Origin: a virus
DNA length: 60,886 nt
IMG/VR virus record: IMGVR_UViG_3300027851_000031
Coordinates: 1 to 60,886 of that record
Direction: 5' to 3' (one strand)
Shown here: positions 1 through 60,886 of the stretch, piece after piece
How the letters are laid out: the number at the start of each line of letters is the position of its first letter
How positions within the stretch are numbered: the first letter of the stretch is position 1
Notes under the pieces: generated by a model
The model's database searches: none
What the model was told of the DNA's origin: nothing
What the model saw: only the letters and a program-made list of their open reading frames with translations
Made by a program: the position numbers and the translations under genes

Positions 1-126
1 ACCTCGATCTTGGCCACGCGTTGGCGGTGGACACCGAACAGGTCCAGGGGGAGTTCTTCACCGTCCCGCAGCTTCTCCCGGACGAAAGCGGCCAGGGTGG
101 AGGGGTGGACGGCGGCGCTGTCCTCC
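1..126. repeat. Terminal direct repeat, left copy
   Basis: These 126 bases are identical to 60752-60877. The match shows the contig closes into a circle; the non-redundant length is about 60,751 bp. A short exact overlap like this is typical of a graph assembly of a circularly permuted or terminally redundant genome and need not be the physical end of the virion DNA. It lies inside a protein-coding gene. Confidence 0.93.
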
Positions 127-545
127 ACGGGGTACTGCTCCTCAAGCTGGCGGTGGAGGGCTTCGGCCTTTTCGTCCTCACCCTTGCCAAACTGAACCGC
201 CACGACACGCTTGATCAGCCCGCCGTGACCGTTCGCCTTGAGCCACGCGAAGGCCAGCGGGGCCTTCGCCTTCGGGATAGAGGCGCGGATGGTTTCGTCA
301 ATCTTGATCTTCAGGCCGGAGGCGGTCTTGAACTCCGCCACGCCAATCTGGTCCATCAGTTCGGGCACCTGACGTTCCGCGATGTCCTTCAGCTCCTCCC
401 GGGCGGCGTTGAGCTGGGCTTCGAGGTCCGCCACCTTCGAGGCGGCTGCGGCCTGCTGCTCTGCGAGGAGGGACAGTTGTGAGAGTTCACCGGAGCCGGA
501 GGCTTGCGGTTGAACAAATTCAAGGTATGCGCTGGTGTCGGTCAT
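1..545 (-). CDS. Conserved phage protein of the replication region, cut by the contig end
   Basis: The gene starts with ATG at 545 and stays open to the window edge, lacking only the last base of its final Val codon and the stop. Those are present in the duplicated end (stop at 60748-60750), giving 182 residues ending KIEV. The first 60 or so residues are Ala/Glu/Gln-rich and probably form a coiled coil. The rest resembles a family common in lytic phages with their own polymerase: a block around GLKIKIDE, then AFAWLKANGH, FGKGED, an HPSTLAAFVRE segment and a C-terminal LPLDLFGVHRQ. The function of that family is unknown to me. The upstream gene ends two bases before this start, so the two are co-transcribed. 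Confidence 0.8.
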   Translation of the reverse strand, partial: MTDTSAYLEFVQPQASGSGELSQLSLLAEQQAAAASKVADLEAQLNAAREELKDIAERQVPELMDQIGVAEFKTASGLKIKIDETIRASIPKAKAPLAFAWLKANGHGGLIKRVVAVQFGKGEDEKAEALHRQLEEQYPVEDSAAVHPSTLAAFVREKLRDGEELPLDLFGVHRQRVAKIE

Positions 546-547
546 GA

Positions 548-838
548 TCAATCTCCGCTGTCGATGCTGTAGGAATACCCGCAGTGCTTGCAGGTGTAAC
601 GGTTGTAACAACGCCCCAGGTTGGTGGTCGTGTACTCGTGGGTGCAGGGCGTCCCATCATCGCGGAGGAAGGACTGACCCGTGGGCTGTCCGTACATCGT
701 CTGGCCCCCGCAGTTGCGGCAGGGCAGCGTGTCGGTTTCCGGGTCATAGCCCGCCGTGACCGCCTTGTAGCGGTAGTCCCCGGCGGGGAGGCGTCCGGTG
801 CCTGAGCAGACCGGACAAGGGCAGGTTTCGCGTGTCAC
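548..838 (-). CDS. Small zinc-ribbon protein
   Basis: This 96-residue protein carries several CxxC pairs: CPVCSGTG near residue 8, CRNCGGQ near residue 40 and CKHCGY near residue 84. The first two resemble DnaJ-type cysteine-rich repeats and suggest one or two bound zinc ions. No catalytic domain is visible. It is the first gene after a promoter-like sequence at 872-901, with an AGGAGTCTCATC-type ribosome binding region before the ATG. It probably acts as an adaptor or nucleic-acid-binding protein, but the function is not known. Confidence 0.75.
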   Translation of the reverse strand: MTRETCPCPVCSGTGRLPAGDYRYKAVTAGYDPETDTLPCRNCGGQTMYGQPTGQSFLRDDGTPCTHEYTTTNLGRCYNRYTCKHCGYSYSIDSGD

Positions 839-871
839 TGATGAGACTCCTTTTCTGAACTGAGTGAGGAA

Positions 872-901
872 AGTATAGGGTGAAAAAGTATAGAAGGAAA
901 G
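872..901 (-). promoter_or_regulatory. Phage-type promoter (P4)
   Basis: Read on the minus strand, CTTTCC is followed by 18 bases and TATACT. This matches the spacing and -10 box of the other promoters in this genome. A second TATACT overlaps the spacer (887-892), so the -10 box is duplicated. It lies 34 bases upstream of the zinc-ribbon gene. Confidence 0.6.
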
Positions 902-905
902 CCCC

Positions 906-1250
906 TCAAGAAGTGAGTTTTTGGGCCTCCACTGCGATGTAGCGTTGGTCCTTCCCGCTCCACTGAAGGAGGGAGACGCGGCCCCCGTTCGCGGCTGCGG
1001 CCACCGTGACGGCGAAGCCGATGAGGACCGGATTGCCCACCAGCAGGAGGTGGTCCCCTTCCCGGTAGTCCTTCAGCTTCTCCCGCAGCTCCTGAATGAT
1101 CGGTTCCGGGCGGAAGGGCGCGGCGGTTGGGCTGAGCAGATACACCAGCTCACCGAACTCCCCCGCCGGGGTTAGATCAAATTTGGGCTCGAACCGCTGC
1201 TTGTCGCGGTCCCAACGGTGTTGATTCTGTACAACAAACACTTTACTCAT
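906..1250 (-). CDS. Conserved phage protein, unknown function
   Basis: The protein is 114 residues if the ATG at 1250 is used; an ATG two codons earlier is also open. The nearer ATG forms an ATGA overlap with the stop of the helicase gene and is preceded by AAGGA at good spacing, so I chose it. The sequence alternates strands and helices, with a hydrophobic HLLLVGNPVLIGFAVTVAAAA segment that looks like a buried core, not a membrane helix. Similar proteins accompany helicase genes in other phages. Coupling to the helicase suggests a DNA-metabolism role, but nothing catalytic is visible. Confidence 0.7.
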   Translation of the reverse strand: MSKVFVVQNQHRWDRDKQRFEPKFDLTPAGEFGELVYLLSPTAAPFRPEPIIQELREKLKDYREGDHLLLVGNPVLIGFAVTVAAAANGGRVSLLQWSGKDQRYIAVEAQKLTS

Positions 1251-2962
1251 AGCCATTCCTTCAGGCGGTCGCCAGTGATCTGGGACGCCACATTGAACTT
1301 GTTTCTCAAGGCTTCGACAACCTTCTCATCCACGGAGTCCTCCGCCACCAGGTCGATGTACAGCACGCTGTTGTCCTGACCGATGCGGTGGGCGCGGTCC
1401 TCCGATTGTAGGCGGTCGATCAACTTGAAGCTGTTGGAATAATAAATGACGGTCTTGGCGGCAGTCAATGTCAGGCCCGTAGCCCCGGCGGCGGGGTTGC
1501 CCACGAACACCTTGGCCTGCTCCTCCGGCGGGACGGCTTCCCGCCCAATCACCTGCGCTCCGTCATACAGCGTCCGCTCCCCTTGGAACAGGGCTTTGGC
1601 CTCCGCCCGTTCGTCATCGTTCACCTGGCCGTCATAGCGGACGGCGCGGATGCCCCGGCGGCGCAGCTCCTCCAGGATGAGCGTGATGTCCAGCTGGAAC
1701 CGGGCCCAGACAATAACCTTGTGCTGCGCTTCTTCAACCAGGTCGCAAAGCAGCTCCCGGCGGCGGTTCGTCCCCGGGATGACGTACATGGGCTCACTTT
1801 CATCGTCCGTGGGCAGATACCCACAGGTGATCTGCTGAAGGCGGAGGAGCCGGGTCATGGCCAGCGCGGCGATGACGGGGGTGGTGCCGTTCTGCCCAAG
1901 GTCCGGAGTGTCCGCGCAGTCGGGGCACGGGTAGATGTAGCCGTCCACCTCCAACTCCCGCTTGCCGTGACAAGTCGGGCAGGCGTCCTCCAGCGGCAGG
2001 GAACCCTGAAGGGCGGCGGCTTCCTTCTCCGCTCCGCCCAGCTCAAGCCAGACGATGAATTCATCCTTCATCTGGCGGTACAGCTTCCGCTGCTCCTCCG
2101 TCATCGGGAACGGGCGCTTGCTGTACAGCTTGGGCGGGAGGTCCAGCACGTCATCCTTCGTCACGCGGGAGGAGACGGGCTGCAGGAGGGCGTTCAGTTC
2201 GTCCAGGCGGCGGTAGCCCTTGAGCACGTCCACGTATGAGCCGTCACTGTCCACCCAGCGTTGCTTCACCGGGTCGAAGGAGCGGGTGACGTTCGGGTTC
2301 CAGACCTTCTCGAACACCCCGAAGTGGGCCTTGAACTCCGTGAAGGTGCCCAACCCGGCCTTCTTCCAGTAGTCGTCATACAGGAACTTGATCTGGCTGT
2401 AGGCGTCGAAGGGACCCTGCGCAATCGGGGTCCCGGTCAGGATGCGTCTGAAGGGGGCGTACTTCGCGGAGCGGAGGATGGACTTGGTGCGCTCCGCCGT
2501 TGGGGTCTTGATGTAGTGGGCCTCATCCAGGACGTACAGGAGGCGGCGCTTGTCGAAGAAGTCGATCAGCGCACGCTTCCCGGCGGCGGTTGTGAAGGCG
2601 TCATAGCTGATGGTCAGCCACGCGAAGCCCTTGTGCTCAATGACGGCCTTGACCGCCTGCTTGTGCCACTTCGTGTCCGCCCGGGGGGACTGGTAATGGA
2701 AGGCGCGGACGTGCCCAATCACCTCGTCCGGTATGTGATCCGGGATTTCCTTCTCAGTCCAGTTGCGGTGCACCCCGTTCGGTGCGACCACCAGCACCCC
2801 GTCGATGAGGCCCCGGCGCCACAGCCAGCAGGCGGTGTCGATGGTCAGCTTGGACTTCCCGGTGCCCTGTTCCCAGAAGATGCCCCGGGCGATTTCCTCC
2901 CGGCTGCGCTCCCACTCCTCCTTCTGGTGGTTGAAGGGGGCGGTCTTGAACTGATATTCCAC
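1247..2962 (-). CDS. SNF2/superfamily II DNA helicase-ATPase
   Basis: This 571-residue protein has the full helicase core. GTGKS at 33-37 is the Walker A motif, DEAH at 146-149 the Walker B, and LTGTP at about 175 is motif III. A C-terminal helicase lobe ends with the SNF2 signature DRAHRIGQ. A zinc-binding insert with two CxxC pairs (CPTC and CPDC) lies in the middle. Such phage proteins are thought to remodel replication or recombination intermediates. I placed the start at a GTG (2962) because AAAAGGAGT precedes it at normal spacing; the reading frame stays open 27 codons further upstream without a comparable site. It is driven by the promoter at 3005-3034. Confidence 0.9.
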   Translation of the reverse strand: MEYQFKTAPFNHQKEEWERSREEIARGIFWEQGTGKSKLTIDTACWLWRRGLIDGVLVVAPNGVHRNWTEKEIPDHIPDEVIGHVRAFHYQSPRADTKWHKQAVKAVIEHKGFAWLTISYDAFTTAAGKRALIDFFDKRRLLYVLDEAHYIKTPTAERTKSILRSAKYAPFRRILTGTPIAQGPFDAYSQIKFLYDDYWKKAGLGTFTEFKAHFGVFEKVWNPNVTRSFDPVKQRWVDSDGSYVDVLKGYRRLDELNALLQPVSSRVTKDDVLDLPPKLYSKRPFPMTEEQRKLYRQMKDEFIVWLELGGAEKEAAALQGSLPLEDACPTCHGKRELEVDGYIYPCPDCADTPDLGQNGTTPVIAALAMTRLLRLQQITCGYLPTDDESEPMYVIPGTNRRRELLCDLVEEAQHKVIVWARFQLDITLILEELRRRGIRAVRYDGQVNDDERAEAKALFQGERTLYDGAQVIGREAVPPEEQAKVFVGNPAAGATGLTLTAAKTVIYYSNSFKLIDRLQSEDRAHRIGQDNSVLYIDLVAEDSVDEKVVEALRNKFNVASQITGDRLKEWL

Positions 2963-3004
2963 GCGTGGACTCCTTTTCTGAATGCGTTTCGGTTCGGCTG
3001 AAGA

Positions 3005-3034
3005 AGTATAGCCCGGGGAGACTTCCGAGGGAAG
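3005..3034 (-). promoter_or_regulatory. Phage-type promoter (P3)
   Basis: On the minus strand CTTCCC is followed by 18 bases and TATACT, then CTTCTTC. It sits between the iteron-bearing element at 3045-3357 and the SNF2-type helicase gene, and would start the last operon before the genome join. Confidence 0.65.
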
Positions 3035-3044
3035 CCCGAACACT

Positions 3045-3357
3045 TGCGCTTACCTTACGCCCAGAAACACAGCGTTGCGCTTACCTTCGACCAGTCAGTT
3101 TCTTGTAAAGGTAAGCGCACAGAAGTTCCATAAAATCATAGACTTATATATATTTATTATTATTATTACTTAACTTACTTACCTTACTTACCTTGAAAGC
3201 CCCAGGAGGATTTCCCTGGGCCTCCCGCCGATTTATCGGGCGAACCGCATTTCAAGGTAAGTATCCCAAGTAAGGTAAGTAATTCCCACGGGGGCTGGAA
3301 CTTACGTGCGCTTGGGATAGCTCCGAAGGTAAGCGCACGCGGTCGAAGGTAAGCGCA
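3045..3357. repeat. Noncoding iteron and dyad element, copy 1 (possible origin or control region)
   Basis: This stretch has no gene. It contains five exact copies of AAGGTAAGCGCA: 3045-3056 and 3076-3087 in one orientation, and 3108-3119, 3326-3337 and 3346-3357 in the other. In between is an AT-rich run with TATATATATT and TTATTATTATTATT, then repeated ACTTACCTT units. The units at 3185-3198 are perfectly inverted at 3250-3263 around a hairpin (CCCAGG/CCTGGG). A clearly related element lies at 30471-30796, including a block of about 90 bases that is nearly identical. Iterons, AT-rich DNA and dyads are features of replication origins, but a repressor-binding or termination region would also fit. 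Confidence 0.75.
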
Positions 3358-3359
3358 GC

Positions 3360-3722
3360 TCAGGGGGCCTTGCTCAGAAACTCCTTCAGGCCCAGGAGGA
3401 CCAGCGTGCCTAGGCCCGAGAGGAAGATGCCGAGGAGGGCCACGGTGCCCTTCTTCTTCAGGTCCTCCCCGGACTCCCGCCATTGACGAAGGTGCTGGAA
3501 GTCCCGCTGCATCGCCAGCGGGTCGGACATGTCAATGCCCATCTGGATCAGGGTCTGTCGGACGGCTTCGGCCACCATGTGACTCACTTCGTCCGGGGTC
3601 AGCGTCACCTTTCGGGCGGCGGCTTCAGCGGCGCGTTCCGCTGCTTCTTCAACTTCGGCTTTGGCTGCACGTGTCGCGGCGGACACGGCCAGCTCCTCGA
3701 TTTCCTTGGGCGTAAGGGACAT
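3360..3722 (-). CDS. Small membrane-anchored protein at the end of the tail operon
   Basis: This 120-residue protein has a long helical, charged N-terminal part (Ala/Glu-rich, residues 5-45), a conserved-looking middle around FQHLRQWRESGEDLKKKG, and one C-terminal membrane segment (GTVALLGIFLSGLGTLVLLGL). The topology fits a membrane-anchored coiled coil. Similar proteins sit next to tail-fibre genes in other siphophages and are sometimes labelled holin-like, but the likely holin here is at 19970. The start at 3722 has GGAG eight bases upstream. It follows a hairpin and a promoter-like sequence at 3755-3783, so it may be transcribed separately. Confidence 0.7.
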   Translation of the reverse strand: MSLTPKEIEELAVSAATRAAKAEVEEAAERAAEAAARKVTLTPDEVSHMVAEAVRQTLIQMGIDMSDPLAMQRDFQHLRQWRESGEDLKKKGTVALLGIFLSGLGTLVLLGLKEFLSKAP

Positions 3723-3754
3723 GGGGTGATTCTCCGTTTCAAAAGTTCCGGTAT

Positions 3755-3783
3755 TGTATAACGTCACCCCTCCTTTGGGGAAG
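3755..3783 (-). promoter_or_regulatory. Candidate promoter (P10)
   Basis: On the minus strand CTTCCC, 17 bases and TATACA lie upstream of the small membrane-protein gene. The -35 box overlaps the trailing arm of the hairpin at 3780-3806, an arrangement also seen at 23018-23069. Confidence 0.45.
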
Positions 3784-3806
3784 GCGGAGCCCCTCCGCTC
3801 CGCCTT
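3780..3806 (-). terminator. Hairpin after the large tail-fibre gene
   Basis: AAGGCGGAG and CTCCGCCTT form a nine-pair stem just downstream of the fibre gene stop. There is no U tract, so it is either an inefficient terminator or an RNA-processing or stabilising hairpin. Confidence 0.5.
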
Positions 3807-3815
3807 CTACCGTTC

Positions 3816-6752
3816 TCAAGTTTTCGTCACGCGGTACACGTAGGTGTCTGCCCGAAGATACAGGGCTCCGTTGCTTTCCCCCACGTATTGGCAGATGAGC
3901 GGGAAGCTGACCCAGTTCTTTCCGTCTGCAGACAGGTAGGTTTTGCGAGACATCCCGACAACTACAAACATGTTTTGAGCATTTATGAGGCCCAGGGAGG
4001 CTTCCTCCATTTCGCAGACCACGTAGGCTTTGGTGATGTCGTCAATGTCCGCCATTTTGCCCAAGAACACTCCAGCGGTATTGCGACTGGGGACTGCAGC
4101 GGCATCCCGTCCCGGAATAGTCACGGGCCGGGGGGCAATGTTTTGCTCATCGGAAGCAAACAAGAATGTCTGTTCTTGGTCGTCCCTCCAAACCATACCC
4201 ACCGCCCGCTGCATGGCCGTTTCGGAGCTGTTCAGCCGGAAAATATAACGGTTTGAAATGCGGTACTGGTAGATGTAGAAATATTCAAAATCATCAATTT
4301 GGGGGATACGCACAAACAGGATCCAACCCGCCGGGTACTTCTCCCCGCAGCAAATCAAGGTGCCGTCCTTCGCCGGGTTGCTACTATGGATGTGATGGGT
4401 GGCGATTTTCTCGTCCACCCCGTTGTAGTTTTGGAGCAACTCGAACGTGGTGGTGCTTGTGACCTTCACGCGGTAGAAGCGGCCATCACCCGCACTGTTG
4501 CTGGAGAAGGCGGCGGCATTGCCGACCGTGACGCTGTTCTCCAGGAAGTCGTAATTGCCTGAGCTGTTTTTCTTGAAACAGATCAGGTCGCCCGTGGTGA
4601 ATCCGTGGGGGGTAGAGGTAGTGACGGAAGCCTTGCCGCCGGTGGTCGTGATCGCGGTGACGCTGATAGGATCGGCGTACTGGAAGCAATTGACCGGGTC
4701 CTTCACCGAGGAGGTCGGATAAATGTAGGTGCGCTTCACGACTGACAATGCGCCCGACGTGTAAGCACCAACGGCGGAGTAATCGAAATTGTTGCCGCAG
4801 ATGGCCTGGACGGAGTTGCAGCCCAACTCGTGGAGGACCACCCAGATACGTCCGCCGTCAGTTGTCCCCAAGACTACGTTTTTGCAGACGTTGAGGCCGT
4901 TGTAGGGGGTGTAGATGGTACACTTGGGCTTCACCGAGAAGGGGTTGGACAGGTAGCCCGACATTTGGTAGGGCTTGGATGCGTCTTGTGGATTGGTTCC
5001 GAACTCGAACGGGTGGACCATCCGGATCAGCTTGAGTCCGTTTTTGTCCATCACCGGGGGCAGTCCGCCACCGCCATATGCGGAACCGTCCGCCTTCAGG
5101 CCGCCCACGTTGTTCGTGTGTTGGTTGTAGTTCCAGGAAGGCAAACCAGGTTCGTAGCGGTACAGCTTTTTCTCATCCGCCGTCAACGCGGGGTTGTTCG
5201 ACGGGATGCGCTCAGACGAGAGCACGGTGCCGCCAGACCATACCACGGGCTCATAGACCGCAGACAGGTCGAAGGCCCCCATGCCCCCCGAAGTGGTCGA
5301 ATCGTCCGAAGCTGCAGCCGGGTAGTTGTGGTAAATGTTGCCCAGTCGCGTGAAGAAACACAGCCGCATGGCGGTTTCGCGGCTGTAGTTGGCGGCAGTT
5401 GGGCCGCCCTGGCGGTAGGGAATGAAGCCCATGGCGCCAATGGTGTCGCCCGACTTCCAACCCGGGAGAGCGGAAAGTGAGACTTGAGCGGAGTTGGAGC
5501 CGACCGACACGGTGAGCACGTCCGACAAACTGACGCTGGCCGTCCAGTTTTCGTAAGCAGCAAACTGCCGGGCAGTTGCGTGCCGATCGACGCTGAAGCC
5601 CTCCCCCGAGTAGAGGTTGGAGGTCACAGCACCGGCAGCAGCTTCCGCCGCCTTGGGCAGTTCGCCAAAATAGTTGGCCATCGAAACCCGCACCGAGTTC
5701 CCGGTGCCGGTCATGACGCAATCCGCGTGAACCTTGCCCAGCTGGACGGTCCGGGGCAGGTAGAGGTAGCGTGTGTCGCTCGTGGTGATACTGACGGAGT
5801 TGGACGGAGCTGAGGAGGACCCGGGCTCATTGAACAACGCAGACAAAGACAGATTGTCAGTGCTTCGCGGGTATAGGTGGACCACGGCGGACCCGCCAGA
5901 AACCAGAGTGCTGTCAATCCGGCACAGGACGTGGGTTGCCCGCAGGTCGGGAACGAAATTGTAAGCGGAACCGCTGTTCACCGCAGTGGTGAACAGCTTT
6001 TTGTAGAACTCCGACGCATCCACGGGTTCGTCCGGAGACTCAACCTTGACGGCAGCGGTCGCAGTGCCTGTGCAGCTCACGATGAGCAGAACTTCCGCCA
6101 GTTGGTAGATGTTGTTGAGGTAGATTTCAGTGGGGGTGGTGATGTACACGTAGTTGTCCACCTGCGTCAGCGGGTATTTGGACAGAAGGTCGGAGCTGGA
6201 CCACACCCCGCCGTTTTTCGTAGTGTACACGCGGACCAAGTTGTTGTCATCGACCCCTTTGGGGATGATGGTCAATTTCCAGTTCTTTTCGGTGGTTTTG
6301 AACTTGGACAGAGGAGCGGAGGCGCTAACTGTGATCCAATCGCCCAGGGGGGCAGCATCGTCCCAGATAGCATAGACGTTCACGGTGGAGTCTGCCGTGC
6401 CAGTAACGTCCAGGCGGATGGTTTTGTACTCCGACAGGTTGACCGAAGATACCTTCAGGGTGGTGGTTCCACGCTTGAGAGACAGCACGTTGTTGGTCAG
6501 TTCCCCCCCCTGAATAGGGGAGAGGGCGGAGGTGAACCAAAAACCTCCCGCGTTATTCAGCTTGGTCCCGGTAAGGGAAAGGGTGGCCCCGGCGTAGTCC
6601 GTGTTGGAGTTCGAGTTGACAACCACCAGGGTGAGGTCTTTTTGAATTTCGACGTTCAGGTTGGTGTACACCGCCGAAGTCGCGGTGGACACAAGCTGCA
6701 TCCGCTCGTTGACGGGCATTGCTTTGATGCGGGTGGGAGACAAGAGAGACAT
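3816..6752 (-). CDS. Large tail fibre or receptor-binding protein
   Basis: This is a 978-residue, beta-rich protein with many Ser, Thr, Gly and Asn residues and few charged segments. Several stretches repeat a strand-turn-strand pattern ending in aromatic residues; the C-terminal 250 residues, with motifs such as GRIWVVLHE and DGKNWVSFP, resemble BNR/sialidase-type propeller repeats. No catalytic site for a depolymerase could be assigned. It is the second of two fibre-like genes after the tail tip gene, where phages usually place receptor-binding proteins. The start at 6752 has GAGGTCC upstream. Confidence 0.7.
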   Translation of the reverse strand: MSLLSPTRIKAMPVNERMQLVSTATSAVYTNLNVEIQKDLTLVVVNSNSNTDYAGATLSLTGTKLNNAGGFWFTSALSPIQGGELTNNVLSLKRGTTTLKVSSVNLSEYKTIRLDVTGTADSTVNVYAIWDDAAPLGDWITVSASAPLSKFKTTEKNWKLTIIPKGVDDNNLVRVYTTKNGGVWSSSDLLSKYPLTQVDNYVYITTPTEIYLNNIYQLAEVLLIVSCTGTATAAVKVESPDEPVDASEFYKKLFTTAVNSGSAYNFVPDLRATHVLCRIDSTLVSGGSAVVHLYPRSTDNLSLSALFNEPGSSSAPSNSVSITTSDTRYLYLPRTVQLGKVHADCVMTGTGNSVRVSMANYFGELPKAAEAAAGAVTSNLYSGEGFSVDRHATARQFAAYENWTASVSLSDVLTVSVGSNSAQVSLSALPGWKSGDTIGAMGFIPYRQGGPTAANYSRETAMRLCFFTRLGNIYHNYPAAASDDSTTSGGMGAFDLSAVYEPVVWSGGTVLSSERIPSNNPALTADEKKLYRYEPGLPSWNYNQHTNNVGGLKADGSAYGGGGLPPVMDKNGLKLIRMVHPFEFGTNPQDASKPYQMSGYLSNPFSVKPKCTIYTPYNGLNVCKNVVLGTTDGGRIWVVLHELGCNSVQAICGNNFDYSAVGAYTSGALSVVKRTYIYPTSSVKDPVNCFQYADPISVTAITTTGGKASVTTSTPHGFTTGDLICFKKNSSGNYDFLENSVTVGNAAAFSSNSAGDGRFYRVKVTSTTTFELLQNYNGVDEKIATHHIHSSNPAKDGTLICCGEKYPAGWILFVRIPQIDDFEYFYIYQYRISNRYIFRLNSSETAMQRAVGMVWRDDQEQTFLFASDEQNIAPRPVTIPGRDAAAVPSRNTAGVFLGKMADIDDITKAYVVCEMEEASLGLINAQNMFVVVGMSRKTYLSADGKNWVSFPLICQYVGESNGALYLRADTYVYRVTKT

Positions 6753-6769
6753 GGTGGACCTCGTTCTGT

Positions 6770-8125
6770 TTAGAAAATGGTGATGGCCGGAATCTGAGAC
6801 GGAAGCCCGTTGGTGTACGTGATGGCGGGCTGTTTAATCGTAGTGGACAAACCGTTGAGAACGTGCGTTGCTGTCAGTTCAGACACTGTACCGTCCGTGT
6901 TGTAGGTCAGGGACAGTGTCCCAGTAGCCCCGTTGGGCCAGACAATATTCAAAGGAGAGACGGGCCTGCCGTCCGGGCGGTAGGTTATGGTGGAGGTCAC
7001 CGTGTAGGACTCCGAACGCATCCAAGCCCTCAAACTGGCCCTCAGCTCCGGAAGGAATAGCTGCTCAAAGGCCCGGACGTGAGTCACGGGAACGGACAGG
7101 GTTGTTCCTTGGTTGGCGTACAGATAGGAGTTCTCCCCCGCCGTGACCCTCATGAAGGCAGCGTTTGATGGAGAAGTAACCGACAACTGCGTTTGCGGGT
7201 CTTGGCTTGTCAGGGTCCCAATAAGAACCTTGTTGGAATCATAAAAAGCCAAAAACCGTACAACGCTGATCGCGTAGGAAGTGCTGGGGCTTACCGCCAC
7301 ATAATCCGAAGTTTTCCAACCCGACTGTGCCGCCAGGGCTCCGCCCACCCCCAGAATGTAGCCTATGTTGAAAGCCTTAATGAGGTTCGAGGTTTCCAGT
7401 TTAAGGTCTTTTTGTTTGAAATAGGTATCCTCCCCATATTGGCGGTTGGTCGCAATATCCGCAACTACGTTCACCAAGGACGGGTGCACGTTTTCCGTAT
7501 TGTCTGCCAGCAGCGGGCCTCCGTCCGGAGCCCTCACGCGTTCTTTGTACGCTTCGTAGGTCGTGACGCTGCTCCCGTACTCCACCTGGACGCTGGCGGT
7601 TTTCGAGTAAGTGACCCTCAAAAACCGAGTATTTGCGTTGGTCGTGAATGTCCGAGCTGCTGGGGATACGGGATCAAAGAAGGTCCCGGAAATGAAAACC
7701 TTGTTTGCATCGTACTCGGCACAGAACCGCTGAGTGTTTACGCTCAGGGTTGTGTTTGGGGTCACCGGAATATGCGAACTAGTGGCCCAACCCGACTGGG
7801 TAGATAGACTGCCGGCGCTGTTGAGAATAGTGTCCAGCGAGGAGGCGCTGTGGTCCAGCAAGTTTTTTCCCGGGGCCACTATCGGGGCTGCGTCCAGTTC
7901 GGCCTGAACAGCATCCACTCGCTGATTTATTTGGGCAGCAGCCATCCCCCCGATGTCCTGAGTTGCCAACTCAGAAGCAATCTTGGCTACTGTCTTAACT
8001 TGCTGTCCCAGTCGGGTAGTGACCAGGCCGGTTCCGTTTTCGGTGGCGGAACCGTTGACAATCCGCTCCAAGGAGTATGCATCAACCGATGCGTCCTCAA
8101 GTTCCTGTTTCGTGATCACTGCCAT
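6770..8125 (-). CDS. Tail fibre or tail-tip accessory protein with two related carbohydrate-binding-like domains
   Basis: This 451-residue protein begins with a helical N-terminal region (residues 1-90) likely to trimerise or attach to the tail tip. Two related beta domains follow, at about 95-210 and 240-350. Each runs through an SGW(A/K)TS.(H/Y) motif, a VxPxT/S segment, a (Y/F)D(A/S)NKV(F/L)I segment and an (F/A)xRVT strand. A beta-rich C-terminus completes it. The same pattern appears inside the tail protein at 11358-12185. The domains probably recognise surface glycans or serve as spacers; this is inferred from location and fold-like pattern. Confidence 0.65.
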   Translation of the reverse strand: MAVITKQELEDASVDAYSLERIVNGSATENGTGLVTTRLGQQVKTVAKIASELATQDIGGMAAAQINQRVDAVQAELDAAPIVAPGKNLLDHSASSLDTILNSAGSLSTQSGWATSSHIPVTPNTTLSVNTQRFCAEYDANKVFISGTFFDPVSPAARTFTTNANTRFLRVTYSKTASVQVEYGSSVTTYEAYKERVRAPDGGPLLADNTENVHPSLVNVVADIATNRQYGEDTYFKQKDLKLETSNLIKAFNIGYILGVGGALAAQSGWKTSDYVAVSPSTSYAISVVRFLAFYDSNKVLIGTLTSQDPQTQLSVTSPSNAAFMRVTAGENSYLYANQGTTLSVPVTHVRAFEQLFLPELRASLRAWMRSESYTVTSTITYRPDGRPVSPLNIVWPNGATGTLSLTYNTDGTVSELTATHVLNGLSTTIKQPAITYTNGLPSQIPAITIF

Positions 8126-8140
8126 TTCGTTCTCCTTTGC

Positions 8141-11011
8141 TTACAGGCGCACGCCATTCGCGTTCACCACGCCGTTGATGAAGTCTTTGTCCTGCCCGTA
8201 GTAGCGGGCATCATAGTTCACGGCCCGGACGGTGGACGTGAAGTTGGTCTGCGGTTCCTTCTCAACCAGCAGGAAGGCGCTGCCCCTGGGCTCATCGTCA
8301 CCAATAAGTATAAAGCCGGTGCGCGCATAAAGGGAGGGGTCCAGCGCCAGCGGAAGGCGCGGCGCTTGAGCCAAAACAACCTTGTACGGGTCCGCCGTCG
8401 AAGTCACGCCCAGGCTTTCCACCGTCCCGTCCGTGTGCTGGAGGAAGATGGTGTAATTGACCCCGGAAGTGAACTGGACCGGCTGCGACAACTCCAGTTG
8501 AAGGACGTTCTGCCCAACCACTTCTCCGTCCTGGGTGGTTCCCCGGGTGTTGTCCGCGATGAGTATGCGGTCGGACTGCACCAGCAGGTCCGCTTCCTGA
8601 GTGGCGGTAAACTCGCTGATGATATTCTGGTAGCGGATTTTGTTCCAGGCCCTCCAGGCGTGGAAGTAGGCCTGGAGCCCGTTGCGCACGCCCAGCGTCT
8701 CGATTTCCTGCGGGTTGATCGCGCTGCGGTTCTCCGGGATGTAGTAGGTGACCAACGCATCGTCATCCGGGGAGACGTAGCTGAGGCTCACACCATCGTA
8801 GTTGTTCAGGTTCCCGAAGCGGACCGTGCGCAGTTCGGAGCCGGGTAGCTTGTTGCGGTGGTTGAACAGCAGCATGCTATCGTCGGTCGCCTTCTCGAAC
8901 TTCAACTTGATCAGGGAGCCCCGGCGATAGGCCACGCAGAAGGTAGCGTTGGCGATGATCTGGGCCGTCTCCTCGAAGCTCAGGTTGTCGGAGTCGAAGG
9001 TGTAGCTGAACTCCCCGGCTGAAGCAGCCCCAAAATAGCTTCGGACCTCACTCAGCGTATTGTACAAGTTGTCATAGTCAACTTCGGAGTCCCGGCGGTT
9101 TCCAATGAACGGGTCCCGGCAGATAAAGCTCAGGATGTCCTCCGCCTTGTTTGTGGGGTACAGCTCCGAAGTGAAGTTGGAACCCGACACCCGGGCCGGC
9201 AACTTGCGCGTGACCAGCATGTTCAGCTTCCGCTCCTTCAGCGCCAGGGCTCCGGCGGTTGCGTAGGTAACGGCCTGGACCGTGGTCACGTTCCCGAAGT
9301 TCGTCACGCCAATCGGAGCGAAGGCGTACACGTCCCGCCACTTGATCTCATCGACCACGGAACCCTCGAAGGCCAGGTCAGCGTTCGTCACGCGGCGTGC
9401 CCTTACGCGCACGCGGCCCGGGCTGTTCACACCTAGTTCCAGGGTGACGGCCCGCGTGCTGCGGAAGGTGGCGGAACCCTCCACCGTTGCCTGGGCGGTC
9501 TGAACCGCCCCGCGCACGGAGCCGTCCGCGTTGATCGGGGTGATCTCCAGCTCCAAGGTCACGTCGAAGCGCACCTGGTTCTTCCCGTCATCCTTGTACA
9601 GACCGTTGGTGGCCACGAAGTTTGCAACCACCACGCTGGTATTGGTCTTGTCTAGGACAAACGGCCCAACCCACTTCGAGCCCGTGGTGTACAAGGTCGG
9701 GCTAAGGTTCGGGGAGGTGCTCAGGCTGCTCCAGTAGCTGTTCACAGCGGCGGGGTTGGACAACGTGATCGTGTCGTCCGCCACGGACAGGACGGTGTAC
9801 GTGCCGTTGAGGTTGTACAACTCCGCTCCGCTGGACAGTCGAATGCCCACGGAGGCGGAGGACCCCTGAACCACGCTGTTCCACTGCGGGTTGATCGTGG
9901 CGGGGGAGTTCAGGACCACGCGGCAATAGTAGGTCGTGCCCCCTCCTTCGGGGTCCGTCACCGTCTCCAGAGACTTCGAGGCAATGGTGTACACCCCGCT
10001 GAGGTCATAGCTGCTGGACCAGAAGCCGTCCGGGTCCGTCACGGAAAACAGCGCACCCGTCAGCTGAATCTCCGCTCCGGTGGCGTACTCCGAAGGAAGC
10101 GTGCTGTTGGGGATGACGAAGCGGAAGCCGTTGCTGTAGGCGTACAACGTCTTGGTCTGATTGATGTAGGCCTGATACACGGCGGCTCCGGTCACGTACA
10201 GAACGTCACCGGCGGCAAACTTGTCCGTGAAGTCGAAGGCGGAAGTGCGGATGAGGTTGGGTCCCTGAAAGTAGATGTTGTTGACCCCCCGGATGCTTTG
10301 ATCATTCGGAGGTCGGAGGACTTGACCGTTGACCGCATTCGAGCGGGCCACGTCATACACGGGCTTGTTGATCGCGGTTCCGATGCGCAGCTGAGGGGCG
10401 CTGCCGGAGTTCGGGGAGGTGTTGGGCCCATAGACTTCCACGGACGTTCCGGGGATGTCCACCACCAGGGTGTTGTCGTCCCGGATGTCGCTCACGTCAT
10501 AGCTTCCCCGCCCAATACACATGTACGCATATTCCACCTCCTCATGGTCCTTGTACACTTTGTACGGGACGGCCAGAAGGTCCGGAGTGGATCGGACCGT
10601 GCCGAAGATGTCCGGAATGCGGGCCAAGGGGCGCGGGTTGTTTGTTCGGTCGGACAGCTCGTTGTTCGGGGAGGAGTTCTGCGTGTTGCGCAGGGTCGGA
10701 GTCGGAATGCTGGGCTTGAGCACCACAGCGGCCACCACGACAACGGCCACCACCGCGATGATGATGGTCACGGGGTCCGCCGGGTACACCACAACGTAGA
10801 ACGGCCCGGGGAGTTTGCCCAGGCGCTCAATCCCGGCTTCGTCCCCGGGTGTGACATCGTCCTGCTCGCTCACCCGCTCATGGTAGATGCGGGCGGAGGA
10901 CGGCCACTCACTGAACTCCGTCATCAGGAAGTCCCGCACGTCCTCCACCTCGTGGTGGGTCCAGGTGTCCGGCTCCAGCGGGTTTTGGGCAAGCGTGACT
11001 TGTTTCAACAT
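8141..11011 (-). CDS. Tail tip protein, lambda J-like
   Basis: The protein is 956 residues long. It is the largest product between the NlpC/P60 gene and the fibres, exactly where lambda-type phages encode the central tail-tip host-specificity protein. The N-terminal 80 residues are followed by a very hydrophobic stretch (VTIIIAVVAVVVVAAVVL) and the segment RIPDIFGTVRSTPDLLA, which is typical of J-like proteins just after this hydrophobic stretch. Repeated beta domains with fibronectin-like character make up the rest. The start at 11011 was chosen because its ATG overlaps the stop of the upstream gene by seven bases; an open frame extends 19 codons further. Confidence 0.8.
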   Translation of the reverse strand: MLKQVTLAQNPLEPDTWTHHEVEDVRDFLMTEFSEWPSSARIYHERVSEQDDVTPGDEAGIERLGKLPGPFYVVVYPADPVTIIIAVVAVVVVAAVVLKPSIPTPTLRNTQNSSPNNELSDRTNNPRPLARIPDIFGTVRSTPDLLAVPYKVYKDHEEVEYAYMCIGRGSYDVSDIRDDNTLVVDIPGTSVEVYGPNTSPNSGSAPQLRIGTAINKPVYDVARSNAVNGQVLRPPNDQSIRGVNNIYFQGPNLIRTSAFDFTDKFAAGDVLYVTGAAVYQAYINQTKTLYAYSNGFRFVIPNSTLPSEYATGAEIQLTGALFSVTDPDGFWSSSYDLSGVYTIASKSLETVTDPEGGGTTYYCRVVLNSPATINPQWNSVVQGSSASVGIRLSSGAELYNLNGTYTVLSVADDTITLSNPAAVNSYWSSLSTSPNLSPTLYTTGSKWVGPFVLDKTNTSVVVANFVATNGLYKDDGKNQVRFDVTLELEITPINADGSVRGAVQTAQATVEGSATFRSTRAVTLELGVNSPGRVRVRARRVTNADLAFEGSVVDEIKWRDVYAFAPIGVTNFGNVTTVQAVTYATAGALALKERKLNMLVTRKLPARVSGSNFTSELYPTNKAEDILSFICRDPFIGNRRDSEVDYDNLYNTLSEVRSYFGAASAGEFSYTFDSDNLSFEETAQIIANATFCVAYRRGSLIKLKFEKATDDSMLLFNHRNKLPGSELRTVRFGNLNNYDGVSLSYVSPDDDALVTYYIPENRSAINPQEIETLGVRNGLQAYFHAWRAWNKIRYQNIISEFTATQEADLLVQSDRILIADNTRGTTQDGEVVGQNVLQLELSQPVQFTSGVNYTIFLQHTDGTVESLGVTSTADPYKVVLAQAPRLPLALDPSLYARTGFILIGDDEPRGSAFLLVEKEPQTNFTSTVRAVNYDARYYGQDKDFINGVVNANGVRL

Positions 11012-11361
11012 GGTGTGTAGTATCCTATGCGGGCAAACCCTCGTGTGGCAATCTCCGGGGGAAGGCACTCAACTCCGTTCTCGTGGATATGGATGACGTT
11101 CCCCCGAACGTACACCCCCACGTGCGGCGTGCTCCGGTTTCGCTGCATCAGGACCAGGCAGGGCGTCTCCGGAGCGGTCAGCTTGCGGAACGTCCTGCGC
11201 AGTCCGGGGTCCGTTCTTCGTTCAGCAACGGGCCGAAGGAAGCCGGTCAGCTCCTGGGCGATATTCTGACCAGTCAGGGCTTCCCACACTTCCACAGCAA
11301 AGTGAGCACAGTTGTACGTGTCACGATTGTACCGCCTATCAAAGAAGGAATCAAGGCTCAC
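11005..11361 (-). CDS. NlpC/P60-type tail peptidase
   Basis: This 118-residue protein has the expected catalytic landmarks of the NlpC/P60 family: YNCAHFAVEVW with the nucleophilic Cys at about residue 17, and HVGVYVRG with the histidine about 60 residues later. Phage relatives assemble at the tail tip and may locally cleave peptidoglycan peptides during DNA entry. It lies between the DUF1833 gene and the J-like gene, the usual order K-I-J. Its stop overlaps the J-like start, and its own start overlaps the end of the upstream gene by four bases. Confidence 0.85.
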   Translation of the reverse strand: MSLDSFFDRRYNRDTYNCAHFAVEVWEALTGQNIAQELTGFLRPVAERRTDPGLRRTFRKLTAPETPCLVLMQRNRSTPHVGVYVRGNVIHIHENGVECLPPEIATRGFARIGYYTPC

Positions 11362-12185
11362 AGGAAGCCTCGCAGCATCGGGAACCGCTCCAGGGTGTAG
11401 ATTTCCCCGGTCTTGTTGATGTTCAGCGAAGGGGCCTTGGCCGTGAACGTGGAGCCGTCCCTGTTGAAGGCGAAGGATTCAACCTCCATGACCACGGGCC
11501 CAAACAGCGAAGCGGTCGTGTCGTCAGACCTGTAGGTGTGGTACACAACTTGAGGCTTGAACCCGAAGCCCCCGGATCTGGCCACGCGGTCCAGTTCGGT
11601 CGGCAGGACTTCGCCCAAGTCACCCCAGGAGAAGGTGAAGGATTGATCCAGGTCATCCCGGCTTCCGTTGTTTTCAATCTTCATCGGGTAGTAGTCGAAG
11701 CTGGCCTGACCCCAGGGCGTGAAGTCCCCGGCGGAGGAGCCCTGCGCCAGCACAAACGTGGACCAAGAGCTCACATACACCGTAGCTCGAACCCAATAGC
11801 AACCCTCCGGAACGGTGAAGGTTGCGGGGCTCCCCAGGGGGTTTCCGGTGACAAATTGCTTGTTGGGTCCATAGAAGGACCTCATGTTGTTGTAGCTGGC
11901 AGAGTAGGTCTGGCCCGGTAGAACGGGAATGAACCCCGTGGTGTTGTAGTTGGGGTCCGCCGTCAGCGTTCCCGTATGGCTTATGTAGTAGCCAGCCACG
12001 TTGTCGGACGCGGAGACGTTGAACAGGTTTCGACCGTACTGGCCCAAGCCGTTCACCGTCACCCCGTTCACCGCGTTGCGCACCAGGCGGTAGTCCTTCG
12101 AGAAGCTGGGGTGGCTGATTTGGATCAGTTCCAGCTGGACCACGGAGGACCGGGAGTTGAGGAAGAACTCACTGAAGCGGCTCAT
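11358..12185 (-). CDS. DUF1833-type minor tail protein with an inserted beta domain
   Basis: The first 45 residues (FFLNSRSSVVQLELIQISHPSF and the following strands) and the last 100 (NNGSRDDLDQSFTFSWGDLGEVLP onward) look like the two halves of a DUF1833 tail protein. Between them, about residues 50-165, is an extra beta domain with a VLPGQTYS segment, an FTVPEG strand and a WVRATV strand. The same pattern is duplicated in the fibre protein at 6770-8125. The parent family lies at the distal tail near the tip. The insert suggests an added surface-exposed binding module; family assignment is from pattern only. Confidence 0.7.
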   Translation of the reverse strand: MSRFSEFFLNSRSSVVQLELIQISHPSFSKDYRLVRNAVNGVTVNGLGQYGRNLFNVSASDNVAGYYISHTGTLTADPNYNTTGFIPVLPGQTYSASYNNMRSFYGPNKQFVTGNPLGSPATFTVPEGCYWVRATVYVSSWSTFVLAQGSSAGDFTPWGQASFDYYPMKIENNGSRDDLDQSFTFSWGDLGEVLPTELDRVARSGGFGFKPQVVYHTYRSDDTTASLFGPVVMEVESFAFNRDGSTFTAKAPSLNINKTGEIYTLERFPMLRGFL

Positions 12186-12186
12186 G

Positions 12187-12660
12187 TTACATTGCCTCCG
12201 GGAGGTCCACGTTGACCAGTTGCTCCAGGGCGTTCAGGAACACGGCGGGCTCCGGAGCGTAGTTGCTCCAGATCATCACCACTCCTTCGTCATAGGCGGC
12301 GTCACGCGGGATGGGCTTCACGTCCAGTTCGGCGGACACCACGTACAGATGGCCCCGCTGCTCCCGGAGCATCACGGACCCGGGGACGAAGTAGGCTTGG
12401 TGCTCCGTCAGGGTGGGTTCGTCCAGCGCCAGGTCGATCAGGAACGGAAGGGAGCCGTTGCTGGTTGCGGTCTTGTAGAATGAGCGCATGTACTGGTACT
12501 CATCGCGGTCGAAGGACCACTGACAAGTGACCTTCGAGTTGGCGTTGAGGATGTCCCGGCGGTAGCGGGCGGCACCGCCGTCCAGCTGAATGGCGATGAC
12601 CTCCTTGCCGTCCGTGACCGAGTAGCCCGCGCTGTCGGGCGGGATTTGAAACTTGTCCAT
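12187..12660 (-). CDS. Minor tail protein between tape measure and DUF1833 protein
   Basis: The product has 157 residues and is predicted to be mainly beta with a WSFDRDEYQYMRSFY segment near residue 55, a pattern seen in distal-tail proteins of lambda-like siphophages. It begins where the tape measure ends (shared base, TAATG) and ends two bases before the DUF1833-type gene, matching the position of lambda M/L-type genes. It probably helps assemble the tail tip around the end of the tape measure protein. Confidence 0.7.
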   Translation of the reverse strand: MDKFQIPPDSAGYSVTDGKEVIAIQLDGGAARYRRDILNANSKVTCQWSFDRDEYQYMRSFYKTATSNGSLPFLIDLALDEPTLTEHQAYFVPGSVMLREQRGHLYVVSAELDVKPIPRDAAYDEGVVMIWSNYAPEPAVFLNALEQLVNVDLPEAM

Positions 12661-15600
12661 TAGCGTCTCCGTTGGGCGTTCGTGTTCCTGGACAGGGACT
12701 TCGACACGCTGCTGTTCGGGTTGCTGATTTCGGCGGAGATGACGGCGGGCGCTTCGTTCCGGATGACGGACTTGGCCTCATCGCGGGCGATGATCCTGAT
12801 GTCCCCTTCGCTCAGGCGCTGCACCTCGAAGTCCTTGCTGGTCCCGTAGTTCTCGATGCTGATGCTCACGGGGGCTCCTCCGCCGGTTCCTCCGCCCGAG
12901 ACGGCCACGGCTCCCCGGTTCATCGCTTCAAGCATGGGGCGGTTCGCGGCGGTCGCTTGGGCGTTCATCACAAACTCCTTCCCGTGGACCACGCCCATGA
13001 CTTGGTTCACTCCGCCTTCGCCCGTGTAGCCCCCGTCCTTGAAGCCCACCATGGACGCCAGCGCCAGGGACTCGCTCAGGGCGGTCGTTGCCGAGATACC
13101 GGCCATGGCAGGCGCGGCGTTGGCGCCGAAGGACGCCAGGGACGCCATAGCGGCAGCAGGAGCGTAGGCGGCGGCAATCGCTGTACCCGTAGCTGCGGAC
13201 ATCGCAACGGTTGTTGCCTGCGCAGTTCCGGCCAGCGTCTGACCCAGGGCGGCGTTCACCAGCCACTGAATCCCGAGCTTGACCAGCGCGGAGATGAGCC
13301 CCGCCACGGCTTCCCGGGCCACGTTGCCCAAGGCGTCTCCCAGGTCCTCCGAGTACACGATGGCGCGGCCCACCGAGTTGGCGAAGCCGTCCGTGAAGGA
13401 CGTGAAGAAGTTGCCCATGGCCTGGGAGGCTCCGGCCTCGAAGGTCGTGAAGCCCTCCTGGACCTTGCCCAGGCTCACCAGCGCGGCGTCCGCCCAGGTC
13501 CCGGAACCCATTTCAAGGCGGGTCTGGGCCATCTGGAGCTGGAGGTTCATCAGGTCCCGGGCCATCTGAGTCGCCTGCATCTGGCGCATCTGATTGGCTT
13601 GGGTTTCGCTGATGAGGTCCGCGTCTCGCATCTGCTTGATGCGGTCGAAGGTTTGCTGGTACTTCGCCACCAGGGCGTCCTGGGCGGCGGAAGTCCCTGC
13701 GAACAGTTCCTGTTGCGACTGAACAATGTATCCGTTCGCCTGCTGTTGGGTGATCGCTCCGGACTTCAGGAGGGCGTTCAGGGCCTGGAGGTCCTGGGCA
13801 AACTCCTTCTGCGGCCCAAGGACGGCTTCCATGACCCGGTTCCGGGCTTCAGCGGCCTTCGTCTCCGCTTGGATGAGCGTGAGGCGTTCGCGGAGCTGCG
13901 CCAGTTCCTTCTCGTTCAGGTTCACGCCCTGCTGGCGCAAGTCCTTCTCGATGGTCATCACCTGCGTCTCGATTTCGCGGGCGTCCGAATTCAACCCGAG
14001 GAGGCGCTGCTGGTCGGTCAGTTCGCGGTTCACGGCCCCCAGCGGGTCCAACTGGTCGCGCAGCTGTTGGTTCATCAGCGCGATGACCTCGTTGGCGCGT
14101 TTGCGAGTGATCAGACCGGCGGCAACAGACTTGTTCAGGATGTCGGTGGATTTCCGGACCTCCTCCTGAGCGGCCCACACGCTGTCGTACTTGCCCACGA
14201 CACCGGCCAGCTCATCCTTCATCTTCTTCAGCTTCTCCGGGTCCATCAGCGGAGCCGTGCGGGGACCGGCCTGGGATAGGTCCACGGCGGGCGCTTCCTT
14301 CGTGCGCTCCCGTGCGATTTCCTGGGCACGCGTGGTAAGTCCGTCCAGCGCGTTCCGGGCGAAGTTCGAGGAGTTCCAACCCTCCGAGAAGGCGTTGCCC
14401 AAGTCGGTCCCAAGACGGGCGGCGGCTCCGGCGTTCTCGTTGGTCAGCTTCAGGTCCACGGCGGCAATCTTGCCCAGGCCCGCGAACTCCGTCACGGTGC
14501 TCAGGAGCTGACCGGCGGAGTTCACGAAGGTCCCGATTTTGTCCAGCACCACGTTCAGGCCCTGGGTGACCAGGTCCCCAATCACGGCGGGAAGGGTTCG
14601 GAACAGCGCCACGATGACGTTGAAGGCTCCGGACCAGAAGCCCACGACACCGTCCACGTAGCGGGCAACGGCGCGGAGGACTCCGATGAAGCTGATGTCC
14701 ATCTCACCAACAACGTCCTGGACCAACCGCACCAGCGGTCCGAAGGTCTGTTGGGCCCACTCCCAGATGCGTCCGAAGGTAGCCCCGATGACCTCCCCGA
14801 CTGCACGCATCATGTCGCCCAAGGTCGTGATGTCGTCCACCCCCATGTTGATTTCGTCCCGGAACAGGGTCAGGGCGGTGATCGCGGCGGTGGCGGCGAC
14901 AACAAGGAAGCCGATGGGGTTGGCCATGATCGCGGCGGTGAGCCGGTTCACGGAAGCGGTGATCAGGTTCACCAGCGCGGGGATGCCCACCCAGACTCCG
15001 AAGGCCACGGCCACGGAAGCAACCACCTTGGCGATGGTGTCCAGGTTGTTGGCCAGGAACATGAGGCCCCGGGAGAGGACCCCGGAGATGCCGCTGGCGG
15101 TGTCCAGACGCCCAACGAAGTCGATGACGTTGTTCTTCAGGACCTGGAAGGACTGGCTGATGGTCGGAACGGACTTGCCGAAGCGGTCCGCCAGTTCGGT
15201 CTTGGCGTTCCGGAAGGCGCGCATCACCACGTCAGCGGTGATCTTGCCGTCCTCCCCCATCTTCTTCAGTTCGCCCCGCGTGACCTTCAACTCCTTGGCG
15301 ATGACGTCAGCCACCACCGGGAGCTGTTCCAGCACACTTCGGAGTTCGTCCCCGGACAATCGACCGGAGGCAAGGCCCTGAGACAGCTGAATCATTGCCG
15401 CTTGGGCTTCGGTCGCAGACGCCCCGGACAGGCTCACCGCCTGGTTCAGGGACTTGGTGAAGTTGATGACCTCCTGCTGGCTGACGCCCAACTCCTTCGC
15501 GGCCAGCGCCATTCGGCTGTACATCTCAACCGTCCCCTCCAGGGAGGATCGGGTGGAGTTCGCCACGTCCAACAACTGTTGGTACACGGCCCCGAGTTTC

Positions 15601-15830
15601 TGGCCCTCCAGGCCCGTGGCGCGGAGGCGGTTCTGCAGGTTGGTGTAGGTGTCCAGAAGTCGGACCAGCTCCCGAACGGACAGCGCGGCACCCAAGCCCG
15701 CCAGTGCTCGTTTCAAGAAGTCAACCCCGCCCGAAGCGGCCCGGGCCGTCCCTCCGATGTCCTGGAGGTTCCGCTGAACAACCCGGGAACCTCGTTCAGT
15801 GATGACTATGTCAATGCGTTCAGTAGCCAT
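12660..15830 (-). CDS. Tail tape measure protein
   Basis: At 1056 residues this is the longest product. Residues 40-230 match the conserved tape-measure N-terminal domain (for example RLRATGLEG, NFTKSLNQAVSLSGAS, LSGDELRSVLEQLP and KMGEDGKITADVVMRAF). Hydrophobic segments at about 275-340 and in the later Ala-rich region could cross the host membrane. The C-terminal third includes a long helical region and ends with an FKDGGYTGEGG segment, followed by residues often cleaved or used for tail-tip interaction. Its length sets tail length; at roughly 1.5 angstrom per residue the tail would be about 150 nm. It follows the chaperone genes, as usual. Confidence 0.92.
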   Translation of the reverse strand: MATERIDIVITERGSRVVQRNLQDIGGTARAASGGVDFLKRALAGLGAALSVRELVRLLDTYTNLQNRLRATGLEGQKLGAVYQQLLDVANSTRSSLEGTVEMYSRMALAAKELGVSQQEVINFTKSLNQAVSLSGASATEAQAAMIQLSQGLASGRLSGDELRSVLEQLPVVADVIAKELKVTRGELKKMGEDGKITADVVMRAFRNAKTELADRFGKSVPTISQSFQVLKNNVIDFVGRLDTASGISGVLSRGLMFLANNLDTIAKVVASVAVAFGVWVGIPALVNLITASVNRLTAAIMANPIGFLVVAATAAITALTLFRDEINMGVDDITTLGDMMRAVGEVIGATFGRIWEWAQQTFGPLVRLVQDVVGEMDISFIGVLRAVARYVDGVVGFWSGAFNVIVALFRTLPAVIGDLVTQGLNVVLDKIGTFVNSAGQLLSTVTEFAGLGKIAAVDLKLTNENAGAAARLGTDLGNAFSEGWNSSNFARNALDGLTTRAQEIARERTKEAPAVDLSQAGPRTAPLMDPEKLKKMKDELAGVVGKYDSVWAAQEEVRKSTDILNKSVAAGLITRKRANEVIALMNQQLRDQLDPLGAVNRELTDQQRLLGLNSDAREIETQVMTIEKDLRQQGVNLNEKELAQLRERLTLIQAETKAAEARNRVMEAVLGPQKEFAQDLQALNALLKSGAITQQQANGYIVQSQQELFAGTSAAQDALVAKYQQTFDRIKQMRDADLISETQANQMRQMQATQMARDLMNLQLQMAQTRLEMGSGTWADAALVSLGKVQEGFTTFEAGASQAMGNFFTSFTDGFANSVGRAIVYSEDLGDALGNVAREAVAGLISALVKLGIQWLVNAALGQTLAGTAQATTVAMSAATGTAIAAAYAPAAAMASLASFGANAAPAMAGISATTALSESLALASMVGFKDGGYTGEGGVNQVMGVVHGKEFVMNAQATAANRPMLEAMNRGAVAVSGGGTGGGAPVSISIENYGTSKDFEVQRLSEGDIRIIARDEAKSVIRNEAPAVISAEISNPNSSVSKSLSRNTNAQRRR

Positions 15831-15832
15831 CC

Positions 15833-16270
15833 TCAGCCCCCGTCAACAATCCGCCCGAACTGGACAACCTGCGCTGCCTCCGCCACTGCCTGCTCCACGA
15901 AGTTCGCGGGGGCTTGGGCGGAGTACCCGTCATTCAGGCGTTGGATGTACGGGAGGTTGTTGGTGATGTGAATCTCCTGGCCATTATTGTACCCTGAGAT
16001 GACCGCTTCGGCTTGGTCAATAGCGGCTTGGGAGTTCGCCCCGGCGGTGCTCCCGGCTTCTCCGGGCGCGTAGGGCTCAATGGTTCCGGAGGAAGCGGAA
16101 CCAATCTGAGCAATCCAGTTGGAACGGGCACGCCCAGTATCCACCGGGGTGCCCATCACAACGGCTTGGTCTGCGGCAAGGGCAACCTTGCGCACCAATC
16201 GGTCGGTGTTCTCCGCAATCCCGCGTCCTCGAACGGTGATGCGGCGGCTGAAATCATTTAGACTTGGCAC
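15833..16270 (-). CDS. HK97 gp10-like tail or neck protein
   Basis: The product is 145 residues if it starts with GTG at 16270, which has GGAG eight bases upstream and overlaps the frameshifted chaperone gene by 17 bases. No ATG is available near this position in frame. The helical N-terminus and the segment VVMGTPVDTGRARSNWIA match a pattern common in HK97 gp10-like tail-completion proteins. It lies between the tail chaperones and the tape measure, whereas gp10-like genes more often precede the tail tube, so the exact role is uncertain. Confidence 0.65.
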   Translation of the reverse strand: MPSLNDFSRRITVRGRGIAENTDRLVRKVALAADQAVVMGTPVDTGRARSNWIAQIGSASSGTIEPYAPGEAGSTAGANSQAAIDQAEAVISGYNNGQEIHITNNLPYIQRLNDGYSAQAPANFVEQAVAEAAQVVQFGRIVDGG

Positions 16271-16592
16271 GGGCGGCGCTCCACTCAAGGTACTTGTGGT
16301 CAAGCCGGGGGAGTATCCACAGGAAGTCCTCCCGCTGCTCGCCCACAATACCGTTCCTGTCACAGTAGTCCATCATGGACAGGTTGGTGATCGGACCGAT
16401 GCCCATACCCACTTGCCTACATGACGTCAACTCCAAAAATCCGATGTAGAACAGCTCAAGCCCAAGGTTCAGCTCCGGAGCATTCTGGATGCGGTCGGGT
16501 AGAGGTAGCCCGAACCGCATACACTGCTCGATGATCTTCTGTTCTACCGGCCCTTGCTCGAACCCGTAGCAGAGGACTTGCCAGAGTTTCCC
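16254..16592 (-). CDS. Tail assembly chaperone, gpT-type extension made by -1 frameshifting
   Basis: This frame has no suitable start of its own ahead of the conserved part, but it is open from the slippery site at 16586-16592 to its stop at 16254. A -1 slip on GGGAAAC in the preceding gene would append about 110 residues, beginning LWQVLCYGFEQG and including IIEQCMRFGLPLPDRIQN. This is the lambda gpG/gpGT arrangement, in which both forms help load tail tube subunits onto the tape measure. The appended part contains aromatic and cysteine-rich helices. The feature gives the extension only; the full fusion would run from 17002. Confidence 0.8.
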   Translation of the reverse strand, partial: GKLWQVLCYGFEQGPVEQKIIEQCMRFGLPLPDRIQNAPELNLGLELFYIGFLELTSCRQVGMGIGPITNLSMMDYCDRNGIVGEQREDFLWILPRLDHKYLEWSAARAKSK

Positions 16593-17002
16593 AAGTCATT
16601 CTCCAGGACTTCTTCGCGGAACAGCGCCACGTTGGCAGCTTGTTCGCGGAGGTCGTTGAACAGGTCGGGAAGGTCGTTGAACAGCTTGACCACGTTCTCC
16701 TTCGTGAACTCCATCGCCTTGCCGTCCTGGTCCTCCACGTTGACCCAGCCCAACACAACGGTTTCCGCGAACACGTCCTTGTACAGGTTGTCGGCGGTCT
16801 TGTTGTCCAGCGTGCCGGTCTGGATTGCCTTGCGGTACGGGCGGGTGGCGCGTTCCAGGGCCTTCGAGAAGGCGGTGTTGCGACCACCGGCGCGGGCAAT
16901 CTTGATGCGGATCGGTTGGCCCGCGTCCGTGGTGCCGTATTCGATCCAGATGCCGTCTGTTTCCAGGGCTTCGTCGGTCTTGAACTGCTTGTACAGGCTC
17001 AT
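16544..17002 (-). CDS. Tail assembly chaperone, gpG-type
   Basis: The zero-frame product is 152 residues, starting at ATG 17002 with GGAGAAACAGAGA before it. It is a mixed alpha/beta protein with a charged, flexible C-terminal tail (DLGNSGKSSATGSSKGR). The codons TTG GGA AAC near its end place the heptamer GGGAAAC in the X XXY YYZ register needed for -1 slippage. It lies between the tail tube and the tape measure, the standard chaperone position. Both the short and the frameshifted forms are expected to be absent from the finished virion. Confidence 0.82.
   Translation of the reverse strand: MSLYKQFKTDEALETDGIWIEYGTTDAGQPIRIKIARAGGRNTAFSKALERATRPYRKAIQTGTLDNKTADNLYKDVFAETVVLGWVNVEDQDGKAMEFTKENVVKLFNDLPDLFNDLREQAANVALFREEVLENDLGNSGKSSATGSSKGR
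16586..16592 (-). promoter_or_regulatory. Programmed -1 frameshift site GGGAAAC
   Basis: On the coding strand the heptamer GGGAAAC is read as G GGA AAC in the zero frame. It differs from the lambda G/T slippery sequence GGGAAAG only in the last base. Slipping back one base leads directly into the open frame ending at 16254. Confidence 0.78.
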
Positions 17003-17025
17003 TCTCTGTTTCTCCAAATGGTGTG

Positions 17026-17056
17026 ATCAAGGGAGCGGGGCCGGAGCCCCGCCCCT
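17026..17056 (-). terminator. GC-rich hairpin after the tail tube gene
   Basis: GCGGGGC and GCCCCGC form a perfect stem with a TCCG loop just after the tail tube stop. No U tract follows, so partial termination or mRNA stabilisation of the abundant tube message is more likely than full termination. Confidence 0.5.
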
Positions 17057-17060
17057 CTGA

Positions 17061-18596
17061 TTATACGTCAGCGGCAGTCGGAAGGTAAGGGAATTCATTC
17101 AGCTGTAGCGTGTAGCCAAAGGTGCTCTCAGCAGCCTCCACGGACAGCGGCAGGGTGATCGGGTTGTCCTGCTCCACGTTCAGGCGTCCATCGCCCAAGG
17201 AGATGAGCGGGATGTCCCAGACCATGCCCGCGTTCGCCTTCACCACCGCCAGGTCCAGGGCCACGTCCTGGTTGTTGCGGACGGCTTGGACGGCGGCGAT
17301 GTCCGCGAAGTAGGCGGTGATGTTGCCGCCCACCTCGAAGGTGCCTGCGGTCACGTCGAAGGCTCCGAGGACGGCCACCGCCTTCGTGGGCGACACGTTG
17401 TTGTTGATCGTCAGCTCCAGCTCCGTCAGGAAGGCGAACAGCGGGTTGGGGTTCGTCGTTCCGGCGGTGATCAGGTGCATTTTGATGCGGCTGAAGTCCG
17501 AGGAGGTATTGAACGCGGGGGCGTCCACGTTCTCCGGACGGGTGCCGGCCTTCAAGCCGTCCGCTCCGCTGCGCTGTTGGTGATCCACCGCCACGAAGGA
17601 CATGTCCACAGTGATCTTGTCGGCCTGCTTGATCGACATGCTCAGCTCGTTCGGGACCGCACCCAGCAGGTACTCCGACATGGTGCCGTTCGAGTCCTGG
17701 CCCAGGGTACGCTCCAGCTGGTAGCTGCGCTGCTTGATCAGGGTCGGGTCCTTCTCGTTGCGCAGGACGTTGCCGAAGAACAGCTGGATGGTCTTGCCGG
17801 TGCCGGTTTCGTTCACCATCGTCCCGGCGGTCTTGTCAAATTCCAGGTAGGTGGAAGTGACGGCGCGGACGCGGGCGAAGCCGTTGTTGGCGGCGGTGGT
17901 GAACTTCGTTGCGGCGGCGTCTCCGCCGATGAACACCCATTCGCCCGGGATCAGGCCCAGGGTCGTGAGGTCCTTCGTGCCCGACACGCGGGTCAGGCGC
18001 GGGTAGCTGGCCGTGGACACGTCGATGTTGAATTCAGCGGAACCCAGCTGCACGCCCACCTTCTGAAACTTGGCGGAGCTGGTCGGGGTTTCGTCCACCG
18101 CCGTCTGAGTCACCACCAGGTTGGTGGCCGTGCTGCTGGCCACGTTCTTCAGGCCGTTGTTGGCCGATTGCGAGAAGCCCGACAGCACCACCAGGTCGCC
18201 CGCCACGGCTTGACTGCCGAGACTTCCGGAGGCCAGTGCGTAGGTCTTGGTGGAGCCGGTGACGCTGGAGAAGTTGATGGCCGTCCCGTTCATCGGACGG
18301 TTGGTCAGCTTTTCGCGGATCGCGGCGAAGAAGAAGCCCTGCAGGAGGCGGGTCAGGTTGTTCTGGGTCAGGTCCTGGACGAAGCCACCGGAGGCGTCCA
18401 GGTCAGTGATCACGCCCTTCTTGCGTTGGCGCGAAGCGTTGATGGGATTGCGGGCCATCAGGGTAGTCTGACCGCCAAAATCCTTGTAGCTGTTGGGCTC
18501 CAGGGGATGCCAGACCGGCGAAGCGGGAAGGGTCTTGATGCTTTCCTCCTCCGCATAGCGGAGGCCGGTCACATTCGAGTCGATTTTGTTTGCCAT
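17061..18596 (-). CDS. Major tail tube protein
   Basis: This 511-residue protein lies between the tail terminator and the tail chaperones, the standard position of the major tail protein. It is beta-rich with small polar residues and is long for a tube protein, with repeated strand segments at about 105-215 and 220-280 (for instance GLKNVASSTATNLVVTQTA and GFARVRAVTSTYLEFDKTAG). These read as one or two inserted domains decorating the tube. The first 90 residues and the last 180 form the likely tube fold. The start at 18596 follows TGGAGAAAATC. Confidence 0.82.
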   Translation of the reverse strand: MANKIDSNVTGLRYAEEESIKTLPASPVWHPLEPNSYKDFGGQTTLMARNPINASRQRKKGVITDLDASGGFVQDLTQNNLTRLLQGFFFAAIREKLTNRPMNGTAINFSSVTGSTKTYALASGSLGSQAVAGDLVVLSGFSQSANNGLKNVASSTATNLVVTQTAVDETPTSSAKFQKVGVQLGSAEFNIDVSTASYPRLTRVSGTKDLTTLGLIPGEWVFIGGDAAATKFTTAANNGFARVRAVTSTYLEFDKTAGTMVNETGTGKTIQLFFGNVLRNEKDPTLIKQRSYQLERTLGQDSNGTMSEYLLGAVPNELSMSIKQADKITVDMSFVAVDHQQRSGADGLKAGTRPENVDAPAFNTSSDFSRIKMHLITAGTTNPNPLFAFLTELELTINNNVSPTKAVAVLGAFDVTAGTFEVGGNITAYFADIAAVQAVRNNQDVALDLAVVKANAGMVWDIPLISLGDGRLNVEQDNPITLPLSVEAAESTFGYTLQLNEFPYLPTAADV

Positions 18597-18627
18597 GATT
18601 TTCTCCAGTCAAAGGGCGTTGAGGTTC

Positions 18628-19080
18628 TCATCGAACCTCGTCATATTGAAACTCCACAGTCAGGTTCATCTGGTACCACTCCCCGTCCGGTCCGATTTCC
18701 TGGAGGCGGGCGTTGCGGAACCAAATGCCACTGTCCGTGCTTCGCCCTTCAAAGGCGTCCCGGGCGATTATCCCGAGTTTTTCAGCAAAAGACAACCCGT
18801 TGCCGGAGGACAGGGGCGTGAATAGTTGTACAGTGATCAAGCCGGGGCGGAGGAAGCGGCGCTGGCCCGTGGGTCCGAACGTCAGCTGGCGGGAAGCCCC
18901 GTGGCGGATTGTTACCCGTGCCCAGGGCTCCGAAGCGGGCGGAGGGTTCCCGGAGTCCATCCCGGGCCACTCCACGTGAACGGGCTTGCTGTCGTTGATC
19001 GCGGGCGTCTGGGCGGTCCAGTAGGTGTGAAACAGCCCAAGGATTTCGTCACGTGCGCTGTCGAAGGTCGGAAGGGTCAT
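18628..19080 (-). CDS. Tail terminator protein
   Basis: The product is 150 residues and fits the lambda gpU-like or DUF4128-type tail terminators. It has an N-terminal helix with an FDSARDEILGLF pattern, a central region PWARVTIRHG, and a C-terminal strand LTVEFQYDE. Such proteins cap the tail tube and join it to the head. It is translationally coupled to the preceding head-closure gene (ATGA overlap) and followed by the tail tube gene. Confidence 0.78.
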   Translation of the reverse strand: MTLPTFDSARDEILGLFHTYWTAQTPAINDSKPVHVEWPGMDSGNPPPASEPWARVTIRHGASRQLTFGPTGQRRFLRPGLITVQLFTPLSSGNGLSFAEKLGIIARDAFEGRSTDSGIWFRNARLQEIGPDGEWYQMNLTVEFQYDEVR

Positions 19081-19445
19081 TGGCGCACCTGCAATTCATA
19101 CATGATCTGTTGACCGTTCGGGTTCAAGGGCTTGATGGTGATGATCTTCCACTCCTCCGAACCCCGGAGCACCATGCCATCGACCTCCGGCGCGGCGGTC
19201 AGGCCCGAAGCGGGCATGAACACCCGTTGATCACCCATCCGCACGGTGTCCCCGTCCACGTACTTCTGTTCATAGTCCAAGAACACGGCCACCGCCGGAA
19301 GGTCCTGTTGAACCTTGCCCCCGGGCTTCCAGGGCTTGTTCGGGTCCGTCCCTTCGACCTGGGTGAACGTGCGCAGGGTCACGGCCTGACCGTTCTTCGT
19401 GATCAGGCGCTTGGCCAGCGCGATAGCGGAGTCAAACCGTGCCAT
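19077..19445 (-). CDS. Head closure (stopper) protein
   Basis: This is a 122-residue, mostly beta protein between the adaptor-like gene and the tail terminator, the position of head-tail stopper proteins. It includes the sequence VTLRTFTQVEG, a DYEQKYVDG segment typical of stoppers in this gene order, and a closing strand EWKIITIKPLNPNG. It would plug the portal-adaptor channel after packaging. Assignment rests on gene order and fold pattern, not on a catalytic motif. Confidence 0.7.
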   Translation of the reverse strand: MARFDSAIALAKRLITKNGQAVTLRTFTQVEGTDPNKPWKPGGKVQQDLPAVAVFLDYEQKYVDGDTVRMGDQRVFMPASGLTAAPEVDGMVLRGSEEWKIITIKPLNPNGQQIMYELQVRQ

Positions 19446-19449
19446 GCTG

Positions 19450-19968
19450 TCAGCCCCTCAGCACCGTTCCGCCGGTCCGCGTCAGGCCCGCCTTGATCAG
19501 GCGCTGGTCCGCTGCCGGGTACTTGGGCATGGTGAACACGGAGCCCGAGACGTAAGTGACGGACTCACTGATTGGGCCCACGCTTTCGGACTTCGCGGCG
19601 ATAGCGGCCCCGGTTCCGTCCCGCTCCGGATCGGGATTCAGGGCGGCACTCAGTGCGCGCAGGGCGTACTCCGCCGTGGCTTCCTTCACCTCACCGGGGA
19701 TACCATTGATGGCGTAGTCGTCACGATCCCAGGCGTCATACCGGGGCCACTCCGTGGACTGGTTCCGGCCTTGTAGGCGCTTGCCCACGAAGTTGAACCG
19801 CTGGTCCAGGTAGTCGGTGGCGCGGATGATCGCGGACGCAATCTGCGGGTCCGTGAAGGAGGAGAAGGCGTTGCCCCGGTCCGTGTGGTAGGTCTTGAAC
19901 TCCTCCACCGTGATGTAGGCGTTCGCCCCCGCCACGGAGCCGTTGCTGTCTTGAACGGTCAGGCCCAT
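19450..19968 (-). CDS. Head-tail adaptor (DnaT-like family)
   Basis: The protein is 172 residues. The N-terminus, with VAGANAYITVEEFKTYHTDRG, then IASAIIRATDYLDQRF and EWPRYDAWDRDDYAI, matches the family annotated in phages as putative DnaT-like ssDNA binding, which is generally understood as a head-tail adaptor. A helical bundle attaches to the portal, and the C-terminal part is flexible. It lies just after the lysis genes and before the stopper, which is consistent. A replication role is unlikely in this context. Confidence 0.78.
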   Translation of the reverse strand: MGLTVQDSNGSVAGANAYITVEEFKTYHTDRGNAFSSFTDPQIASAIIRATDYLDQRFNFVGKRLQGRNQSTEWPRYDAWDRDDYAINGIPGEVKEATAEYALRALSAALNPDPERDGTGAAIAAKSESVGPISESVTYVSGSVFTMPKYPAADQRLIKAGLTRTGGTVLRG

Positions 19969-19969
19969 G

Positions 19970-20185
19970 TCAGTTGCTCCCGGTCGCTTGGGCGGCGCGG
20001 GTCTGGTTCAGAACCCGTCCCACGATGATCGCAAGGCCCAGCCACTTCACCCAACCTTCGGGAAGGTAAGCGGCCACCGCCGGGAGGCTTTCCGCCAGGA
20101 CATCCAGAACCACCAGGAGGACGGCCAGCTGAACGCTCAACCACTTCCAGGCGTTCCGCCAGTTGTCAACAAGCACTTGTTTCAT
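19970..20185 (-). CDS. Holin
   Basis: This 71-residue protein has two hydrophobic segments, at about 16-31 (LSVQLAVLLVVLDVLA) and 46-59 (VKWLGLAIIVGRVL), with a positively charged C-terminus. That is the size and topology of a small class II-like phage holin. It starts with an ATGA overlap to the endolysin stop and has AAGGAGTACCCGGC in front, so expression is coupled to the endolysin. It would permeabilise the inner membrane at lysis. Confidence 0.82.
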   Translation of the reverse strand: MKQVLVDNWRNAWKWLSVQLAVLLVVLDVLAESLPAVAAYLPEGWVKWLGLAIIVGRVLNQTRAAQATGSN

Positions 20186-20568
20186 GCCGGGTACTCCTTG
20201 TGAGGCAGTTGGAAGTGCGGGCCGTCCTTGAACTTCCGCCAGTCTCCGCCCCATTCAATCGGGACGCCCAACTCAGCGGCGGCTTGCTTCACGGCGTCCG
20301 CAATCTTGTAGTACAGCGGCCAGTCCCAACGGACGGAGCCGGAGACGTATGCGCCCAGGTCCACCGCGTGCCCCGTGAGGTGACGGCTGTTCATGGTCTG
20401 GGAGGCTCCGGCCTTGACCAGCTGTTCCTGGCGGGACTTCGAGCGGACGCCCTCCAGCACCGCGAAGTCCACGGGCGTGATTTCAATAGCCCGCTTCACG
20501 ACACGCACCAGGTCCGGGTGAACTCCGGTGAGGCGGTCCAGGGACTTCTTGCTCAGGACGTACATCAT
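20182..20568 (-). CDS. Endolysin, M15 L-alanyl-D-glutamate peptidase
   Basis: This 128-residue protein has the M15C/VanY-type zinc-peptidase signature: SRHLTGHAVDLGAYV (His-x6-Asp pattern) near residue 62 and a C-terminal GPHFQLP motif supplying the third ligand. The middle region includes LEGVRSKSRQEQLV. Such enzymes cut the peptide stem of peptidoglycan. There is no signal sequence, so it depends on the holin for export. The start overlaps the spanin stop by four bases; a second ATG follows immediately. Confidence 0.9.
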   Translation of the reverse strand: MMYVLSKKSLDRLTGVHPDLVRVVKRAIEITPVDFAVLEGVRSKSRQEQLVKAGASQTMNSRHLTGHAVDLGAYVSGSVRWDWPLYYKIADAVKQAAAELGVPIEWGGDWRKFKDGPHFQLPHKEYPA

Positions 20569-21095
20569 TCAGCTCCTTGGCTTCCGCACAGGGTCACTGC
20601 GCTTCGGGCCCAGTCTTGGAGGGCGGTGAGCTTTCGGATGGCGCGGTCACCGTCAGCGGCGATGGACCAGAGAGCTGCTGCAGTCTCTGGCGCAAGTTCG
20701 GCTGTTCGGGTTCCATCAGCTCCGGCGGCGGGTCCTCCAGGTGTATCGGGTTCGGCTGCACGACAAGAGGTGACTTGGAGGCGCAACCGCTGATTGCCAG
20801 CGCGAAGGTCAGCCACAGTGCGCGCATCCCGTTCCCGGGCTTCCGCGTTCGAGCGGGCAAACTCCGCCCGGAGGTCTGCGACACGCTGTTCATGGGCCTT
20901 CTCCTGTTCACGGTTCTTCTCGTTGGCTTCGGTGAGCTGAGACAGCAGCGTGTGCTCCCGCTCCGCTGCCTTCTCCGCTGTTTTCCCCGTCCCGTACAGA
21001 TAACCCCCCAGGGCCACCGCTGCGAGCAGCAGGACGCCCAGGAGGAACGTCAGCGCGTGGCGCTGGAGCGTGCTCAGTCCGGGAAGGGGGAGCAC
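20565..21095 (-). CDS. Inner-membrane spanin (Rz-like)
   Basis: The chosen GTG start at 21095 follows the previous stop by one base and gives 176 residues. One N-terminal membrane helix (LTFLLGVLLLAAVALGGYLYG) is followed by a long charged coiled coil rich in Glu, Arg and Ala (residues 40-105). That is the i-spanin topology. A Rz1-like lipoprotein gene is nested inside it in another frame. The pair would fuse inner and outer membranes during lysis of a Gram-negative host. The C-terminal 50 residues extend beyond a minimal Rz. Confidence 0.82.
   Translation of the reverse strand: MLPLPGLSTLQRHALTFLLGVLLLAAVALGGYLYGTGKTAEKAAEREHTLLSQLTEANEKNREQEKAHEQRVADLRAEFARSNAEARERDARTVADLRAGNQRLRLQVTSCRAAEPDTPGGPAAGADGTRTAELAPETAAALWSIAADGDRAIRKLTALQDWARSAVTLCGSQGAE
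20594..20827 (-). CDS. Outer-membrane spanin lipoprotein (Rz1-like), nested
   Basis: This frame lies entirely inside the i-spanin gene. The product, 77 residues, begins MRALWLTFALAISGCASKS: a signal peptide with a lipobox whose cysteine is residue 15. The mature part is rich in Pro, Gln and Ser, as in Rz1 proteins. Nested Rz/Rz1 pairs are typical of lambda-like phages. I placed the start at 20827 because it directly precedes the signal peptide; the frame is open further upstream. Confidence 0.85.
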   Translation of the reverse strand: MRALWLTFALAISGCASKSPLVVQPNPIHLEDPPPELMEPEQPNLRQRLQQLSGPSPLTVTAPSESSPPSKTGPEAQ

Positions 21096-21096
21096 T

Positions 21097-21264
21097 TTAC
21101 ACCCCGCCCTTGTCCATGCCCTTGATCGGGGCGGTCGGACCCTTGGGCGCGGGCTTGCGGGTCGCACCAGTCACCACGTTCTTGTTCGAGGGACCCGAGC
21201 GGGCGGACTTCGTTGCTGCGGCCATCTTCGCGGCTGTGGCTGCGGTGGTTCCGGACTTTTTCAT
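21097..21264 (-). CDS. Small basic protein in the head-lysis interval
   Basis: The product is 55 residues, starts with ATG at 21264 and has GAAGGAGCCTCATC in front. It is Lys/Ala/Thr/Pro-rich (MKKSGTTAATAAK, then a KPAPKGP segment and a C-terminal KGMDKGGV) with no membrane segment. The composition suggests a disordered, DNA- or head-associated peptide. It is too short for homology reasoning, but the good ribosome binding site and tight packing, with the spanin start one base after its stop, support it as real. Confidence 0.6.
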   Translation of the reverse strand: MKKSGTTAATAAKMAAATKSARSGPSNKNVVTGATRKPAPKGPTAPIKGMDKGGV

Positions 21265-21291
21265 GATGAGGCTCCTTCGAGGTTGGGTTGA

Positions 21292-21852
21292 TCAAACAGC
21301 AGCTTTCGCCTTCTCCCGGGTGAAGCCCGGGGCGGCGGCGTCCACGTCAGCGCGGGTCAGGCCGGAGGAGCCATACAGCTTCTCAACGGCGGTCATCGCG
21401 GGCTTGCCTTCCTTCGTCCAGTGGCTGTCGTCAGCCGGGTCCAGGCCCCGGACGGCTTTGCGCAGCTTCTCGTTCAGCTGCGGCGCTTGTCCGTCCCCTT
21501 CGGGTTCCAGTCCTCCGGCTTCGTTGACGGCTTCGGGGCCAGCATCGCCTTCGCTGGCAGCGGCGTCTGTACCGGGCGCAGCCCCTTCCCCGTTGGGCTG
21601 TAGGTCGCCCGAAGCCCCTGCGGGGTCCGATTGAATATCACGCTGGCCATCGTTGGTCTCCTTCAGGGCGTCGTGTCCTTCCGGGTAAGCCTGCCAGTTG
21701 CGTTCGAGGAACTGGGCGTGCAGGGGCATCTCCTCCACCGGGGCGATGATGGTGGTGCGGCCCTCCGCGAAGCGGTAAGGCAAGCTGCCCAGGTTGACGG
21801 TTTGGCCTGCGAGGGGGCCGGTGAGGACAAAGGTGGTTTTGACAGTGGACAT
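21292..21852 (-). CDS. Head-associated protein downstream of the capsid gene
   Basis: This 186-residue protein has an N-terminal beta-like region (residues 1-50), then an acidic Gly/Ala/Glu/Pro-rich linker (about 65-120). The C-terminal helical segment around DPADDSHWTKEGKPAM and LTRADVDAAAPGFTREKA is common at the C-terminus of phage proteins encoded next to the capsid gene and resembles a small HeH/LEM-type helical motif. It may decorate or connect the head. ATG 21852 has GGAGCACATAC before it. It lies beyond the capsid terminator, so its expression depends on read-through. Confidence 0.6.
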   Translation of the reverse strand: MSTVKTTFVLTGPLAGQTVNLGSLPYRFAEGRTTIIAPVEEMPLHAQFLERNWQAYPEGHDALKETNDGQRDIQSDPAGASGDLQPNGEGAAPGTDAAASEGDAGPEAVNEAGGLEPEGDGQAPQLNEKLRKAVRGLDPADDSHWTKEGKPAMTAVEKLYGSSGLTRADVDAAAPGFTREKAKAAV

Positions 21853-21875
21853 GTATGTGCTCCAGGTTGTTAAGC

Positions 21876-21912
21876 AAAAAAGGGCGGACAAGTCTCAGTG
21901 ACCCGTCCGCCC
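21876..21912 (-). terminator. Rho-independent terminator after the capsid gene
   Basis: GGGCGGAC (21882-21889) and GTCCGCCC (21905-21912) pair as an eight-base stem, and on the transcribed strand a run of six T follows. It directly follows the major capsid gene and would raise capsid transcript level relative to downstream genes. Confidence 0.85.
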
Positions 21913-21953
21913 TCCGGCTGAGGCTCAAGCCCTCCGGGAGGAGGACCCAGGCA

Positions 21954-22886
21954 TCAGTTCAGGATGCCATCGGCAGCGGCAAGGCCCTTCTCGCTGAACA
22001 GCGCCAGGCCGCAGTACCACTTGACGCGCCAGATGTGCTCGTCAGCGTTCTCCGCTTCACCCACATCCACAACTTGGATGCCGGCGGCGTTCGCGGCGGT
22101 CAGACCGGCGATGCCGTGGGTGCGAGAGCCGTCATCCAGCGTGCCCGCGAAGATCGTGGTTGCGCCGGTGCCGGTGCCCTTGGTCTGGTTGACCGGGATG
22201 TAGTCGTTGCGGAAGATCGGCACCATGCTGTAGGCCGGGACTTCCGCACCGCTGGGCAGCTCAACCACTTCGTTCACCGAGGCACCGCCCAGGGCGCGCA
22301 GCAGGGCTTTGTAGCTGCGCAGGGTACGGGCGGGCATGGTGATGTAGTCCACCTCACCGTCCTTGTCAACCACCAGGTCCAGGAGTTCGTCCAGGATGGC
22401 GAAGGACAGCTGCGAACCGTTGGCACCCGTTGCGGCCTTCTGGCCGGAGGCGCACAGCTGGATCAGGCCCGCGAACTCGTTGCCGGTGCCGGTGCCGTTG
22501 ATCAGCTGGTCCTGGAACTTGCGGCCAGCGGACTTCGCCTTGGATGCGATCTGGGTGGCGGTCTGGTCGTTGCCATCGCCCGAGCGGGTGGCCTGGATCA
22601 GGCCGTTCACTTCGGCATCACCCATGATGGTGGTCAGGTTCGAGTTGACCTTGGTGAAGGTCGCAGCGGCCTTGCCGGCGGAGGCACCAGAGAAGGTCGT
22701 GCCGACACCAGCCATGATCACGTCACCGAGGACGTTCTCACGGTTGTAGGCCAGGCTGTTGCCTTCGATGCCGTCGAAGGGGAGGACATCGAACATGCGG
22801 TTGACGGTGATGATGTTCTCGATCACACCAGCAACCAGTTCGTCTTGGGCCAGTTTGGCCGATTCTGCAAGGGTCACGGAAGCCAT
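21954..22886 (-). CDS. Major capsid protein
   Basis: The product is 310 residues and lies between the scaffold-like gene and the terminator. Its mixed alpha/beta sequence is consistent with an HK97-fold coat: an N-terminal helix region (SAKLAQDELVAGVIENI), a Gly/Ala-rich loop region, and the SYKALLRALGG and VPIFRNDYIPVNQ segments typical of this P22/phiKZ-unlike siphophage coat family. It has its own promoter (23018-23047) and a strong terminator, as expected for the most abundant virion protein. There is no separate long delta domain, so the scaffold gene is needed. Confidence 0.88.
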   Translation of the reverse strand: MASVTLAESAKLAQDELVAGVIENIITVNRMFDVLPFDGIEGNSLAYNRENVLGDVIMAGVGTTFSGASAGKAAATFTKVNSNLTTIMGDAEVNGLIQATRSGDGNDQTATQIASKAKSAGRKFQDQLINGTGTGNEFAGLIQLCASGQKAATGANGSQLSFAILDELLDLVVDKDGEVDYITMPARTLRSYKALLRALGGASVNEVVELPSGAEVPAYSMVPIFRNDYIPVNQTKGTGTGATTIFAGTLDDGSRTHGIAGLTAANAAGIQVVDVGEAENADEHIWRVKWYCGLALFSEKGLAAADGILN

Positions 22887-23017
22887 GATGGTTTCTCCAA
22901 AGGTAAGGTTGTTGATTCAGTAGGTTTCAGCCCAGTCCCGCGTCACGCGGAGTTCGCTGCGGCCCCGGAATCACTCCTGCTGGCCCTCGCATTTGGCTTT
23001 TCACCAAAAGTGTCGGA

Positions 23018-23047
23018 AGTATAGCGCCAATTTTCTGACAAGGGAAG
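23018..23047 (-). promoter_or_regulatory. Phage-type promoter for the capsid gene (P2)
   Basis: CTTCCC, 18 bases, TATACT on the minus strand, about 130 bases upstream of the capsid start. Its -35 box is the 3' arm of the hairpin at 23042-23069. Confidence 0.65.
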
Positions 23048-23069
23048 CCGGGGCGCGTTCCGGCTTCCC
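23042..23069 (-). terminator. Hairpin between scaffold and capsid genes, overlapping a promoter
   Basis: GGGAAGCCG and CGGCTTCCC form a nine-pair stem right after the scaffold gene. The following bases are only weakly T-rich. The hairpin may limit read-through, and its second arm provides the -35 box of the capsid promoter. Confidence 0.6.
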
Positions 23070-23077
23070 TCGTGGGA

Positions 23078-23851
23078 TCAGCGGCCCCGGCGGAAGTTGC
23101 CCTTGGCCAGGCCTGCGGCAATCTTCTCGTTGGCGCTGAGGACCTTGCCCTGCTGGCGCGGAGGTTGAGCGGCGCCACGGGGCGGCATACCACCGCCCGC
23201 CGGGGCTTCCGACTCGAACAAGCGGCCATACTTTTCGTTGGCCTTCATCTCCGCCACCAGCTCCTTGATGGTCATCGGTTGGCCGGTCACACCCGAGTAG
23301 CGTTGGTCACCGGCTCCGTCCACCACAAACACCTTGAATTCACCGTCCTGCTCCACCACCTTCACCTGGTTCTTGATGAAGGGCAGGAGGAGTTCCGGGA
23401 CGCCCTTCATTTCAGCCACGGCGGTGGTTGCCGAGTTCTCCACCAGCAGCCCATACAGTTGGTTCTGGAGGGCGGTGGTGCGGGCGTTGGTCTTTTCGAG
23501 GTCCTTGGCGTGGGCTGCGGCCAGATCGGAGCGGACCTTGTCCAGGTTCAGCTTCGCTTCGCCACCAGCGGCCAATTGGTCCTGGAGTTCCTTGATCTTG
23601 TTGCTGATACCGGCCTTGATTTCCTCCGGGGTCTTGCCGAAGTCGGCCAGCGGGCTCAGGTCCACCGGGGTTTTCGCCTTCGCTTCAGCGCGTGCGGCCT
23701 TCAGGGAGCGGTTCAGGCCGGTCACAGCCTCCACAATGCCCTTGTAGGCTTCGTCCGGCACGAACTTGCCGTCATCGCTTTGTTTGTAGATGCCCCGGAA
23801 CTGCTCCGGGACCTTGTCGATGGTTTCGACCGGAGTGAATTCAAATTCCAT
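23078..23851 (-). CDS. Capsid scaffolding protein
   Basis: This 257-residue protein is mostly helical, with a long coiled coil (about 75-130, rich in Lys, Glu, Asp, Leu and Ala). The N-terminus is MEFEFTPVETIDKVPEQFRGIYK, a form common in phage scaffold proteins. A disordered Gly/Pro/Arg-rich C-terminus ends with a basic patch (GLAKGNFRRGR) that could bind the coat. Position just before the major capsid gene fits. It would be lost from the procapsid on maturation. Confidence 0.78.
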   Translation of the reverse strand: MEFEFTPVETIDKVPEQFRGIYKQSDDGKFVPDEAYKGIVEAVTGLNRSLKAARAEAKAKTPVDLSPLADFGKTPEEIKAGISNKIKELQDQLAAGGEAKLNLDKVRSDLAAAHAKDLEKTNARTTALQNQLYGLLVENSATTAVAEMKGVPELLLPFIKNQVKVVEQDGEFKVFVVDGAGDQRYSGVTGQPMTIKELVAEMKANEKYGRLFESEAPAGGGMPPRGAAQPPRQQGKVLSANEKIAAGLAKGNFRRGR

Positions 23852-23919
23852 GATGTTGTCCTCAAGTATCAGCGGATCACCCGCCAGTGTTGTGCGTCAC
23901 GCACCGTCATATTGTAGCC

Positions 23920-25128
23920 TCAGAACTTTTCAGGGTCAAGGCCTGCCTTGCGGAAGGCTTCCGGACGGGTAGCGGCCAGCTGTTCCAGCGTCAGCTCATT
24001 CCCGGCCCGGTCCACGAAGTTGTCCACGGTCAGCCCGCCCTTGCGGAACAAGGCCCCCTTGGTCTTGCCCAGGACCTCATCCTGGAAGGACGCGGACTGA
24101 CGTGACAAGAAGTCCTGATATGTGGTTGCGGCGGGAACCCGGCCCACGTTCCGCTCCGCCCATTCCTTCCGAACGTCCTGAATGGACACACCCCGGGCCT
24201 TCGCTTCCGCCCGGAAGTCCACCTCACGTCCCTTGGGCGTTCGGGTGTCCACCACGGTCGGGCGCTGCCCCACCAGCCCAACCCCGTCGATGTACGCCAC
24301 CATGACGGACCGGCAGTTGATGTGAGCGGGCGGCTTCGCGTTCGCGGGCTTGAGCGGCGGGACGCCCTCCGGCAGCGGGTTGTCCCCAACCGGAGCCCCG
24401 TGGCCGTCCCGGGCGCGACAAACAGCGGAGGTCCGCCCGTCCAGCGTGGAAGTCCAGATGCGGGCGGTGATCACGTCACTGTTCGCGTCCCAGACGTAGT
24501 TGCGGGCCGTGTTGGACACATGGTTCACCGCCGTCCGGACGATTGCCTGGGCGTCCCGCCGGGTCATTGACAGGATGCCGTCCGTGTAGTTGTTCTTGCG
24601 AGTGCCCACGACACGGCGCACGATGTCCTCAATGGGCTCCCCTTGCGTCATCCCGAGTTGAATGGCTTGTACAAGGCGCTGTTGGTCCACCTGCTCCAGG
24701 GTCTTGAACCAGTCGTTGAGCAACCGGCCTTGGAAGGGTTGGGCGGAGACGATAGCCCGAAGCTGGTCAGCGGCCACGGCGGCGAAGCTGACCTCAATCG
24801 GGATCGCGGACTGAAGCACGGAGACTTCCCGGGCGGCTTCCATCGGCGCAAGCTGGCCCAACTCCTCCCGGACCGTGGCGCGGAACTCCGCCAGGGCCAC
24901 GGCGCGGGCGTCCTTGATGTCGGCCAGGAGGGCCTTCCACCGCTCCCCGGTGTAGTCCAACGGCTTCCCCTCGAACCGGGCCAGGCGGTCCTTCAGCTTC
25001 TGCGTCAGCTCCGCGTCCGCCTTCTCCAGGAGGGCGGCGATGCGCTTGTTCAGCCCCGCCGTGTACCGGCGCAGGCCAACCTGGTGGCGGAGGGCGGCGT
25101 CACGGTACTCCTCATTGCTGGTAGGCAT
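23920..25128 (-). CDS. Head morphogenesis protein, Mu gpF-like
   Basis: The protein is 402 residues. The central part, about 180-300, matches the phage Mu F minor head family: NHVSNTARNYVWDANSD, then ITARIWTSTLDGRTSAVCRARDG and PAHINCRSVMVAYID. Two cysteines and a histidine in this domain may bind zinc. The N-terminal 150 residues are helical. Such proteins are attached to the portal and may enter the head. It begins on the last base of the portal stop (TGATG). Confidence 0.85.
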   Translation of the reverse strand: MPTSNEEYRDAALRHQVGLRRYTAGLNKRIAALLEKADAELTQKLKDRLARFEGKPLDYTGERWKALLADIKDARAVALAEFRATVREELGQLAPMEAAREVSVLQSAIPIEVSFAAVAADQLRAIVSAQPFQGRLLNDWFKTLEQVDQQRLVQAIQLGMTQGEPIEDIVRRVVGTRKNNYTDGILSMTRRDAQAIVRTAVNHVSNTARNYVWDANSDVITARIWTSTLDGRTSAVCRARDGHGAPVGDNPLPEGVPPLKPANAKPPAHINCRSVMVAYIDGVGLVGQRPTVVDTRTPKGREVDFRAEAKARGVSIQDVRKEWAERNVGRVPAATTYQDFLSRQSASFQDEVLGKTKGALFRKGGLTVDNFVDRAGNELTLEQLAATRPEAFRKAGLDPEKF

Positions 25129-26759
25129 CAGGCACCTCCAGCGGCGCGGCGGCGGGCCGTCATCGCGTCAATCTGGGCTTGGATGTTGGCCAGCTCCTCT
25201 TTGAGCTCATCCGTCTCCTCCATCTTCTTCAGGCGGTCCTTCTCCGCCTTCAGGCGCTTGTACTCCGGCAGGTCCTCCTCATCCACTTCGTCCTCCATCG
25301 GCGGACGGGTTCCGCCTTCGAGGTCCCCGGGGTTGAGGTCCAGGCCCGCTGCGCCCATGGCTTGGCTGGTCTCCTCCATGAGTTCTTCCCAGTCCTCCTC
25401 CTCATCGAAGTCCTCCGGAAGAATGCCGCGCATGCGCAGGGCTTCGAGGTAGGACTTGCGGCTGATGTCCCGCTTGTCGCGGGCGGCTTGAAGGGCCTGG
25501 AGCCCCACTTGGTCCTTCTCCTCCACCTGGAAGGACTTAACCAGCTCGATGCTTCCGCCTTCGGAGCCCAGGCGCATCCATTCGGCAGTGATGTCCAGGG
25601 CTTGGGCCACGGCGTCCTCGAACACACCCACCATCGCGGCCAGATCGCTGGAGGCTTCGGCGCTGTCCAGGGCGCGGGCGGTGGCGGTCGTTCCGCCCGG
25701 GCGCTTCTTCAGGAACTCCGCCCCGTAACCCGCCATTTGGGTTTCCAGGTCGTGGAGGTCATCGCGGCCCGCCTTGATCGCCTGACCGCCGTGCTCCACG
25801 TAGTAGAACCGGCCCGCCGGGTCCGGGTTGTACAGCACCTTGTTCGGGCCGATGACCACGGGGTCACCATCTTCCCCGGACGCCCCCGAACAGGCCAGGA
25901 GCGGGAAGCGGGTGACGGTGAGGATGTGGCGTTGGTCGGAGGTCGATTGCCAATGAGCCACGTTGAGGTGAGCCAGGTCCATCAGCGGCGGCTTCCCGTA
26001 CATGAAGCCGTCCCGTTGGGCGTAGAACGTGACCAGCGGGATGTAGGTCAGGCCGGTCTGCCACTCATCGACCACGGCCCAATCCTCCTTGCCGCCCTTC
26101 GCCTTCACCAGCTCCCAGAGTTGAACCCGCCCGGGCTCCAGGACCCTGATGCGTTGCTTCTCCACCTCCGCGAAGCCGTCCTGCTCCGTGTACGTTTCCA
26201 TGACGCGGACGTGTTGGAGGACTTCGACACCGTTGATGATGTCGGAGCGGGCGAACAGCACGCACTCCGGCTTGATCATCACCCAGTACGGGCGCAGGCC
26301 TTCCGCCCGGTCATCCGCCAGCGTGCGCGGCTGTCCGTCCTCCCGGGGCGCGGGCCGGGGGAAGTCGATGAGCACGTGGGCGAAGGCTTTGGCCATGCCC
26401 TCCCGGAACCAACGGCGGCAGAACACCGCAAGGTCGTTGCCTTGGAGGTCCACGTCATCCAGCACGGAGTCCTCCATGATCTCCGGCACGTCCTCCATCT
26501 TCATGTCCTCACTGAAGGGCTTGCCGCTGAGGGTGTCCAGCGTCTGGCTCACCATGTTGAGGAGGACGGCGCTGTTGAGGCGTTCCTCATAGCCCTTGTC
26601 CGTCTCCTCCGAGTGGCGGGGCAGGTACGTCTCCCCGGCGGCGCGCATGGTCTCCGTTCCGCCCAAGAGGGCTTCCATCAGGTGCCAGCGCGGGGCCATC
26701 GCGTCATAGGCGGCGGAGGTCGTTGCGGGGCTTTTCGGGTCTTTGTTCTGTTGGCTCAT
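25128..26759 (-). CDS. Portal protein, DUF4055 family
   Basis: At 543 residues this fits portal size. The N-terminal segment (YDAMAPRWHLMEALLGG, then GGTETMRAAGETYLPRHSEET) and the later LNMVSQTLDTLSGKPF and FLKKRPGGTTATARALDSA are characteristic of the DUF4055 portal family. Residues about 400-540 are acidic and helical and would form the crown or clip extension. It forms the dodecameric ring at the packaging vertex. It follows a virion protein gene and precedes the Mu F-like gene. Confidence 0.87.
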   Translation of the reverse strand: MSQQNKDPKSPATTSAAYDAMAPRWHLMEALLGGTETMRAAGETYLPRHSEETDKGYEERLNSAVLLNMVSQTLDTLSGKPFSEDMKMEDVPEIMEDSVLDDVDLQGNDLAVFCRRWFREGMAKAFAHVLIDFPRPAPREDGQPRTLADDRAEGLRPYWVMIKPECVLFARSDIINGVEVLQHVRVMETYTEQDGFAEVEKQRIRVLEPGRVQLWELVKAKGGKEDWAVVDEWQTGLTYIPLVTFYAQRDGFMYGKPPLMDLAHLNVAHWQSTSDQRHILTVTRFPLLACSGASGEDGDPVVIGPNKVLYNPDPAGRFYYVEHGGQAIKAGRDDLHDLETQMAGYGAEFLKKRPGGTTATARALDSAEASSDLAAMVGVFEDAVAQALDITAEWMRLGSEGGSIELVKSFQVEEKDQVGLQALQAARDKRDISRKSYLEALRMRGILPEDFDEEEDWEELMEETSQAMGAAGLDLNPGDLEGGTRPPMEDEVDEEDLPEYKRLKAEKDRLKKMEETDELKEELANIQAQIDAMTARRRAAGGA

Positions 26760-26774
26760 GATCGTGTCCTTTGG

Positions 26775-27875
26775 TTATTGGTTGGCCTGCGTCACCGTGA
26801 GGATAGCGGAAGGCGTGGCGGGCCACAAGGTCGGGTCAGCGGACGCGGGAGCGGCCAGGAGGCTGATGGAAGTATCGGTGACAGACCAGTACAGCTCCAC
26901 ATAATCGTCCTTGTTGAGGCTGAACAAGAAGTTCCAAGCCGGGACGATACACGTGCCGTTGCCTTCGATGGCCACCTTGGTGGCTGTATTGGCCACGGAT
27001 TGGCCATTCACCTTGGGCCAGAGGTACAAGAACCCCTGCGAGGAGGAGGACTTGGTCACCTGAAGGCTGAACTGGACGTTGTACAAGCCGGCACGCAGGA
27101 CCTTCAGCCGGGAGGTGTTCACCGGGTCCCGAACCACCCCTGCTTCGATGTCCGAGTGGTTCAACGTCACCGGATAGGCGTGATTCACCAGCGCGGCGGT
27201 CTGAGATTGCGAGGAGCTGAAGGAACCGAAGAACAGACGCTGGGGGAGGGTCGGGCGAACCAGCAGGACGCCCTCCGTTGCGCTCACCTTCAGCAGCGCG
27301 GCGACAGGGATGGACGGATGGGGCGGGGCGGGCTCCACGTTGGTCAGGCGTCCCGGGACGGAGGGGTGGAGGTACAGCAGCGGTTGCGCCAGGCTCCACG
27401 TCTCCCCGGACGCGGCCCCGGTCGTGTCGATGTTCCGGACCTTGCCCAGGAGCGTGACGGCTCCGGACGCCCCAGGGGTGATAGTCTCCGTGACCAGGCC
27501 GATGAGGTACAGGGGTTGGAAGTCGTGAGTGGCTGCGACCTTCGCGGCCTTGGGAAGGATGGTGGGGGAGTTCACCCCGGCGAAGCCCACCACGTCCCCG
27601 TCCACCAGGGCGGCTCCCGTGTCGTTGTACACGTCAATGTGCGCTTCCTTGAACAACTGGCCGATGACCCCGTTGCCCAAGTTCACGTCCAGCGTCCGCT
27701 CCGCCGGGTTCCAGGTTGCCTCCCCGGGCTGCGTGACGGGGATCGGGTTGCCGGTGTCGAAGCGGACGGACCGGACCAGCGGATTGGGCGGGACCTCCGC
27801 CACGGGGATGCTTGCGATGCCCACCTCAATCGTGATCGTGGACGGCTGCAGCGTGAGTTCGAGAGTGGTGCTCAT
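26775..27875 (-). CDS. Virion protein with a C1q/TNF-like domain (head fibre candidate)
   Basis: The protein is 366 residues. The N-terminal half is beta-rich and includes a typical phage decoration segment (YNDTGAALVDGDVVGFAG and LGLVTETITPGASG-like pattern). The C-terminal 130 residues, from about SFSSSQSQTAALVN onward, resemble a TNF/C1q-type jelly roll: LRAGLYNVQFSLQVTKSS and DDYVELYWSVTDTS are the expected strands. Such trimeric domains are found in phage head fibres. Its place between the terminase and portal genes also fits a head fibre. The host ligand is unknown. Confidence 0.68.
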   Translation of the reverse strand: MSTTLELTLQPSTITIEVGIASIPVAEVPPNPLVRSVRFDTGNPIPVTQPGEATWNPAERTLDVNLGNGVIGQLFKEAHIDVYNDTGAALVDGDVVGFAGVNSPTILPKAAKVAATHDFQPLYLIGLVTETITPGASGAVTLLGKVRNIDTTGAASGETWSLAQPLLYLHPSVPGRLTNVEPAPPHPSIPVAALLKVSATEGVLLVRPTLPQRLFFGSFSSSQSQTAALVNHAYPVTLNHSDIEAGVVRDPVNTSRLKVLRAGLYNVQFSLQVTKSSSSQGFLYLWPKVNGQSVANTATKVAIEGNGTCIVPAWNFLFSLNKDDYVELYWSVTDTSISLLAAPASADPTLWPATPSAILTVTQANQ

Positions 27876-28198
27876 GTCGTGATGTCCTTCGCCACTGGCA
27901 GTTGTACGGTTTCAGAGGAGCGGACAACCCCGTTGAGGGTCAGCTCGATGTCCAGGTTGTGAATCCCGGTCGGCCACCCCGTGGTCAGGTCCGAAGGAGA
28001 CGGGCGAAGGACGAACTGCCCAGGGTTCGTGTCCTGGGGGAGGAGGTCCGCCGTCAGGGCCGTCACCAGCACGTCCGTGTCGGTGCGGATTTGGGAGCGG
28101 ATCGTGAGGGCGGAGACGGACGCGGGCGAACCGTCCACCTTGTGTGTACAGGCCAGGCGGAAGGTGTCCCCCCGCTTGAAAGTCGGCAGTTGCGCCAT
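27872..28198 (-). CDS. Small beta-rich virion protein
   Basis: This 108-residue protein begins QLPTFKRGDTFRLACTHK and has a closing strand IHNLDIELTLNGVVRSSETVQLPV. This Ig-like arrangement is shared with small phage proteins encoded next to head or baseplate genes. ATG 28198 follows AAGGAGAACGAAC. It is coupled by ATGA overlap to the head-fibre-like gene, so it may attach that fibre to the capsid. Confidence 0.6.
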   Translation of the reverse strand: MAQLPTFKRGDTFRLACTHKVDGSPASVSALTIRSQIRTDTDVLVTALTADLLPQDTNPGQFVLRPSPSDLTTGWPTGIHNLDIELTLNGVVRSSETVQLPVAKDITT

Positions 28199-28230
28199 GT
28201 TCGTTCTCCTTCAACAATTTCAGTATTTTC

Positions 28231-28252
28231 GCCCGGGGACCGTCCCCGGGCA
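28231..28252 (-). terminator. Perfect GC hairpin after the large terminase gene
   Basis: GCCCGGGGAC and GTCCCCGGGC pair over ten bases with almost no loop, just after the terminase stop, followed on the transcript by GAAAATA. It lacks a strong U tract, so it may attenuate rather than terminate. Confidence 0.55.
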
Positions 28253-28256
28253 AGGC

Positions 28257-29789
28257 TTACATCTCCGATTGCTTGACACCACGCAGCTTCTTGCGTACAC
28301 GGTAGCGCATCGCGTCCCCGATGTGGTCCTCAGCGTCCGTGTCCACGTCATCCAGGTCCTTGTCGTCCCGGGGGAGCACGGGCAGCGTCTCCAGGGTCTG
28401 CTGACACCAGTCGAAGATGAACATGCCGGGCGTCTCCCGAAGTCCGCCCCCGGGCGGAGGACAGGCCCCCTTCAGCATCTTGCGTATCTGCTCCCAACCT
28501 TGCTTCCGGGAGCCCGGACCCTTGTCAGCGGGCGTCCAGCGCACGCCCTTCTTCTCCATGTCCACGGCGATGCTGTTGCCGTTCTCCACGTCATAGATGG
28601 CGGAGTCAGCGGGGCCGGGACGGACGCGGGCCGTCAGGTCCCAGTCCTCCTCCCGGTCCTTCACGCCCTGGGCGACATCGCTGGCCAGCATCCGCACACC
28701 TTCGTTGCGCGTTCCGTTCCAGCCATACCACTCCTGGATCAGGTACAGATCGCCCTTCACCCGCCCGTACACGCGGCCCTGGTACTCGAACGGCTCACCG
28801 TTGGACTCCGCCCACCACAGGACGGCGAAGGGCTTGGAGCTGCCCCAGTCGAAGCTGCGGTCAATCTTCCACCGCTTCGGGATGAGGTGGAGCGGGACGG
28901 ACGGAACCACGTGGACTTCGCCCCGCCACAGGTCATCGAACATGCCCCCGGCGATGATGTCCCAGGAACCGTGGAGCCAGGCTGCGAGTTCGGAGGGGTT
29001 CCGGGCGGCGGCTCGAATCTTGCTGATATACTCCGGGTCAGCGTGGAGCAGGATTTGGTTCTCATAGATGGAACCGTGGATGGCGACACGCGGCGGCTCC
29101 CGCTCCCCGTCTCGCATCGCGTCCGTGATCACCTTGCCCCGGTAGTGCGGAAGGCGGAACCGGGACTTGACCCAGTTGTGCCCAGGCCCGTAGGGGTTGG
29201 TGGTTGCGCGGTAGCAGCGGGGCATCCCGGGCTTCGTGGAGCGGCAGCACGACATCATGACCGTGTAGCACTTGTCATCCGCCCAGTTGCAGAGTTCTTC
29301 CCAGCCAATCCACGGGTATGCGTGGCCGTGGTAGTTCCAATAATCGTCCGGGGACTTCATGTGGCGCAGCAGCAGCTCCTCCCCGCCGGGGAAGGTCCAC
29401 TTGTGCTCCACCTTGTTGTAGCGGGCCATCGGGAAAATCTTGCGGAACCACTTGGTGGTTTTGTTGATCACGTCCGACAACTGCGGGTACGTCTGACGGA
29501 ACAGGATGCCCCGCCATTCGCTCCCGTAACCCTTCCCCACGTGCTGGAGGAAGTCCATCAGCAAGCAATCGGTCTTGCCCGGTCCCCGCGTCCCCTCATA
29601 CAGGACCTCGAAGATGGGCGTGGCCTGGAGGAAGGCCAGCTGGCTCCCGTACTGCGGACACCAGGTGGCTTCGTGCTCCTTGCCCGTGGTCGGGTCCACG
29701 TAGAACCCGCGCAGCTCCCCCTTGTCCACCTCACGCCACTCAATCGGGTAGTCCGGACGGGCCGGGACGGCGACAATGGGGGCGTTCAT
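28257..29789 (-). CDS. terL: Terminase large subunit
   Basis: The product has 510 residues. GTRGPGKTD near residue 67 is the Walker A motif and WIGWEEL, about residue 165, the Walker B with the catalytic Glu. The coupling motif and a C-terminal nuclease domain follow, with the first acidic residue in DRSFDWGSSKPF. The enzyme cuts concatemers and drives DNA into the procapsid through the portal. The start overlaps the small subunit stop by four bases. Confidence 0.93.
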   Translation of the reverse strand: MNAPIVAVPARPDYPIEWREVDKGELRGFYVDPTTGKEHEATWCPQYGSQLAFLQATPIFEVLYEGTRGPGKTDCLLMDFLQHVGKGYGSEWRGILFRQTYPQLSDVINKTTKWFRKIFPMARYNKVEHKWTFPGGEELLLRHMKSPDDYWNYHGHAYPWIGWEELCNWADDKCYTVMMSCCRSTKPGMPRCYRATTNPYGPGHNWVKSRFRLPHYRGKVITDAMRDGEREPPRVAIHGSIYENQILLHADPEYISKIRAAARNPSELAAWLHGSWDIIAGGMFDDLWRGEVHVVPSVPLHLIPKRWKIDRSFDWGSSKPFAVLWWAESNGEPFEYQGRVYGRVKGDLYLIQEWYGWNGTRNEGVRMLASDVAQGVKDREEDWDLTARVRPGPADSAIYDVENGNSIAVDMEKKGVRWTPADKGPGSRKQGWEQIRKMLKGACPPPGGGLRETPGMFIFDWCQQTLETLPVLPRDDKDLDDVDTDAEDHIGDAMRYRVRKKLRGVKQSEM

Positions 29790-30307
29790 TTCTTCTCCCC
29801 CTCCGGACGCCCGTGCGTCCCCTTCGCCAACTCACCGAACTTCTCCTGCCACTGGCTCAAGCCGTCCGGAGACGCGGGAATGATCAGGACCCCGGCCCCG
29901 GCGTTGCTGTAGGCTCCGCCCCCGGACAGGTCCTTGTCCTTGAACTCACCCCGGTTGGCGCGGAGAAGCATGGCCATGAGGCTGTCGCTGTACACCTGCT
30001 CATAGGCCACGATTTCGTCCTTGAACTTCCCGCCCAGGATCGGCTTGGAGGTTCCCTTGGTGGCGCGGCGGACGGCTTCCGCCACCAGCACTTCGTCCAC
30101 CCACATCTGCTTCGCAATCTCGCAGGCCTCATCGAACTCCGGGTCAACCTTCCGGTGCTTCGAGACGGTCCCCGGCTCGATGCCCACCAGTTCGGCAGCG
30201 CGGTACACAAGGCCCGTCTGGCGCAGGTGGTGCAGGTATTGAATTTTGCGCTCCTCCGTGAACTCCACGGGGGGCTTCGGCTTCATCTTCTGAATCGGTT
30301 TGGACAT
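29786..30307 (-). CDS. terS: Terminase small subunit
   Basis: I placed the start at ATG 30307 (173 residues) because AAGGAGGACGTG precedes it; the frame is open further upstream. Residues 15-80 form a predicted HTH region (LHHLRQTGLVYRAAELVGIEPGTVSKHRKVDPEFD) typical of small terminase DNA-binding domains. The rest is helical, with a flexible C-terminus. It recognises the packaging site and recruits the large subunit. It is the first gene of the structural operon behind the promoter at 30371-30400. Confidence 0.87.
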   Translation of the reverse strand: MSKPIQKMKPKPPVEFTEERKIQYLHHLRQTGLVYRAAELVGIEPGTVSKHRKVDPEFDEACEIAKQMWVDEVLVAEAVRRATKGTSKPILGGKFKDEIVAYEQVYSDSLMAMLLRANRGEFKDKDLSGGGAYSNAGAGVLIIPASPDGLSQWQEKFGELAKGTHGRPEGEKK

Positions 30308-30370
30308 CACGTCCTCCTTCGACATGTCTGAACGTCCCGGGGCCTCACGCCCAGGGACAATGTTGACAAG

Positions 30371-30400
30371 AGTATAGCGGGAGGGTGTGTTCAGGACAAG
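30371..30400 (-). promoter_or_regulatory. Promoter of the structural operon (P1)
   Basis: On the minus strand CTTGTC/TTGTCC precedes TATACT by 18 or 17 bases. It lies about 65 bases upstream of the small terminase start and downstream of the repeat element at 30471-30796. Confidence 0.6.
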
Positions 30401-30470
30401 GCGGCGGTGTCTCGCCCGCGAATACAAGATTTCAGGCAGCGCGGCGGTCTGCCGATGCCCAAGGAGGCAC

Positions 30471-30796
30471 TGCGCTTACCTTCCGCTTGGTTTGACCAGT
30501 TTTTACTTACCTTCACACAGTCAAAATCTTGTAAAGGTAAGCGCACAAAAAGTCCATAAAATCAACCCTTTATATATATTTATTATTATTATTACTTAAC
30601 TTACTTACCTTACTTACCTTGAATTTGCCGGAGGACTTCTGCTGGGCCTCCGGTCGATTTGTCGGGCGAAGTTCTTTTCAACCCAAGTAACCCAAGTAAG
30701 GTAAGTAATAATAATAAAAGCCCAAGCGGATCAAGGACTTACGTGCGCTTACCTTCATTCCTGAAAATCTGGTAACCCCAAGCGCACGCTTACCTT
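30471..30796. repeat. Noncoding iteron and dyad element, copy 2 (possible origin or control region)
   Basis: This gene-free stretch is the partner of 3045-3357. It has three exact AAGGTAAGCGCA 12-mers, at 30471-30482, 30534-30545 and 30744-30755, and a variant at 30785-30796. It shares the block with CATAAAATC, ATATATATT, TTATTATTATTATT and repeated ACTTACCTT units. A hairpin CCGGAGG/CCTCCGG occupies the place of the CCCAGG hairpin in copy 1; the loop sequences differ while the arms are conserved, as in a structured element. It separates the Cas4-like nuclease gene from the structural operon. Confidence 0.75.
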
Positions 30797-31437
30797 CAGA
30801 ACAGGGGCGCGGGGCGGGCATCCCGGGACGTGTTGAACCGGCATTCCAGTACGGGGCACCGGGGACAGGCGGGGTTGCCACGTTGTGACCAGTAGCCTTC
30901 GGCCTCCGCCCGTGCGATTTCGCCCACCGTGGTCTCGAACTCCGTGCGCAGTGCTTCGAGGTCCGCCCGGAGGAACTTGTGCGTGGTGATCTCCCCGGTG
31001 GACAGCCAGACGTACTTGCCCACCACTTCGTCCACGCGGGGGAAGTTCTCGAACGTGAGCAGGGCGTACATCTTCAGTTGGTCCGGGTCCGCGTGGGGCT
31101 TGCCGGTTTTCCAGTCCACCACCAGTGCGGCGCGTTCCGCGATGAGGGCCACGTCCAGTTTGCCCGCGAAGTCTCCGGCCCGCAGTTCCTCCTCCACGCG
31201 CATCGGATCGCTGCGTTGGGCAATCCGTTCGAGTTGGGCGCAGAGGCGTTCCGCGTCCGTCAGCTCCGGGGGCAGCGGGCTCCCCTTCTTCAGGCGGTCC
31301 TTCAGCTGGGCGTGGACGCGGACGCCCCGGCGGGCTTCCTCCGTCTCCTCCATCGTCACGTCCCGGGCGATGCGCAGCCGGAAGTACAGGTGCGGGCACT
31401 GGCGGAACTGTTGGAGGGAGGAGAAGGAGTGCGTCAT
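30796..31437 (-). CDS. Cas4/RecB-like PD-(D/E)XK exonuclease
   Basis: The 213-residue protein has a nuclease core: His42, Asp95 in GKLDVALI and VVDWKTGK with Asp108 and Lys110. It has one N-terminal cysteine (QCPHLYF, Cys14) and three near the C-terminus (CPRCPVLEC), the layout of a 4Fe-4S cluster in Cas4/AddB-type enzymes. There is no CRISPR array here, so a role in phage recombination or end processing is likely. It overlaps the upstream gene by four bases, and its end abuts the repeat element. Confidence 0.87.
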   Translation of the reverse strand: MTHSFSSLQQFRQCPHLYFRLRIARDVTMEETEEARRGVRVHAQLKDRLKKGSPLPPELTDAERLCAQLERIAQRSDPMRVEEELRAGDFAGKLDVALIAERAALVVDWKTGKPHADPDQLKMYALLTFENFPRVDEVVGKYVWLSTGEITTHKFLRADLEALRTEFETTVGEIARAEAEGYWSQRGNPACPRCPVLECRFNTSRDARPAPLF

Positions 31438-31799
31438 GTGGTATATCCTACCAGGATGGACGGCGGCAGCAGCAGGCTCCCATCAGCGGGCTTCCAGAGG
31501 TGGAGGCAGAAGGGGTGGTTGTTCACGTAGTTGGAGCGGGGCGGGTGGAATTGCACCACGGCGTCCTCCTCCGTCCAGAACAGGTCCTTGACCGCGCACA
31601 TCTCATCCCAGGTCGGGCAGCGGTCCTTCCGGGAGACTGACACGTGTTCCCAACCGGCCTGATCAGAGGCGATGGCGAACAGCCGGGGCTTGCCCGGGGT
31701 CTTCAGCAATAGCTCGAAGGCTCCGTTGTTGCCGAAGGTTTCGTCAGACGCAATGCGGCCAGTGCGCACGCGGAACTTCTCAGGGACGCGGAATGTCAT
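31434..31799 (-). CDS. Conserved phage protein with WDEMCAVKDLFW signature
   Basis: The product is 121 residues from ATG 31799. It contains the strongly conserved phage block WDEMCAVKDLFWTEED followed by VVQFHPPRSNYVNNH and CLHLWKP. I recognise the family from many phages, where the label is domain of unknown function. The conserved Cys, His and Trp residues could form an active or metal site, but nothing supports a reaction. It is coupled to the small cysteine-rich membrane protein gene before it by an ATGA overlap. Confidence 0.72.
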   Translation of the reverse strand: MTFRVPEKFRVRTGRIASDETFGNNGAFELLLKTPGKPRLFAIASDQAGWEHVSVSRKDRCPTWDEMCAVKDLFWTEEDAVVQFHPPRSNYVNNHPFCLHLWKPADGSLLLPPSILVGYTT

Positions 31800-31924
31800 A
31801 GCAGGTACCAAGTGAGGAGGACGGCCCAGAGGACGCCCAGGAGCAGAACGGAGCGGGGGAGGCGGCGCGGCTTCCGGTTCGGACAGTCACGGCCTTGTCG
31901 GCAGTTGTGGTTGCAGCAGCTCAT
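31796..31924 (-). CDS. Tiny cysteine-rich membrane protein
   Basis: This 42-residue gene runs from ATG 31924 to TGA 31796 with ATGA overlaps to both neighbours. The N-terminus MSCCNHNCRQGRDCPNRK holds four cysteines in a pattern (NCxQGRxCPxR) that recurs in small proteins of unrelated phages. A single membrane helix (SVLLLGVLWAVLLTWYLL) forms the C-terminus. The N-terminus is probably cytoplasmic, given its positive charge. The function is unknown. Confidence 0.8.
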   Translation of the reverse strand: MSCCNHNCRQGRDCPNRKPRRLPRSVLLLGVLWAVLLTWYLL

Positions 31925-32334
31925 GTCAGGTAGTCCCATACAAGATTGTCGTGAGAAGGTATCGGGCCAATGTTGACCCCTTTCAGCAATTCCTCAGCGG
32001 TTGCCTTTTCGTACAGCTCCGCCTTCTCCAAAGCCGTCTCAGCCTGCTCCAGTTGTAGTTTCAGCATCGACACTTGGCGCTTCTTCCGCATGAGGAAGCT
32101 GCGGACGGCGCTGGTGATGTCCGGGTAGCACAGGCGCTTTCCGGAGTTCTTGCTCACCCACTTGGCGAACTTGCGCTTGCGGAGTTCTTCCACGGTCAAC
32201 CAGGTCGGTGCGTAGGGTCCCACCACCCAGTAGCCCTTGGGCGTCTCCTTCACCACGCGGTACTTCTCCGCCTTGATCAGGAGTCCTTCGGGTTCCAGGG
32301 AGCCCTGGACGCGGTAATGTGGCAAGTCAGTCAT
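31921..32334 (-). CDS. Hypothetical protein with C-terminal coiled coil
   Basis: The product is 137 residues from ATG 32334, preceded by AAGGAGAAAACC. The first 60 residues look beta-rich, with a WWVVGPYAPTWL-like segment, and residues 60-100 are basic (KRKFAKWVSKNSGKR and MRKKRQ). A leucine/glutamate-rich helix (LKLQLEQAETALEKAE) follows. The composition suggests nucleic-acid binding, but there is no recognised domain. It lies in a chain of small overlapping genes. Confidence 0.68.
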   Translation of the reverse strand: MTDLPHYRVQGSLEPEGLLIKAEKYRVVKETPKGYWVVGPYAPTWLTVEELRKRKFAKWVSKNSGKRLCYPDITSAVRSFLMRKKRQVSMLKLQLEQAETALEKAELYEKATAEELLKGVNIGPIPSHDNLVWDYLT

Positions 32335-32348
32335 GGTTTTCTCCTTGT

Positions 32349-32765
32349 TCATACAACCCTCGTCACGTTCAGCACCTTGCGTTCCCACCACGTGGCCCAC
32401 TCCTCCGTCCAGGAGGTCAGCGCACGGTCGAACTCCGCGTGAATGTGCTTCCAATCGTCCGGGTGAATGCGGCGCACGCGGTAGTATTCCAGGTGCTCCG
32501 CCCGCCAGCCCAGGGTCGTTTCCACGTACTCCCCGGACTCCGGGAGGAAGTTGACATAATGCAGAATCGGGTCCCCGTTGTCAATGTAGATCACCTCGAT
32601 CACTTCGTGGCCGGGGTGGTCGTGGGCGTACTGCACCGCGTTCTCGAAGCAGCGGAAGTTGAACACGCCCCTCACCCCCTTGGGCTTGATCAGCTCATAG
32701 CGGGTGCGGACGAACCGACACAGCCGTTCATGAATGCGCTTTTGGGCGCTTGTTTTGCTCAGCAC
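32349..32765 (-). CDS. Hypothetical protein, GTG start
   Basis: The product is 138 residues. GTG 32765 lies inside the end of the upstream gene, with AAGGA eight bases before it; no ATG in frame is close. The sequence has Cys/Trp-rich segments (NFRCFENAVQYAHDHPGHEVIEVIY) and a C-terminal Trp cluster (DRALTSWTEEWATWWERK). No recognised domain is visible. It may be a host-takeover factor, but this is only suggested by its location among small accessory genes. Confidence 0.65.
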   Translation of the reverse strand: MLSKTSAQKRIHERLCRFVRTRYELIKPKGVRGVFNFRCFENAVQYAHDHPGHEVIEVIYIDNGDPILHYVNFLPESGEYVETTLGWRAEHLEYYRVRRIHPDDWKHIHAEFDRALTSWTEEWATWWERKVLNVTRVV

Positions 32766-33210
32766 GTTTCTTGTCCTTTGCTAGTTTGATGGCTTGTTCC
32801 ATATCGTTGACGGTCGCCACTTCCATCATCGCATCGTGTAGTTCCAGGAGGTCCCGGAAGGCTTGCAGCTCCGGAGCCCGGAGCGTACTGCGGCCCGTGG
32901 CCTTCAGCCGGTCCCAGACTTCTCGCAGCGCCACTTGAGACCTGATCAGGATGTCCTTGTACTCCCGCCCCCGGCCCATCGCCCAGAAGGCGTCCGCAAT
33001 CGCGTGAGCGGTGATCAGCGTGGTCAGGTCCGCGAAGGAAGCCCGCCCGGTCAGCGCGGCTCCGAAGGCCAGTTGGTTCTTCAGTTGACGGTCCACCAGG
33101 TAGCCTTCTTGGCAGCTGAGCAGGCTCACGCCTTCGGTGACGTACTCCATCGCATTCAACAACTTCGGCTTCGGGCGGTACTTCTTGCGCGGTTTCTTGT
33201 TATTTGCCAT
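32728..33210 (-). CDS. Conserved phage protein, helical, unknown function
   Basis: This 160-residue protein is mostly helical, with a basic N-terminus (NNKKPRKKYRPKPK) and basic C-terminus. The central region (LTTLITAHAIADAFWAMGRG and VALREVWDRL) matches proteins found in many phages, where it is unannotated. The basic tails suggest nucleic-acid contact. Start ATG 33210 lies inside the previous gene by eleven bases. Confidence 0.68.
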   Translation of the reverse strand: MANNKKPRKKYRPKPKLLNAMEYVTEGVSLLSCQEGYLVDRQLKNQLAFGAALTGRASFADLTTLITAHAIADAFWAMGRGREYKDILIRSQVALREVWDRLKATGRSTLRAPELQAFRDLLELHDAMMEVATVNDMEQAIKLAKDKKRAEQNKRPKAHS

Positions 33211-33439
33211 TGGCTGCAGCCTCCAGTTGGTTGAGGGTCGTGAGGACGGCGGCGGACTCGAAGCGGGCGCACACTTCGCAGGAGCCGTCCGGGAGTTCCT
33301 TCACGTTCAGGATTTCGCCCACGGGTCCGGTCCGGTTCAACAGGCGTACTCCGTACCCGGCGGGCGGGGCCTTGCGCGGAAGGACCAGCGTCACCCAGTC
33401 CGCTTCTCCACACAGGCGTCGGAGTTCCCCGGGGCTCAT
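33200..33439 (-). CDS. Small hypothetical protein
   Basis: The product is 79 residues, beta-rich (VTLVLPRKAPPAGYGVRLLNRTGPVGEILNV), with one cysteine pair near the C-terminus (CEVCARF). This may be a half zinc site or an SH3-like small barrel. It is coupled on both sides: the ATGA at 33436-33439 overlaps the upstream gene. Confidence 0.62.
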   Translation of the reverse strand: MSPGELRRLCGEADWVTLVLPRKAPPAGYGVRLLNRTGPVGEILNVKELPDGSCEVCARFESAAVLTTLNQLEAAANGK

Positions 33440-33648
33440 CCCTCCCTCCGCTTCAGGCGTTGCATAGCGTCCTCCAGGGCGTCCCGGTCATAGGTCACGC
33501 CCAGCATGTCGAACACGTCCGCGCAGCCGTTGATCAGGGTTTTCCTGTAGCGGTCCTCCGTCTCGCTGAGTTCGTCCTCAATATGCTCCGTGCAATCCAC
33601 GAAGTCCGGCACCGTGTTCTCGAAGCGGCAATATGACATGTTGGCCAT
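33436..33648 (-). CDS. Small conserved phage protein (MSYCRFENT family)
   Basis: The product is 70 residues beginning MANMSYCRFENTVPDFVDC, a start shared by many phage proteins. It contains two conserved cysteines and an acidic helical region (EHIEDELSETEDRY), with a second half likely to form a helical hairpin. I chose ATG 33648 because AAGGAGG is at good spacing. The function is unknown. Confidence 0.68.
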   Translation of the reverse strand: MANMSYCRFENTVPDFVDCTEHIEDELSETEDRYRKTLINGCADVFDMLGVTYDRDALEDAMQRLKRREG

Positions 33649-33649
33649 T

Positions 33650-34027
33650 TCAAGCCTCCTTCGGTCCGGGGCAAGGGGTGTCGAGCAGCTGCGCTTCGCC
33701 CTTCCCGCAGCAGCGGCAGAGGCTCAGGACCAGGACCAGGACCACTTCCCCGTTGCGGTCCTTGATCGCGTCCGGGGCTCCTTCGTCTCCGGTCCGGTAC
33801 AGGTCGTGCTCCGGGGGTTTCGGGCGGTTCGCTTCGTCCTCCCGGCGGCACATCTTCTGGTGCGTCTCCGTCATGAGTTTCAGGATACGCTCCCGCTTCT
33901 CCCGGTTGCTCACGTACATGATGGCGTCCGCGATGCATGCGGACAGGGGACCCTCGAAGTCAGCCCGCATCGTCTCCGTCCACAGCGTCACCTTCATGAA
34001 GTTGACACGTTTAGCTTTTGTTGCCAT
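33650..34027 (-). CDS. Hypothetical protein with cysteine motif
   Basis: The product is 125 residues from ATG 34027, with AAGGAGCTTGAG upstream. A helical N-terminal half (TETMRADFEGPLSACIADAIMYVSN) is followed by basic KREKRERILKLM and acidic regions, then a C-terminal hydrophobic VVLVLVLSLCRCCGKG segment with a cysteine cluster. No known domain was recognised. Confidence 0.62.
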   Translation of the reverse strand: MATKAKRVNFMKVTLWTETMRADFEGPLSACIADAIMYVSNREKRERILKLMTETHQKMCRREDEANRPKPPEHDLYRTGDEGAPDAIKDRNGEVVLVLVLSLCRCCGKGEAQLLDTPCPGPKEA

Positions 34028-34028
34028 C

Positions 34029-34406
34029 TCAAGCTCCTTTGCGATAGTTGGCCACCGCTTGTTCAATGGTGGGGTGGCGTTGATGAATTTGTCCTTCCCG
34101 CTCCCGGGGGTGTATGATCACCCGCAGGTGCCGGAAGTTACACGGCTCGATTTCCACCCGCACCGCGTGCTCATGGGCTCCGATGACCAGTTGGGTCAGG
34201 CAGTTCGAGTCGAAGGTGCTCAGGCGGAAGGGGTAGATGGTGAAGCGGACGCCCCGCCCGAACTCCCAGTCAGCCGTCTCGAAGGTCCGTGAGAAGTCAT
34301 AGGGTCCACACCCTTGGGCTTGGCAGATGAGGGTCACGGCAATCCGTTGGAAGTCGGTCAGCTTCCGCTTCAGGGCGGACTCCACCCAATCAGCAGCTCC
34401 GCTCAT
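34029..34406 (-). CDS. Hypothetical protein in the accessory cluster
   Basis: This 125-residue protein begins with a helical segment (WVESALKRKLTDFQRIAVTLICQA), followed by a beta-rich middle (GRGVRFTIYPF) and a C-terminal helix. It overlaps the upstream gene by four bases and is two bases before the next start. No family is recognised. Confidence 0.62.
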   Translation of the reverse strand: MSGAADWVESALKRKLTDFQRIAVTLICQAQGCGPYDFSRTFETADWEFGRGVRFTIYPFRLSTFDSNCLTQLVIGAHEHAVRVEIEPCNFRHLRVIIHPREREGQIHQRHPTIEQAVANYRKGA

Positions 34407-34900
34407 ATCATTTCCTCCGGGTCATAGCCAAACTCCAGGCAGATACCGTGCGCCACTCCGGAGCCCACCCCGAACACCTGCGTGATCACGGCCCAACGGG
34501 GGCGGCGGTGCCATCCGAGGTTCTGCTGTTTCATGTTGCGCAGGACGCCCTCCACCAACTTCCGCTCCGTGTAGTGAACCCCGTGCGCCAGTTCGAGTTC
34601 GGGACGGCTCCCGGGGAGAAGGTACATGTGCGCATCGTTCTCCGCCGGGACCAAATCCACCCAGCGCCCATCCAGCTGGTGACGGAAGTTGCCCAAGGCT
34701 CCGGTGAAGCCGGAGCGGTTGAAGGACAGCTTGAAGCGGTGCAACTCACACAGGTAGTCCACCGGCGGGAACTTCGCCTGAAGGGCCTGGACGAACCGGC
34801 CCAGGAGGTCCCGGGCGTCCGTGGCGCTCACTCCGTGGAGGAAGCCCCGCAGGCCCGTCTCCCGGGCCACTTCCAGAAGTTGTTCAGGAGTCGGTTTCAT
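34403..34900 (-). CDS. Hypothetical protein, unknown function
   Basis: The product is 165 residues from ATG 34900 (GAGGACCGCA upstream). It contains a helical N-terminal third, a central YLCELHRFKLSFNRSGFTG region, and aromatic/basic segments near the C-terminus. No domain is recognised. It overlaps the next gene upstream by 17 bases and the downstream gene by 4. Confidence 0.62.
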   Translation of the reverse strand: MKPTPEQLLEVARETGLRGFLHGVSATDARDLLGRFVQALQAKFPPVDYLCELHRFKLSFNRSGFTGALGNFRHQLDGRWVDLVPAENDAHMYLLPGSRPELELAHGVHYTERKLVEGVLRNMKQQNLGWHRRPRWAVITQVFGVGSGVAHGICLEFGYDPEEMI

Positions 34901-35177
34901 TGCGGTCCTCCTCGAAGTCCGAAGCCTGAAAGGCGTGCCAACCGAAGCCCAGGGCGTCCGCCGGGGGCTTCGGGTAGTCCACCAATTGTTCAGTGGGGAA
35001 GCGGGCGTGCGGCTCATAGTCCAGGACCGTGAGTTGGGGCATGGGCTTCCCGCTCCGCGTCAGCTCCCGGTCATCGAACTGCGCCAACACGCAATCCCGA
35101 AGGGCGTGGCATGGTTGGAGCAGCGCGGACTTTCCCTGAAGATGGGCGATGGGCCCAACGTAGGTTCCGTGGCTCAC
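34884..35177 (-). CDS. Small hypothetical protein, GTG start
   Basis: The GTG start at 35177 overlaps the preceding stop (GTGA) and gives 97 residues. The protein begins with a hydrophobic/beta segment and has a middle QPCHALRDCVLAQFDD with two cysteines. It ends with an acidic tail. The overlap on both sides argues for a coupled, real gene. Confidence 0.6.
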   Translation of the reverse strand: MSHGTYVGPIAHLQGKSALLQPCHALRDCVLAQFDDRELTRSGKPMPQLTVLDYEPHARFPTEQLVDYPKPPADALGFGWHAFQASDFEEDRNETDS

Positions 35178-35503
35178 AGCAGGACCTCCCACGTCATCTT
35201 CGCCAGGGCCTTGTGGTCCGCCAGGAAGTGCTTGCGGTCCGTGCCGGTTCCCTTCGGGTAGGAGTCCAGGCCCTCCGGGGTTTTCATCTCAGAGGCGGGG
35301 AGGTAGTGGACGCGGTTCCACTTCAGTTCGTCCGGGTTCCAGACCTCCGAGAAGGCGCGGCACTGGAACTTGTACGCATCGGACTCGATGGTGAAGCGGA
35401 CCTTGAAGCGCATACAGCGTTCGGTGCGGTGAAAGGTGACGCCCTGGCGGGAGGTCGTGACCTTCTCCTCCAGGATTTCAAACTTGAGCTTGGGGTTGGA
35501 CAC
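35174..35503 (-). CDS. Small hypothetical protein, beta-rich
   Basis: The product is 109 residues. It has a GTG start at 35503 with GGAGGCC upstream, lying inside the end of the glycosylase gene. The sequence alternates strands (LKFEILEEKVTT, MRFKVRFTIESDAYKFQCRAF). It may be a small nucleic-acid-binding fold, but no motif supports this. Confidence 0.6.
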   Translation of the reverse strand: MSNPKLKFEILEEKVTTSRQGVTFHRTERCMRFKVRFTIESDAYKFQCRAFSEVWNPDELKWNRVHYLPASEMKTPEGLDSYPKGTGTDRKHFLADHKALAKMTWEVLL

Positions 35504-35882
35504 GGCGCAGGCCTCCTCGTTGGTTGATACGGTCGATGTTGAGTTGTTCAGCGGAGGCGTCCGGGGTCCAGTACCCGAACCAGTCCGCCGGTATGCCGCT
35601 GATCAGGTCGGTCGGGTTCCCGAAGTTCACGGCGCGGCCCCGGCTCCGGCATTCCTCGCACAGCCGCAGATAGCGTTCCAGGAGGTAGCCCAGCCGGGGG
35701 TAGAAGAACCGCACGTGCCCAGCTCCGAGCAGGTACTGCTGCGGGTTCCGGGGGTCGGTCGGACGTTCGCCCCGGCGGATAGCGTCCCGGACCAGACCGA
35801 ACACGCGGGGCAGCTCCCGGTACTCCGCCCCCAGGTGCTGATCGGACAGGCGGGACGGCTCAATCACGTTGATGCGGGTCAT
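35478..35882 (-). CDS. Pyrimidine-dimer DNA glycosylase, T4 endonuclease V-like
   Basis: The 134-residue product begins MTRINVIEPSRLSDQHLGAEYRELPRVFG, close to the start of T4 DenV. After removal of Met, Thr2 would supply the catalytic amine. Glu23, Arg22 and Arg26 of T4 all align. The later WFGYWTPDASAE segment also fits. The enzyme would cleave the 5' glycosyl bond of UV-induced cyclobutane dimers and nick the AP site. The starting ATG overlaps the previous stop. It lies among small accessory genes, consistent with expression early in infection. Confidence 0.9.
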   Translation of the reverse strand: MTRINVIEPSRLSDQHLGAEYRELPRVFGLVRDAIRRGERPTDPRNPQQYLLGAGHVRFFYPRLGYLLERYLRLCEECRSRGRAVNFGNPTDLISGIPADWFGYWTPDASAEQLNIDRINQRGGLRRVQPQAQV

Positions 35883-36160
35883 GCTGAGCACCGGGGCAGG
35901 AAGCAACGGGTGAGTTGGCCGGTGGAGCGGTCCATGTGGTTGACGATGCCCACCAAGTCATGCGCGAAGTTGAAGTCATCGGCGTCCAGGAACTTCTGGA
36001 GCTGGAGGGGGCAACCGTTCAGGTGCGTGGCCGTCACGTCCATCGCCACGCTCAGGCGGTCGAAGGGCGCGGACTGACGGGTGTAGATTGCCTCAGCGCG
36101 GTCCACGATCTTGTCGATCAGCGCGGAGTCCTCCGGGGAGGCGTTGAAGTTGATGTGCAT
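35879..36160 (-). CDS. Conserved phage protein (MHINFNASPED family)
   Basis: The 93-residue product has a strong phage-family signature: INFNASPEDSALIDKIVDRA at the start, then DVTATHLNGCPLQL and DDFNFAHDLVGI, and a final CFLPRC cysteine pair. It is the first gene behind promoter P5 with GGAGCTGCATT in front. The family is labelled domain of unknown function. Conserved Asp and His residues may suggest a metal site. Confidence 0.72.
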   Translation of the reverse strand: MHINFNASPEDSALIDKIVDRAEAIYTRQSAPFDRLSVAMDVTATHLNGCPLQLQKFLDADDFNFAHDLVGIVNHMDRSTGQLTRCFLPRCSA

Positions 36161-36194
36161 AATGCAGCTCCATTTCTGTGTTTACGGTCGAAGA

Positions 36195-36224
36195 AGTATA
36201 GTGCGAGGGACCCGAAGAAGTAAA
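36195..36224 (-). promoter_or_regulatory. Phage-type promoter (P5)
   Basis: TTTACT, 18 bases, TATACT on the minus strand. Both hexamers are followed by TCTTC. It drives the gene ending at 35879 and the chain of small genes after it, and resembles P7 at 41745-41774 over nearly its whole length. Confidence 0.7.
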
Positions 36225-36249
36225 GCGTGGACAAGTCCCCGCTTCGGCT

Positions 36250-36855
36250 TCACTTCCCTTCGGCTTCGCGGGCCTTCTCCTGAAGAACGGCCAGGATGAC
36301 GTTCAGCGGGGTGAGGACGCCTGCCATGTAGTAGAAGGCGCGGAGGAAGGTGGTGCCGTGTTGGTTCGTGACCACGTGGACGTTCGCGTGGACCGGGAGC
36401 CCCTCGAACAGGTCGTGCAGCTTCAGCCCGTGGGCGTATTGGGCCTTGCGCAGTTCCATGATCTCACGGACGGACTTGGTCACGGCGGCTTCGCGTTCAG
36501 CGTTCGGGTTCCGCTCCGCCTTCACCACGGGGGCGGCTTTGATCACGGCGCGGAGGTCCACCAGCTGTTCGATCACGCGCACGGTCGGTTCAGCTTCCGG
36601 GAAGGTGCCCAGGACCAGCGCGGAGTGCTTGGGCTTCCACACGTGAAGGTCAGCCAAGCCCCAATACACGTTGTTGTGGGCTTCCGTCCGGGCGTCCCGG
36701 TCGATGACCAGCACCAGGTTCTGGATGTCTTGGCAGCAGGCTTCGTGGGCGCGGTTCAGATCGTCCGTGGCGGACTTCTGTGCGGACTTTGAGGTGAAGC
36801 CCAAGGCGAAGGCGGCGTTGGCGCGGTCGATGTAGAAGTCAGGGGTGCGGCTCAT
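36250..36855 (-). CDS. Hypothetical phage protein, 201 residues
   Basis: This helical/mixed protein contains VLVIDRDARTEAHNNVYWGLADLHVW, a long Glu/Lys-rich middle (KAERNPNAEREAAVTKSVREI) and a hydrophobic C-terminal YYMAGVLTPLNVILAVLQEK segment that is likely a buried helix. No known family is assigned. Start ATG 36855 follows GGAGAACCGAA. It is transcribed from its own promoter (36900-36929). Confidence 0.65.
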   Translation of the reverse strand: MSRTPDFYIDRANAAFALGFTSKSAQKSATDDLNRAHEACCQDIQNLVLVIDRDARTEAHNNVYWGLADLHVWKPKHSALVLGTFPEAEPTVRVIEQLVDLRAVIKAAPVVKAERNPNAEREAAVTKSVREIMELRKAQYAHGLKLHDLFEGLPVHANVHVVTNQHGTTFLRAFYYMAGVLTPLNVILAVLQEKAREAEGK

Positions 36856-36899
36856 TTCGGTTCTCCATTTCTGTTCCGGTCAGTGCGACCGTGTAAAGA

Positions 36900-36929
36900 A
36901 GTATAGTGCCAAAAGTTGTCAGCGGGAAG
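36900..36929 (-). promoter_or_regulatory. Phage-type promoter (P6)
   Basis: CTTCCC, 18 bases, TATACT on the minus strand. It overlaps the last codons of the preceding gene and is 45 bases before the start of the 201-residue gene. Confidence 0.65.
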
Positions 36930-37137
36930 CCCCTTGTACAACTTTTTTCCATTTTCTTTCCGCTGTCCGGCTCCGGAAGGTCGTCACCGTCCTGTATTTC
37001 CCACACCGCTCACAGCATTCGTGGGACTCCCGGCCCAATCGACTTCGGGCGCTTCGGTTCCGGGAGGCGTAGATCACCAGCAGGCTGTATCCGAACTCCC
37101 GCCAGCGGTGTAGGCCCAACCAGCACAGGAGCTTCAT
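36919..37137 (-). CDS. Small CxxC protein
   Basis: The product is 72 residues from ATG 37137, beginning MKLLCWLGLHRWREFGYS. It has a CCERCGKYR zinc-binding-like segment near residue 41 and a very basic tail (FRSRTAERKWKK). The N-terminal LLCWLGLHRW pattern recurs in small zinc proteins of phages and bacteria. The start overlaps the DksA-like gene stop by four bases. Confidence 0.68.
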   Translation of the reverse strand: MKLLCWLGLHRWREFGYSLLVIYASRNRSARSRLGRESHECCERCGKYRTVTTFRSRTAERKWKKVVQGASR

Positions 37138-37307
37138 GGCAGCTTGAAGCGGTCCCGGCACGGAGCGCACGCGCCCATGATCAGCCGTCCGCTCCACTCC
37201 CCACACAACTCGCAATCCCCGGGCTCCCCCGGCGGGAGTTCCGCAGCGGCCTTCCGGATGTTGTCCACTGCGCGGTCCGTTTCGTGTTGAATCCGCTCAC
37301 TGCTCAC
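37134..37307 (-). CDS. DksA/TraR-type zinc finger protein
   Basis: The 57-residue product includes TDRAVDNIRKAAA and the C4 finger DCELCGEWSGRLIMGACAPCRDRFKLP, characteristic of phage TraR/DksA-like proteins. The GTG start at 37307 overlaps the preceding stop. DksA and TraR act in the secondary channel of RNA polymerase; a phage version would retune host transcription. The N-terminal coiled coil is very short, as in TraR. It is a plausible host-takeover factor. Confidence 0.83.
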   Translation of the reverse strand: MSSERIQHETDRAVDNIRKAAAELPPGEPGDCELCGEWSGRLIMGACAPCRDRFKLP

Positions 37308-37612
37308 GTCAATCTCATCTGCCCTCGCTTCTCCTCCCTTCGGTTTGCTTTCAACTTGATTTCGTTGAAGGCCACAAATTCTTGCCACGCGGGGCACTCC
37401 CGCACGGACTCCCCGCCGGTGACCACTTCGCAGTAGGGCACGGCCTCCGTCCGGTTGCAGGAGTTGCAGTGCGTACAATCCCCGCTTCCATAGTGGTTCT
37501 CCCAATACTGCTCCACGATGTAGAACCCCGTGCAGCGTCCGCCCCCGAAGCGGTGGGGGAACCGATACGCACCACACGTGCAGATCAGCTCCCCCTTCCG
37601 GGGTTTCCTCAT
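37304..37612 (-). CDS. Cysteine-rich zinc-binding protein
   Basis: This 102-residue protein has cysteine motifs CTCGAYRFPHRFGGGRC in the first half and CTHCNSC in the second, with two more cysteines later. This suggests one or two zinc sites. It begins with an ATGA overlap to the exonuclease gene and ends with overlap to the DksA-like gene, so three metal-binding proteins are co-translated. Similar phage proteins are unannotated. Confidence 0.7.
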   Translation of the reverse strand: MRKPRKGELICTCGAYRFPHRFGGGRCTGFYIVEQYWENHYGSGDCTHCNSCNRTEAVPYCEVVTGGESVRECPAWQEFVAFNEIKLKANRREEKRGQMRLT

Positions 37613-38271
37613 TCCTTCGGCTCCCGGAGGAAGCGCAGCGCGTTGAGCAGGCACTTCGTCTGGATCAGGCAATCCATCAGGGCTTCGTGTTTCGCCTTCG
37701 AGTCCTCCGGCTTCTTCCAGCCCCGCTCCTTCGCCAGGTCATACACCGTCCGGGTGTCCCGGGCGGCATAGTACGGCCACGGACATTCCAGGCCCGCCCT
37801 CCGATAGTACCCCTCAAGGATGGGCACGTCAAAGTTCGCCCCCTGGCTCCAGACCCGCTCCAACTTCGGGAGGTTCTTCACCCAAGCAGCCAACTCCAGC
37901 AGCGCAGCGCGAAGGGGCACCGGGTTTTTCAGCTCCAGGCCTCCCCGGTCCCGCCACCATTGAACGGTAGGGGCATCGACTTCTCCGCCCAACAGCACCG
38001 AGCTATGGAGGTCAATATCACGGCTCATCCCGTCCGGGTCCGTCAGCCCGTTCACGCTGTTGAAGGCCACGGCCCCCAATTGGATCACGGCGGCGTTCGG
38101 TCCCGTCCCCATCGTCTCCAGGTCAATCATCAAGCTGTCATACACCACGGCGTTCTCCTTTTTGTACAAATGTCGGCAACAAGCCATATGGGGTTTGCCG
38201 TCCGCTCCCACGTGAAGGCGGAAGGCGTTGAGGGGCATCCCGGCGCGGCACCCGTCACATTGGTTGATCAT
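37609..38271 (-). CDS. DnaQ-like 3'-5' exonuclease with N-terminal zinc motif
   Basis: The product is about 220 residues. An N-terminal CDGC...CC...H motif (residues 6-35) precedes a DEDD-type exonuclease of the Rv2179c-like group: MIDLETMGTGPNAAVIQLGAV carries the first Asp and Glu, SQGANFDVPIL the second Asp and HEALMDC the final His-x4-Asp. The group acts on RNA 3' ends or primers. ATG 38271 shares one base with the upstream stop (TGATG); a GTG one codon earlier is an alternative start. It may process host or phage RNA. Confidence 0.83.
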   Translation of the reverse strand: MINQCDGCRAGMPLNAFRLHVGADGKPHMACCRHLYKKENAVVYDSLMIDLETMGTGPNAAVIQLGAVAFNSVNGLTDPDGMSRDIDLHSSVLLGGEVDAPTVQWWRDRGGLELKNPVPLRAALLELAAWVKNLPKLERVWSQGANFDVPILEGYYRRAGLECPWPYYAARDTRTVYDLAKERGWKKPEDSKAKHEALMDCLIQTKCLLNALRFLREPKE

Positions 38272-38501
38272 CACAGCGGTTCTCCCCGGCGGAGTCGGTC
38301 CACCGCTTCCTTGCCCAAGGACTTCTCCAGCGCATCCCAGTCCCCGGCGGCGTTCCCCGGGGCGGTAGGGTCGATGCCAGCGGCCCGCTCCCGGGACTCC
38401 ACCACCGCCTGCACGAAGGACTGGTGGAAGATGGCGAAGGCCAACCGCCGGAGCGGTCCCCGGGCGTCCTCCGGGAAGTCCCGCAGCGGGTCCTCAATCA
38501 T
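38271..38501 (-). CDS. Small hypothetical protein
   Basis: The product is 76 residues from ATG 38501, overlapping the upstream gene by eight bases. It is helical (LRRLAFAIFHQSFVQAVVESRERAAG) with an acidic start and an EKSLGKEAVDRLRRG end. No family is recognised. Confidence 0.62.
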   Translation of the reverse strand: MIEDPLRDFPEDARGPLRRLAFAIFHQSFVQAVVESRERAAGIDPTAPGNAAGDWDALEKSLGKEAVDRLRRGEPL

Positions 38502-38796
38502 CGAACTTCCCGGCAGCGGTCTGGCGCTGAATCTCCGCAAAGTGTCGCAGGAAGCGGGCACGGCGGAACTCCAGTTGCTTCTCCACGGTATGGCCGGACA
38601 GGTGCTCATCCGCCACGTGACGCCCATAGGGGCTGTCCCGGAAGTTGCGGACCTCCTCCGGCTTCGCGTCCGGGACGGCGGAGGCAATCGCGTGGAAGGC
38701 GCGGTGCCCTTCCTTCTCCGCTCCTTCGCTCCCCTTCTTCAGCGCCACGGTCCCGAAGAAGCCGTGAAACACGTTGTTGGATGGGATGGCGGTCAC
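38494..38796 (-). CDS. Small hypothetical protein, GTG start
   Basis: The product is 100 residues, beginning with GTG at 38796 in a GTGA overlap. It contains a GFFGTVALKKGSEGAEKEGHRAFHAI segment and a His/Arg-rich C-terminal half (RFLRHFAEIQRQTAAGKFDD). The pattern suggests helical structure, possibly nucleic-acid binding. The function is unknown. Confidence 0.6.
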   Translation of the reverse strand: MTAIPSNNVFHGFFGTVALKKGSEGAEKEGHRAFHAIASAVPDAKPEEVRNFRDSPYGRHVADEHLSGHTVEKQLEFRRARFLRHFAEIQRQTAAGKFDD

Positions 38797-39269
38797 AGTT
38801 GTGCTCCGTGGAGTGCGCCCACCTTCTCGTTGATCCACTGGACCTCCTTCTGGGTGAGCTGTTGTTGATGATCGACCAGCCACTGCATGCGGCGGACGGC
38901 TTCGACCTCCGTGGAGGTCAGGACGCTGAGATGATGGGCAAGGCGCTTCAGCTTCGCGGGCAGGTCCTTCGCCAGGGCCTTGAGCAAGTGGCACTCCTCC
39001 TGGAAGGCGCGGAGGGCGTCCCGGGACGCGGCCCCGGGGTCCTGTGGTTCGTTGTACTTTTCGCCCAGGTACTCCGCGCAAGCGGCCCCCGCAGCGGCAA
39101 TCAGCTTCAGCAGGTGGTCGGTTCCCGAAGCCACCCCCGGGTCGATGTCGTTGCTGGCCTTCAGACCGGGTTGGCGCAGGGACTTCATCTGCACCGTGAT
39201 CACGTACTTGCGCCAATCGTCCTCCGAGCGGCCCAAGCGCACCGTCACTCCGTTGATCGTGGTGCTCAT
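38793..39269 (-). CDS. Hypothetical protein, helical
   Basis: The product is 158 residues from ATG 39269 (ATGA overlap). A short beta start (MSTTINGVTVRLGRSEDDWRKYVITVQMKSL) is followed by helices that include a Cys-containing ACAEYLGEKYNEP segment and a Leu-rich LLKALAKDLPAKLKRLAHHLSVLT stretch. There is no recognised domain. It may bind the product of a neighbouring gene. Confidence 0.62.
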   Translation of the reverse strand: MSTTINGVTVRLGRSEDDWRKYVITVQMKSLRQPGLKASNDIDPGVASGTDHLLKLIAAAGAACAEYLGEKYNEPQDPGAASRDALRAFQEECHLLKALAKDLPAKLKRLAHHLSVLTSTEVEAVRRMQWLVDHQQQLTQKEVQWINEKVGALHGAQL

Positions 39270-39667
39270 TTGCAGCCTCCCGCGCATTCGCCTTCGGGGT
39301 AGTTGCAGCCGGTCCGGTCGCACCTGCCTGCGCGGCGCGGGGTGTCCACGTGCTGGAAGTCCCCGGTGGCGGACTTCGCCCAGACGCGGGAGCGGTTCAC
39401 CGCCATCTTGTAGTTGATGCCGGTCTGAAGGTTCATGCCCAGCTTCTCGCAGACTTGGAACAGCATCACGCCCACGTCCGCGCACTCCTCCCGGAGGGCG
39501 TCCAGGGCGGTCGGTTCGATGTCGGAGACTTCGAGACGGGCGTGAGCGGCCAGGCCACTGACCAGCTCCGCCACTTCCTTGTTCATGCGTGCCGCAATCA
39601 CCGCCGGGTGAGACGGCCCGAAGGTCCCCTCAGCCCAGGCGGTGATACTTTGTTGTGTTTCCATCAT
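39266..39667 (-). CDS. MazG-like nucleotide pyrophosphohydrolase
   Basis: The protein is 133 residues. The helical core, with EVAELVSGLAAHARL and EECADVGVMLFQVCEKLG (E-E-x2-D pattern) and KMAVNRSRVWAKSATGDFQHV, matches the phage dATP/dGTP-pyrophosphohydrolase type of the MazG superfamily. A C-terminal cysteine-rich tail (CDRTGCNYPEGECAGGC) is extra and may bind zinc. It would hydrolyse particular dNTPs and thereby bias the pool. The start overlaps the upstream stop. Confidence 0.78.
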   Translation of the reverse strand: MMETQQSITAWAEGTFGPSHPAVIAARMNKEVAELVSGLAAHARLEVSDIEPTALDALREECADVGVMLFQVCEKLGMNLQTGINYKMAVNRSRVWAKSATGDFQHVDTPRRAGRCDRTGCNYPEGECAGGCK

Positions 39668-39921
39668 GGTGTCGTTCTCCGTTGTTGGCAGATCAGCTGA
39701 TTGAAATTGTCCACGCGGCACTCCAGCCGGTCGAATGTCGCGGGAAGGTTGTTGGAAGCCCGGACGCCCCGGACTTCCTTCACGCGGACCGGCGGGGCCA
39801 GTCGCGCAGAATAGGTGCCGATTGCCGCAGCGCGGATGGTATCCTGGGCGGTATATCGTCCGGGCTCCGCAAATGCGGCGGAGCTGGCGAGAATCAGCAG
39901 GGCGATGGACAGGCGGTTCAT
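39664..39921 (-). CDS. Exported small protein
   Basis: The 85-residue product has a clear signal peptide (MNRLSIALLILASSAAFAEPGRY, cleavage likely after FAE or AFA). The mature part has two cysteines (LECRVDNFNQLIC) that could form a disulfide in the periplasm. It sits among cytoplasmic accessory genes. Phages often encode periplasmic proteins for superinfection exclusion or receptor control, but nothing here shows which. ATG 39921 is five bases past the previous stop. Confidence 0.72.
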   Translation of the reverse strand: MNRLSIALLILASSAAFAEPGRYTAQDTIRAAAIGTYSARLAPPVRVKEVRGVRASNNLPATFDRLECRVDNFNQLICQQRRTTP

Positions 39922-39925
39922 GATC

Positions 39926-40273
39926 TCAGTGCTTCACGGAGATAGCGGCCTGAAGCAGGTCCGCGATGTTGGGCGCTTCGCCCGTCTCCTCCGGTTCGTT
40001 GCGCTTCAGGAAGGCGCACTGGTGGTCCCGAAGGTAAGTGGCATCCAGCTCCCACTGGCCCAGCTCCGCACCCGGGAGCCCGGAGGCTTCGAGGAGCGTG
40101 CCCCAGGCGTTCTTCAGCAGCTCCGCGTACTCCCGGCCCATGCCTTCGAGACGGTCCTGAAACTCCTTCTGGAGGGCTTCGCGGCGGGCGTGCGCTTCGA
40201 GGTGGAGTTGGTGAACGGCGCGGGCGGCTTCGAGGGCGTCCCCGCGCAGGTTGATAGTTTGGTTCTTGATCAC
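39926..40273 (-). CDS. Hypothetical protein, coiled-coil
   Basis: The product is 115 residues beginning with GTG at 40273, overlapping the ATPase gene (GTGA). It is helical and charged (ALEAARAVHQLHLEAHARREALQKEFQDRLEGM), with a C-terminal half containing YLRDHQCAFLKRNE and a final APNIADLLQAAISVKH helix. It may be a partner of the ATPase in front of it. Confidence 0.62.
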   Translation of the reverse strand: MIKNQTINLRGDALEAARAVHQLHLEAHARREALQKEFQDRLEGMGREYAELLKNAWGTLLEASGLPGAELGQWELDATYLRDHQCAFLKRNEPEETGEAPNIADLLQAAISVKH

Positions 40274-41451
40274 AGTGGTTCTCCTGTCAGTTGTTCGCCC
40301 AAGGACACGATGGCGTCCATCAGGAAGTTTTGCATGGTGCGGTCGCAATCGCGCAGGTGGTGGCGGAGGTGCAGGAACTCCTCGATCAGGGTGCCCGCCA
40401 GCATCTTCGTCCCCATCATCAGCGTCCGCTTGCTGATGTAGATCGTGTCCTCATGGGCGCGGCCCAGGACTTCTTCGCCCAGGAACTCGCTCACCACAAT
40501 CGGGTACTCCCCCACAGGATAGCCGATGCGGGCGCAGAAGGTCTTGGCGCGTTCGAGGCGGGCGGACTCCAGCGCGGACAGTTCCACCTTCGTGGTGTCG
40601 TGGAGCTGGTCCATCATCCAGATGCGGCAGGCCTCCATCGCGGAGCGGTTCAGGTGCGGGTCGAAGGCGCGGGCCAACCGGGAGACGGTCCCGAGGAAGG
40701 CCTGACTGGGCAGGACGCCCTCGAAGCTGAGGTGGTGCTCATAGGCCCCTTGCGGAGCCGTCACGGCGCGGTGGATCAGGTTGTTGTCTTCAGACTCCAT
40801 CCAGGCCCGCTTCACCGCGTGGTCGATGTCCCAGCTGTACTTGATCGTGCGGTCCTCCGTCAGGTCCACCTTGCGCTGGATGTTGTAGGTGAACATCGAA
40901 GGGGTGCTGAGGCGGTAGGCACGCACCCCGCGATAGTACACGAAGTTGGAGCGGCCCGGGTGGACCTTCACGCCTTCGTGGACCAGGAACGGCTCCGTGT
41001 TCAGGACCGTCTCCGAGCGGTTGGACCACGCATCCATGAAGCGGTCCCCGCTCACCACAATCATCGTCTCCCCGGCGGCGGGCTCCGGCACTTCGGAAGT
41101 CTCGAAGGCTTCCCCCGCTTCGTCCAGGCAGTTGCAGTAGAGTTCGCGGAAGGCTTGCCACATCTCCCAGGTCTTGCCCAGCTCAGTCGTGAAGCCCAGG
41201 CGCTTCGCGTTCATCGTCACGAACTCGAAGTTGTCCACGCGGACCTTCTCCCGCTTCACCCCGAAGTGCATGGCCTTCGTCCCGGCGTAGATGGAGATGG
41301 TGCAGCCTTCGCGCAGGAGGATGGCAATGGCGTACTTCAGGCCCGTGCCGAAGAAGCCGATGGCCCCGGCGTTCTCCTTCGAGGACACCCCGAAGGTGGT
41401 GATGCTTTTCGGGTCGATGACGCCCTTGTTGCGGAATACGATGTTGGTCAT
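40270..41451 (-). CDS. GHKL-type ATPase (Hsp90/HATPase-like) of unknown role
   Basis: The protein is 393 residues from ATG 41451 with GGAGCTCAAC upstream. GFFGTGLKYAIAILLREG at about residues 31-48 resembles the G2/ATP-lid motif of GHKL ATPases (GxGLKYA). A central alpha/beta region follows, and a C-terminal LIEEFLHLRHHLRDCDR segment has a histidine/glutamate cluster that could bind metal. Relatives occur in large phages without known function. The strong start signal and its placement suggest an early role, perhaps host interference. Confidence 0.72.
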   Translation of the reverse strand: MTNIVFRNKGVIDPKSITTFGVSSKENAGAIGFFGTGLKYAIAILLREGCTISIYAGTKAMHFGVKREKVRVDNFEFVTMNAKRLGFTTELGKTWEMWQAFRELYCNCLDEAGEAFETSEVPEPAAGETMIVVSGDRFMDAWSNRSETVLNTEPFLVHEGVKVHPGRSNFVYYRGVRAYRLSTPSMFTYNIQRKVDLTEDRTIKYSWDIDHAVKRAWMESEDNNLIHRAVTAPQGAYEHHLSFEGVLPSQAFLGTVSRLARAFDPHLNRSAMEACRIWMMDQLHDTTKVELSALESARLERAKTFCARIGYPVGEYPIVVSEFLGEEVLGRAHEDTIYISKRTLMMGTKMLAGTLIEEFLHLRHHLRDCDRTMQNFLMDAIVSLGEQLTGEPL

Positions 41452-41485
41452 GTTGAGCTCCATTTCTGAGGTTGATGAAAATTGA

Positions 41486-41716
41486 TCACTGGACCCAAAC
41501 GCGGTCGAAGCGTTCGGGGAGTTTGTTACAGCTTCCGGTCTTGCCGTCCGCGTACACGACACGCACGCACTGGCCGGAGGCGTGGCTGATTTCGACTTCG
41601 GGAAGGTTCATGAAGTCCCAGAGGGCGAAGACCAGGGCGGTGAAGATGATCAGGCCCAGGAAGCCCTTGAGCAGGAACTCACCGAAGCGGGCCAGAAGGT
41701 TGAGGCAGGTGTTCAT
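41486..41716 (-). CDS. Small membrane protein
   Basis: The 76-residue product has one hydrophobic helix (FLLKGFLGLIIFTALVFALW) and a C-terminal domain with two cysteines (SGQCVRVVYADGKTGSCNKL) that would probably lie in the periplasm. The ATG at 41716 has CGGAGATTGCAA in front and is just behind promoter P7. It may be an exclusion or membrane-integrity protein. Confidence 0.7.
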   Translation of the reverse strand: MNTCLNLLARFGEFLLKGFLGLIIFTALVFALWDFMNLPEVEISHASGQCVRVVYADGKTGSCNKLPERFDRVWVQ

Positions 41717-41744
41717 TTGCAATCTCCGTGTTGTGGTGCGAAGA

Positions 41745-41774
41745 AGTATAGTGCGGAAAACCCGAAGAAGTAAA
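41745..41774 (-). promoter_or_regulatory. Phage-type promoter (P7)
   Basis: TTTACT, 18 bases, TATACT on the minus strand. It drives the small membrane protein and the ATPase gene. The hexamers and flanking TCTTCGGG are shared with P5. Confidence 0.7.
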
Positions 41775-41790
41775 GTGTCAAAGAAAATAA

Positions 41791-42003
41791 TCACCCCTCC
41801 AGGGCGCGGCGGATTTCCCGGCGGACCTGAAGGCGGGCGTTGAGGGCGGCGCGATGGTCGGAGGAGGTCCGGGAGCACGTGACCATACACGGCTTGCCCC
41901 GGACCTGGAAGCGGACCTTGTAGTGCCGCTTGCCCAACTCCACGCTGAAGGCGATGCCCGCAGCCTCCAACTCCCGCTTCGTTGCCTCCAGCGTCTCGCT
42001 CAT
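41791..42003 (-). CDS. Small basic protein
   Basis: This 70-residue protein begins with a Glu-rich helix (LEATKRELEAAGIAF) and has a beta-hairpin HYKVRFQVRGKPCMVTCS and a basic helix (NARLQVRREIRRALEG). The layout resembles the small HicA/YcfA-type double-stranded RNA-binding fold, but no toxin partner is adjacent. It follows the primase-helicase gene by ten bases. Confidence 0.6.
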   Translation of the reverse strand: MSETLEATKRELEAAGIAFSVELGKRHYKVRFQVRGKPCMVTCSRTSSDHRAALNARLQVRREIRRALEG

Positions 42004-42013
42004 CGTGTCGTCC

Positions 42014-44455
42014 TCAGAACGGCGGCGCGTCCTTCTTGGGCGGTTCGCTCAGACTTTCCTGAAGCGGGTCCACCCGGGGCCAGTCGAAGGGTCCGCCCAT
42101 CTGCGCGTCCCAATACGCCCGGACCTCCGACAAGGAGGGGAGGTGGTACACATATGCCCGCTTCTTGATCATGACCTCGAAGCCGTGTTCATTCACCCAG
42201 GGCACGTCCACCATCTCCTGCTTCGACTTCGGCCACCCCGGCGGGAAGGAGCGGGCCAGGAACTTGCCGAAGCTGGTCTGGCTCAGGCGGAAGTTCCGGC
42301 CTTGGTCCCGGAGGTCGTTGATGTAGTCGTTGTACAGGCTTTCCTTCAGCACGCGGCCCTTCCAGTCCTGGTCGGTCTTGAGCATCCGGCCTTCCCACAG
42401 CTTCTCATACATCCACTGGACTTCCGGGGCCATGCTCATGATCTTCTGGTCCTGCAGCGCGGCGGTCTGCGGCACCTGACGGACCTCGAAGGCGCTGAGG
42501 TCATAGGTCATCAGGTAGTGCAACAAGTTCTCCAGGCCACCGTCATCCAGGTCATCCTTGATGGCCTTGAAATAGCCGTGATCCTGCTTCTTCCCGTCCC
42601 CCACCTCCATGACAAAGAAGCGGCGCTCATCCAGACCGGCGGGCACCACCCAGTCCTCGTTCGAGGCCAGGACCAGGTGGACGTAGTTGGGCGCGGCTTC
42701 GGCGTCCACGCCCTTCCCTTCGATGACCAGGTGCTCCTCCGTGATCAGGGTCTTGAGCACGCTTTCGTGCTTCTTGTCCCCGGCGAAGAATGCCTCATCA
42801 CCGAACAGCAGGACCGTATCGCGGAGGTGGGCGTTGAAGGAGCCCACCAGGTGCTTCGAGTCCGACACCTGAAGGAAGTGACGCCCAAACATCGCCCCGA
42901 GAATCTTGGCGAAGAAGGACTTGCCAGTGCCCCGCTTCCCGCGAAGGACCACGGCCACTTCCCCCGGGCCGTCCGGGTGTTGGATCATCCGGGCCATCCA
43001 GCCCACCAGGTAGTTGTAGTGCTCCGGGTTTCCCGAGCACACGTTGTCGCGCACGTGGAGGAGGAAGGATTCATGCTTGCGGCCCGGCAGGGAGTTGCAC
43101 GCGAAGCCCCGCCACAGGTTGTAGGCGTCCTCCGTCTCCCGGCCCGGGGCGAACAGAATTGTCTCATACTGTCGGCGCTGAGGGTGATCAATCCAGAAGG
43201 CACCAGCGGCCTTCTCAATCGGGCGTCCGTCCTCCGAGTGCCCAACCACCACCTTGATGTGGCGGTAGCGGTTGCGGAAGTCCTCGAAGGACTGCTTGCT
43301 GATTTTGGTCCGGTTCAGGGACAGGTCCATCACCTCCGATATGATGCGGCACTTCCCACCAATGTCGCTGATGACTGCGTGCTTCTCGTTGAGCTTGCGC
43401 AGCATCGGGTCAATCGCTTCCTCCTTCGCCCGTTCGATCTGGCGCAGGGCGTAGGCTTCCCAGTTCGGCTTGTCTCTGACGCTGGTGGCAATCTCGTTGG
43501 AGCCCGTGATCACCGCAAAGATCATCTCATCAGGAACCTCCGCCCGGACCAGATCGCAGCAGACCTTGAACAAGGCTTCGGAGCGGGAGGGGTACTTGGT
43601 CGGGTCCAGCGGGTCCTGGCCCGTGGCGATGAGGGCCAGGCAGTGATCGCTGATGGCCTTGCCGTGTTCGTTCGCCCAGTCCTTCAGCTCCTCCGTCCCG
43701 ATGTCCGGGACGTTGCCTGTGATCTTCACCTTCGGGCGTCCGCCCGCCAGTCCGGGCTCCGACATCTGGACGCGGGGCGCGGCGGTGAATTGCTCAATCG
43801 GGTAGCTGACGTCAGTCCACTCAACCAGCGTGGCCAGCGCGGGCCAGCGGCCCTTCTTGCGCTTCTTCGCGGTCGGCATGTTGATCGTGCCCGGAAGGCG
43901 CATGATGCGGTCCACGTTGTGGCAGTGGTCCGCTTGAAAAACCTTCTCCAGCTGGATGTTGAAGGCTTCCAACTCCTGGGCCTTGGTGATGCTCCCGTTG
44001 ATCTCCAGACGTTCGGACGGGGACAGCCTCCAGAAGCCCTGGAAGCCTCCGCCCGAGTCAACGATGACGGTGGGCTTGGGCGTGTACTCCTTCAGCATCC
44101 GGAGGGCGCGGGCACGCTCCTCCTCGAAGTCCTCCCCGGCGCGGGGGTCGATGTCAACGTGGAGCCAGGACAGGCGGGCAATGTCCTCCTTGCTGGCCTT
44201 CACCGTCATCGACCGGCGGACCGGGTTGACGTGGAAGTACACGTTGTTTTTGCCCTGGTTGGACTCAATCCATTCAGCGGCTTCTCGCCAGGCGTCCGGT
44301 TGGAAGGTTCTGGTGTCGGTCTTGCCGTCCGGGATGATGGACGTGAGAACCCAGGGACCTTCTGGGCACCACCGCTTCAGGAAGCGGACGGCGGCTTGCG
44401 TGTCGTGCTCCGGAAGGGGGCGCGGCTTGGTGAACTCCTCCCCAAAACGGTTCAT
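42014..44455 (-). CDS. Primase-helicase (RepB-like primase + DUF5906 helicase)
   Basis: The protein is 813 residues. The N-terminal 220 residues include LSWLHVDIDPRAGEDFEEE and TVIVDSGGGFQGFW, and later NVDRIMRLPGTINMP, matching RepB-like/AEP primases of the NrS-1 type. The C-terminal part, about 490-750, is a superfamily III-like helicase with LRGKRGTGKSFFAK (Walker A), LLFGDEAFF (Walker B) and a sensor LVLASNEDW. The enzyme would unwind and prime the phage DNA. ATG 44455 overlaps the HTH gene stop. No DnaB-type helicase is otherwise present. Confidence 0.88.
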   Translation of the reverse strand: MNRFGEEFTKPRPLPEHDTQAAVRFLKRWCPEGPWVLTSIIPDGKTDTRTFQPDAWREAAEWIESNQGKNNVYFHVNPVRRSMTVKASKEDIARLSWLHVDIDPRAGEDFEEERARALRMLKEYTPKPTVIVDSGGGFQGFWRLSPSERLEINGSITKAQELEAFNIQLEKVFQADHCHNVDRIMRLPGTINMPTAKKRKKGRWPALATLVEWTDVSYPIEQFTAAPRVQMSEPGLAGGRPKVKITGNVPDIGTEELKDWANEHGKAISDHCLALIATGQDPLDPTKYPSRSEALFKVCCDLVRAEVPDEMIFAVITGSNEIATSVRDKPNWEAYALRQIERAKEEAIDPMLRKLNEKHAVISDIGGKCRIISEVMDLSLNRTKISKQSFEDFRNRYRHIKVVVGHSEDGRPIEKAAGAFWIDHPQRRQYETILFAPGRETEDAYNLWRGFACNSLPGRKHESFLLHVRDNVCSGNPEHYNYLVGWMARMIQHPDGPGEVAVVLRGKRGTGKSFFAKILGAMFGRHFLQVSDSKHLVGSFNAHLRDTVLLFGDEAFFAGDKKHESVLKTLITEEHLVIEGKGVDAEAAPNYVHLVLASNEDWVVPAGLDERRFFVMEVGDGKKQDHGYFKAIKDDLDDGGLENLLHYLMTYDLSAFEVRQVPQTAALQDQKIMSMAPEVQWMYEKLWEGRMLKTDQDWKGRVLKESLYNDYINDLRDQGRNFRLSQTSFGKFLARSFPPGWPKSKQEMVDVPWVNEHGFEVMIKKRAYVYHLPSLSEVRAYWDAQMGGPFDWPRVDPLQESLSEPPKKDAPPF

Positions 44456-44781
44456 GCGTTGGCTCCCCAATACTCAACAAGCCGGTCCACGGGGGCCTTG
44501 CCGTCCTCCATCATGATCACCCACAGGCGGGTCAGCCCAAGGGCAGCGGCGATTTCGCGCTGGGTCTTGCCCGAGCGGCGGCGCTTCAGATAGCAAACCT
44601 CATGCGGCTTCAGTTCGCCCACCCCCACCTCCGGGGTATCGTCCCGGCGGTCCGCTTCCCACTCCCGGTACTTGTCCGGGTGGACCTTCCACTCACCAGC
44701 GGCCAGGACCTGATTCAGGCCCCGGCGGCGGCGCTCAACCAGGAGGGCTTCCCCCCGGCTCAACGTCAGTTCTGCAGCCAT
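44452..44781 (-). CDS. HTH DNA-binding protein next to the primase gene
   Basis: The 109-residue product has two helix-turn-helix-like segments: LSRGEALLVERRRRGLNQVLAA near the N-terminus and RRRSGKTQREIAAALGLTRLWVIMMEDGK near residue 65. The second resembles Xre-type repressors. The linker (GEWKVHPDKYREWEADRR) is acidic and aromatic. A role in controlling replication-gene expression or origin recognition is plausible. It overlaps the primase start and the nuclease stop. Confidence 0.72.
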   Translation of the reverse strand: MAAELTLSRGEALLVERRRRGLNQVLAAGEWKVHPDKYREWEADRRDDTPEVGVGELKPHEVCYLKRRRSGKTQREIAAALGLTRLWVIMMEDGKAPVDRLVEYWGANA

Positions 44782-45164
44782 CTACAAATCTCCTCAGTCT
44801 TGGGCTTCCTGGTCCAGCGGGCCAGGCACGCCCGGTACAATTTGTCCTGCTCCACGTGGCCCAGGACCTTCGCGGCCACCGCTCCGTCGAACAGCAACCA
44901 TTCATTCTCGCCAACCTTCAGGAGAAGGAAGGCCCGCCCGCCGGCATGCCGGCGTTGGGTGAGCCAGACCCGTTGCTGTTGGGTGAAGTGATCAATCCGA
45001 AGCGGTCCGCCCCGTGGGGGCCACTGCTCCGCATATTTCAGCTCCACCCAACCCTCGATGTAGTTGACGTCCGGAGTCCCCGGCCCAGCGGGGTTCTCCA
45101 CGCGCACGGGATCAAGGTGCTTGATCACCGGGCGGAGGGCGTCCCACATCGCGGCTTCAGACAC
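44766..45164 (-). CDS. VRR-NUC-type endonuclease
   Basis: The 132-residue protein has the PD-(D/E)XK signature in a small phage Holliday-junction-resolvase-like form: GTPDVNYIEGWVELKYAE (Asp then Glu-x-Lys) and downstream QQQRVWLTQRRHAGGRAFLLLKVG. Such nucleases trim flaps or resolve branched DNA during replication and packaging. The start is a GTG at 45164 inside the deaminase gene end. Confidence 0.83.
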   Translation of the reverse strand: MSEAAMWDALRPVIKHLDPVRVENPAGPGTPDVNYIEGWVELKYAEQWPPRGGPLRIDHFTQQQRVWLTQRRHAGGRAFLLLKVGENEWLLFDGAVAAKVLGHVEQDKLYRACLARWTRKPKTEEICRWLQN

Positions 45165-45621
45165 CCACCCACCTCACCTTGATGTCGAAGCGGCGGGCCA
45201 CTTCGAGTGACTGGTCAATGCGGGCGTTCCACTCGTCAATCCACTGTTGGTCCTTGCCCTCGAACCGGATGGGAGGGAACACGACAGTGGTCACCCCCGC
45301 CTTCGCGGCGGCTTCCATACAGTTCGGACAGCAGGGAAAAGAAGTATAGAGCGTGAACCCGTGCGGCGTCTCCCCTGTCAGGAACTCGATGGCGTTGATT
45401 TCAGCATGTACAACGTGCTGATACTTGTAGGCGCGGTCCGCGTACAACTTCGGGTGATCGTTGTGTCCGGGCGGGAAGCCGTTGAAGCCGGTGGACGCCA
45501 CGGAGTTGTTCGGGCGAACCAGGACGGCTCCCACCTTTGTGGACGGGTCCTTGCTCCAGGTTGCGACCTCCTGGGCCAGGCGGACATAGCGCATGTCCCA
45601 CTTTTCTTGGCGCGTGATCAC
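45157..45621 (-). CDS. dCMP deaminase
   Basis: This protein has 154 residues, with a GTG start at 45621 overlapping the previous stop. It has the zinc-deaminase site: VVHAEINAI (His and catalytic Glu) and SFPCCPNCMEAAAKAG (PCxxC). The N-terminal WDMRYVRLAQEVATWSKDPSTKVGAV is typical of dCMP deaminases. It converts dCMP to dUMP, the substrate for the TS-like enzyme at 49150-50202, and so feeds the proposed hydroxymethyl-dUMP route. Confidence 0.92.
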   Translation of the reverse strand: MITRQEKWDMRYVRLAQEVATWSKDPSTKVGAVLVRPNNSVASTGFNGFPPGHNDHPKLYADRAYKYQHVVHAEINAIEFLTGETPHGFTLYTSFPCCPNCMEAAAKAGVTTVVFPPIRFEGKDQQWIDEWNARIDQSLEVARRFDIKVRWVGV

Positions 45622-45932
45622 AGCAGCCCCTTCTCGTTGGCAATCCACTCCGTGACCGTCAGGGTCACGAACTTCGGACCCTTCACCACGTTGCGGACCT
45701 GGGACTTGGGCATCCAGACCTCCTGCTCACCGCCGTGGTCGATCAGCAGGGCCTTCTCCGTCTCCCGCTTCACTTGGCACTCGATGTCCACCGTGTTTTC
45801 TTGGCGCTCACGCATGTCGTTCTCCTTCGGTTCTCCCCGGACTTCCTCCGGGGTCAAGCGGGTGCACTTTGCGCAGCGTGCGTCCGCGAACAAATACGTG
45901 ACCTGCGCGTCACATTGGTAACAAAATTTCAT
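45618..45932 (-). CDS. Zinc-ribbon protein with C-terminal small beta domain
   Basis: The product is 104 residues from ATG 45932. An N-terminal zinc ribbon (CYQC...CAKC, residues 4-23) is followed by a charged linker and a beta domain (VDIECQVKRETEKALLIDHGGEQEVWMPKSQV) common in small phage proteins next to replication genes. The family has no known activity. It lies between the winged-helix-like gene and the dCMP deaminase, overlapping both. Confidence 0.7.
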   Translation of the reverse strand: MKFCYQCDAQVTYLFADARCAKCTRLTPEEVRGEPKENDMRERQENTVDIECQVKRETEKALLIDHGGEQEVWMPKSQVRNVVKGPKFVTLTVTEWIANEKGLL

Positions 45933-46168
45933 TCCAACTCCTTCAGCAGGGTTTCGCCTTCCTTCGTCAGGCCCAAGGCGGGCGTCCAGTCCCCGTCCTC
46001 CTCCGTCTCGAACAGCAACCCCAGCTTCATCAGCTTTCGGAACACAGCGCGGCCCGGGGCTTCGACTTGCCCAAACAGGCCCCGCTCCGTCCGGTCCGGG
46101 ATGCGGCTCACCAGCTCCCCGTTTTGGGCCCAACGGAGGGCTTCCCGTTCGGCTTCTGACAGGTTCAT
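45929..46168 (-). CDS. Small winged-helix-like protein
   Basis: This 79-residue protein, coupled to the polymerase stop (ATGA), has helices LSEAEREALRWAQNG and VFRKLMKLGLLFETE and a short wing-like end (DWTPALGLTKEGETLLKELE). That pattern is typical of small winged-helix phage proteins. A DNA-binding role is suggested by position, not demonstrated. Confidence 0.65.
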   Translation of the reverse strand: MNLSEAEREALRWAQNGELVSRIPDRTERGLFGQVEAPGRAVFRKLMKLGLLFETEEDGDWTPALGLTKEGETLLKELE

Positions 46169-48138
46169 CCCTCGAACCCCATGGAATGACCCCAGCTCAC
46201 GCCCATCTCCACATCAACTTTTGAAGGGAGTTCGAGCGGCGTGCAGGTACGCATGATGTGGGCGGCGTGTTCGGCTTCGTCCTTCGACTTCACGCTGAAG
46301 GCGATTTCATCGTGAACCTGGATGATGATGTCCAACCCGGCCTCCGCGCAGGCCACCATCGCCATCTTGGTCTGGTCAGCGGAGGAGCCCTGGATCAGGC
46401 GGTTCAGGCCCTTGTGAGTCCAGTCAAAGTTGCCCTCAGCGTCCTTCGGGAAGCGGCAGCGGCGTCCGGACAACGTGGTGATGTAGCCCACCGCCTTCGC
46501 CCGGGCTTCGCAAGCCTTGGCCAGCTTCTTGATGAAGGGCACGCGGCGGTCGAAGGTGTCCAGGAGGGCTTGCCCTTCCGGCCCAGCGGCTTCCCACCGG
46601 CGGGCTCCCTGCTCCGCCAGTCGGGCTCCTTCTTCGCTGTTTACGTCGAAGGTCTGGCCCCGAGGTCCGCGCACCGCCGTCATCGTCGGCAGGCCCAGCT
46701 TCCGGCACATCTTCGCTCCGCCCATCCCGTAGGACAGGCCCAAGTAGATTTCCTTGGCGTCCTTGCGCTTGATCCCCGCCATGTCCGCCATCATCTGGTG
46801 GTTGTCAGTGTTCGGGTCGTTCCGGTACTTGTCACGGGCCTCAATCGCCTTCTCCCAGGCGTTGTGACCAATCAGATCGCGGGCCAGACACGCATAGTGC
46901 ACCGCCATCCGGGGCTCCTGCTGGGAATAGTCGTTGGACGCCCACTGCTCCCCTTCCTCCGGGAGGTAGATGGCCCGCCACATCGTGGCGAACTCATCGC
47001 GGGCCGGTTGCTGCTGAAGGTTCGGGTGCTCGCAGGACAGTCGCCCATAGGCGGCTCCGGCGGTTCCGTCCGCTTCATCGTCCTTCTGGCGGCGCAGCTG
47101 GTTGAAGGTACAGTGCAGCCTTCCGTTCACCATGTGGTCCCGGACGGATTGCCCGAAGGTCGTGCGCAGCTTGTTCACCTTCCGGGCGCGTTCGAGGGCG
47201 TCCGCCACGGGGTGCTTGATGCTGGCCAGCAGCTCCTTGTCGATGTTGGGCTTGCCTTGGGAGGTCTTTTTCAGCTTGACCCCGATGTGCTCCAGCGCGG
47301 GCGCAATCGTCTCCGGCTTCCAGACATCGCCCACGCGGACGGCGATGCCCGTGAGATGTTTCACCTGCGCCAGGGCTTCCGTCTCCTGCTCCAGTGCCCA
47401 ACGGTCGATCATGTCCAGTCGGTCCAGGTCGATGCGGACGCCCCGGCGGCGCAGCTTCGTCAGGACCGGCAGCAACTTCGACTCCAGGTTGTACACGTCC
47501 CAGAGGTTCTGCTCATCAATCTCCCGCTCCTGGCGGCGCAGGATGTTCAGCGGCAGGCGGGTGTCCTCCTCCGCGTAGGCCCCCACGAAGCGGGCCGGGA
47601 GCATCCACATGTCCTTCTTCGGGTCAATCTTGTAGTCCTGGGCGGCAAGGCGCAGCAGCTCCTCATCCTTGCCGGAGAAGCCCCAACGCTGGGCAATCGA
47701 CTGCATGCTGTAGCTGTCGTACAACTCGCAGATCAGCGGGTCAGCAATCTGGATGTCCCGGAAGAAGCGGGCGGACTTGAATTCAATCCCGTCTCCCGCC
47801 AGGAAGTCCAGGTCATACGGGAGGTTGGCCCCCACGATGTCGCCCTTGAAGACAGCGGCCTGGTCCCGAAGGTAGCGCAGGACGGCTTCCACCGGGAGGT
47901 TGTCCCCGCCGTCATGGCGGATCGGGAGATATGCCCCCGGGCCGTCCTCGATTGCGAAGCTGATGCCGGTGATGTAGCTGTTCGGGCGGCGTCCCGCTCC
48001 CGGTCCCAGCTTGCGCAGGTCCGGGTCCCGGGTTTCGCAGTCCACGGCCACCCGCTTCGCCCCCTCCCAGGAGGGGAGGCTGTCCAGCTTCGGGGGTTGC
48101 CAGTAGCTTTCCGCTACAGTGAACAGGGGCTGCTGCAT
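46165..48138 (-). CDS. Family A DNA polymerase with 3'-5' exonuclease
   Basis: The protein is 657 residues. Residues 1-200 form a 3'-5' exonuclease (Asp33, Glu35 in AVDCETRDPD; later NLPYDLDFL and YAEEDTRLP). The polymerase domain has motif A NDYSQQEPR (Asp403), motif B with Arg458, Lys462, Tyr470, Gly471, and motif C QVHDEI (Asp610, Glu611). There is no 5'-3' exonuclease domain. Position 466, equivalent to Phe762 of E. coli Pol I, is leucine, a variant seen in some phage polymerases. It would replicate the phage genome. Confidence 0.95.
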   Translation of the reverse strand: MQQPLFTVAESYWQPPKLDSLPSWEGAKRVAVDCETRDPDLRKLGPGAGRRPNSYITGISFAIEDGPGAYLPIRHDGGDNLPVEAVLRYLRDQAAVFKGDIVGANLPYDLDFLAGDGIEFKSARFFRDIQIADPLICELYDSYSMQSIAQRWGFSGKDEELLRLAAQDYKIDPKKDMWMLPARFVGAYAEEDTRLPLNILRRQEREIDEQNLWDVYNLESKLLPVLTKLRRRGVRIDLDRLDMIDRWALEQETEALAQVKHLTGIAVRVGDVWKPETIAPALEHIGVKLKKTSQGKPNIDKELLASIKHPVADALERARKVNKLRTTFGQSVRDHMVNGRLHCTFNQLRRQKDDEADGTAGAAYGRLSCEHPNLQQQPARDEFATMWRAIYLPEEGEQWASNDYSQQEPRMAVHYACLARDLIGHNAWEKAIEARDKYRNDPNTDNHQMMADMAGIKRKDAKEIYLGLSYGMGGAKMCRKLGLPTMTAVRGPRGQTFDVNSEEGARLAEQGARRWEAAGPEGQALLDTFDRRVPFIKKLAKACEARAKAVGYITTLSGRRCRFPKDAEGNFDWTHKGLNRLIQGSSADQTKMAMVACAEAGLDIIIQVHDEIAFSVKSKDEAEHAAHIMRTCTPLELPSKVDVEMGVSWGHSMGFEG

Positions 48139-48518
48139 CAGTTCAGCTCCTCGATCATTTCGCGGAGGATTTCGAGGGCGCGGGTCAGCTCCGGGTCCGC
48201 TTCCCAGTAGGTCAAGATGCGCACCACTTCGGCTTCGTTCTCCGTCAGCTCATTCGACTCAACGAAGTCCACCAGGCTGACAACCATCGGAGCCGTCCGG
48301 GGGTGGAGGTAGCCGTTGCGATGGAGGTCCTGGACCTTCTCCACGTAGTGAATCGCCTTCTCCAGGTCCTGGCGCTGTTGGCCCTTCTTCCGGTTCCGGG
48401 TGGCGTACTTCGTGGCGCAGCCTTCGGTGTAGCGGAGCCCGTTCAGCTCCACATAGTCCCAGTGCTGGACCTTCGAGCGGTAGTGCTCACCGCCAACTTG
48501 CTTCTCGTTCACGCTCAT
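48138..48518 (-). CDS. DUF3310-type protein
   Basis: The product has 126 residues. The N-terminal GGEHYRSKVQHWDYVELNGLRYTEGCATKYATRNRKKG and DLEKAIHYVEKV match DUF3310, which recurs in phages near nucleotide metabolism genes. It has been linked to nucleotide kinase or Sak-like names, but its function is not settled. The C-terminal half is helical and acidic. It begins with an ATGA-type overlap to the HD gene and shares one base with the polymerase. Confidence 0.85.
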   Translation of the reverse strand: MSVNEKQVGGEHYRSKVQHWDYVELNGLRYTEGCATKYATRNRKKGQQRQDLEKAIHYVEKVQDLHRNGYLHPRTAPMVVSLVDFVESNELTENEAEVVRILTYWEADPELTRALEILREMIEELN

Positions 48519-49147
48519 TTGGTTTCTCCTTGCAGGTAGGGTTCCACGTCCTCGAAGAAGTCCGAGAGACGCTTGTGGGGGTATTGACGCAGAGCATCAT
48601 AGAGCTGCGCGGCAATCGCGGGCAGGCTACCCTCCAGCTGGTGCTTCTCCGTCACCTTCTCGCATGCGCGGCGCATCGGCGTGACGGCGGCGTTGCCCAG
48701 GGCTTCTTCTTCCCGGCACCACAGCCAGAGTTCGAGGGTGTCCACGGCCTTCAACCAGGCCACTTCGAGGTCCGTCAGTTCCCCGAACAGCCCAAGGCGC
48801 TTCAGCAGCTCCTCCTCCGCCCGCTCATAGGCTTCGCCCAGTTCCGTGTGCGTCCACTTCGCGGGGGCCGGGACATCGCCCAACCAGCGTTCCGCAACGT
48901 CATGCCACTGGACGGCCTTGATCAACTTCAGGGACGGCTTCGGGTGGAGCAGCAGGAGGAGGCTGACAGCCCCGTAGCTGTGTTGGGCGATATTGTATTG
49001 GCCGTGGTGGGGGACAATATGGCAGCGGCGGACGGTCCCGGCTTCCCGGGTAGCGGCCAGGCGCGTCAGGAGCGGGCGCTGAACCCGCTCCCGGGCAGCT
49101 TCCGCTTCCAGCTCCGCGTCACGGATTTTGGATGCTATGCTGCCCAT
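48515..49147 (-). CDS. HD-domain nucleotide phosphohydrolase (YfbR-like)
   Basis: The 210-residue product has the HD signature: HIVPHHGQYNIAQHSYG (first His), WHDVAERWLGDVP (HD pair), and a later VDTLELWLW with an Asp. The length and motif resemble YfbR-type 5'-deoxynucleotidases. Standing between the TS-like and polymerase genes, it may remove dTMP or another competing nucleotide so that modified dUMP derivatives enter DNA. The ATG at 49147 has GGGGAG in front; a GTG two codons earlier is also possible. Confidence 0.78.
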   Translation of the reverse strand: MGSIASKIRDAELEAEAARERVQRPLLTRLAATREAGTVRRCHIVPHHGQYNIAQHSYGAVSLLLLLHPKPSLKLIKAVQWHDVAERWLGDVPAPAKWTHTELGEAYERAEEELLKRLGLFGELTDLEVAWLKAVDTLELWLWCREEEALGNAAVTPMRRACEKVTEKHQLEGSLPAIAAQLYDALRQYPHKRLSDFFEDVEPYLQGETK

Positions 49148-49149
49148 GA

Positions 49150-50202
49150 TCACTCCCCTGTACCGTAGTCCACCCCGTCATCCATCGCACGTGCCTTGCG
49201 GGCTTCGTGCGCGGCGCGGCGGCGCTCAATCCACTCGATTGCGGCCAGCTTCCAATCGGACGCGGCCACGTCCCGGAGGAGGTCCATTGCCCCGTCGAAG
49301 TCCTTGCGCTGATAGGCGGCGTGAGCCCGGGACATCGGGATGGCGACACGGCGGAAGAAGGGGTCACGGAAGCCCAGGGCGTCCGGTTCTTCCATGAACA
49401 TCTTCAGCTCCGCGTCCCATTCATACCGGCCCAGGGTCATCAGCGGGAAGGGCTCCACGGCGGCACTGGCGTAGGGGTCCGGGGTGGGCGCTCCGGTCAG
49501 CGGGTCCGGGGCGTAGTCCGCCAGAGGCGCAACCTTCTCCAGCACGTCCTTGTAGGCGTGGAAGTTGGCGGACACTTGGCGGTAGATGCCCTGCGGGACG
49601 CCCACGGAGCGGGCCACGTACTCGTGGAGGTAGCTGAAGTGGACGGCGTTGGCCCCGTAGGCTCCCCAGATCATGTCGTTGGAGCGGTTCGTCACCATCA
49701 TGTCCAGGCGTCCGTCCGAAGCCACTTGGAACACGGCCTGTAGGTTGCAGGGGAGGTCCTTGCCTTGACGGCCCAGGTCCGCGTCCGTGTCCCACATCGA
49801 CAGGACTTGGCGGCGGTCATCCGGGTTCGCCTTCAGGGCGTCGATGATCTTGGGCAGTTGGTCATCGAAGAAGAACCTGCGCCAGCGGAACCCGTAAGCC
49901 CCGTGGAACGTCACCCCGTCATCCGAGTAGGTGCGCATGCGCTTCACGTAGCGGGCCACGTAGTCCACATCACGGCGTCCCGCCAGCATCCAGAGGCTTT
50001 CGATCAGGTGGAAGAAGGGGTTGCAGTCCCGCTCCGCCCAGAACATCACCCGCTCCGCAGGGCGGAGGTACACCGTGGTCACTGGCTCCGGGAACATCCG
50101 GACGGGACCATTGCGGCTGTCGCGCTCCACCCCTTCGTTGGCCAGCTGATACAGGGCTTCGGGAAGGGCTTGGTGGGCGTTGCGTGCTTTGATGACTTTC
50201 AT
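49150..50202 (-). CDS. Thymidylate synthase-type dUMP hydroxymethylase
   Basis: The protein is 350 residues. TS landmarks are present: GFRWR near 104-108, Arg130-Arg131 in DDRRQVLSMW, the nucleophile Cys152 in DLPCNLQAVFQ, NRSNDMIWGAYGANAVHF (171-189) and ANFHAY. Asn, not His, follows the catalytic cysteine. In hypermodifying phages such TS homologues make 5-hydroxymethyl-dUMP from dUMP with methylene-tetrahydrofolate. Clustering with the kinase, radical SAM and PLP genes supports hydroxymethylase over classical thymidylate synthase, but the sequence alone does not settle it. Start ATG 50202 overlaps the previous stop. Confidence 0.83.
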   Translation of the reverse strand: MKVIKARNAHQALPEALYQLANEGVERDSRNGPVRMFPEPVTTVYLRPAERVMFWAERDCNPFFHLIESLWMLAGRRDVDYVARYVKRMRTYSDDGVTFHGAYGFRWRRFFFDDQLPKIIDALKANPDDRRQVLSMWDTDADLGRQGKDLPCNLQAVFQVASDGRLDMMVTNRSNDMIWGAYGANAVHFSYLHEYVARSVGVPQGIYRQVSANFHAYKDVLEKVAPLADYAPDPLTGAPTPDPYASAAVEPFPLMTLGRYEWDAELKMFMEEPDALGFRDPFFRRVAIPMSRAHAAYQRKDFDGAMDLLRDVAASDWKLAAIEWIERRRAAHEARKARAMDDGVDYGTGE

Positions 50203-50759
50203 TTTGCTTCCTTCTTGGGCAGGCCCAGGCGGGCGTTCAGGTCTTGGACGGGCAGCGCGGGGAGATAGCGGCCCGTGGCGGTTTGTTTGAAGTCCTCAAC
50301 GAAGGGCTCCACCTCCGGCCAGGTCTCAATCAGCTTCTTGAGCGTGGTGACGCTGTCCAGGATCGCCTTGGTGGAGGACTCCGCCTTGCGCTCCTCCTCC
50401 GTCAGCTGGTCATTGGCCTTGCGGTAGGCGTCATGACGGACGGACAGGGGGTGCTTGCTGTCATACACACGGGCGGCGTTCGAGCGGTGCCCATAGGACA
50501 GCAGGCGGTTCTCCCCGAAGTACACGCGGGTGAAGTCTCCCCCGAAGGACACGCGCACGTCATCGTCCATCGGAAGGAACCCGGCGGGCATCGCCTTCAT
50601 CTTGGTCAGGACTTCCTCCGGGTACAGGTCCTTGTACACGGCGTCCCCGAGGGCGTACCACTCAGCCTGCAGGGCCTTCTTCCGCTCCTCGAAGGCGTGA
50701 TTCATGAGACGGCGCACCACCGTCTCCTTCATGTAAGTGTTGATGCGAACAGTTGCCAT
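50199..50759 (-). CDS. Nmad5-like protein of the modification cluster
   Basis: This 186-residue protein begins MATVRINTYMKETVVRRLMNHAF and has a central DDVRVSFGGDFTRVYFGENRLL region. I read it as resembling the nucleotide-modification-associated domain 5 (Nmad5) type proteins that occur with DNA-hypermodification genes. A helical C-terminal part follows. It overlaps the start of the TS-like gene by four bases. Its reaction is unknown; it could be structural or catalytic in the complex. Family identification is tentative. Confidence 0.68.
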   Translation of the reverse strand: MATVRINTYMKETVVRRLMNHAFEERKKALQAEWYALGDAVYKDLYPEEVLTKMKAMPAGFLPMDDDVRVSFGGDFTRVYFGENRLLSYGHRSNAARVYDSKHPLSVRHDAYRKANDQLTEEERKAESSTKAILDSVTTLKKLIETWPEVEPFVEDFKQTATGRYLPALPVQDLNARLGLPKKEAK

Positions 50760-50774
50760 TTCGTTCTCCGTTTC

Positions 50775-51710
50775 TCAGATGGTTGTTGCCTTGCGCCAGT
50801 CATACTTCGTGCGCATCTTCCCTTCGCCCAGGCGCACCCGTTCATACTTGTCGAACTCACACAGGGAGTGCTCCACGTCCATCATCTCGAAGCGGGGACC
50901 CAACGGGCCAAAAGTCTGCATGAATCCCGGATCGTCCACCACACAGAGGTCAAGCCTCAAATCGTACATTTCACGGTTGGTCTGCTCCGGGCGGGGCTTC
51001 GCTTCGAGGTTCCGCCCATACAGGCGATTCAGTCCCCGGATCGCTCCGGGACCGGCGTTGGCCCATGAATAGATGTCCGGGGCGTGACGAAGGTAGCGGG
51101 TGTGGCGGAGGTCCGTCACCACTTCATAGGCCATGAACGGCCCCCAACCGATGTAGCGGGGCTCCTGAAACAACTTCCAGACCTGCTCCAGGGAGGCTTG
51201 GCGCTTGCCTTCGAGGACTTCCACGAATGCGGCGCGGTCCTCCCACAGACGCCCAATCACGATTTCCGCGATGTAGCGGTGCTTGCTCCAGCTGTACCAC
51301 TCCTTGGCGGTGTCGGACTCCGCCCGGATCATGTACGCCCCGGTGTACACCTTGTCCCCGAAGGAAGCCTTGGCGGCAAGAACCTCCGTGACGTTCTCCG
51401 GCGCGAAGTCCTCATGGCTGGGCCAGGCCCCGGGCGCTTCGATGAGCGTGGCCAGGGTATCGGGCCAGTTGATGTAGCGGGCCAGCGCCAGCATCAGCCA
51501 AAGATGTTCGTGGCCCGCGTAGGGCTTCCGGATGTTCTGGTCAACCCAGATCGTGACCGTGTCCAGTTCGCGGAAGATGTTGCAGAACCGCCCATCACGG
51601 AGGACCGGGTCAGTGGTCCAGGGTCCGGGCTTCCCGGCCTTGCGGTCCAGGTAGATGTCGTGCCGGGCCTTCATGAAGGCGGCGATGTCGTTGAGACGCG
51701 GGGTGCTCAT
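50775..51710 (-). CDS. 5-hmdU DNA kinase helical-domain / thymine pyrophosphorylase-like protein
   Basis: The product is 311 residues from ATG 51710, preceded by GAGGAACCC. The N-terminus FMKARHDIYLDRKAGKPGPWTTDPVL and RFCNIFRELDTVTIWV matches proteins found with hydroxymethyluracil-DNA kinases and annotated as HMUDK helical domain, nucleotide-kinase domain, or alpha-glutamyl/putrescinyl thymine pyrophosphorylase. The fold resembles a helical DNA glycosylase (about 60-270). It probably recognises hmU or its phosphate in DNA, either helping the kinase or attaching a nucleophile. It begins just after the kinase gene. Confidence 0.78.
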   Translation of the reverse strand: MSTPRLNDIAAFMKARHDIYLDRKAGKPGPWTTDPVLRDGRFCNIFRELDTVTIWVDQNIRKPYAGHEHLWLMLALARYINWPDTLATLIEAPGAWPSHEDFAPENVTEVLAAKASFGDKVYTGAYMIRAESDTAKEWYSWSKHRYIAEIVIGRLWEDRAAFVEVLEGKRQASLEQVWKLFQEPRYIGWGPFMAYEVVTDLRHTRYLRHAPDIYSWANAGPGAIRGLNRLYGRNLEAKPRPEQTNREMYDLRLDLCVVDDPGFMQTFGPLGPRFEMMDVEHSLCEFDKYERVRLGEGKMRTKYDWRKATTI

Positions 51711-51721
51711 GTCTGGGTTCC

Positions 51722-52276
51722 TCAGATGACGGCCAGGAGGGCGGCGCGGGCGTCCTGCCAGGGCAGGTCCAGCACGGTTTCCTTGTCGGCCAGGGCCTTG
51801 TCGCGGACCCGGGCGATGGTGCGGTGCTTGTCGGCCACCTGGTCCTCCTTGATCGGCTTCCCGCCGTTGCGAACCTGGATGCGCTCCAGGCAGGTCTGGA
51901 GCGGGGTGTCCAGGAAGGCCCAGATCATCCCGCCGTTCGCCTTCGACCACTCCTGCCACGGACCGTAGATGGTGCTGACCACCACGCCCTCGAACAGGAC
52001 GGCCTTCACCCCCGGGTCCTTGCCCACGAACTCGATGACGGCCTTGGCGGCGGCTTGGGTCTTGATACGGTCCAGGCCAGCGGTGGTAGAACCGGCGGCG
52101 GCGGGCGTGTAGTCACCGATGATGGCGATGCCGCCCGGGCAGTAGGTGACGGGGATGGGCTTGTGAAGGTCGCCCATGTTCGCGTTCGAGACGCGGCACA
52201 GCGAATCGGTTGCGAGGCTGCGCAGCAGGGTAGTCTTGCCGGAGCCGTTACAGCCCCGCACGTTGATGTACTTCAT
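51722..52276 (-). CDS. P-loop 5-hydroxymethyluracil DNA kinase
   Basis: This 184-residue protein opens with a Walker A motif, GCNGSGKTT (residues 8-16), and has a Walker-B-like VLFEGVVVS and a lid-like segment around ERIQVRNGGKPIKED. It is shaped like small nucleoside kinases. In phages with hypermodified thymine, such a kinase phosphorylates 5-hydroxymethyldeoxyuridine already in DNA. The surrounding genes (transferase, radical SAM, PLP enzyme) make that role more likely than a generic dNMP kinase. Confidence 0.82.
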   Translation of the reverse strand: MKYINVRGCNGSGKTTLLRSLATDSLCRVSNANMGDLHKPIPVTYCPGGIAIIGDYTPAAAGSTTAGLDRIKTQAAAKAVIEFVGKDPGVKAVLFEGVVVSTIYGPWQEWSKANGGMIWAFLDTPLQTCLERIQVRNGGKPIKEDQVADKHRTIARVRDKALADKETVLDLPWQDARAALLAVI

Positions 52277-52281
52277 CTTGA

Positions 52282-52325
52282 TTCTCCATTTCAGTTGAGG
52301 GTGGGCGGAGCCGGAGCCCCGCCCG
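52282..52325 (-). terminator. Hairpin between radical SAM and kinase genes
   Basis: GGGCGG and CCGCCC form a stem around GGCTCCGGCT just after the radical SAM stop. There is no U tract; it may tune the amount of message for the downstream kinase and later genes. Confidence 0.4.
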
Positions 52326-52329
52326 GGGG

Positions 52330-53796
52330 TTATTGCTGGACCACCACCTTGATGGCTTGCAGCTTCTTCTTGATACGGTCGGGCTGTTCCTCATCGGGTC
52401 CCGCCACGTACTTGAAGTCAGGGGCGCGAAGGGCGCGGGCGGCTCCGAACACTTCCGAACCACAACGGCCTTTCAGCTTGTCTTCCGGCTTCGCATCCTC
52501 CGGGGCGCAGTACAGACAACCGGACGGCGGGCAGGCTCCCACCTCCTCGAAGTTGTCGGACAAGTCCTTGCGCGTGAACATCGGGACCTTCTGGCCGTGG
52601 CACTGGTCAGCGGTCGTGAATTGACGGCCCACACTCTGCCAACCACCACCGCCTTCGCCCTTCGCGTACTCATAGCACGTGGCGTAGGTCATCCCGAGTT
52701 CGGTGGCCCACTTCTGGTACAGTGTGTGGGCTTCGATGCGGTAAGATTGGACGATTGTGCGCTGGGCTCCGGCCTGGTTCTCCGTGAACAGGGCCTGGAA
52801 CTTCCCGGCCCGCTCCGCTCCGAACCGCTTGTGAAGGCGCTCCACCATCGCGGGTGCCCAGCTGTACCCGGCTTCCACGAACTTGACGATGACGTGGTTG
52901 TTGCCGACTTCGGCCAGGCGCTCAAACAAGCGGCGGATGTCCTCGTGCGGGGTAATCCCGGGCACCACCGGGTTCACCTGAATGGAGGTGTAGATGCCGT
53001 GGCGGCGCAGCTCCCGGATTTCGTCCAGGTGGGCTTGAAGGGAGATAGCCCCGGGGGACAGCTTGTGCCAATCCGCATCGTTGCCCGTGTTGAGGGACTT
53101 CTGGGCATAGCTGTAGCGGTTGCGCTTCAGGAGGTCGAAGGCCCAATCAGGGTAGTGAAGGCGGGAGAGGAAGAACACGGGAAGGCCCACGCGGTCGAAC
53201 TCCTCCGCCCCGCGTTGCGTGTTGTGGTACACCTCCTCAATCGGCAGGAACGGGTCCGTGAAGCTGGAGAAGTAACCGGCGGCGGAAGTATGGACCTTGG
53301 ACAGCTGGGCGCGGACCTGGTCACCGTAGTTCATCGGCACGCTGATGAGGCCAGAGCCCCGATAACCCCGGAACCCGCTGTTGACGTAGCAGAAGGCACA
53401 ACCCACGGTGCAGTAGCCCCCATATGGCTCCGTCAGGACGGCTTCCGTGAAGCAAGGACGCGGACGGCTCCCCTGCTTGTCGTTGTGCTTGTCCTGGTAC
53501 CAACCCTGCAGCGGCTTCGCGTTCGGGATGCGGATATGGGGCACGTAGGTCTTGTCATTGAAGCCCAGGTACACCTTCACCTCCTTCTTGGACTCATCGG
53601 GGGCGTTGCGGACCATGCCCACCTTCGCCATGCGGAACTTCGCACGCATGCCGGTCAGCGGGTCATCCTCCTCCTCGATTGGGCCCAGGAACTCCCGTTG
53701 GTTCGGGTCCGGGCGCATGAAGAACTTGTAAGCCTCCTGGGCTTCTTCTCCGGTTGTCTGTTCGAGCCACTGGTTGTGGTCGTGTTCACTTTGCAT
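52330..53796 (-). CDS. Radical SAM enzyme of the DNA-hypermodification pathway
   Basis: The protein is 488 residues. Cys129, Cys133 and Cys136 in GGYCTVGCAFCYVNS form the CxxxCxxC 4Fe-4S motif; the HYPDWAF and GAISLQAHLDEIREL segments belong to the partial TIM barrel. A second cysteine group near the C-terminus (CHGQ, CPPSGCLYC, RCGSE) could hold an auxiliary cluster. The M6 pathway uses a radical SAM isomerase that moves the bond to the thymine from the amine to the alpha carbon of glycine. Same gene neighbours here suggest the same reaction. It has its own promoter (P8). Confidence 0.88.
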   Translation of the reverse strand: MQSEHDHNQWLEQTTGEEAQEAYKFFMRPDPNQREFLGPIEEEDDPLTGMRAKFRMAKVGMVRNAPDESKKEVKVYLGFNDKTYVPHIRIPNAKPLQGWYQDKHNDKQGSRPRPCFTEAVLTEPYGGYCTVGCAFCYVNSGFRGYRGSGLISVPMNYGDQVRAQLSKVHTSAAGYFSSFTDPFLPIEEVYHNTQRGAEEFDRVGLPVFFLSRLHYPDWAFDLLKRNRYSYAQKSLNTGNDADWHKLSPGAISLQAHLDEIRELRRHGIYTSIQVNPVVPGITPHEDIRRLFERLAEVGNNHVIVKFVEAGYSWAPAMVERLHKRFGAERAGKFQALFTENQAGAQRTIVQSYRIEAHTLYQKWATELGMTYATCYEYAKGEGGGGWQSVGRQFTTADQCHGQKVPMFTRKDLSDNFEEVGACPPSGCLYCAPEDAKPEDKLKGRCGSEVFGAARALRAPDFKYVAGPDEEQPDRIKKKLQAIKVVVQQ

Positions 53797-53822
53797 TTCG
53801 ATTCTCCTGAAGTAGCTGAAAA

Positions 53823-53852
53823 AGTATAGAGGGGTGGTGTGAAGAAGTCTAG
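53823..53852 (-). promoter_or_regulatory. Phage-type promoter for the radical SAM gene (P8)
   Basis: On the minus strand TAGACT, 17 bases, TATACT. The -35 box overlaps the end of the NUMOD3-like gene. It provides separate transcription of the radical SAM gene and the genes after it. Confidence 0.55.
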
Positions 53853-54022
53853 TTGGAACAAGTGTTTTCCGGAGGTTCGATGCCCCGGGCGCGGTCCCAC
53901 CGGGCCTTCGCGGCTTCTGACATCTTCCGGCGGTGCTCCTCCGTGAACACCCGGCCCTTCATCCGCTCCGAGTGCGCACGCTTCTGCTCCTCCGTGCGCT
54001 GGCGTCCCTTCGGATAGCCCAT
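53849..54022 (-). CDS. NUMOD3-like mini-protein inside the modification cluster
   Basis: This 57-residue gene runs from ATG 54022 to TAG 53849. Two copies of a short basic motif are visible, TEEQKRAHSERMKGR and TEEHRRKMSEAAKARW, the form of NUMOD3 DNA-binding helices that decorate homing endonucleases. No HNH or GIY-YIG nuclease domain is attached. It could be a remnant of a homing endonuclease or a free DNA-binding peptide. Its insertion between the PLP and radical SAM genes is unusual. Confidence 0.78.
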   Translation of the reverse strand: MGYPKGRQRTEEQKRAHSERMKGRVFTEEHRRKMSEAAKARWDRARGIEPPENTCSN

Positions 54023-54025
54023 GGC

Positions 54026-54865
54026 TCAGTCTCCGATGTTCCAGAACACGATGGGCTTGCCCGCCAGCGGTTCGAGGTTCTCCGGCTTCTGGAGCCAGTT
54101 CCACGCCTTCTGGTCATAGTAGGGGTTGCACGGGAACGGAACGGAGACGCTGCTGGGCGCGGCGTCCGCGTAGTTGTAGCCCTCATCCACGAAGCGGACA
54201 CGCTCCGTCAGCTGAATCCCGGCGGCACGTTCGATGTAGGCGCGGGTGGAGTCCTGACTGCGGCTGTAGCCCATGTTCAGAATGACGTCATACCCGTCCA
54301 GGATACCGGCCTGCTTGAAGCCCAGGAGGACCCCGGCGGCAACCGTCCCGGAGCTGATGGACAGAATCAGGGTGCCTTCGCCCGGGAGGTCCGGAGCGGT
54401 GCGCAGGGCTTCCGCAGCGTTCTCCGTGATCGACTCCGGCAGCTTCAGGGCGTTGGGCATCAAGTACCCGTTCGCATAGCCGTCCATCAGCCGCTTGCGC
54501 GCTCCGTGGTACAGCACGGCGGAGCGGCCCGCCGGAAGGTCCACCAGGTCCGCCCCCAGTTGGCGGGCACGTTGCTGCTGGATGCGCGGGGCGTCCGCGT
54601 TCCCGTCCTTCTTGTAGCGGGGCCAGAAGTCCACGCACTTGCGTCCGAGTTGGTTGCAGACGTAGGCCACCGCGTGTCCGGCCTTCGAGTGATAGGTGTC
54701 CAGGACCCCGATGACTTGTTCAGGGCGGTTCTTGATGTGGGCCACCACGCCCCGTATCTTGCTGAAGGACGGACCCGGCAGCGGGGCGCAAAGGTCCTCA
54801 CGCTTGACGATGACGGGGACGCCCCGGAGGTTGTGGACTTCGAGCGGGGTGTTGTTGACTATCAT
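54026..54865 (-). CDS. PLP-dependent enzyme, fold type II
   Basis: The protein is 279 residues from ATG 54865, in an ATGA overlap. The PLP lysine is probably Lys36 in [20 protein letters not shown] near residue 160 is the phosphate-binding loop, and [17 protein letters not shown] and the C-terminal region follow the tryptophan-synthase-beta/ACC-deaminase fold. In M6-type phages a PLP enzyme decarboxylates the amino acid attached to thymine, giving an aminoethyl group. A serine or threonine lyase activity is the alternative. Confidence 0.83.
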
Positions 54866-55740
54866 GATTGCTCCTTGGGCATGTGGTGGAGGAAGGCGCG
54901 GGCGGCGGGGCACGAAGCGGCCCAGGGTTCGAGTCCGGTGTTGATCTCCCGGGTGTCGTTCCAGAGGGGGTAGTGTCCATTCATGTGGGATTTCCACTTG
55001 CACAGGACCGTCTCCACCTCCTGGATGTTCACCGGACGGTCGGACAGGGGCGGGGCTTCGAGGTCCGCGAAGTGCCCAATCAGGTACTGCGCCACCCCGT
55101 TCAGGATGACCTCCCGCTTGGGCTTCGCGTTCTCCGGGTACTTGTGGCCCTCCCGGAGCTGCCACAGCATCATCGCGGCCTTCTCCGGGTCCTTGAACAT
55201 GAACACGGCGGCGTTGTCGAAGTCAACCGGGACCTCCATCACGCGGTCCATCATGTCCGCAATCTTGAAGCCAATCCACGGTCCGAAGCCGTTGTGCTCC
55301 TGGGCGCGGTTCGAGACGGTCCGGAAGGGCAGGCGCTCCTCCTCCGTTGCGCGGGCTCCCACGTATAGCACGAAGTTCTCCGGGCGCTCCGCGTACCGCT
55401 TCTGGAGGGACGATACAGCGTTGACCGCAATCGCTGCGCGGAAGTGGCGGCGCTCATGTCCGCGTGGCCAGCGTCCTCCCACGGGGGTTTCCTCCGCGTT
55501 TTCTGCTGCGACCATCATCCAGTGCCAGAAGTCATTGCCCTCCTTCTCACTGAGGAAGGACGCAACGGCGGCGTTGTAGTAACACCAGTATGCGACCATC
55601 CAGCGGCAGAGTTGGGGGATGGAGTAGTCACCGGCCTTCTCCGCCCGGACTAGGGCGGTGTAGATCGGGTCAAGGTCCCCAGAGGTGATCAGGTGTCGCC
55701 CAAAGGACTCGATGTCCAGGCGGGGGTAGTTTCGGCTCAT
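54862..55740 (-). CDS. Amino acid:DNA transferase-like protein (ADDT/aGPT-Pplase type)
   Basis: The protein is 292 residues. The sequence [12 protein letters not shown], then [32 protein letters not shown] and [17 protein letters not shown] resembles putative amino acid:DNA transferases linked with thymine hypermodification. It is proposed to displace the phosphate or pyrophosphate of activated 5-hydroxymethyluracil in DNA with an amino acid such as glycine. It leads the cluster and overlaps the PLP gene start. The name is from recognised sequence features and order; the amino acid cannot be read from sequence. Confidence 0.78.
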
Positions 55741-55756
55741 TGTACAAGTCTCAGTG

Positions 55757-55779
55757 TAGGCCCCGGCTTCCCGGGGCGT
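55757..55779 (-). terminator. GC hairpin before the modification cluster
   Basis: CCCCGG and CCGGGG form a compact hairpin between the DUF3489-like gene and the transferase gene. No U tract is seen, so attenuation rather than full termination is likely. Confidence 0.4.
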
Positions 55780-55786
55780 GTTGTTG

Positions 55787-56452
55787 TCAGACGGCCAGCT
55801 TGGCTTGGCGGGCGTCCGCCTTCGCCTTGCCCTTCAGCGGGGTGTGGGCGGGGATGCCCTTGGCGCACTCCGGAAGGACGATGTGGAATCGCTCCGTGCC
55901 GTCCGCGTCGAAGGAGGAGTGAACACCGTAGCCCTTGAGCTTCATGTCCCAACCGAAGCCGGAGCGGACGGTGGCCTCAGTCCAAGGCTTGTTGCCGCCG
56001 GACAAGGCATCAATCAGTTCGGCCATGGTGGAGCCGTTCTTGCGGGACAGCATGTCCAGGAGGAGGGCTTGCTTGGAACCTTCGCGGCAGGCAATCGGCT
56101 CGAAGCCGGGAGGGGTCAGGTTGGTGCCACGGGGCTTGGCGTTCTTTTTCACAGGGGTTTCCTTCTTCGAGGAAGCCACCAGGCCATTCACCCAGCTGGA
56201 GAGGACGCTGGGAGCGGTCACCACTTCTGCGACTACTTCAACAACTTCCGCTGCGGGGGCTTCGACCGGGAGCTGACCGAGCAGCTTCCAGGTACGGCTG
56301 ACGGCGGACTTCTTGTCAGCGAAGCGGGTCACCGGCTTGCCGGTTTTCAGGGCTTCGGAGACAGCGTTGAACAAGGCAACCAGCGCGGGGCCGGACAGGC
56401 TGTTCAGGATGGCTTCGGTGTAGCTGACGTTGTTGAAAGTGATCGTGTTCAT
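55787..56452 (-). CDS. DUF3489-like winged-helix protein
   Basis: The product is 221 residues from ATG 56452. The N-terminal region ([20 protein letters not shown], then [20 protein letters not shown]) is a pattern shared with plasmid and phage proteins. The C-terminal region, about 130-200, resembles DUF3489 ([28 protein letters not shown] and [20 protein letters not shown]), with a winged-helix look. It may bind DNA or regulate transcription. It has a strong upstream promoter (56503-56532) and an RBS-like GGAG. Confidence 0.75.
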
Positions 56453-56502
56453 GATGAGCTCCATTTCTGAGGGTTGCGGTTCGTTGTTCGACCGTGAGAA
56501 GA

Positions 56503-56532
56503 AGTATAGTGCCATTCATGCGAAAAAGTAAA
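56503..56532 (-). promoter_or_regulatory. Phage-type promoter (P9)
   Basis: TTTACT, 18 bases, TATACT on the minus strand, immediately after a 13-pair hairpin. It drives the DUF3489-like gene and possibly the modification cluster. Confidence 0.7.
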
Positions 56533-56533
56533 G

Positions 56534-56585
56534 TGGGCGGACAACTTTTTTGTTGGGGTAGGGAAAACCCCTAGTTGTCCGCCCA
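56534..56585 (-). terminator. Long hairpin after the ribonucleotide reductase gene
   Basis: TGGGCGGACAACT (56534-56546) pairs perfectly with AGTTGTCCGCCCA (56573-56585). An inner AGGGG/CCCCT-like hairpin forms the loop. T-rich sequence follows on the transcript, so it may terminate reductase mRNA and insulate promoter P9. Confidence 0.75.
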
Positions 56586-56593
56586 ATCTTCAC

Positions 56594-58420
56594 TTACTCA
56601 CACTCACGGCGTCCGGTGGCCGGGTCGATGCGACACTGGCTGGCCGGTTCCTCCGTCTGGGCTTCTCCGGCGTCACCCGTCTCCCCTTCGTCCTTGGCGA
56701 CAAGAATGCCGCTGCGCTTCCCGCCCAAGCGGAAGGTCGTGCAGCCCTTCGCTCCGCCCTCCCAGGCGCTCACGTACACGTTCTTGAAGTCCTCCCAGGA
56801 GATGTCCGAGGGCACGTTGCAGGTCTTGCTGACGGCGCTGTCCACACGCTGGGCGGCGGTCGTCAGGGCGGCAACGTGCTCCTGGACGGTAACGCGGTCG
56901 CAGGTCTTGCCCTTCACCCCGAAGGCGCGGGCACCGTAGTCGTGAACCGTCTCCACGCGGGGGCCGGTGAACTCCACCACGGTACGGTCGAAGCTGTAGG
57001 CGAACACAGGCTCAATGCCGGAGGAGACGTTGTCAGCGCAGAGGCTGATGGTGCCGGTCGGGGCGATGGAGGTCAGGTGAGAGTTGCGGATGCCGTGGCG
57101 GGCGATAGCGTCCCGAACGTCCTCACGCAGGGTCTTGACGAACTCACCCTGCAGGTACTTCTCCCGGTCGAACATAGGGAAGGAGCCCTTGTCACGGGCG
57201 ATGTGTGCGCTGGCCAGGTAGGTTTCGTCACGCAGAGTGTCGAGCACTTGGGCCTCGAAGCGGAGGAAGTCCGGGGAACCGTACAGGAAGCCCAGGGCCT
57301 CGCCCGCGTTGGCCAGGCCGGTAATGCCCAGGCCCATGCGGCGCTTGTCGTGGGCTTCCTTCTTCTGCTGCGGGAGCGGATAGATGGCGCGGTCAACCAC
57401 GTTGTCCATGGCGCGAACCACGGTGGGGATGTCCTCCTTGTACTGGTCCCAGTCGAAGGCGAACTTGCCGGAGCCGTCCCGGACGATGTAGCGGACCAGG
57501 TTGAAGGAGCCCAGGAGGCAGGCACCGTAGGGCGGGAGGGGTTGCTCACCGCAGGGGTTCGTGGCGGCAATCGTCTCGCAGTACCACAAATTGTTCATGC
57601 GGTTGATCGCGTCGATGAACAGCACCCCGGGTTCCGCCCAATCCCAGGTTCCGCGCATGATCGACTCCCACAGGGCGCGGGCGTCCACTTCACGGTACAC
57701 GCGGCCCTCGAAGCGCAGCGGGAAGGGCTTGCCAGCGGCAACGGCTTCCATGAACTCATCGGTGATCGCCACGGAGACGTTGAAGCCGGTCAGGCGCAGG
57801 GTATTCTGCAGGGAGAAGATCAGTTGTTGCTTCTCCGGGCCGTCCGGCAGCGCGGCCACCATATCCCAGAGGGGCTGAACGTCCCGGGCCGGTTGCTTCG
57901 CGTGAATGAACTCCTCGATGTCCGGGTGATCCACGCGCAGGACCCCCATCTGCGCTCCCCGGCGGTGGCCGGAGGAGGCCACGCACTTGCAGATCGCGTC
58001 GAAGATGTGCATGAAGCTGACCGGGCCGGAGGAGTGGGACTGGAGCTTGCGGATCAGATCGCCACGCGGACGGAGCGTGCTGAAGTCATAGCCAATCCCT
58101 CCGCCCATACGCATCGTGGCGGCGGCTTCGGCGGCGCGTTCCATGATGGAGCCGTCCCCGTCCACAAAGCTGTCATTGATCTTGCCACTGACATAGCAGT
58201 TGTACGGGGTCACTTGACGGGTGGAGCCCATCGCGGATTGGATGCGGCCCGCCGGGAGGAAGCGCATGCCCAGAAGGGCGTCCCGGAAGTCCGCGAAGTG
58301 GCGGTCATCGTCCTTCAGGGCGGCGGCAATCCGGTTCATCGCTTCGCGGAAGGACTCGCCCTCACCACGGTACTTCTGTGCGTGAAGTTCTTGGGAATAT
58401 GGCACTTGTGGACCATTCAT
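56594..58420 (-). CDS. Class II (B12-dependent) ribonucleotide reductase
   Basis: The protein is 608 residues from ATG 58420, which has AGGAGAAAACCAAG upstream. It has the 10-stranded-barrel motifs of monomeric or dimeric class II enzymes: FLPAGRIQSAMGS, TPYNCYVSGKI, RRGAQMGVLRVDHPDIEEFI, NPCGEQPLPPYGACLLGSFNL with the active-site Cys and Glu, and IAPTGTISLCA. It ends in a short C-terminal tail with CRIDPATGRRECE, providing the redox cysteines. It makes deoxyribonucleotides and depends on host cobalamin. Confidence 0.92.
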   Translation of the reverse strand: MNGPQVPYSQELHAQKYRGEGESFREAMNRIAAALKDDDRHFADFRDALLGMRFLPAGRIQSAMGSTRQVTPYNCYVSGKINDSFVDGDGSIMERAAEAAATMRMGGGIGYDFSTLRPRGDLIRKLQSHSSGPVSFMHIFDAICKCVASSGHRRGAQMGVLRVDHPDIEEFIHAKQPARDVQPLWDMVAALPDGPEKQQLIFSLQNTLRLTGFNVSVAITDEFMEAVAAGKPFPLRFEGRVYREVDARALWESIMRGTWDWAEPGVLFIDAINRMNNLWYCETIAATNPCGEQPLPPYGACLLGSFNLVRYIVRDGSGKFAFDWDQYKEDIPTVVRAMDNVVDRAIYPLPQQKKEAHDKRRMGLGITGLANAGEALGFLYGSPDFLRFEAQVLDTLRDETYLASAHIARDKGSFPMFDREKYLQGEFVKTLREDVRDAIARHGIRNSHLTSIAPTGTISLCADNVSSGIEPVFAYSFDRTVVEFTGPRVETVHDYGARAFGVKGKTCDRVTVQEHVAALTTAAQRVDSAVSKTCNVPSDISWEDFKNVYVSAWEGGAKGCTTFRLGGKRSGILVAKDEGETGDAGEAQTEEPASQCRIDPATGRRECE

Positions 58421-58490
58421 CTTGGTTTTCTCCTGAAGGTTGAGTTGCTGAAAAGGGGTAGTAATCATATCTGGACTCCTGGGTGTTGGG

Positions 58491-59699
58491 CTACATCATC
58501 ACCACGTCGATGCGTTCGGCGGCGCGGGTGATCGCGGTGTACAACCACTGCCGGCGGTCCTTCCCATACCACTCATCGAACAGCAGGACGTTGTTCCACT
58601 GGGAGCCCTGGGACTTGTGGACGGTGAGGGCATACCCATAATCAAACTCCTCCGCGTCCTTGCGTTCCCAATACTCCGGCTTGTTGCCGTGAAAGTAGTG
58701 GGGATGGGCGCTGACGTCAACCTTGGTCCCTTCTTCGCTTTCGATGTCCAGCAGGACATAGTCCCCGTCAAAGATGGAATCAGCCCGGGCCTTCCAGAGT
58801 TGGCCGTTGAGCAGCCCAACCTCGTGGTTGTTCCGGAGGCAGACCAGCTTGTCACCGGCCTGGGGCAGGGCGTTTGTCCGCCCGAGGAGTTCCCGGGCGC
58901 GGCTGTTGGAGGTGATGCGCGTGGCGTTCCTGCCAACCAGGAGCTGGTCCGTGGATAGGACTACAGACCGGAGTTCATCGCGCGGCAGCTGCTGGTAGGG
59001 CACCACGCGGCTGCTGCCGTAGGAACCGGGGCGGAGCACGCGGCCTTCGCGGACCTCCTGCGACATCCAGATGATGGGGTTGTCGCGGGCCTGGCGGTGA
59101 ATCTCCGTGAGGAGGATGTCGGGCTTGTCGCTGAAGAAGGACGTGCCCTGGACGGGCGGGAGCTGTCCCGGATCGCCCAACGCAAGGATCGGGCAACCGA
59201 AGCTGAGCAGGTCCTCCCCCATCTGCGTGTCAATCATCGAATACTCATCCACCACCAGGAGGGCTGCGCCCAACAAGGGGCTTTCGCTGTTGAGCTGGAA
59301 CATCGGGCGGGCCAGATTTATCTTCTCCGCCTGAATCGCGGCTTCGACCTTCTCCAGCATCGTGGTCGGGACAGGCTTGTGGGTGAGCAGCTTCGCCCGC
59401 TCCGCTTCGAGGTCCTTCAGGCGCTGCTGGGACTTGTCCTTGGGCGTGTAGATGAGCTTGTGGATCGTGCTCACGTTGGTCGCTCCGGACTTCGTGAGGA
59501 CGTGTGCGGCCTTCCCGGTGTAGGCGGCGAAGTACACGGGGCCGTTCACGGTTGCGGCCAGGTGCTTCGCCAGGGTGGTCTTGCCGGTTCCGGCGAAGCC
59601 CGCCAGCTGAAACACGGGCTTGTCCTTCGCCTTCAGCCAACGCCCAACCCGGTCCAAGGCGGTCTGTTGCTGAGGGCTCCAATTGGTGCTTTCGTTCAT
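58491..59699 (-). CDS. Dda/RecD-like DNA helicase
   Basis: This 402-residue superfamily I helicase has FAGTGKTTLAKHL (Walker A), LLVVDEYSMID (Walker B), LALGDPGQLPPV (motif III), EIHRQ and a C-terminal GYALTVHKSQGSQW and YTAITRAAERIDVV (motifs V and VI). The size and layout match Dda and RecD2-like phage helicases, which unwind 5' to 3'. It probably aids replication fork start or recombination. It starts just after the tandem terminators at 59723-59780. Confidence 0.92.
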   Translation of the reverse strand: MNESTNWSPQQQTALDRVGRWLKAKDKPVFQLAGFAGTGKTTLAKHLAATVNGPVYFAAYTGKAAHVLTKSGATNVSTIHKLIYTPKDKSQQRLKDLEAERAKLLTHKPVPTTMLEKVEAAIQAEKINLARPMFQLNSESPLLGAALLVVDEYSMIDTQMGEDLLSFGCPILALGDPGQLPPVQGTSFFSDKPDILLTEIHRQARDNPIIWMSQEVREGRVLRPGSYGSSRVVPYQQLPRDELRSVVLSTDQLLVGRNATRITSNSRARELLGRTNALPQAGDKLVCLRNNHEVGLLNGQLWKARADSIFDGDYVLLDIESEEGTKVDVSAHPHYFHGNKPEYWERKDAEEFDYGYALTVHKSQGSQWNNVLLFDEWYGKDRRQWLYTAITRAAERIDVVMM

Positions 59700-59722
59700 T
59701 TTTGGTTCTCCGTTTCTGATAC

Positions 59723-59749
59723 AAAAAGAGGGGGCGCAAAGGCCCCCTC
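59723..59749 (-). terminator. Rho-independent terminator, second of a tandem pair
   Basis: GAGGGGGC (59728-59735) and GCCCCCTC (59742-59749) form an eight-base stem, with five T after it on the minus-strand transcript. It ends transcription from the SSB-like gene. Confidence 0.88.
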
Positions 59750-59780
59750 AAAAACCCGGGCCAGGGAGGAGAAGCCCGGG
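59750..59780 (-). terminator. Rho-independent terminator, first of a tandem pair
   Basis: CCCGGGC (59755-59761) and GCCCGGG (59774-59780) form a seven-base stem followed on the transcript by five T. It precedes the stronger terminator at 59723-59749. Confidence 0.85.
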
Positions 59781-59802
59781 GCAACTGCCCTTCAGGGAGA
59801 GG

Positions 59803-60642
59803 TCAGAACACGGGCTTGCCGCCAGCGGCACCCTGCGCACCTTCATCAGCGGAGCCGGGAGCCTGAGACTCATAGGCGGCGCGGGCCTTGCCACCCTCGA
59901 TCAGGGTCTTGATCGCAACGGCGGACTGGAACAGCGGGTCAGCCGGGAGCAGGCGGGCTTCGAGGGCGTTGGAGCCGTCAAAGGAGATGTCCCAGTTGAA
60001 GAACTGGCCCTTGTTGTTCTTCTCCGAGACGGTCTTGAGGCGGTACTTGTGCGCGAACAGCGGAGCCGGGATGCGGCGGCCATCCGGCAGCGGCAGCTGG
60101 ATGGTCTTGGCCTTCGTCATCCAGCCCTTGTACTTCTTGATCTTCGAGGAGGAGAAGGCCAGGACGGCTTGCGACACGTTCTCATCGGCGTCGATGGCGA
60201 CACCATACACATAGAACGTCTCAATCAGCTCGTTGCCGTCCGGGGTCTTGTAGTCACCGAAGGCTTGGTTGGCCACGCAGTGACGGACCAGATCGCTGGA
60301 CGGCTCGTGAATGCCCACGAAGCCACCGCCCGCATCGCGGGGCTTCCACTCCACGTACACGTGCTGGGTCGTTGCGGGGACGAAGGCGATGCCCACCTTG
60401 CCCTCGAAGATTTCGCCCGTGACGGTGTTGAGGATCATGCCTTGACGCAGGCTTTCGTTCTCCTGGAGCTGCGGGCTGAGGGCCTGCAGAATCTGGAGGA
60501 ACGGGATGCTGTAGTCATCGCTGGTCTGGTTCTCGAAGCCCGCACCGGCGTAGTCGGCATATGCGCCATACTCCGCCATGGCGCATATGTGGTTCGCCAC
60601 TGCGACTTCGGTGCTGGTTTCGGTTTTCTTGCTGGTAGCCAT
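59803..60642 (-). CDS. Single-stranded DNA-binding-like conserved phage protein
   Basis: This 279-residue protein begins with a low-complexity Thr/Lys segment, then the conserved phage pattern DDYSIPFLQILQALSPQLQEN (residues about 42-62). Further typical blocks are GEIFEGKVGIAFVPATTQHVYVEW and FSSSKIKKYKGWMTKA. The C-terminus has an acidic, Ser/Gly-rich tail (APGSADEGAQGAAGG), as in SSB proteins. Such proteins are placed near polymerase and helicase genes. The acidic tail supports an SSB role, but a known OB signature is not evident. Confidence 0.7.
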   Translation of the reverse strand: MATSKKTETSTEVAVANHICAMAEYGAYADYAGAGFENQTSDDYSIPFLQILQALSPQLQENESLRQGMILNTVTGEIFEGKVGIAFVPATTQHVYVEWKPRDAGGGFVGIHEPSSDLVRHCVANQAFGDYKTPDGNELIETFYVYGVAIDADENVSQAVLAFSSSKIKKYKGWMTKAKTIQLPLPDGRRIPAPLFAHKYRLKTVSEKNNKGQFFNWDISFDGSNALEARLLPADPLFQSAVAIKTLIEGGKARAAYESQAPGSADEGAQGAAGGKPVF

Positions 60643-60747
60643 TTGGAATACTCCTGTTGAAATGAGCGGGATGTTTAGCGGCCCCCGGTCGAATAGCCGT
60701 TGCGGTCTGTCCCGCCGTCACCCATACCCAGGGTTGGGGAATCGTTG
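60643..60747. other. Intergenic gap
   Basis: About 100 bases separate the SSB-like gene from the end of the junction-spanning gene. A 16-codon open frame beginning ATGGGTGAC occurs, but it has no good ribosome binding site and I do not count it as a gene. The SSB-like start is preceded by CAACAGGAG. No promoter of the TATACT type is seen. Confidence 0.6.
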
Positions 60748-60877
60748 TCAGACCTCGATCTTGGCCACGCGTTGGCGGTGGACACCGAACAGGTCCAGGG
60801 GGAGTTCTTCACCGTCCCGCAGCTTCTCCCGGACGAAAGCGGCCAGGGTGGAGGGGTGGACGGCGGCGCTGTCCTCC
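60748..60877 (-). CDS. C-terminal end of the junction-spanning gene
   Basis: The last codons and stop (TGA at 60748-60750) of the gene that begins at 545 on the left side are found here. The overlap of 126 bases lets the gene be joined across the contig ends. This is a duplicate copy of the 3' end, not a second gene. Confidence 0.85.
60752..60877. repeat. Terminal direct repeat, right copy
   Basis: Identical to 1-126. After it the sequence diverges for nine bases (60878-60886), and those bases are nearly the reverse complement of a segment about 25 bases earlier, so the final bases may be a foldback artefact rather than genome. Confidence 0.93.
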
Positions 60878-60886
60878 CCTCCACCC

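Follow-up and report, generated by a model that had tools for sequence, protein, structure and literature searches.

Paired iteron-like elements with easily melted cores as candidate replication origins of a Yuavirus-like phage

Two similar intergenic elements in the genome of a Yuavirus-like phage are probably a pair of replication origins that combine iterons with a DNA unwinding element (DUE), or one origin and, far from it, another replicator of like kind, served by the primase-helicase of the phage. Both lie in the window, the whole 60,886-nucleotide stretch of viral DNA that was analyzed (IMG/VR record IMGVR_UViG_3300027851_000031). Direct observation covers the anatomy and pairing of the elements, their conservation across the family, the extreme instability of their helix, and the fold class to which the primase-helicase belongs. 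From these we infer binding, melting, helicase loading, and initiation at the elements. The original prediction, which dealt with the first element, called it a candidate origin or control locus; the kind of element was right, and comparative evidence favors an origin over control. Three features go beyond that prediction: inner arrays phased at 9 bp, an AT-rich core with the lowest stability in the genome, and conservation of the pair throughout the family. Cumulative GC skew, which had been put forward as a check, shows no turn at the elements; the skew is weak and its extremes lie elsewhere.

Genomic setting

The phage is Yuavirus-like and belongs to the Mesyanzhinovviridae, with ∼81% DNA identity to its Yuavirus relatives over 35% of the first 8 kb. 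Many Yuavirus, Vojvodinavirus, and related phages infect Pseudomonas aeruginosa. One database entry, ON165687 (Sphaerotilus phage SN1), lists Sphaerotilus natans as its host, yet its likeness to the window equals that of the P. aeruginosa Yuaviruses, and the host label may deserve checking.

Copy 1 occupies ∼310 bases (3045..3357) and is gene-free, as predicted; it is intergenic, flanked on one side by the stop codon of a small gene (3360-3722, -) and on the other by the start, likely a GTG near 2966 on the minus strand, of the SNF2-type helicase gene downstream (1247..2968, -). Its sister, copy 2 (30471..30797), is found upstream of the terminase small subunit gene (29786..30331, -; phrog_4044). 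The two copies have the same orientation, bracket the structural gene block, and have in common an identical run of 54 bases spanning the AT core and the left array.

Promoter-like sequences accompany both copies. A -10-like hexamer, TATACT, faces the helicase gene at 3005..3010 (-), as seen in the sequence, and phage LKO4 has a TATA hexamer at the equivalent place of its own copy 1. A promoter of sigma-70-like form, TTGTCC-17-TATACT (30371..30399, -), separates copy 2 from the terminase small subunit gene. Only at copy 2 is there a full sigma-70-like match, the hexamer of copy 1 being preceded by a weak -35. With such hexamers separating each element from the gene downstream, the elements may have a transcriptional role, and it could coexist with a role as origin. 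No intrinsic terminator was found, and no known RNA family matched at the gathering threshold.

Repeat arrays and palindrome

The five exact copies of the 12-mer AAGGTAAGCGCA that had been reported in both orientations are present as outer sites, at 3045..3056 (-), 3076..3087 (-), 3108..3119 (+), 3326..3337 (+), and 3346..3357 (+). When up to one mismatch is allowed, nine matches are found versus 0.14 in shuffles of the window. The shorter core AAGGTAAG occurs nine times in copy 1 and eight times in copy 2 (30475-30796), with an expectation of 0.37 for the whole window. Read from left to right, copy 1 consists of outer sites, an AT-rich stretch, three repeats on the minus strand, a stem-loop region, three repeats on the plus strand, and again outer sites.

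The inner repeats form tandem 9-bp iterons. In copy 1, the left array (3168..3194, -) reads AAGGTAAGT AAGGTAAGT AAGTTAAGT on the minus strand, and the right array (3254..3280, +) reads AAGGTAAGT ATCCCAAGT AAGGTAAGT. Copy 2 likewise has three iterons on the left (30594..30620, -) and three on the right (30680..30706, +; AACCCAAGT AACCCAAGT AAGGTAAGT). Between the arrays lies the block that is best conserved by alignment, CGATTTATCGGGCGAA in copy 1 (3229..3244, +), which recurs with few changes in copy 2 (CGATTTGTCGGGCGAA; 30655..30670, +), LKO4, Bordetella phage MW2, and L147. Across genomes, 9 bp is the best tandem period in 18 of 27 elements versus 51 of 210 control segments, and mean identity at lag 9 is 0.79 in elements versus 0.58 in controls. 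Tandem direct repeats at constant spacing, a hallmark of iteron-type origins, are thus found with a 9-bp period.

A perfect 14-bp inverted repeat (3185-3198/3250-3263) had also been noted in copy 1. It proves to be the inner part of longer arms of 34 nt that are 85% complementary (3165-3198 and 3250-3283), so that the whole is a large imperfect palindrome or stem-loop (3165..3283). When the span that takes in both arrays is folded as single-stranded DNA, the two window elements come out much more stable than shuffles (z -8.4 and -6.3). Corresponding values are -6.6 and -3.2 in the more distant genome G020 and -3.5 and -2.7 in G001, and they are weak for copy 2 of LKO4 and MW2 (-1.5 and -2.1), a 150-nt limit having cut the MW2 arm. 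The central loops alone (z -0.9 and -2.1) are hardly more structured than shuffles; the significance comes from the long arms. The inverted-repeat score is 19 for copy 1 versus a shuffle maximum of 18, and 21 versus 16 for copy 2 (100 shuffles each). The palindrome of copy 1, taken alone, is therefore barely beyond chance for its base composition.

Helical instability of the AT-rich cores

The AT-rich core described for copy 1 was borne out: TTATATATATTTATTATTATTATTA is present, and the stretch as a whole, TATATATATTTATTATTATTATTA, is a TA and TTA microsatellite. Nearest-neighbor stability was scanned in 60-bp windows along nine genomes. The least stable 60 bp of the entire 60.9 kb lie in copy 1 (3130..3189; z 7.3), with a mean nearest-neighbor dG of -0.974 versus a genome mean of -1.555, and form a candidate DUE. 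Second in rank is the candidate DUE of copy 2 (30556..30615; z 6.9), and the third-ranked spot follows at z 4.7. The two least stable 60-bp windows coincide with the two elements in all nine of the closer genomes scanned; in the five genomes that were scored, the elements reach z 5.4-7.3 and the third place at most 4.7. An AT-rich DUE adjoining the repeats, as iteron-type origins have, is thus found in 9/9 genomes as the lowest two windows.

The only match to the integration host factor (IHF) consensus in the window, AATCAACCCTTTA at 30560..30572 (+), adjoins the candidate DUE of copy 2. It was discounted, as 27 of 100 shuffles also hold one match.

The gene at 54862-55740 (-) encodes an amino acid:DNA transferase (Pfam ADDT, E 1.7e-44). 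Judging from this gene, the phage probably hypermodifies thymine, and the T-rich element may therefore carry modified bases.

Conservation across relatives

Exactly two clusters of sites, one by the helicase gene and one by the terminase small subunit gene, are found in the window, G001, G002, G004, G006, and Lydia, the second cluster of G004 being counted as one though listed in two parts. Both elements are also present in LKO4, MW2, and G003. G005 has a clear cluster at the helicase side only, and no clear element pair was found in G019 or G008. The middle letters of the site vary: GGT in the window, GTC in G001 and G006, CCC/CCT in LKO4 and Lydia, and CCT in MW2, G004, and G005. Inner AAGTTAAG repeats are kept in the window, G001, G006, LKO4, Lydia, MW2, and G004; G005 is without them. 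The unit of the AT stretch changes with the genome and the copy, being (TTA)n, (TTC)n, or (GATA)n.

The layout extends to more distant genomes that use other repeats. G020 arranges an unrelated repeat, AGGTAGAGT, in the same way, one place holding 12 copies and the other 9. In G021, clusters of GACTCCCA lie at 26.1 kb and across the contig ends, which on a circular reading amounts to two places. Six genomes with distant primases (G009, G010, G011, G012, G014, and G016), which probably represent the sister subfamily Bradleyvirinae, a label unconfirmed genome by genome, each have exactly two unstable outliers (z 5.8-7.2, with no further spot above 4.4). Of the pair, one always lies directly 3' of the primase-helicase gene; in G010, for example, the gene match spans 29317-30666 and the unstable spot is at 30968. 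Repeats phased at 9 bp, such as GCTTAGATG GCTTAGATG CCTTAGATT, adjoin this spot in several of the six, with weaker periodicity in G012, G014, and G016.

Copy 1 and copy 2 have a likeness of 0.69-0.78 in the window, G001, and G006, versus 0.41-0.63 for same-place copies between genomes; LKO4 and MW2 (0.54 and 0.59) lack this higher within-genome likeness. The likeness in the first three genomes therefore points to exchange between the two copies. By their sequences, it suggests that both are bound by the same factor and sometimes homogenized.

Other sequences touch on the distribution of the element. The pattern TTACTTACCTTACTT matches at least 119 stretches of viral contigs, a 15-mer being too short to inform; among the matches listed, one stretch (L118) is recognizably from a genome used here. 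In the relatives L131 and L138, the place upstream of the helicase match where copy 1 would be expected is taken by another sequence, apparently a coding one. Dense arrays of GTCCGATA and CCAACCCACCC fill two neighboring, non-coding-looking stretches of G019 (L283 14650-15200 and 17600-17950; ∼54.7-58 kb), and their organization is unlike that of the twin elements. In the 175-kb genome PP337211 (Escherichia phage ERS-1), 32 bp of the element center match at 91%, and there are two matching places.

A candidate initiator

The proposed initiator is encoded at 42014..44470 (-) and combines an N-terminal RepB-type archaeo-eukaryotic primase (AEP), a DUF5906/VapE/D5-like superfamily 3 (SF3) helicase, and a predicted C-terminal winged helix. 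In structure comparisons, its model matches the primase-helicases of NrS-1, African swine fever virus, and mpox virus, as well as SaPI PriRep1 and RepB'; Foldseek gives E ∼2e-9 for PriRep1 (7pds) and also matches NrS-1 and D5-type PrimPols. The protein thus resembles self-loading SF3 initiator helicases at the level of fold class.

A predicted double-helix-turn-helix (HTH) protein, a possible regulator, is encoded just upstream (44452..44781, -) by a gene that overlaps the primase-helicase gene. Its Foldseek search gave no significant match, the hits being mostly single-domain HTH proteins; in the G006 version, most of the first HTH seems to be missing.

Both proteins had been suggested as binders of the element, and they fare differently. 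Among the features analyzed here, none pointed to host DnaA, the third binder suggested. Every genome with clear twin arrays also has the primase-helicase. The HTH gene was not found in G020, G021, or G019, although a very divergent version may lie elsewhere; in these three genomes, the neighbor of the primase gene codes for a nuclease-like protein, as read by eye, and G020 and G021 keep clear iteron arrays. The primase-helicase is the better candidate for binding the iterons because no HTH gene was found there. When iteron letters were examined for covariation with candidate DNA-binding proteins (six genomes, 15 pairs), the winged-helix part ranked 27th of 28.

In the proposed mechanism, the C-terminal winged helix would let the primase-helicase bind the outer sites as well as the 9-bp iterons of both inverted arrays, and the HTH protein may assist. 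The AT-rich microsatellite next to the arrays would then melt and the central palindrome might extrude as a stem-loop, allowing SF3 helicase rings to load and the N-terminal primase to begin synthesis.

Alternative roles

The elements could instead be twin operators or leaders, through which a regulator, the double-HTH protein or one from the host, would switch the co-directional blocks starting at the helicase and terminase small subunit genes. Each element does head a gene block, the TATACT hexamers stand between element and gene, and LKO4 has annotated promoters at both loci. The closest family match of the HTH protein includes a transcriptional repressor, and its identity to the protein of G001, where the sites differ, is low (58%, versus a median of 87%). 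However, an operator needs far less than ∼300 bp holding 8-11 sites together with a melting core and a palindrome, the HTH recognition helices show no obvious tracking of the site letters, and the arrays of G020 and G021 persist where the HTH gene was not found. Replication is favored over transcription mainly because one AT-rich, unstable element sits directly 3' of the primase-helicase gene in the sister subfamily, and a purely regulatory function is considered unlikely.

Two further proposals are less probable still. The small terminase might bind the repeats and start headful packaging there, and pac sites are often located near the terminase small subunit gene. Copy 2 is directly upstream of that gene, whose product is among the fastest-evolving proteins (45-51% identity, an unusual divergence next to ∼90% for the large subunit), and these phages are circularly permuted (PMC11946847). 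Yet copy 1, ∼27 kb from the terminase genes, is equally well conserved, packaging has no need of an AT-rich melting core, and sequencing of Ab18-type relatives gave no abnormal read peaks (PMC4482731), all of which makes a packaging role improbable. Borders for recombination or module exchange, or a partition-like site, with no direct part in initiation, would fit same-orientation elements that bracket the structural block and copies that are more alike within the window, G001, and G006 than at the same place across genomes. Such borders would leave the tandem 9-bp arrays, the extreme instability, and the link to the primase-helicase unexplained, and direct repeats used in this way would split the genome; this is the least credible of the proposals, with very little probability assigned to it.

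Relation to known systems

The reading as paired origins finds partial parallels elsewhere. Phage SPP1 of Bacillus has two origins of similar build, with direct repeats, an AT-rich DUE, and one binding protein (PMC6316719). The likeness to its oriL and oriR lies in having two separate, similar elements of this composition in one headful-packaging phage; in the window phage, the two are similar at the level of sequence elements and are candidate origins. SPP1 relies on gp38 together with a helicase loader and a DnaB-type helicase, whereas the candidate here is an AEP-SF3 primase-helicase, the replicative helicase found in the window phage being SF3/D5-like. SPP1 oriL lies inside the initiator gene, unlike the window copies, which are both intergenic, and inverted 9-bp arrays around a palindrome are a feature of the window phage that the consulted part of PMC6316719 does not describe for SPP1.

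In phage-inducible chromosomal islands (PICIs), the ori is the region just 3' of the initiator gene, and two iteron sets flank an AT-rich region (PMC6092414). The window elements resemble those of PICIs and SaPIs in their two iteron sets and AT-rich region (PMC6092414), and the primase-helicase matches PriRep1 by structure. They differ in number, with one element there and two per genome here, in replicon, a satellite versus a phage of ∼60 kb, and in layout, as the AT core in the window is placed beyond the left array, on the side of the outer sites, and a palindrome lies between the arrays. Placement immediately 3' of the initiator gene is not seen in the window; it is seen for one spot in each of the six sister-subfamily genomes.

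The P4 alpha protein is a single primase-helicase that binds iterons at two separate sites, ori and crr, and is in this respect like the arrangement proposed here. The two P4 sites are reportedly unlike in build, and the iteron sequences reportedly differ. The P4 alpha primase is of the Toprim type (PMC4234260), whereas that of the window phage is an AEP.

In plasmid pRN1, a large stem-loop of unconserved sequence is essential for replication and is the likely origin, and AEP-SF3-winged-helix proteins have been suggested to assemble at stem-loops (PMC4234260). Its ORF904 protein, like the window protein, combines AEP primase, SF3 helicase, and winged helix and shares its operon with a small regulator gene (PMC4234260); pRN1 differs in having a single element without iterons. 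As read from sequence, iterons, an AT-rich core, and a stem-loop occur together in each of the two elements of the window phage.

Implications

The element goes unmentioned in the consulted parts of the phage-family papers PMC11946847, PMC8471281, PMC5418858, and PMC4482731, a set outside which the original YuA paper falls. Nor does the literature searched, as far as its consulted parts go, describe where replication starts in Yuavirus, Vojvodinavirus, and their relatives. The layout is retained with iterons as different as AAGGTAAG, AAGTCAAG, AACCTAAG, AGGTAGAG, and GACTCCCA. Tentatively, the elements may define a new class of paired, near-symmetric phage origins with iterons, DUE, and stem-loop, kept alike through intragenomic exchange, in which iterons can be replaced wholesale and a self-loading AEP-SF3 primase-helicase acts without DnaA. 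If the elements are indeed origins, these phages would make it practicable to study in a bacterial virus how origins are selected and melted by SF3 primase-helicases. Large eukaryotic DNA viruses and satellite elements pose the same question. A family-wide origin pair with fast-changing iterons would also inform how initiators and their sites change jointly.

Follow-up and report, generated by a model that had tools for sequence, protein, structure and literature searches.

Phages with an M6-type thymidine hypermodification cassette are common, and M6 itself, which with these genes exchanges part of its thymine for an amine-carrying base that impedes bacterial restriction, is already characterized. 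Its DNA contains 5-NedU, and ~48% of the Type II enzymes tested either fail to cut it or do so very incompletely; SacI and FspI are among those that leave it uncut (PMC6449724). Sphaerotilus phage SN1, which is 97% identical to M6 and carries the same cassette, is resistant to some Type II enzymes (PMC9476957). Bordetella phages CN1, CN2, FP1 and MW2 likewise share with SN1 and with the phage described here the whole cassette, including the radical SAM and PLP genes (the radical SAM proteins of SN1 and the Bordetella phages are 74–76% identical to that of this phage), with CN1 having a 76-aa gene between its transferase and PLP genes. In the sister genus Abidjanvirus, phage Ab18 encodes a homologous glycine transferase (52%), kinase, HMUDK_hel protein and hydroxymethylase, but a flavoprotein and an acetyltransferase replace the radical SAM and PLP genes.

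The window (the whole 60,886-nucleotide stretch that was analyzed) is a terminally redundant viral genome of 60.9 kb, with ~80% DNA identity to Yuavirus phages across the cassette region. Its minus strand encodes, between positions 49150 and 55740, seven cassette genes and a 57-aa NUMOD3-like ORF (Table 1). A sequence-only reading had described these as adjacent genes of a hypermodification cluster, and all eight ORFs were recovered on that strand within the interval it gave, together with the motifs it had named: the kinase Walker A (GCNGSGKT), the radical SAM CxxxCxxC, the PLP SFSKIRG and, in the thymidylate synthase (TS) homologue, Cys152 and an Arg pair. Matches above the curated Pfam cut-offs were obtained for ADDT, HMUDK_hel, HMUDK_HMUD1, Nmad5, Thymidylat_synt and PALP, bearing out the cassette, while Radical_SAM and NUMOD3 narrowly missed theirs. 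We conclude from these comparisons that a previously undescribed Yuavirus relative very probably carries a complete M6-type cassette, predicted to yield 5-(2-aminoethyl)-dU.

Table 1. Cassette genes and associated nucleotide-metabolism genes in the window.
Feature	Coordinates	Strand	M6 counterpart	Pfam match (E value)
Amino acid:DNA transferase (aGPT-Pplase2, ADDT), predicted glycine transferase	54862..55740	-	gp51 orthologue	PF18724, 1.7e-44
Fold-type II PLP enzyme, predicted decarboxylase	54026..54865	-	gp52 orthologue	PF00291 (PALP), 1.4e-10
NUMOD3-like ORF, 57 aa	53849..54022	-		PF07460, 9e-4, below cut-off
Radical SAM enzyme, predicted glycinyl-thymidine isomerase	52330..53796	-	gp53 orthologue	Radical_SAM, 1.3e-5, below cut-off
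P-loop 5-hmdU DNA kinase	51722..52276	-	gp54 orthologue	PF18748 (HMUDK_HMUD1), 3.6e-18
HMUDK_hel / aGPT-Pplase1 protein	50775..51710	-	gp55 orthologue	PF18723, 1.4e-54
Nmad5 protein, divergent allele, probably accessory	50199..50759	-		PF18757, 1.2e-31
Thymidylate-synthase-family dUMP hydroxymethylase (predicted)	49150..50202	-	gp58 orthologue	PF00303, 1.9e-21
HD/YfbR-like nucleotidase, likely nucleotide-pool enzyme	48515..49153	-	gp59 orthologue	PF12917, 7.7e-8
dCMP deaminase, possible dUMP supply	45157..45648	-	gp65 orthologue	PF00383, 2.3e-18
Ribonucleotide reductase, precursor supply, upstream of cassette	56594..58468	-	gp46 (87%)	

The M6-like gene order claimed for the locus is literal orthology, since every core gene is syntenic with its counterpart among M6 gp51–gp58 at 74–86% protein identity (transferase, 85.9%; kinase, 83.6%; TS homologue, 78.4%; radical SAM, 77.7%; HMUDK_hel, 74.8%; PLP, 73.7%). 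Because this identity is found in the same gene order, with Nmad5 (38% to M6 gp56) the one exception, the resemblance is not due to chance. Gene order and strand relation to the DNA polymerase, HD protein, ribonucleotide reductase and helicase are also the same in M6. The two genomes differ in that M6 lacks the NUMOD3 gene, several small genes and counterparts of the tail-fibre-region genes of this phage, whereas M6 gp50 and gp57 have no counterpart in the window. The closest relative found was another uncultivated phage, IMGVR_UViG_3300008448_000080 (here L004), which has the same NUMOD3 ORF and encodes PLP (98%), kinase (96%), radical SAM (94%), TS (90%), HMUDK_hel (83%) and Nmad5 (73%) proteins identical to the extent given.

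Comparison with relatives splits a fixed core from an exchangeable periphery. Among well-flanked IMG/VR loci bearing the radical SAM gene, the transferase and PLP genes were present in 17 of 17, while the kinase, HMUDK_hel and hydroxymethylase genes were each present in 15, the same number that held the full core set; the HD/YfbR-like nucleotidase gene also occurred in 15 of the 17 cassettes. By this gene-content comparison, the fixed core consists of the hydroxymethylase, kinase, HMUDK_hel protein, glycine transferase, radical SAM enzyme and PLP enzyme. The cassette of one locus, L048, carries an added TAGT glycosyltransferase.

Gene identity and order are direct observations, and catalytic steps were assigned through M6 orthology from pathway chemistry reportedly worked out by Lee et al. 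(2018, 2022). In the proposed route, the TS homologue would convert dUMP to 5-hydroxymethyl-dUMP, which would then be polymerized into phage DNA, where the P-loop kinase would phosphorylate a subset of the hydroxymethyl groups. Glycine would displace the phosphate through the ADDT protein, the radical SAM enzyme would isomerize the glycinyl adduct to a C–C linked amino acid side chain, and decarboxylation by the fold-II PLP enzyme would give 5-(2-aminoethyl)deoxyuridine, whose amine may hinder host restriction endonucleases. The NUMOD3 ORF and Nmad5 would be passengers or accessories outside these steps.

The first step depends on the TS homologue not being an ordinary thymidylate synthase in an inactive or decayed cassette, a reading we regard as highly improbable. 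The protein does have the TS-family fold, including Cys152, Asn185 and two neighbouring Arg residues at around position 130, and its catalytic Cys and Asn align with those of thymidylate synthase, whereas CMP hydroxymethylase has Asp at the Asn site. An Asn of this uracil type fits a dUMP hydroxymethylase. Nevertheless, it missed all NCBIfam thymidylate synthase cut-offs (84.4 bits versus 174.55 for the best, with the others worse), its best PDB match was CMP 5-hydroxymethylase and it is 78% identical to M6 gp58. All cassette genes are open, and dN/dS values of 0.06–0.19 for the kinase, radical SAM and TS genes show that these are maintained.

For the later steps, the transferase matched PDB 8z2m, named 'Glycinyltransferase' (4.3e-92), and 25qc (4.6e-180); on the evidence of its sequence (86% identity to M6 gp51; 8z2m), the protein is a member of the glycine-specific amino acid:DNA transferase family. 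The start ATG of the PLP gene, at 54865, lies within the last bases of the transferase gene. Counted from this ATG, the putative Schiff-base lysine in SFSKIRG is Lys36 (Lys37 if translation is taken from base 54868), and PSFSKIRG is identical in M6. PDB searches by sequence with the kinase, HMUDK_hel, radical SAM and PLP proteins returned no matches. PHROG labels the kinase 'terminase small subunit', as does the annotation of M6 gp54, and we rejected this as an inherited misannotation.

A close variant of the route, in which another amino acid is attached or an early stop leaves glycinyl-thymidine, an undecarboxylated intermediate or other end product, appears quite unlikely. The radical SAM, PLP and HMUDK_hel proteins have diverged from M6 by 22–26%, other cassettes of the family contain extra genes, such as the glycosyltransferase of L048, and Nmad5 is so unlike that of M6 (62% divergence) that a side step or the end product could therefore differ. 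Against this stand the close likeness of the transferase to M6 gp51 and to a solved glycinyltransferase, the intact active-site motifs of the cassette enzymes and the lack of any additional modification gene in the cassette; the Abidjanvirus flavoprotein and acetyltransferase (Ab18 ORF10 and ORF11) had no significant match anywhere in the window. Synteny with M6, the solved glycinyltransferase relative, co-occurrence of the core and absence of the Abidjanvirus branch genes together strongly support 5-(2-aminoethyl)deoxyuridine as the predicted product.

The radical SAM protein matched PHROG 9252 at 2e-278 and contains CTVGCAFC at residues 129–136, with these three cysteines among ten that are invariant in the 23 relatives compared. 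The ten invariant cysteines suggest auxiliary Fe–S clusters, which would be relevant to the unusual isomerization predicted for this enzyme. Spore photoproduct lyase, whose substrate is a thymine lesion in DNA, was the nearest solved fold to the AlphaFold model (E = 2e-7), which is of low confidence at residues 422–433, 439–456 and 461–488. This is a likeness of fold only: identity is 15%, six of the invariant cysteines, all towards the C terminus of the phage enzyme, are additional to the lyase, and sequence searches of solved structures revealed no homologue, the lyase included. The 'DNA repair photolyase' label given by PHROG, and frequent for M6 gp53 orthologues, was likewise rejected as an inherited misannotation.

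The sequence-only reading had also listed Nmad5 and the NUMOD3 ORF with the cassette; its six core enzymes hold up, while the case for Nmad5 as a pathway member is weaker and the NUMOD3 ORF is not a modification gene but one that occupies an insertion hot spot. HNH endonucleases insert at this slot, with HNH genes there in L006, L010 and L046. No HNH or GIY-YIG nuclease domain was found in its 57 aa with Pfam or PHROG, and its PHROG matches align with just a small part of the profiles for homing endonucleases. A DNA search with the region gave no match among known phages. The ORF has a 52-aa homologue in L004 (dN/dS, 0.16–0.22) and is under purifying selection.

Nmad5 takes its name from its gene neighbourhood. 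That it is an essential pathway enzyme, as the name suggests, is unlikely, although many yuaviruses and Bordetella relatives carry it in synteny, a ThyX gene adjoins it in L086 and it is named together with an M6-like cassette in PMC9476957. Only six or seven of the 17 well-flanked cassettes contained the gene; in L010 and L046 its slot has been taken over by HNH endonucleases, and it holds no gene in L011, L012, L021, L029, L030, L033, L035 and L049. The Ab18 cassette also lacks Nmad5, which conversely occurs in phages where no nearby cassette was found. It is the fastest-evolving of the cassette enzymes tested (dN/dS, 0.35), and its identity is 53–55% to the YuA/MP1412/PAE1 group. The predicted model is a helical hairpin with no meaningful match in a PDB fold search, and its top matches among viral predicted structures were other Nmad5, unnamed or uncharacterized proteins. 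These patterns indicate that Nmad5 is probably an accessory rather than a core enzyme. In another phage genus, Nmad5 was reported to influence Tmn defence sensing (PMC11846954). Tentatively, and at somewhat less than even probability, we propose that Nmad5 may not modify bases itself but may instead be a non-catalytic, exchangeable accessory that occurs in phages with and without modified thymidine, where it might, for instance, tune or shield the modification machinery or act on host sensors, and that its locus and the PLP–radical SAM gap may be recombination slots that swap alleles and homing endonucleases while the core pathway stays fixed. The comparison of core and periphery makes it testable whether Nmad5 has any role in modifying bases.

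Together, these results extend M6-type hypermodification to a lineage whose DNA differs from that of Yuavirus by ~20%; the phage is a clear new example of this known system rather than a new system.

All eight ORFs proposed by the sequence-only reading were found at their coordinates on the minus strand, with the claimed motifs present in the translated proteins. Matches to ADDT, PALP, HMUDK_HMUD1, HMUDK_hel, Nmad5 and Thymidylat_synt exceeded the Pfam cut-off, with Radical_SAM and NUMOD3 scoring slightly under it. Megablast of positions 48000-56500 matched Pseudomonas, Bordetella, Stenotrophomonas and Sphaerotilus phages at ~80% identity, including Pseudomonas phage M6 (Mesyanzhinovviridae, Rabinowitzvirinae, Yuavirus per its record). 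High protein identities to M6, with Nmad5 the outlier, together with M6's annotated order (gp51 transferase, gp52 PLP, gp53 radical SAM, gp54 kinase, gp55, gp56 Nmad5, gp57, gp58 thymidylate synthase (TS) homologue, gp59 HD) indicate that the cassette is the same locus as that of M6, a stronger relationship than the M6-like gene order originally claimed.

Features of the window and of related IMG/VR loci (L-numbers), with protein identity to M6
Feature	Coordinates (strand)	Identity to M6
Cassette	49150-55740 (-)	
Transferase		85.9%
PLP enzyme		73.7%
NUMOD3 ORF	53849-54022 (-)	
Radical SAM enzyme	52330-53796 (-)	77.7%
Kinase		83.6%
HMUDK_hel protein		74.8%
Nmad5		38.0%
TS homologue		78.4%
DNA polymerase adjoining cassette		86.0%
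Ribonucleotide reductase upstream of cassette		87.3%
Tail-fibre side	3816-12660	
Short M15 peptidase	20182-20568	
Exact copy of first 126 bases, then diverging tail	60752-60886	
TET-associated glycosyltransferase	L048:12517-13269	
208-234-aa family	L018:4332-5033; L019:376-1077; L034:8372-8995	
Nmad5 relative with flanking genes	L086:5186-7037	

In M6, the DNA carries 5-(2-aminoethyl)deoxyuridine; among the Type II enzymes tested on it, ~48% gave no cleavage or very partial cleavage (PMC6449724). Secondary papers disagree on the extent of thymine replacement, giving about half (PMC9476957) or roughly 30% (PMC11946847). The orthology, motifs, gene order and conservation observed for the cassette support the earlier proposal of an M6-type pathway, each reaction of which we infer from them; the window phage very probably has this pathway, with 5-(2-aminoethyl)deoxyuridine as its most likely product. 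Two solved structures matched the transferase: 25qc at E = 4.6e-180 and, at E = 4.3e-92, the entry named Glycinyltransferase (8z2m). The TS homologue reached none of the NCBIfam thymidylate synthase cut-offs, and its best solved match was CMP 5-hydroxymethylase; it carries Asn at the position of Asp in that enzyme, which, judging from the alignment and the wider family, would suit an enzyme acting on uracil and not on cytosine.

The nearest solved fold to the radical SAM model (mean pLDDT 73.7) was spore photoproduct lyase (E = 2e-7), which acts on thymine in DNA. All ten cysteines (115, 129, 133, 136, 374, 399, 422, 427, 430 and 445) were invariant in 23 aligned radical SAM proteins reaching down to 54% identity. 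Three bind the SAM cluster; of the seven outside CxxxCxxC, six are C-terminal, suggesting one or two auxiliary Fe-S clusters in the predicted enzyme, in a part of the model too uncertain to place them in three dimensions. Pseudomonas phage EKU1 (PV844354.1) encodes two divergent homologues, the best ~41% identical to the window protein.

The radical SAM protein is encoded in 47 IMG/VR loci, and cassette content was counted in the 17 with enough flank. Transferase and PLP genes were present in all 17, and the kinase, HMUDK_hel, TS homologue and HD protein in 15. M6 order was kept in 12, with or without Nmad5; in two the transferase had moved to the downstream side of the radical SAM gene, and one locus was more rearranged. 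In the fetched stretches of L032 (on a 266-kb contig) and L044, the transferase, PLP and radical SAM genes stood alone, with no kinase, HMUDK_hel or TS homologue found there. One related cassette carries a glycosyltransferase (PF20691, E = 6e-18) between its HMUDK_hel and TS genes, suggesting that a glycosylated thymidine derivative may be made. Near the radical SAM gene, distant cassettes (also L040, L044 and L049) encode a 208-234-aa family with neither Pfam nor PHROG match, possibly an extra tailoring step.

Nmad5 is probably accessory, judging from its patchy presence, slot swaps, unmatched fold, non-catalytic-looking residues and fast evolution. It occurs in seven of the 17 well-flanked cassettes (six by tblastn, L014 by a PHROG 1965 match); its slot holds HNH_3 endonuclease genes in two loci (L010, L046) and has no room for a gene in eight. 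Published phages form two classes, at 53-55% (YuA, MP1412, PAE1, Bordetella phages) and 37-40% identity (M6, LKO4, SN1, others) to the window's Nmad5, and the adjoining genes in yuaviruses of both classes are nearly equidistant from the window's. The confident model (pLDDT 86.3) comprises a long helical hairpin plus a beta hairpin, for which a structure search found no solved counterpart. Its small number of invariant residues (K142, L143, W147, P148, E149) do not resemble a catalytic set. Its dN/dS was 0.35, versus 0.06-0.19 for kinase, radical SAM and TS genes. For some phages with Nmad5 relatives, no cassette was found in the fetched flank; in L086, from a phage without an M6 cassette nearby, the relative is flanked by ThyX and HAD_PNKP phosphatase genes, and in L094 it lies near terminase and DUF4055 genes. 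In Dhillonvirus, an nmad5 missense mutation allowed phages to evade Tmn defence and nmad5 deletion did not (PMC11846954).

The 57-aa NUMOD3 ORF has one close full-length relative, of 52 aa at the same position in L004, the nearest relative found. Because their differences are mostly synonymous (dN/dS 0.16-0.22, 43-52 codons), the ORF is probably translated and kept. The same gap in other phages is occupied by HNH endonucleases of 126-150 aa, and the one in L006 has a NUMOD3 motif at its end; on the simplest reading, the ORF would be what is left of a homing endonuclease, its DNA-binding part standing alone.

The window covers the entire 60,886-base record, and its terminal repeat makes the genome terminally redundant; the diverging tail is probably an artefact arising where the assembly of a circularly permuted genome ends, and the genome is probably complete. 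Most replication and head genes have collinear M6 counterparts; none were found for the tail-fibre side, the M15 peptidase or several small genes. The peptidase is a possible endolysin in place of M6's larger one, and this swap and the tail-fibre-side genes lacking M6 homologues suggest a host different from that of M6.

Phage Ab18, of Abidjanvirus, the sister genus of Yuavirus, likewise retains the transferase, kinase, HMUDK_hel and hydroxymethylase but, unlike the window, carries a flavoprotein-like gene (our own reading of a gene annotated hypothetical) and an acetyltransferase, neither with a significant match within the window, in place of the radical SAM and PLP genes. The window cassette, with both of the latter, adds another example to an already known system.
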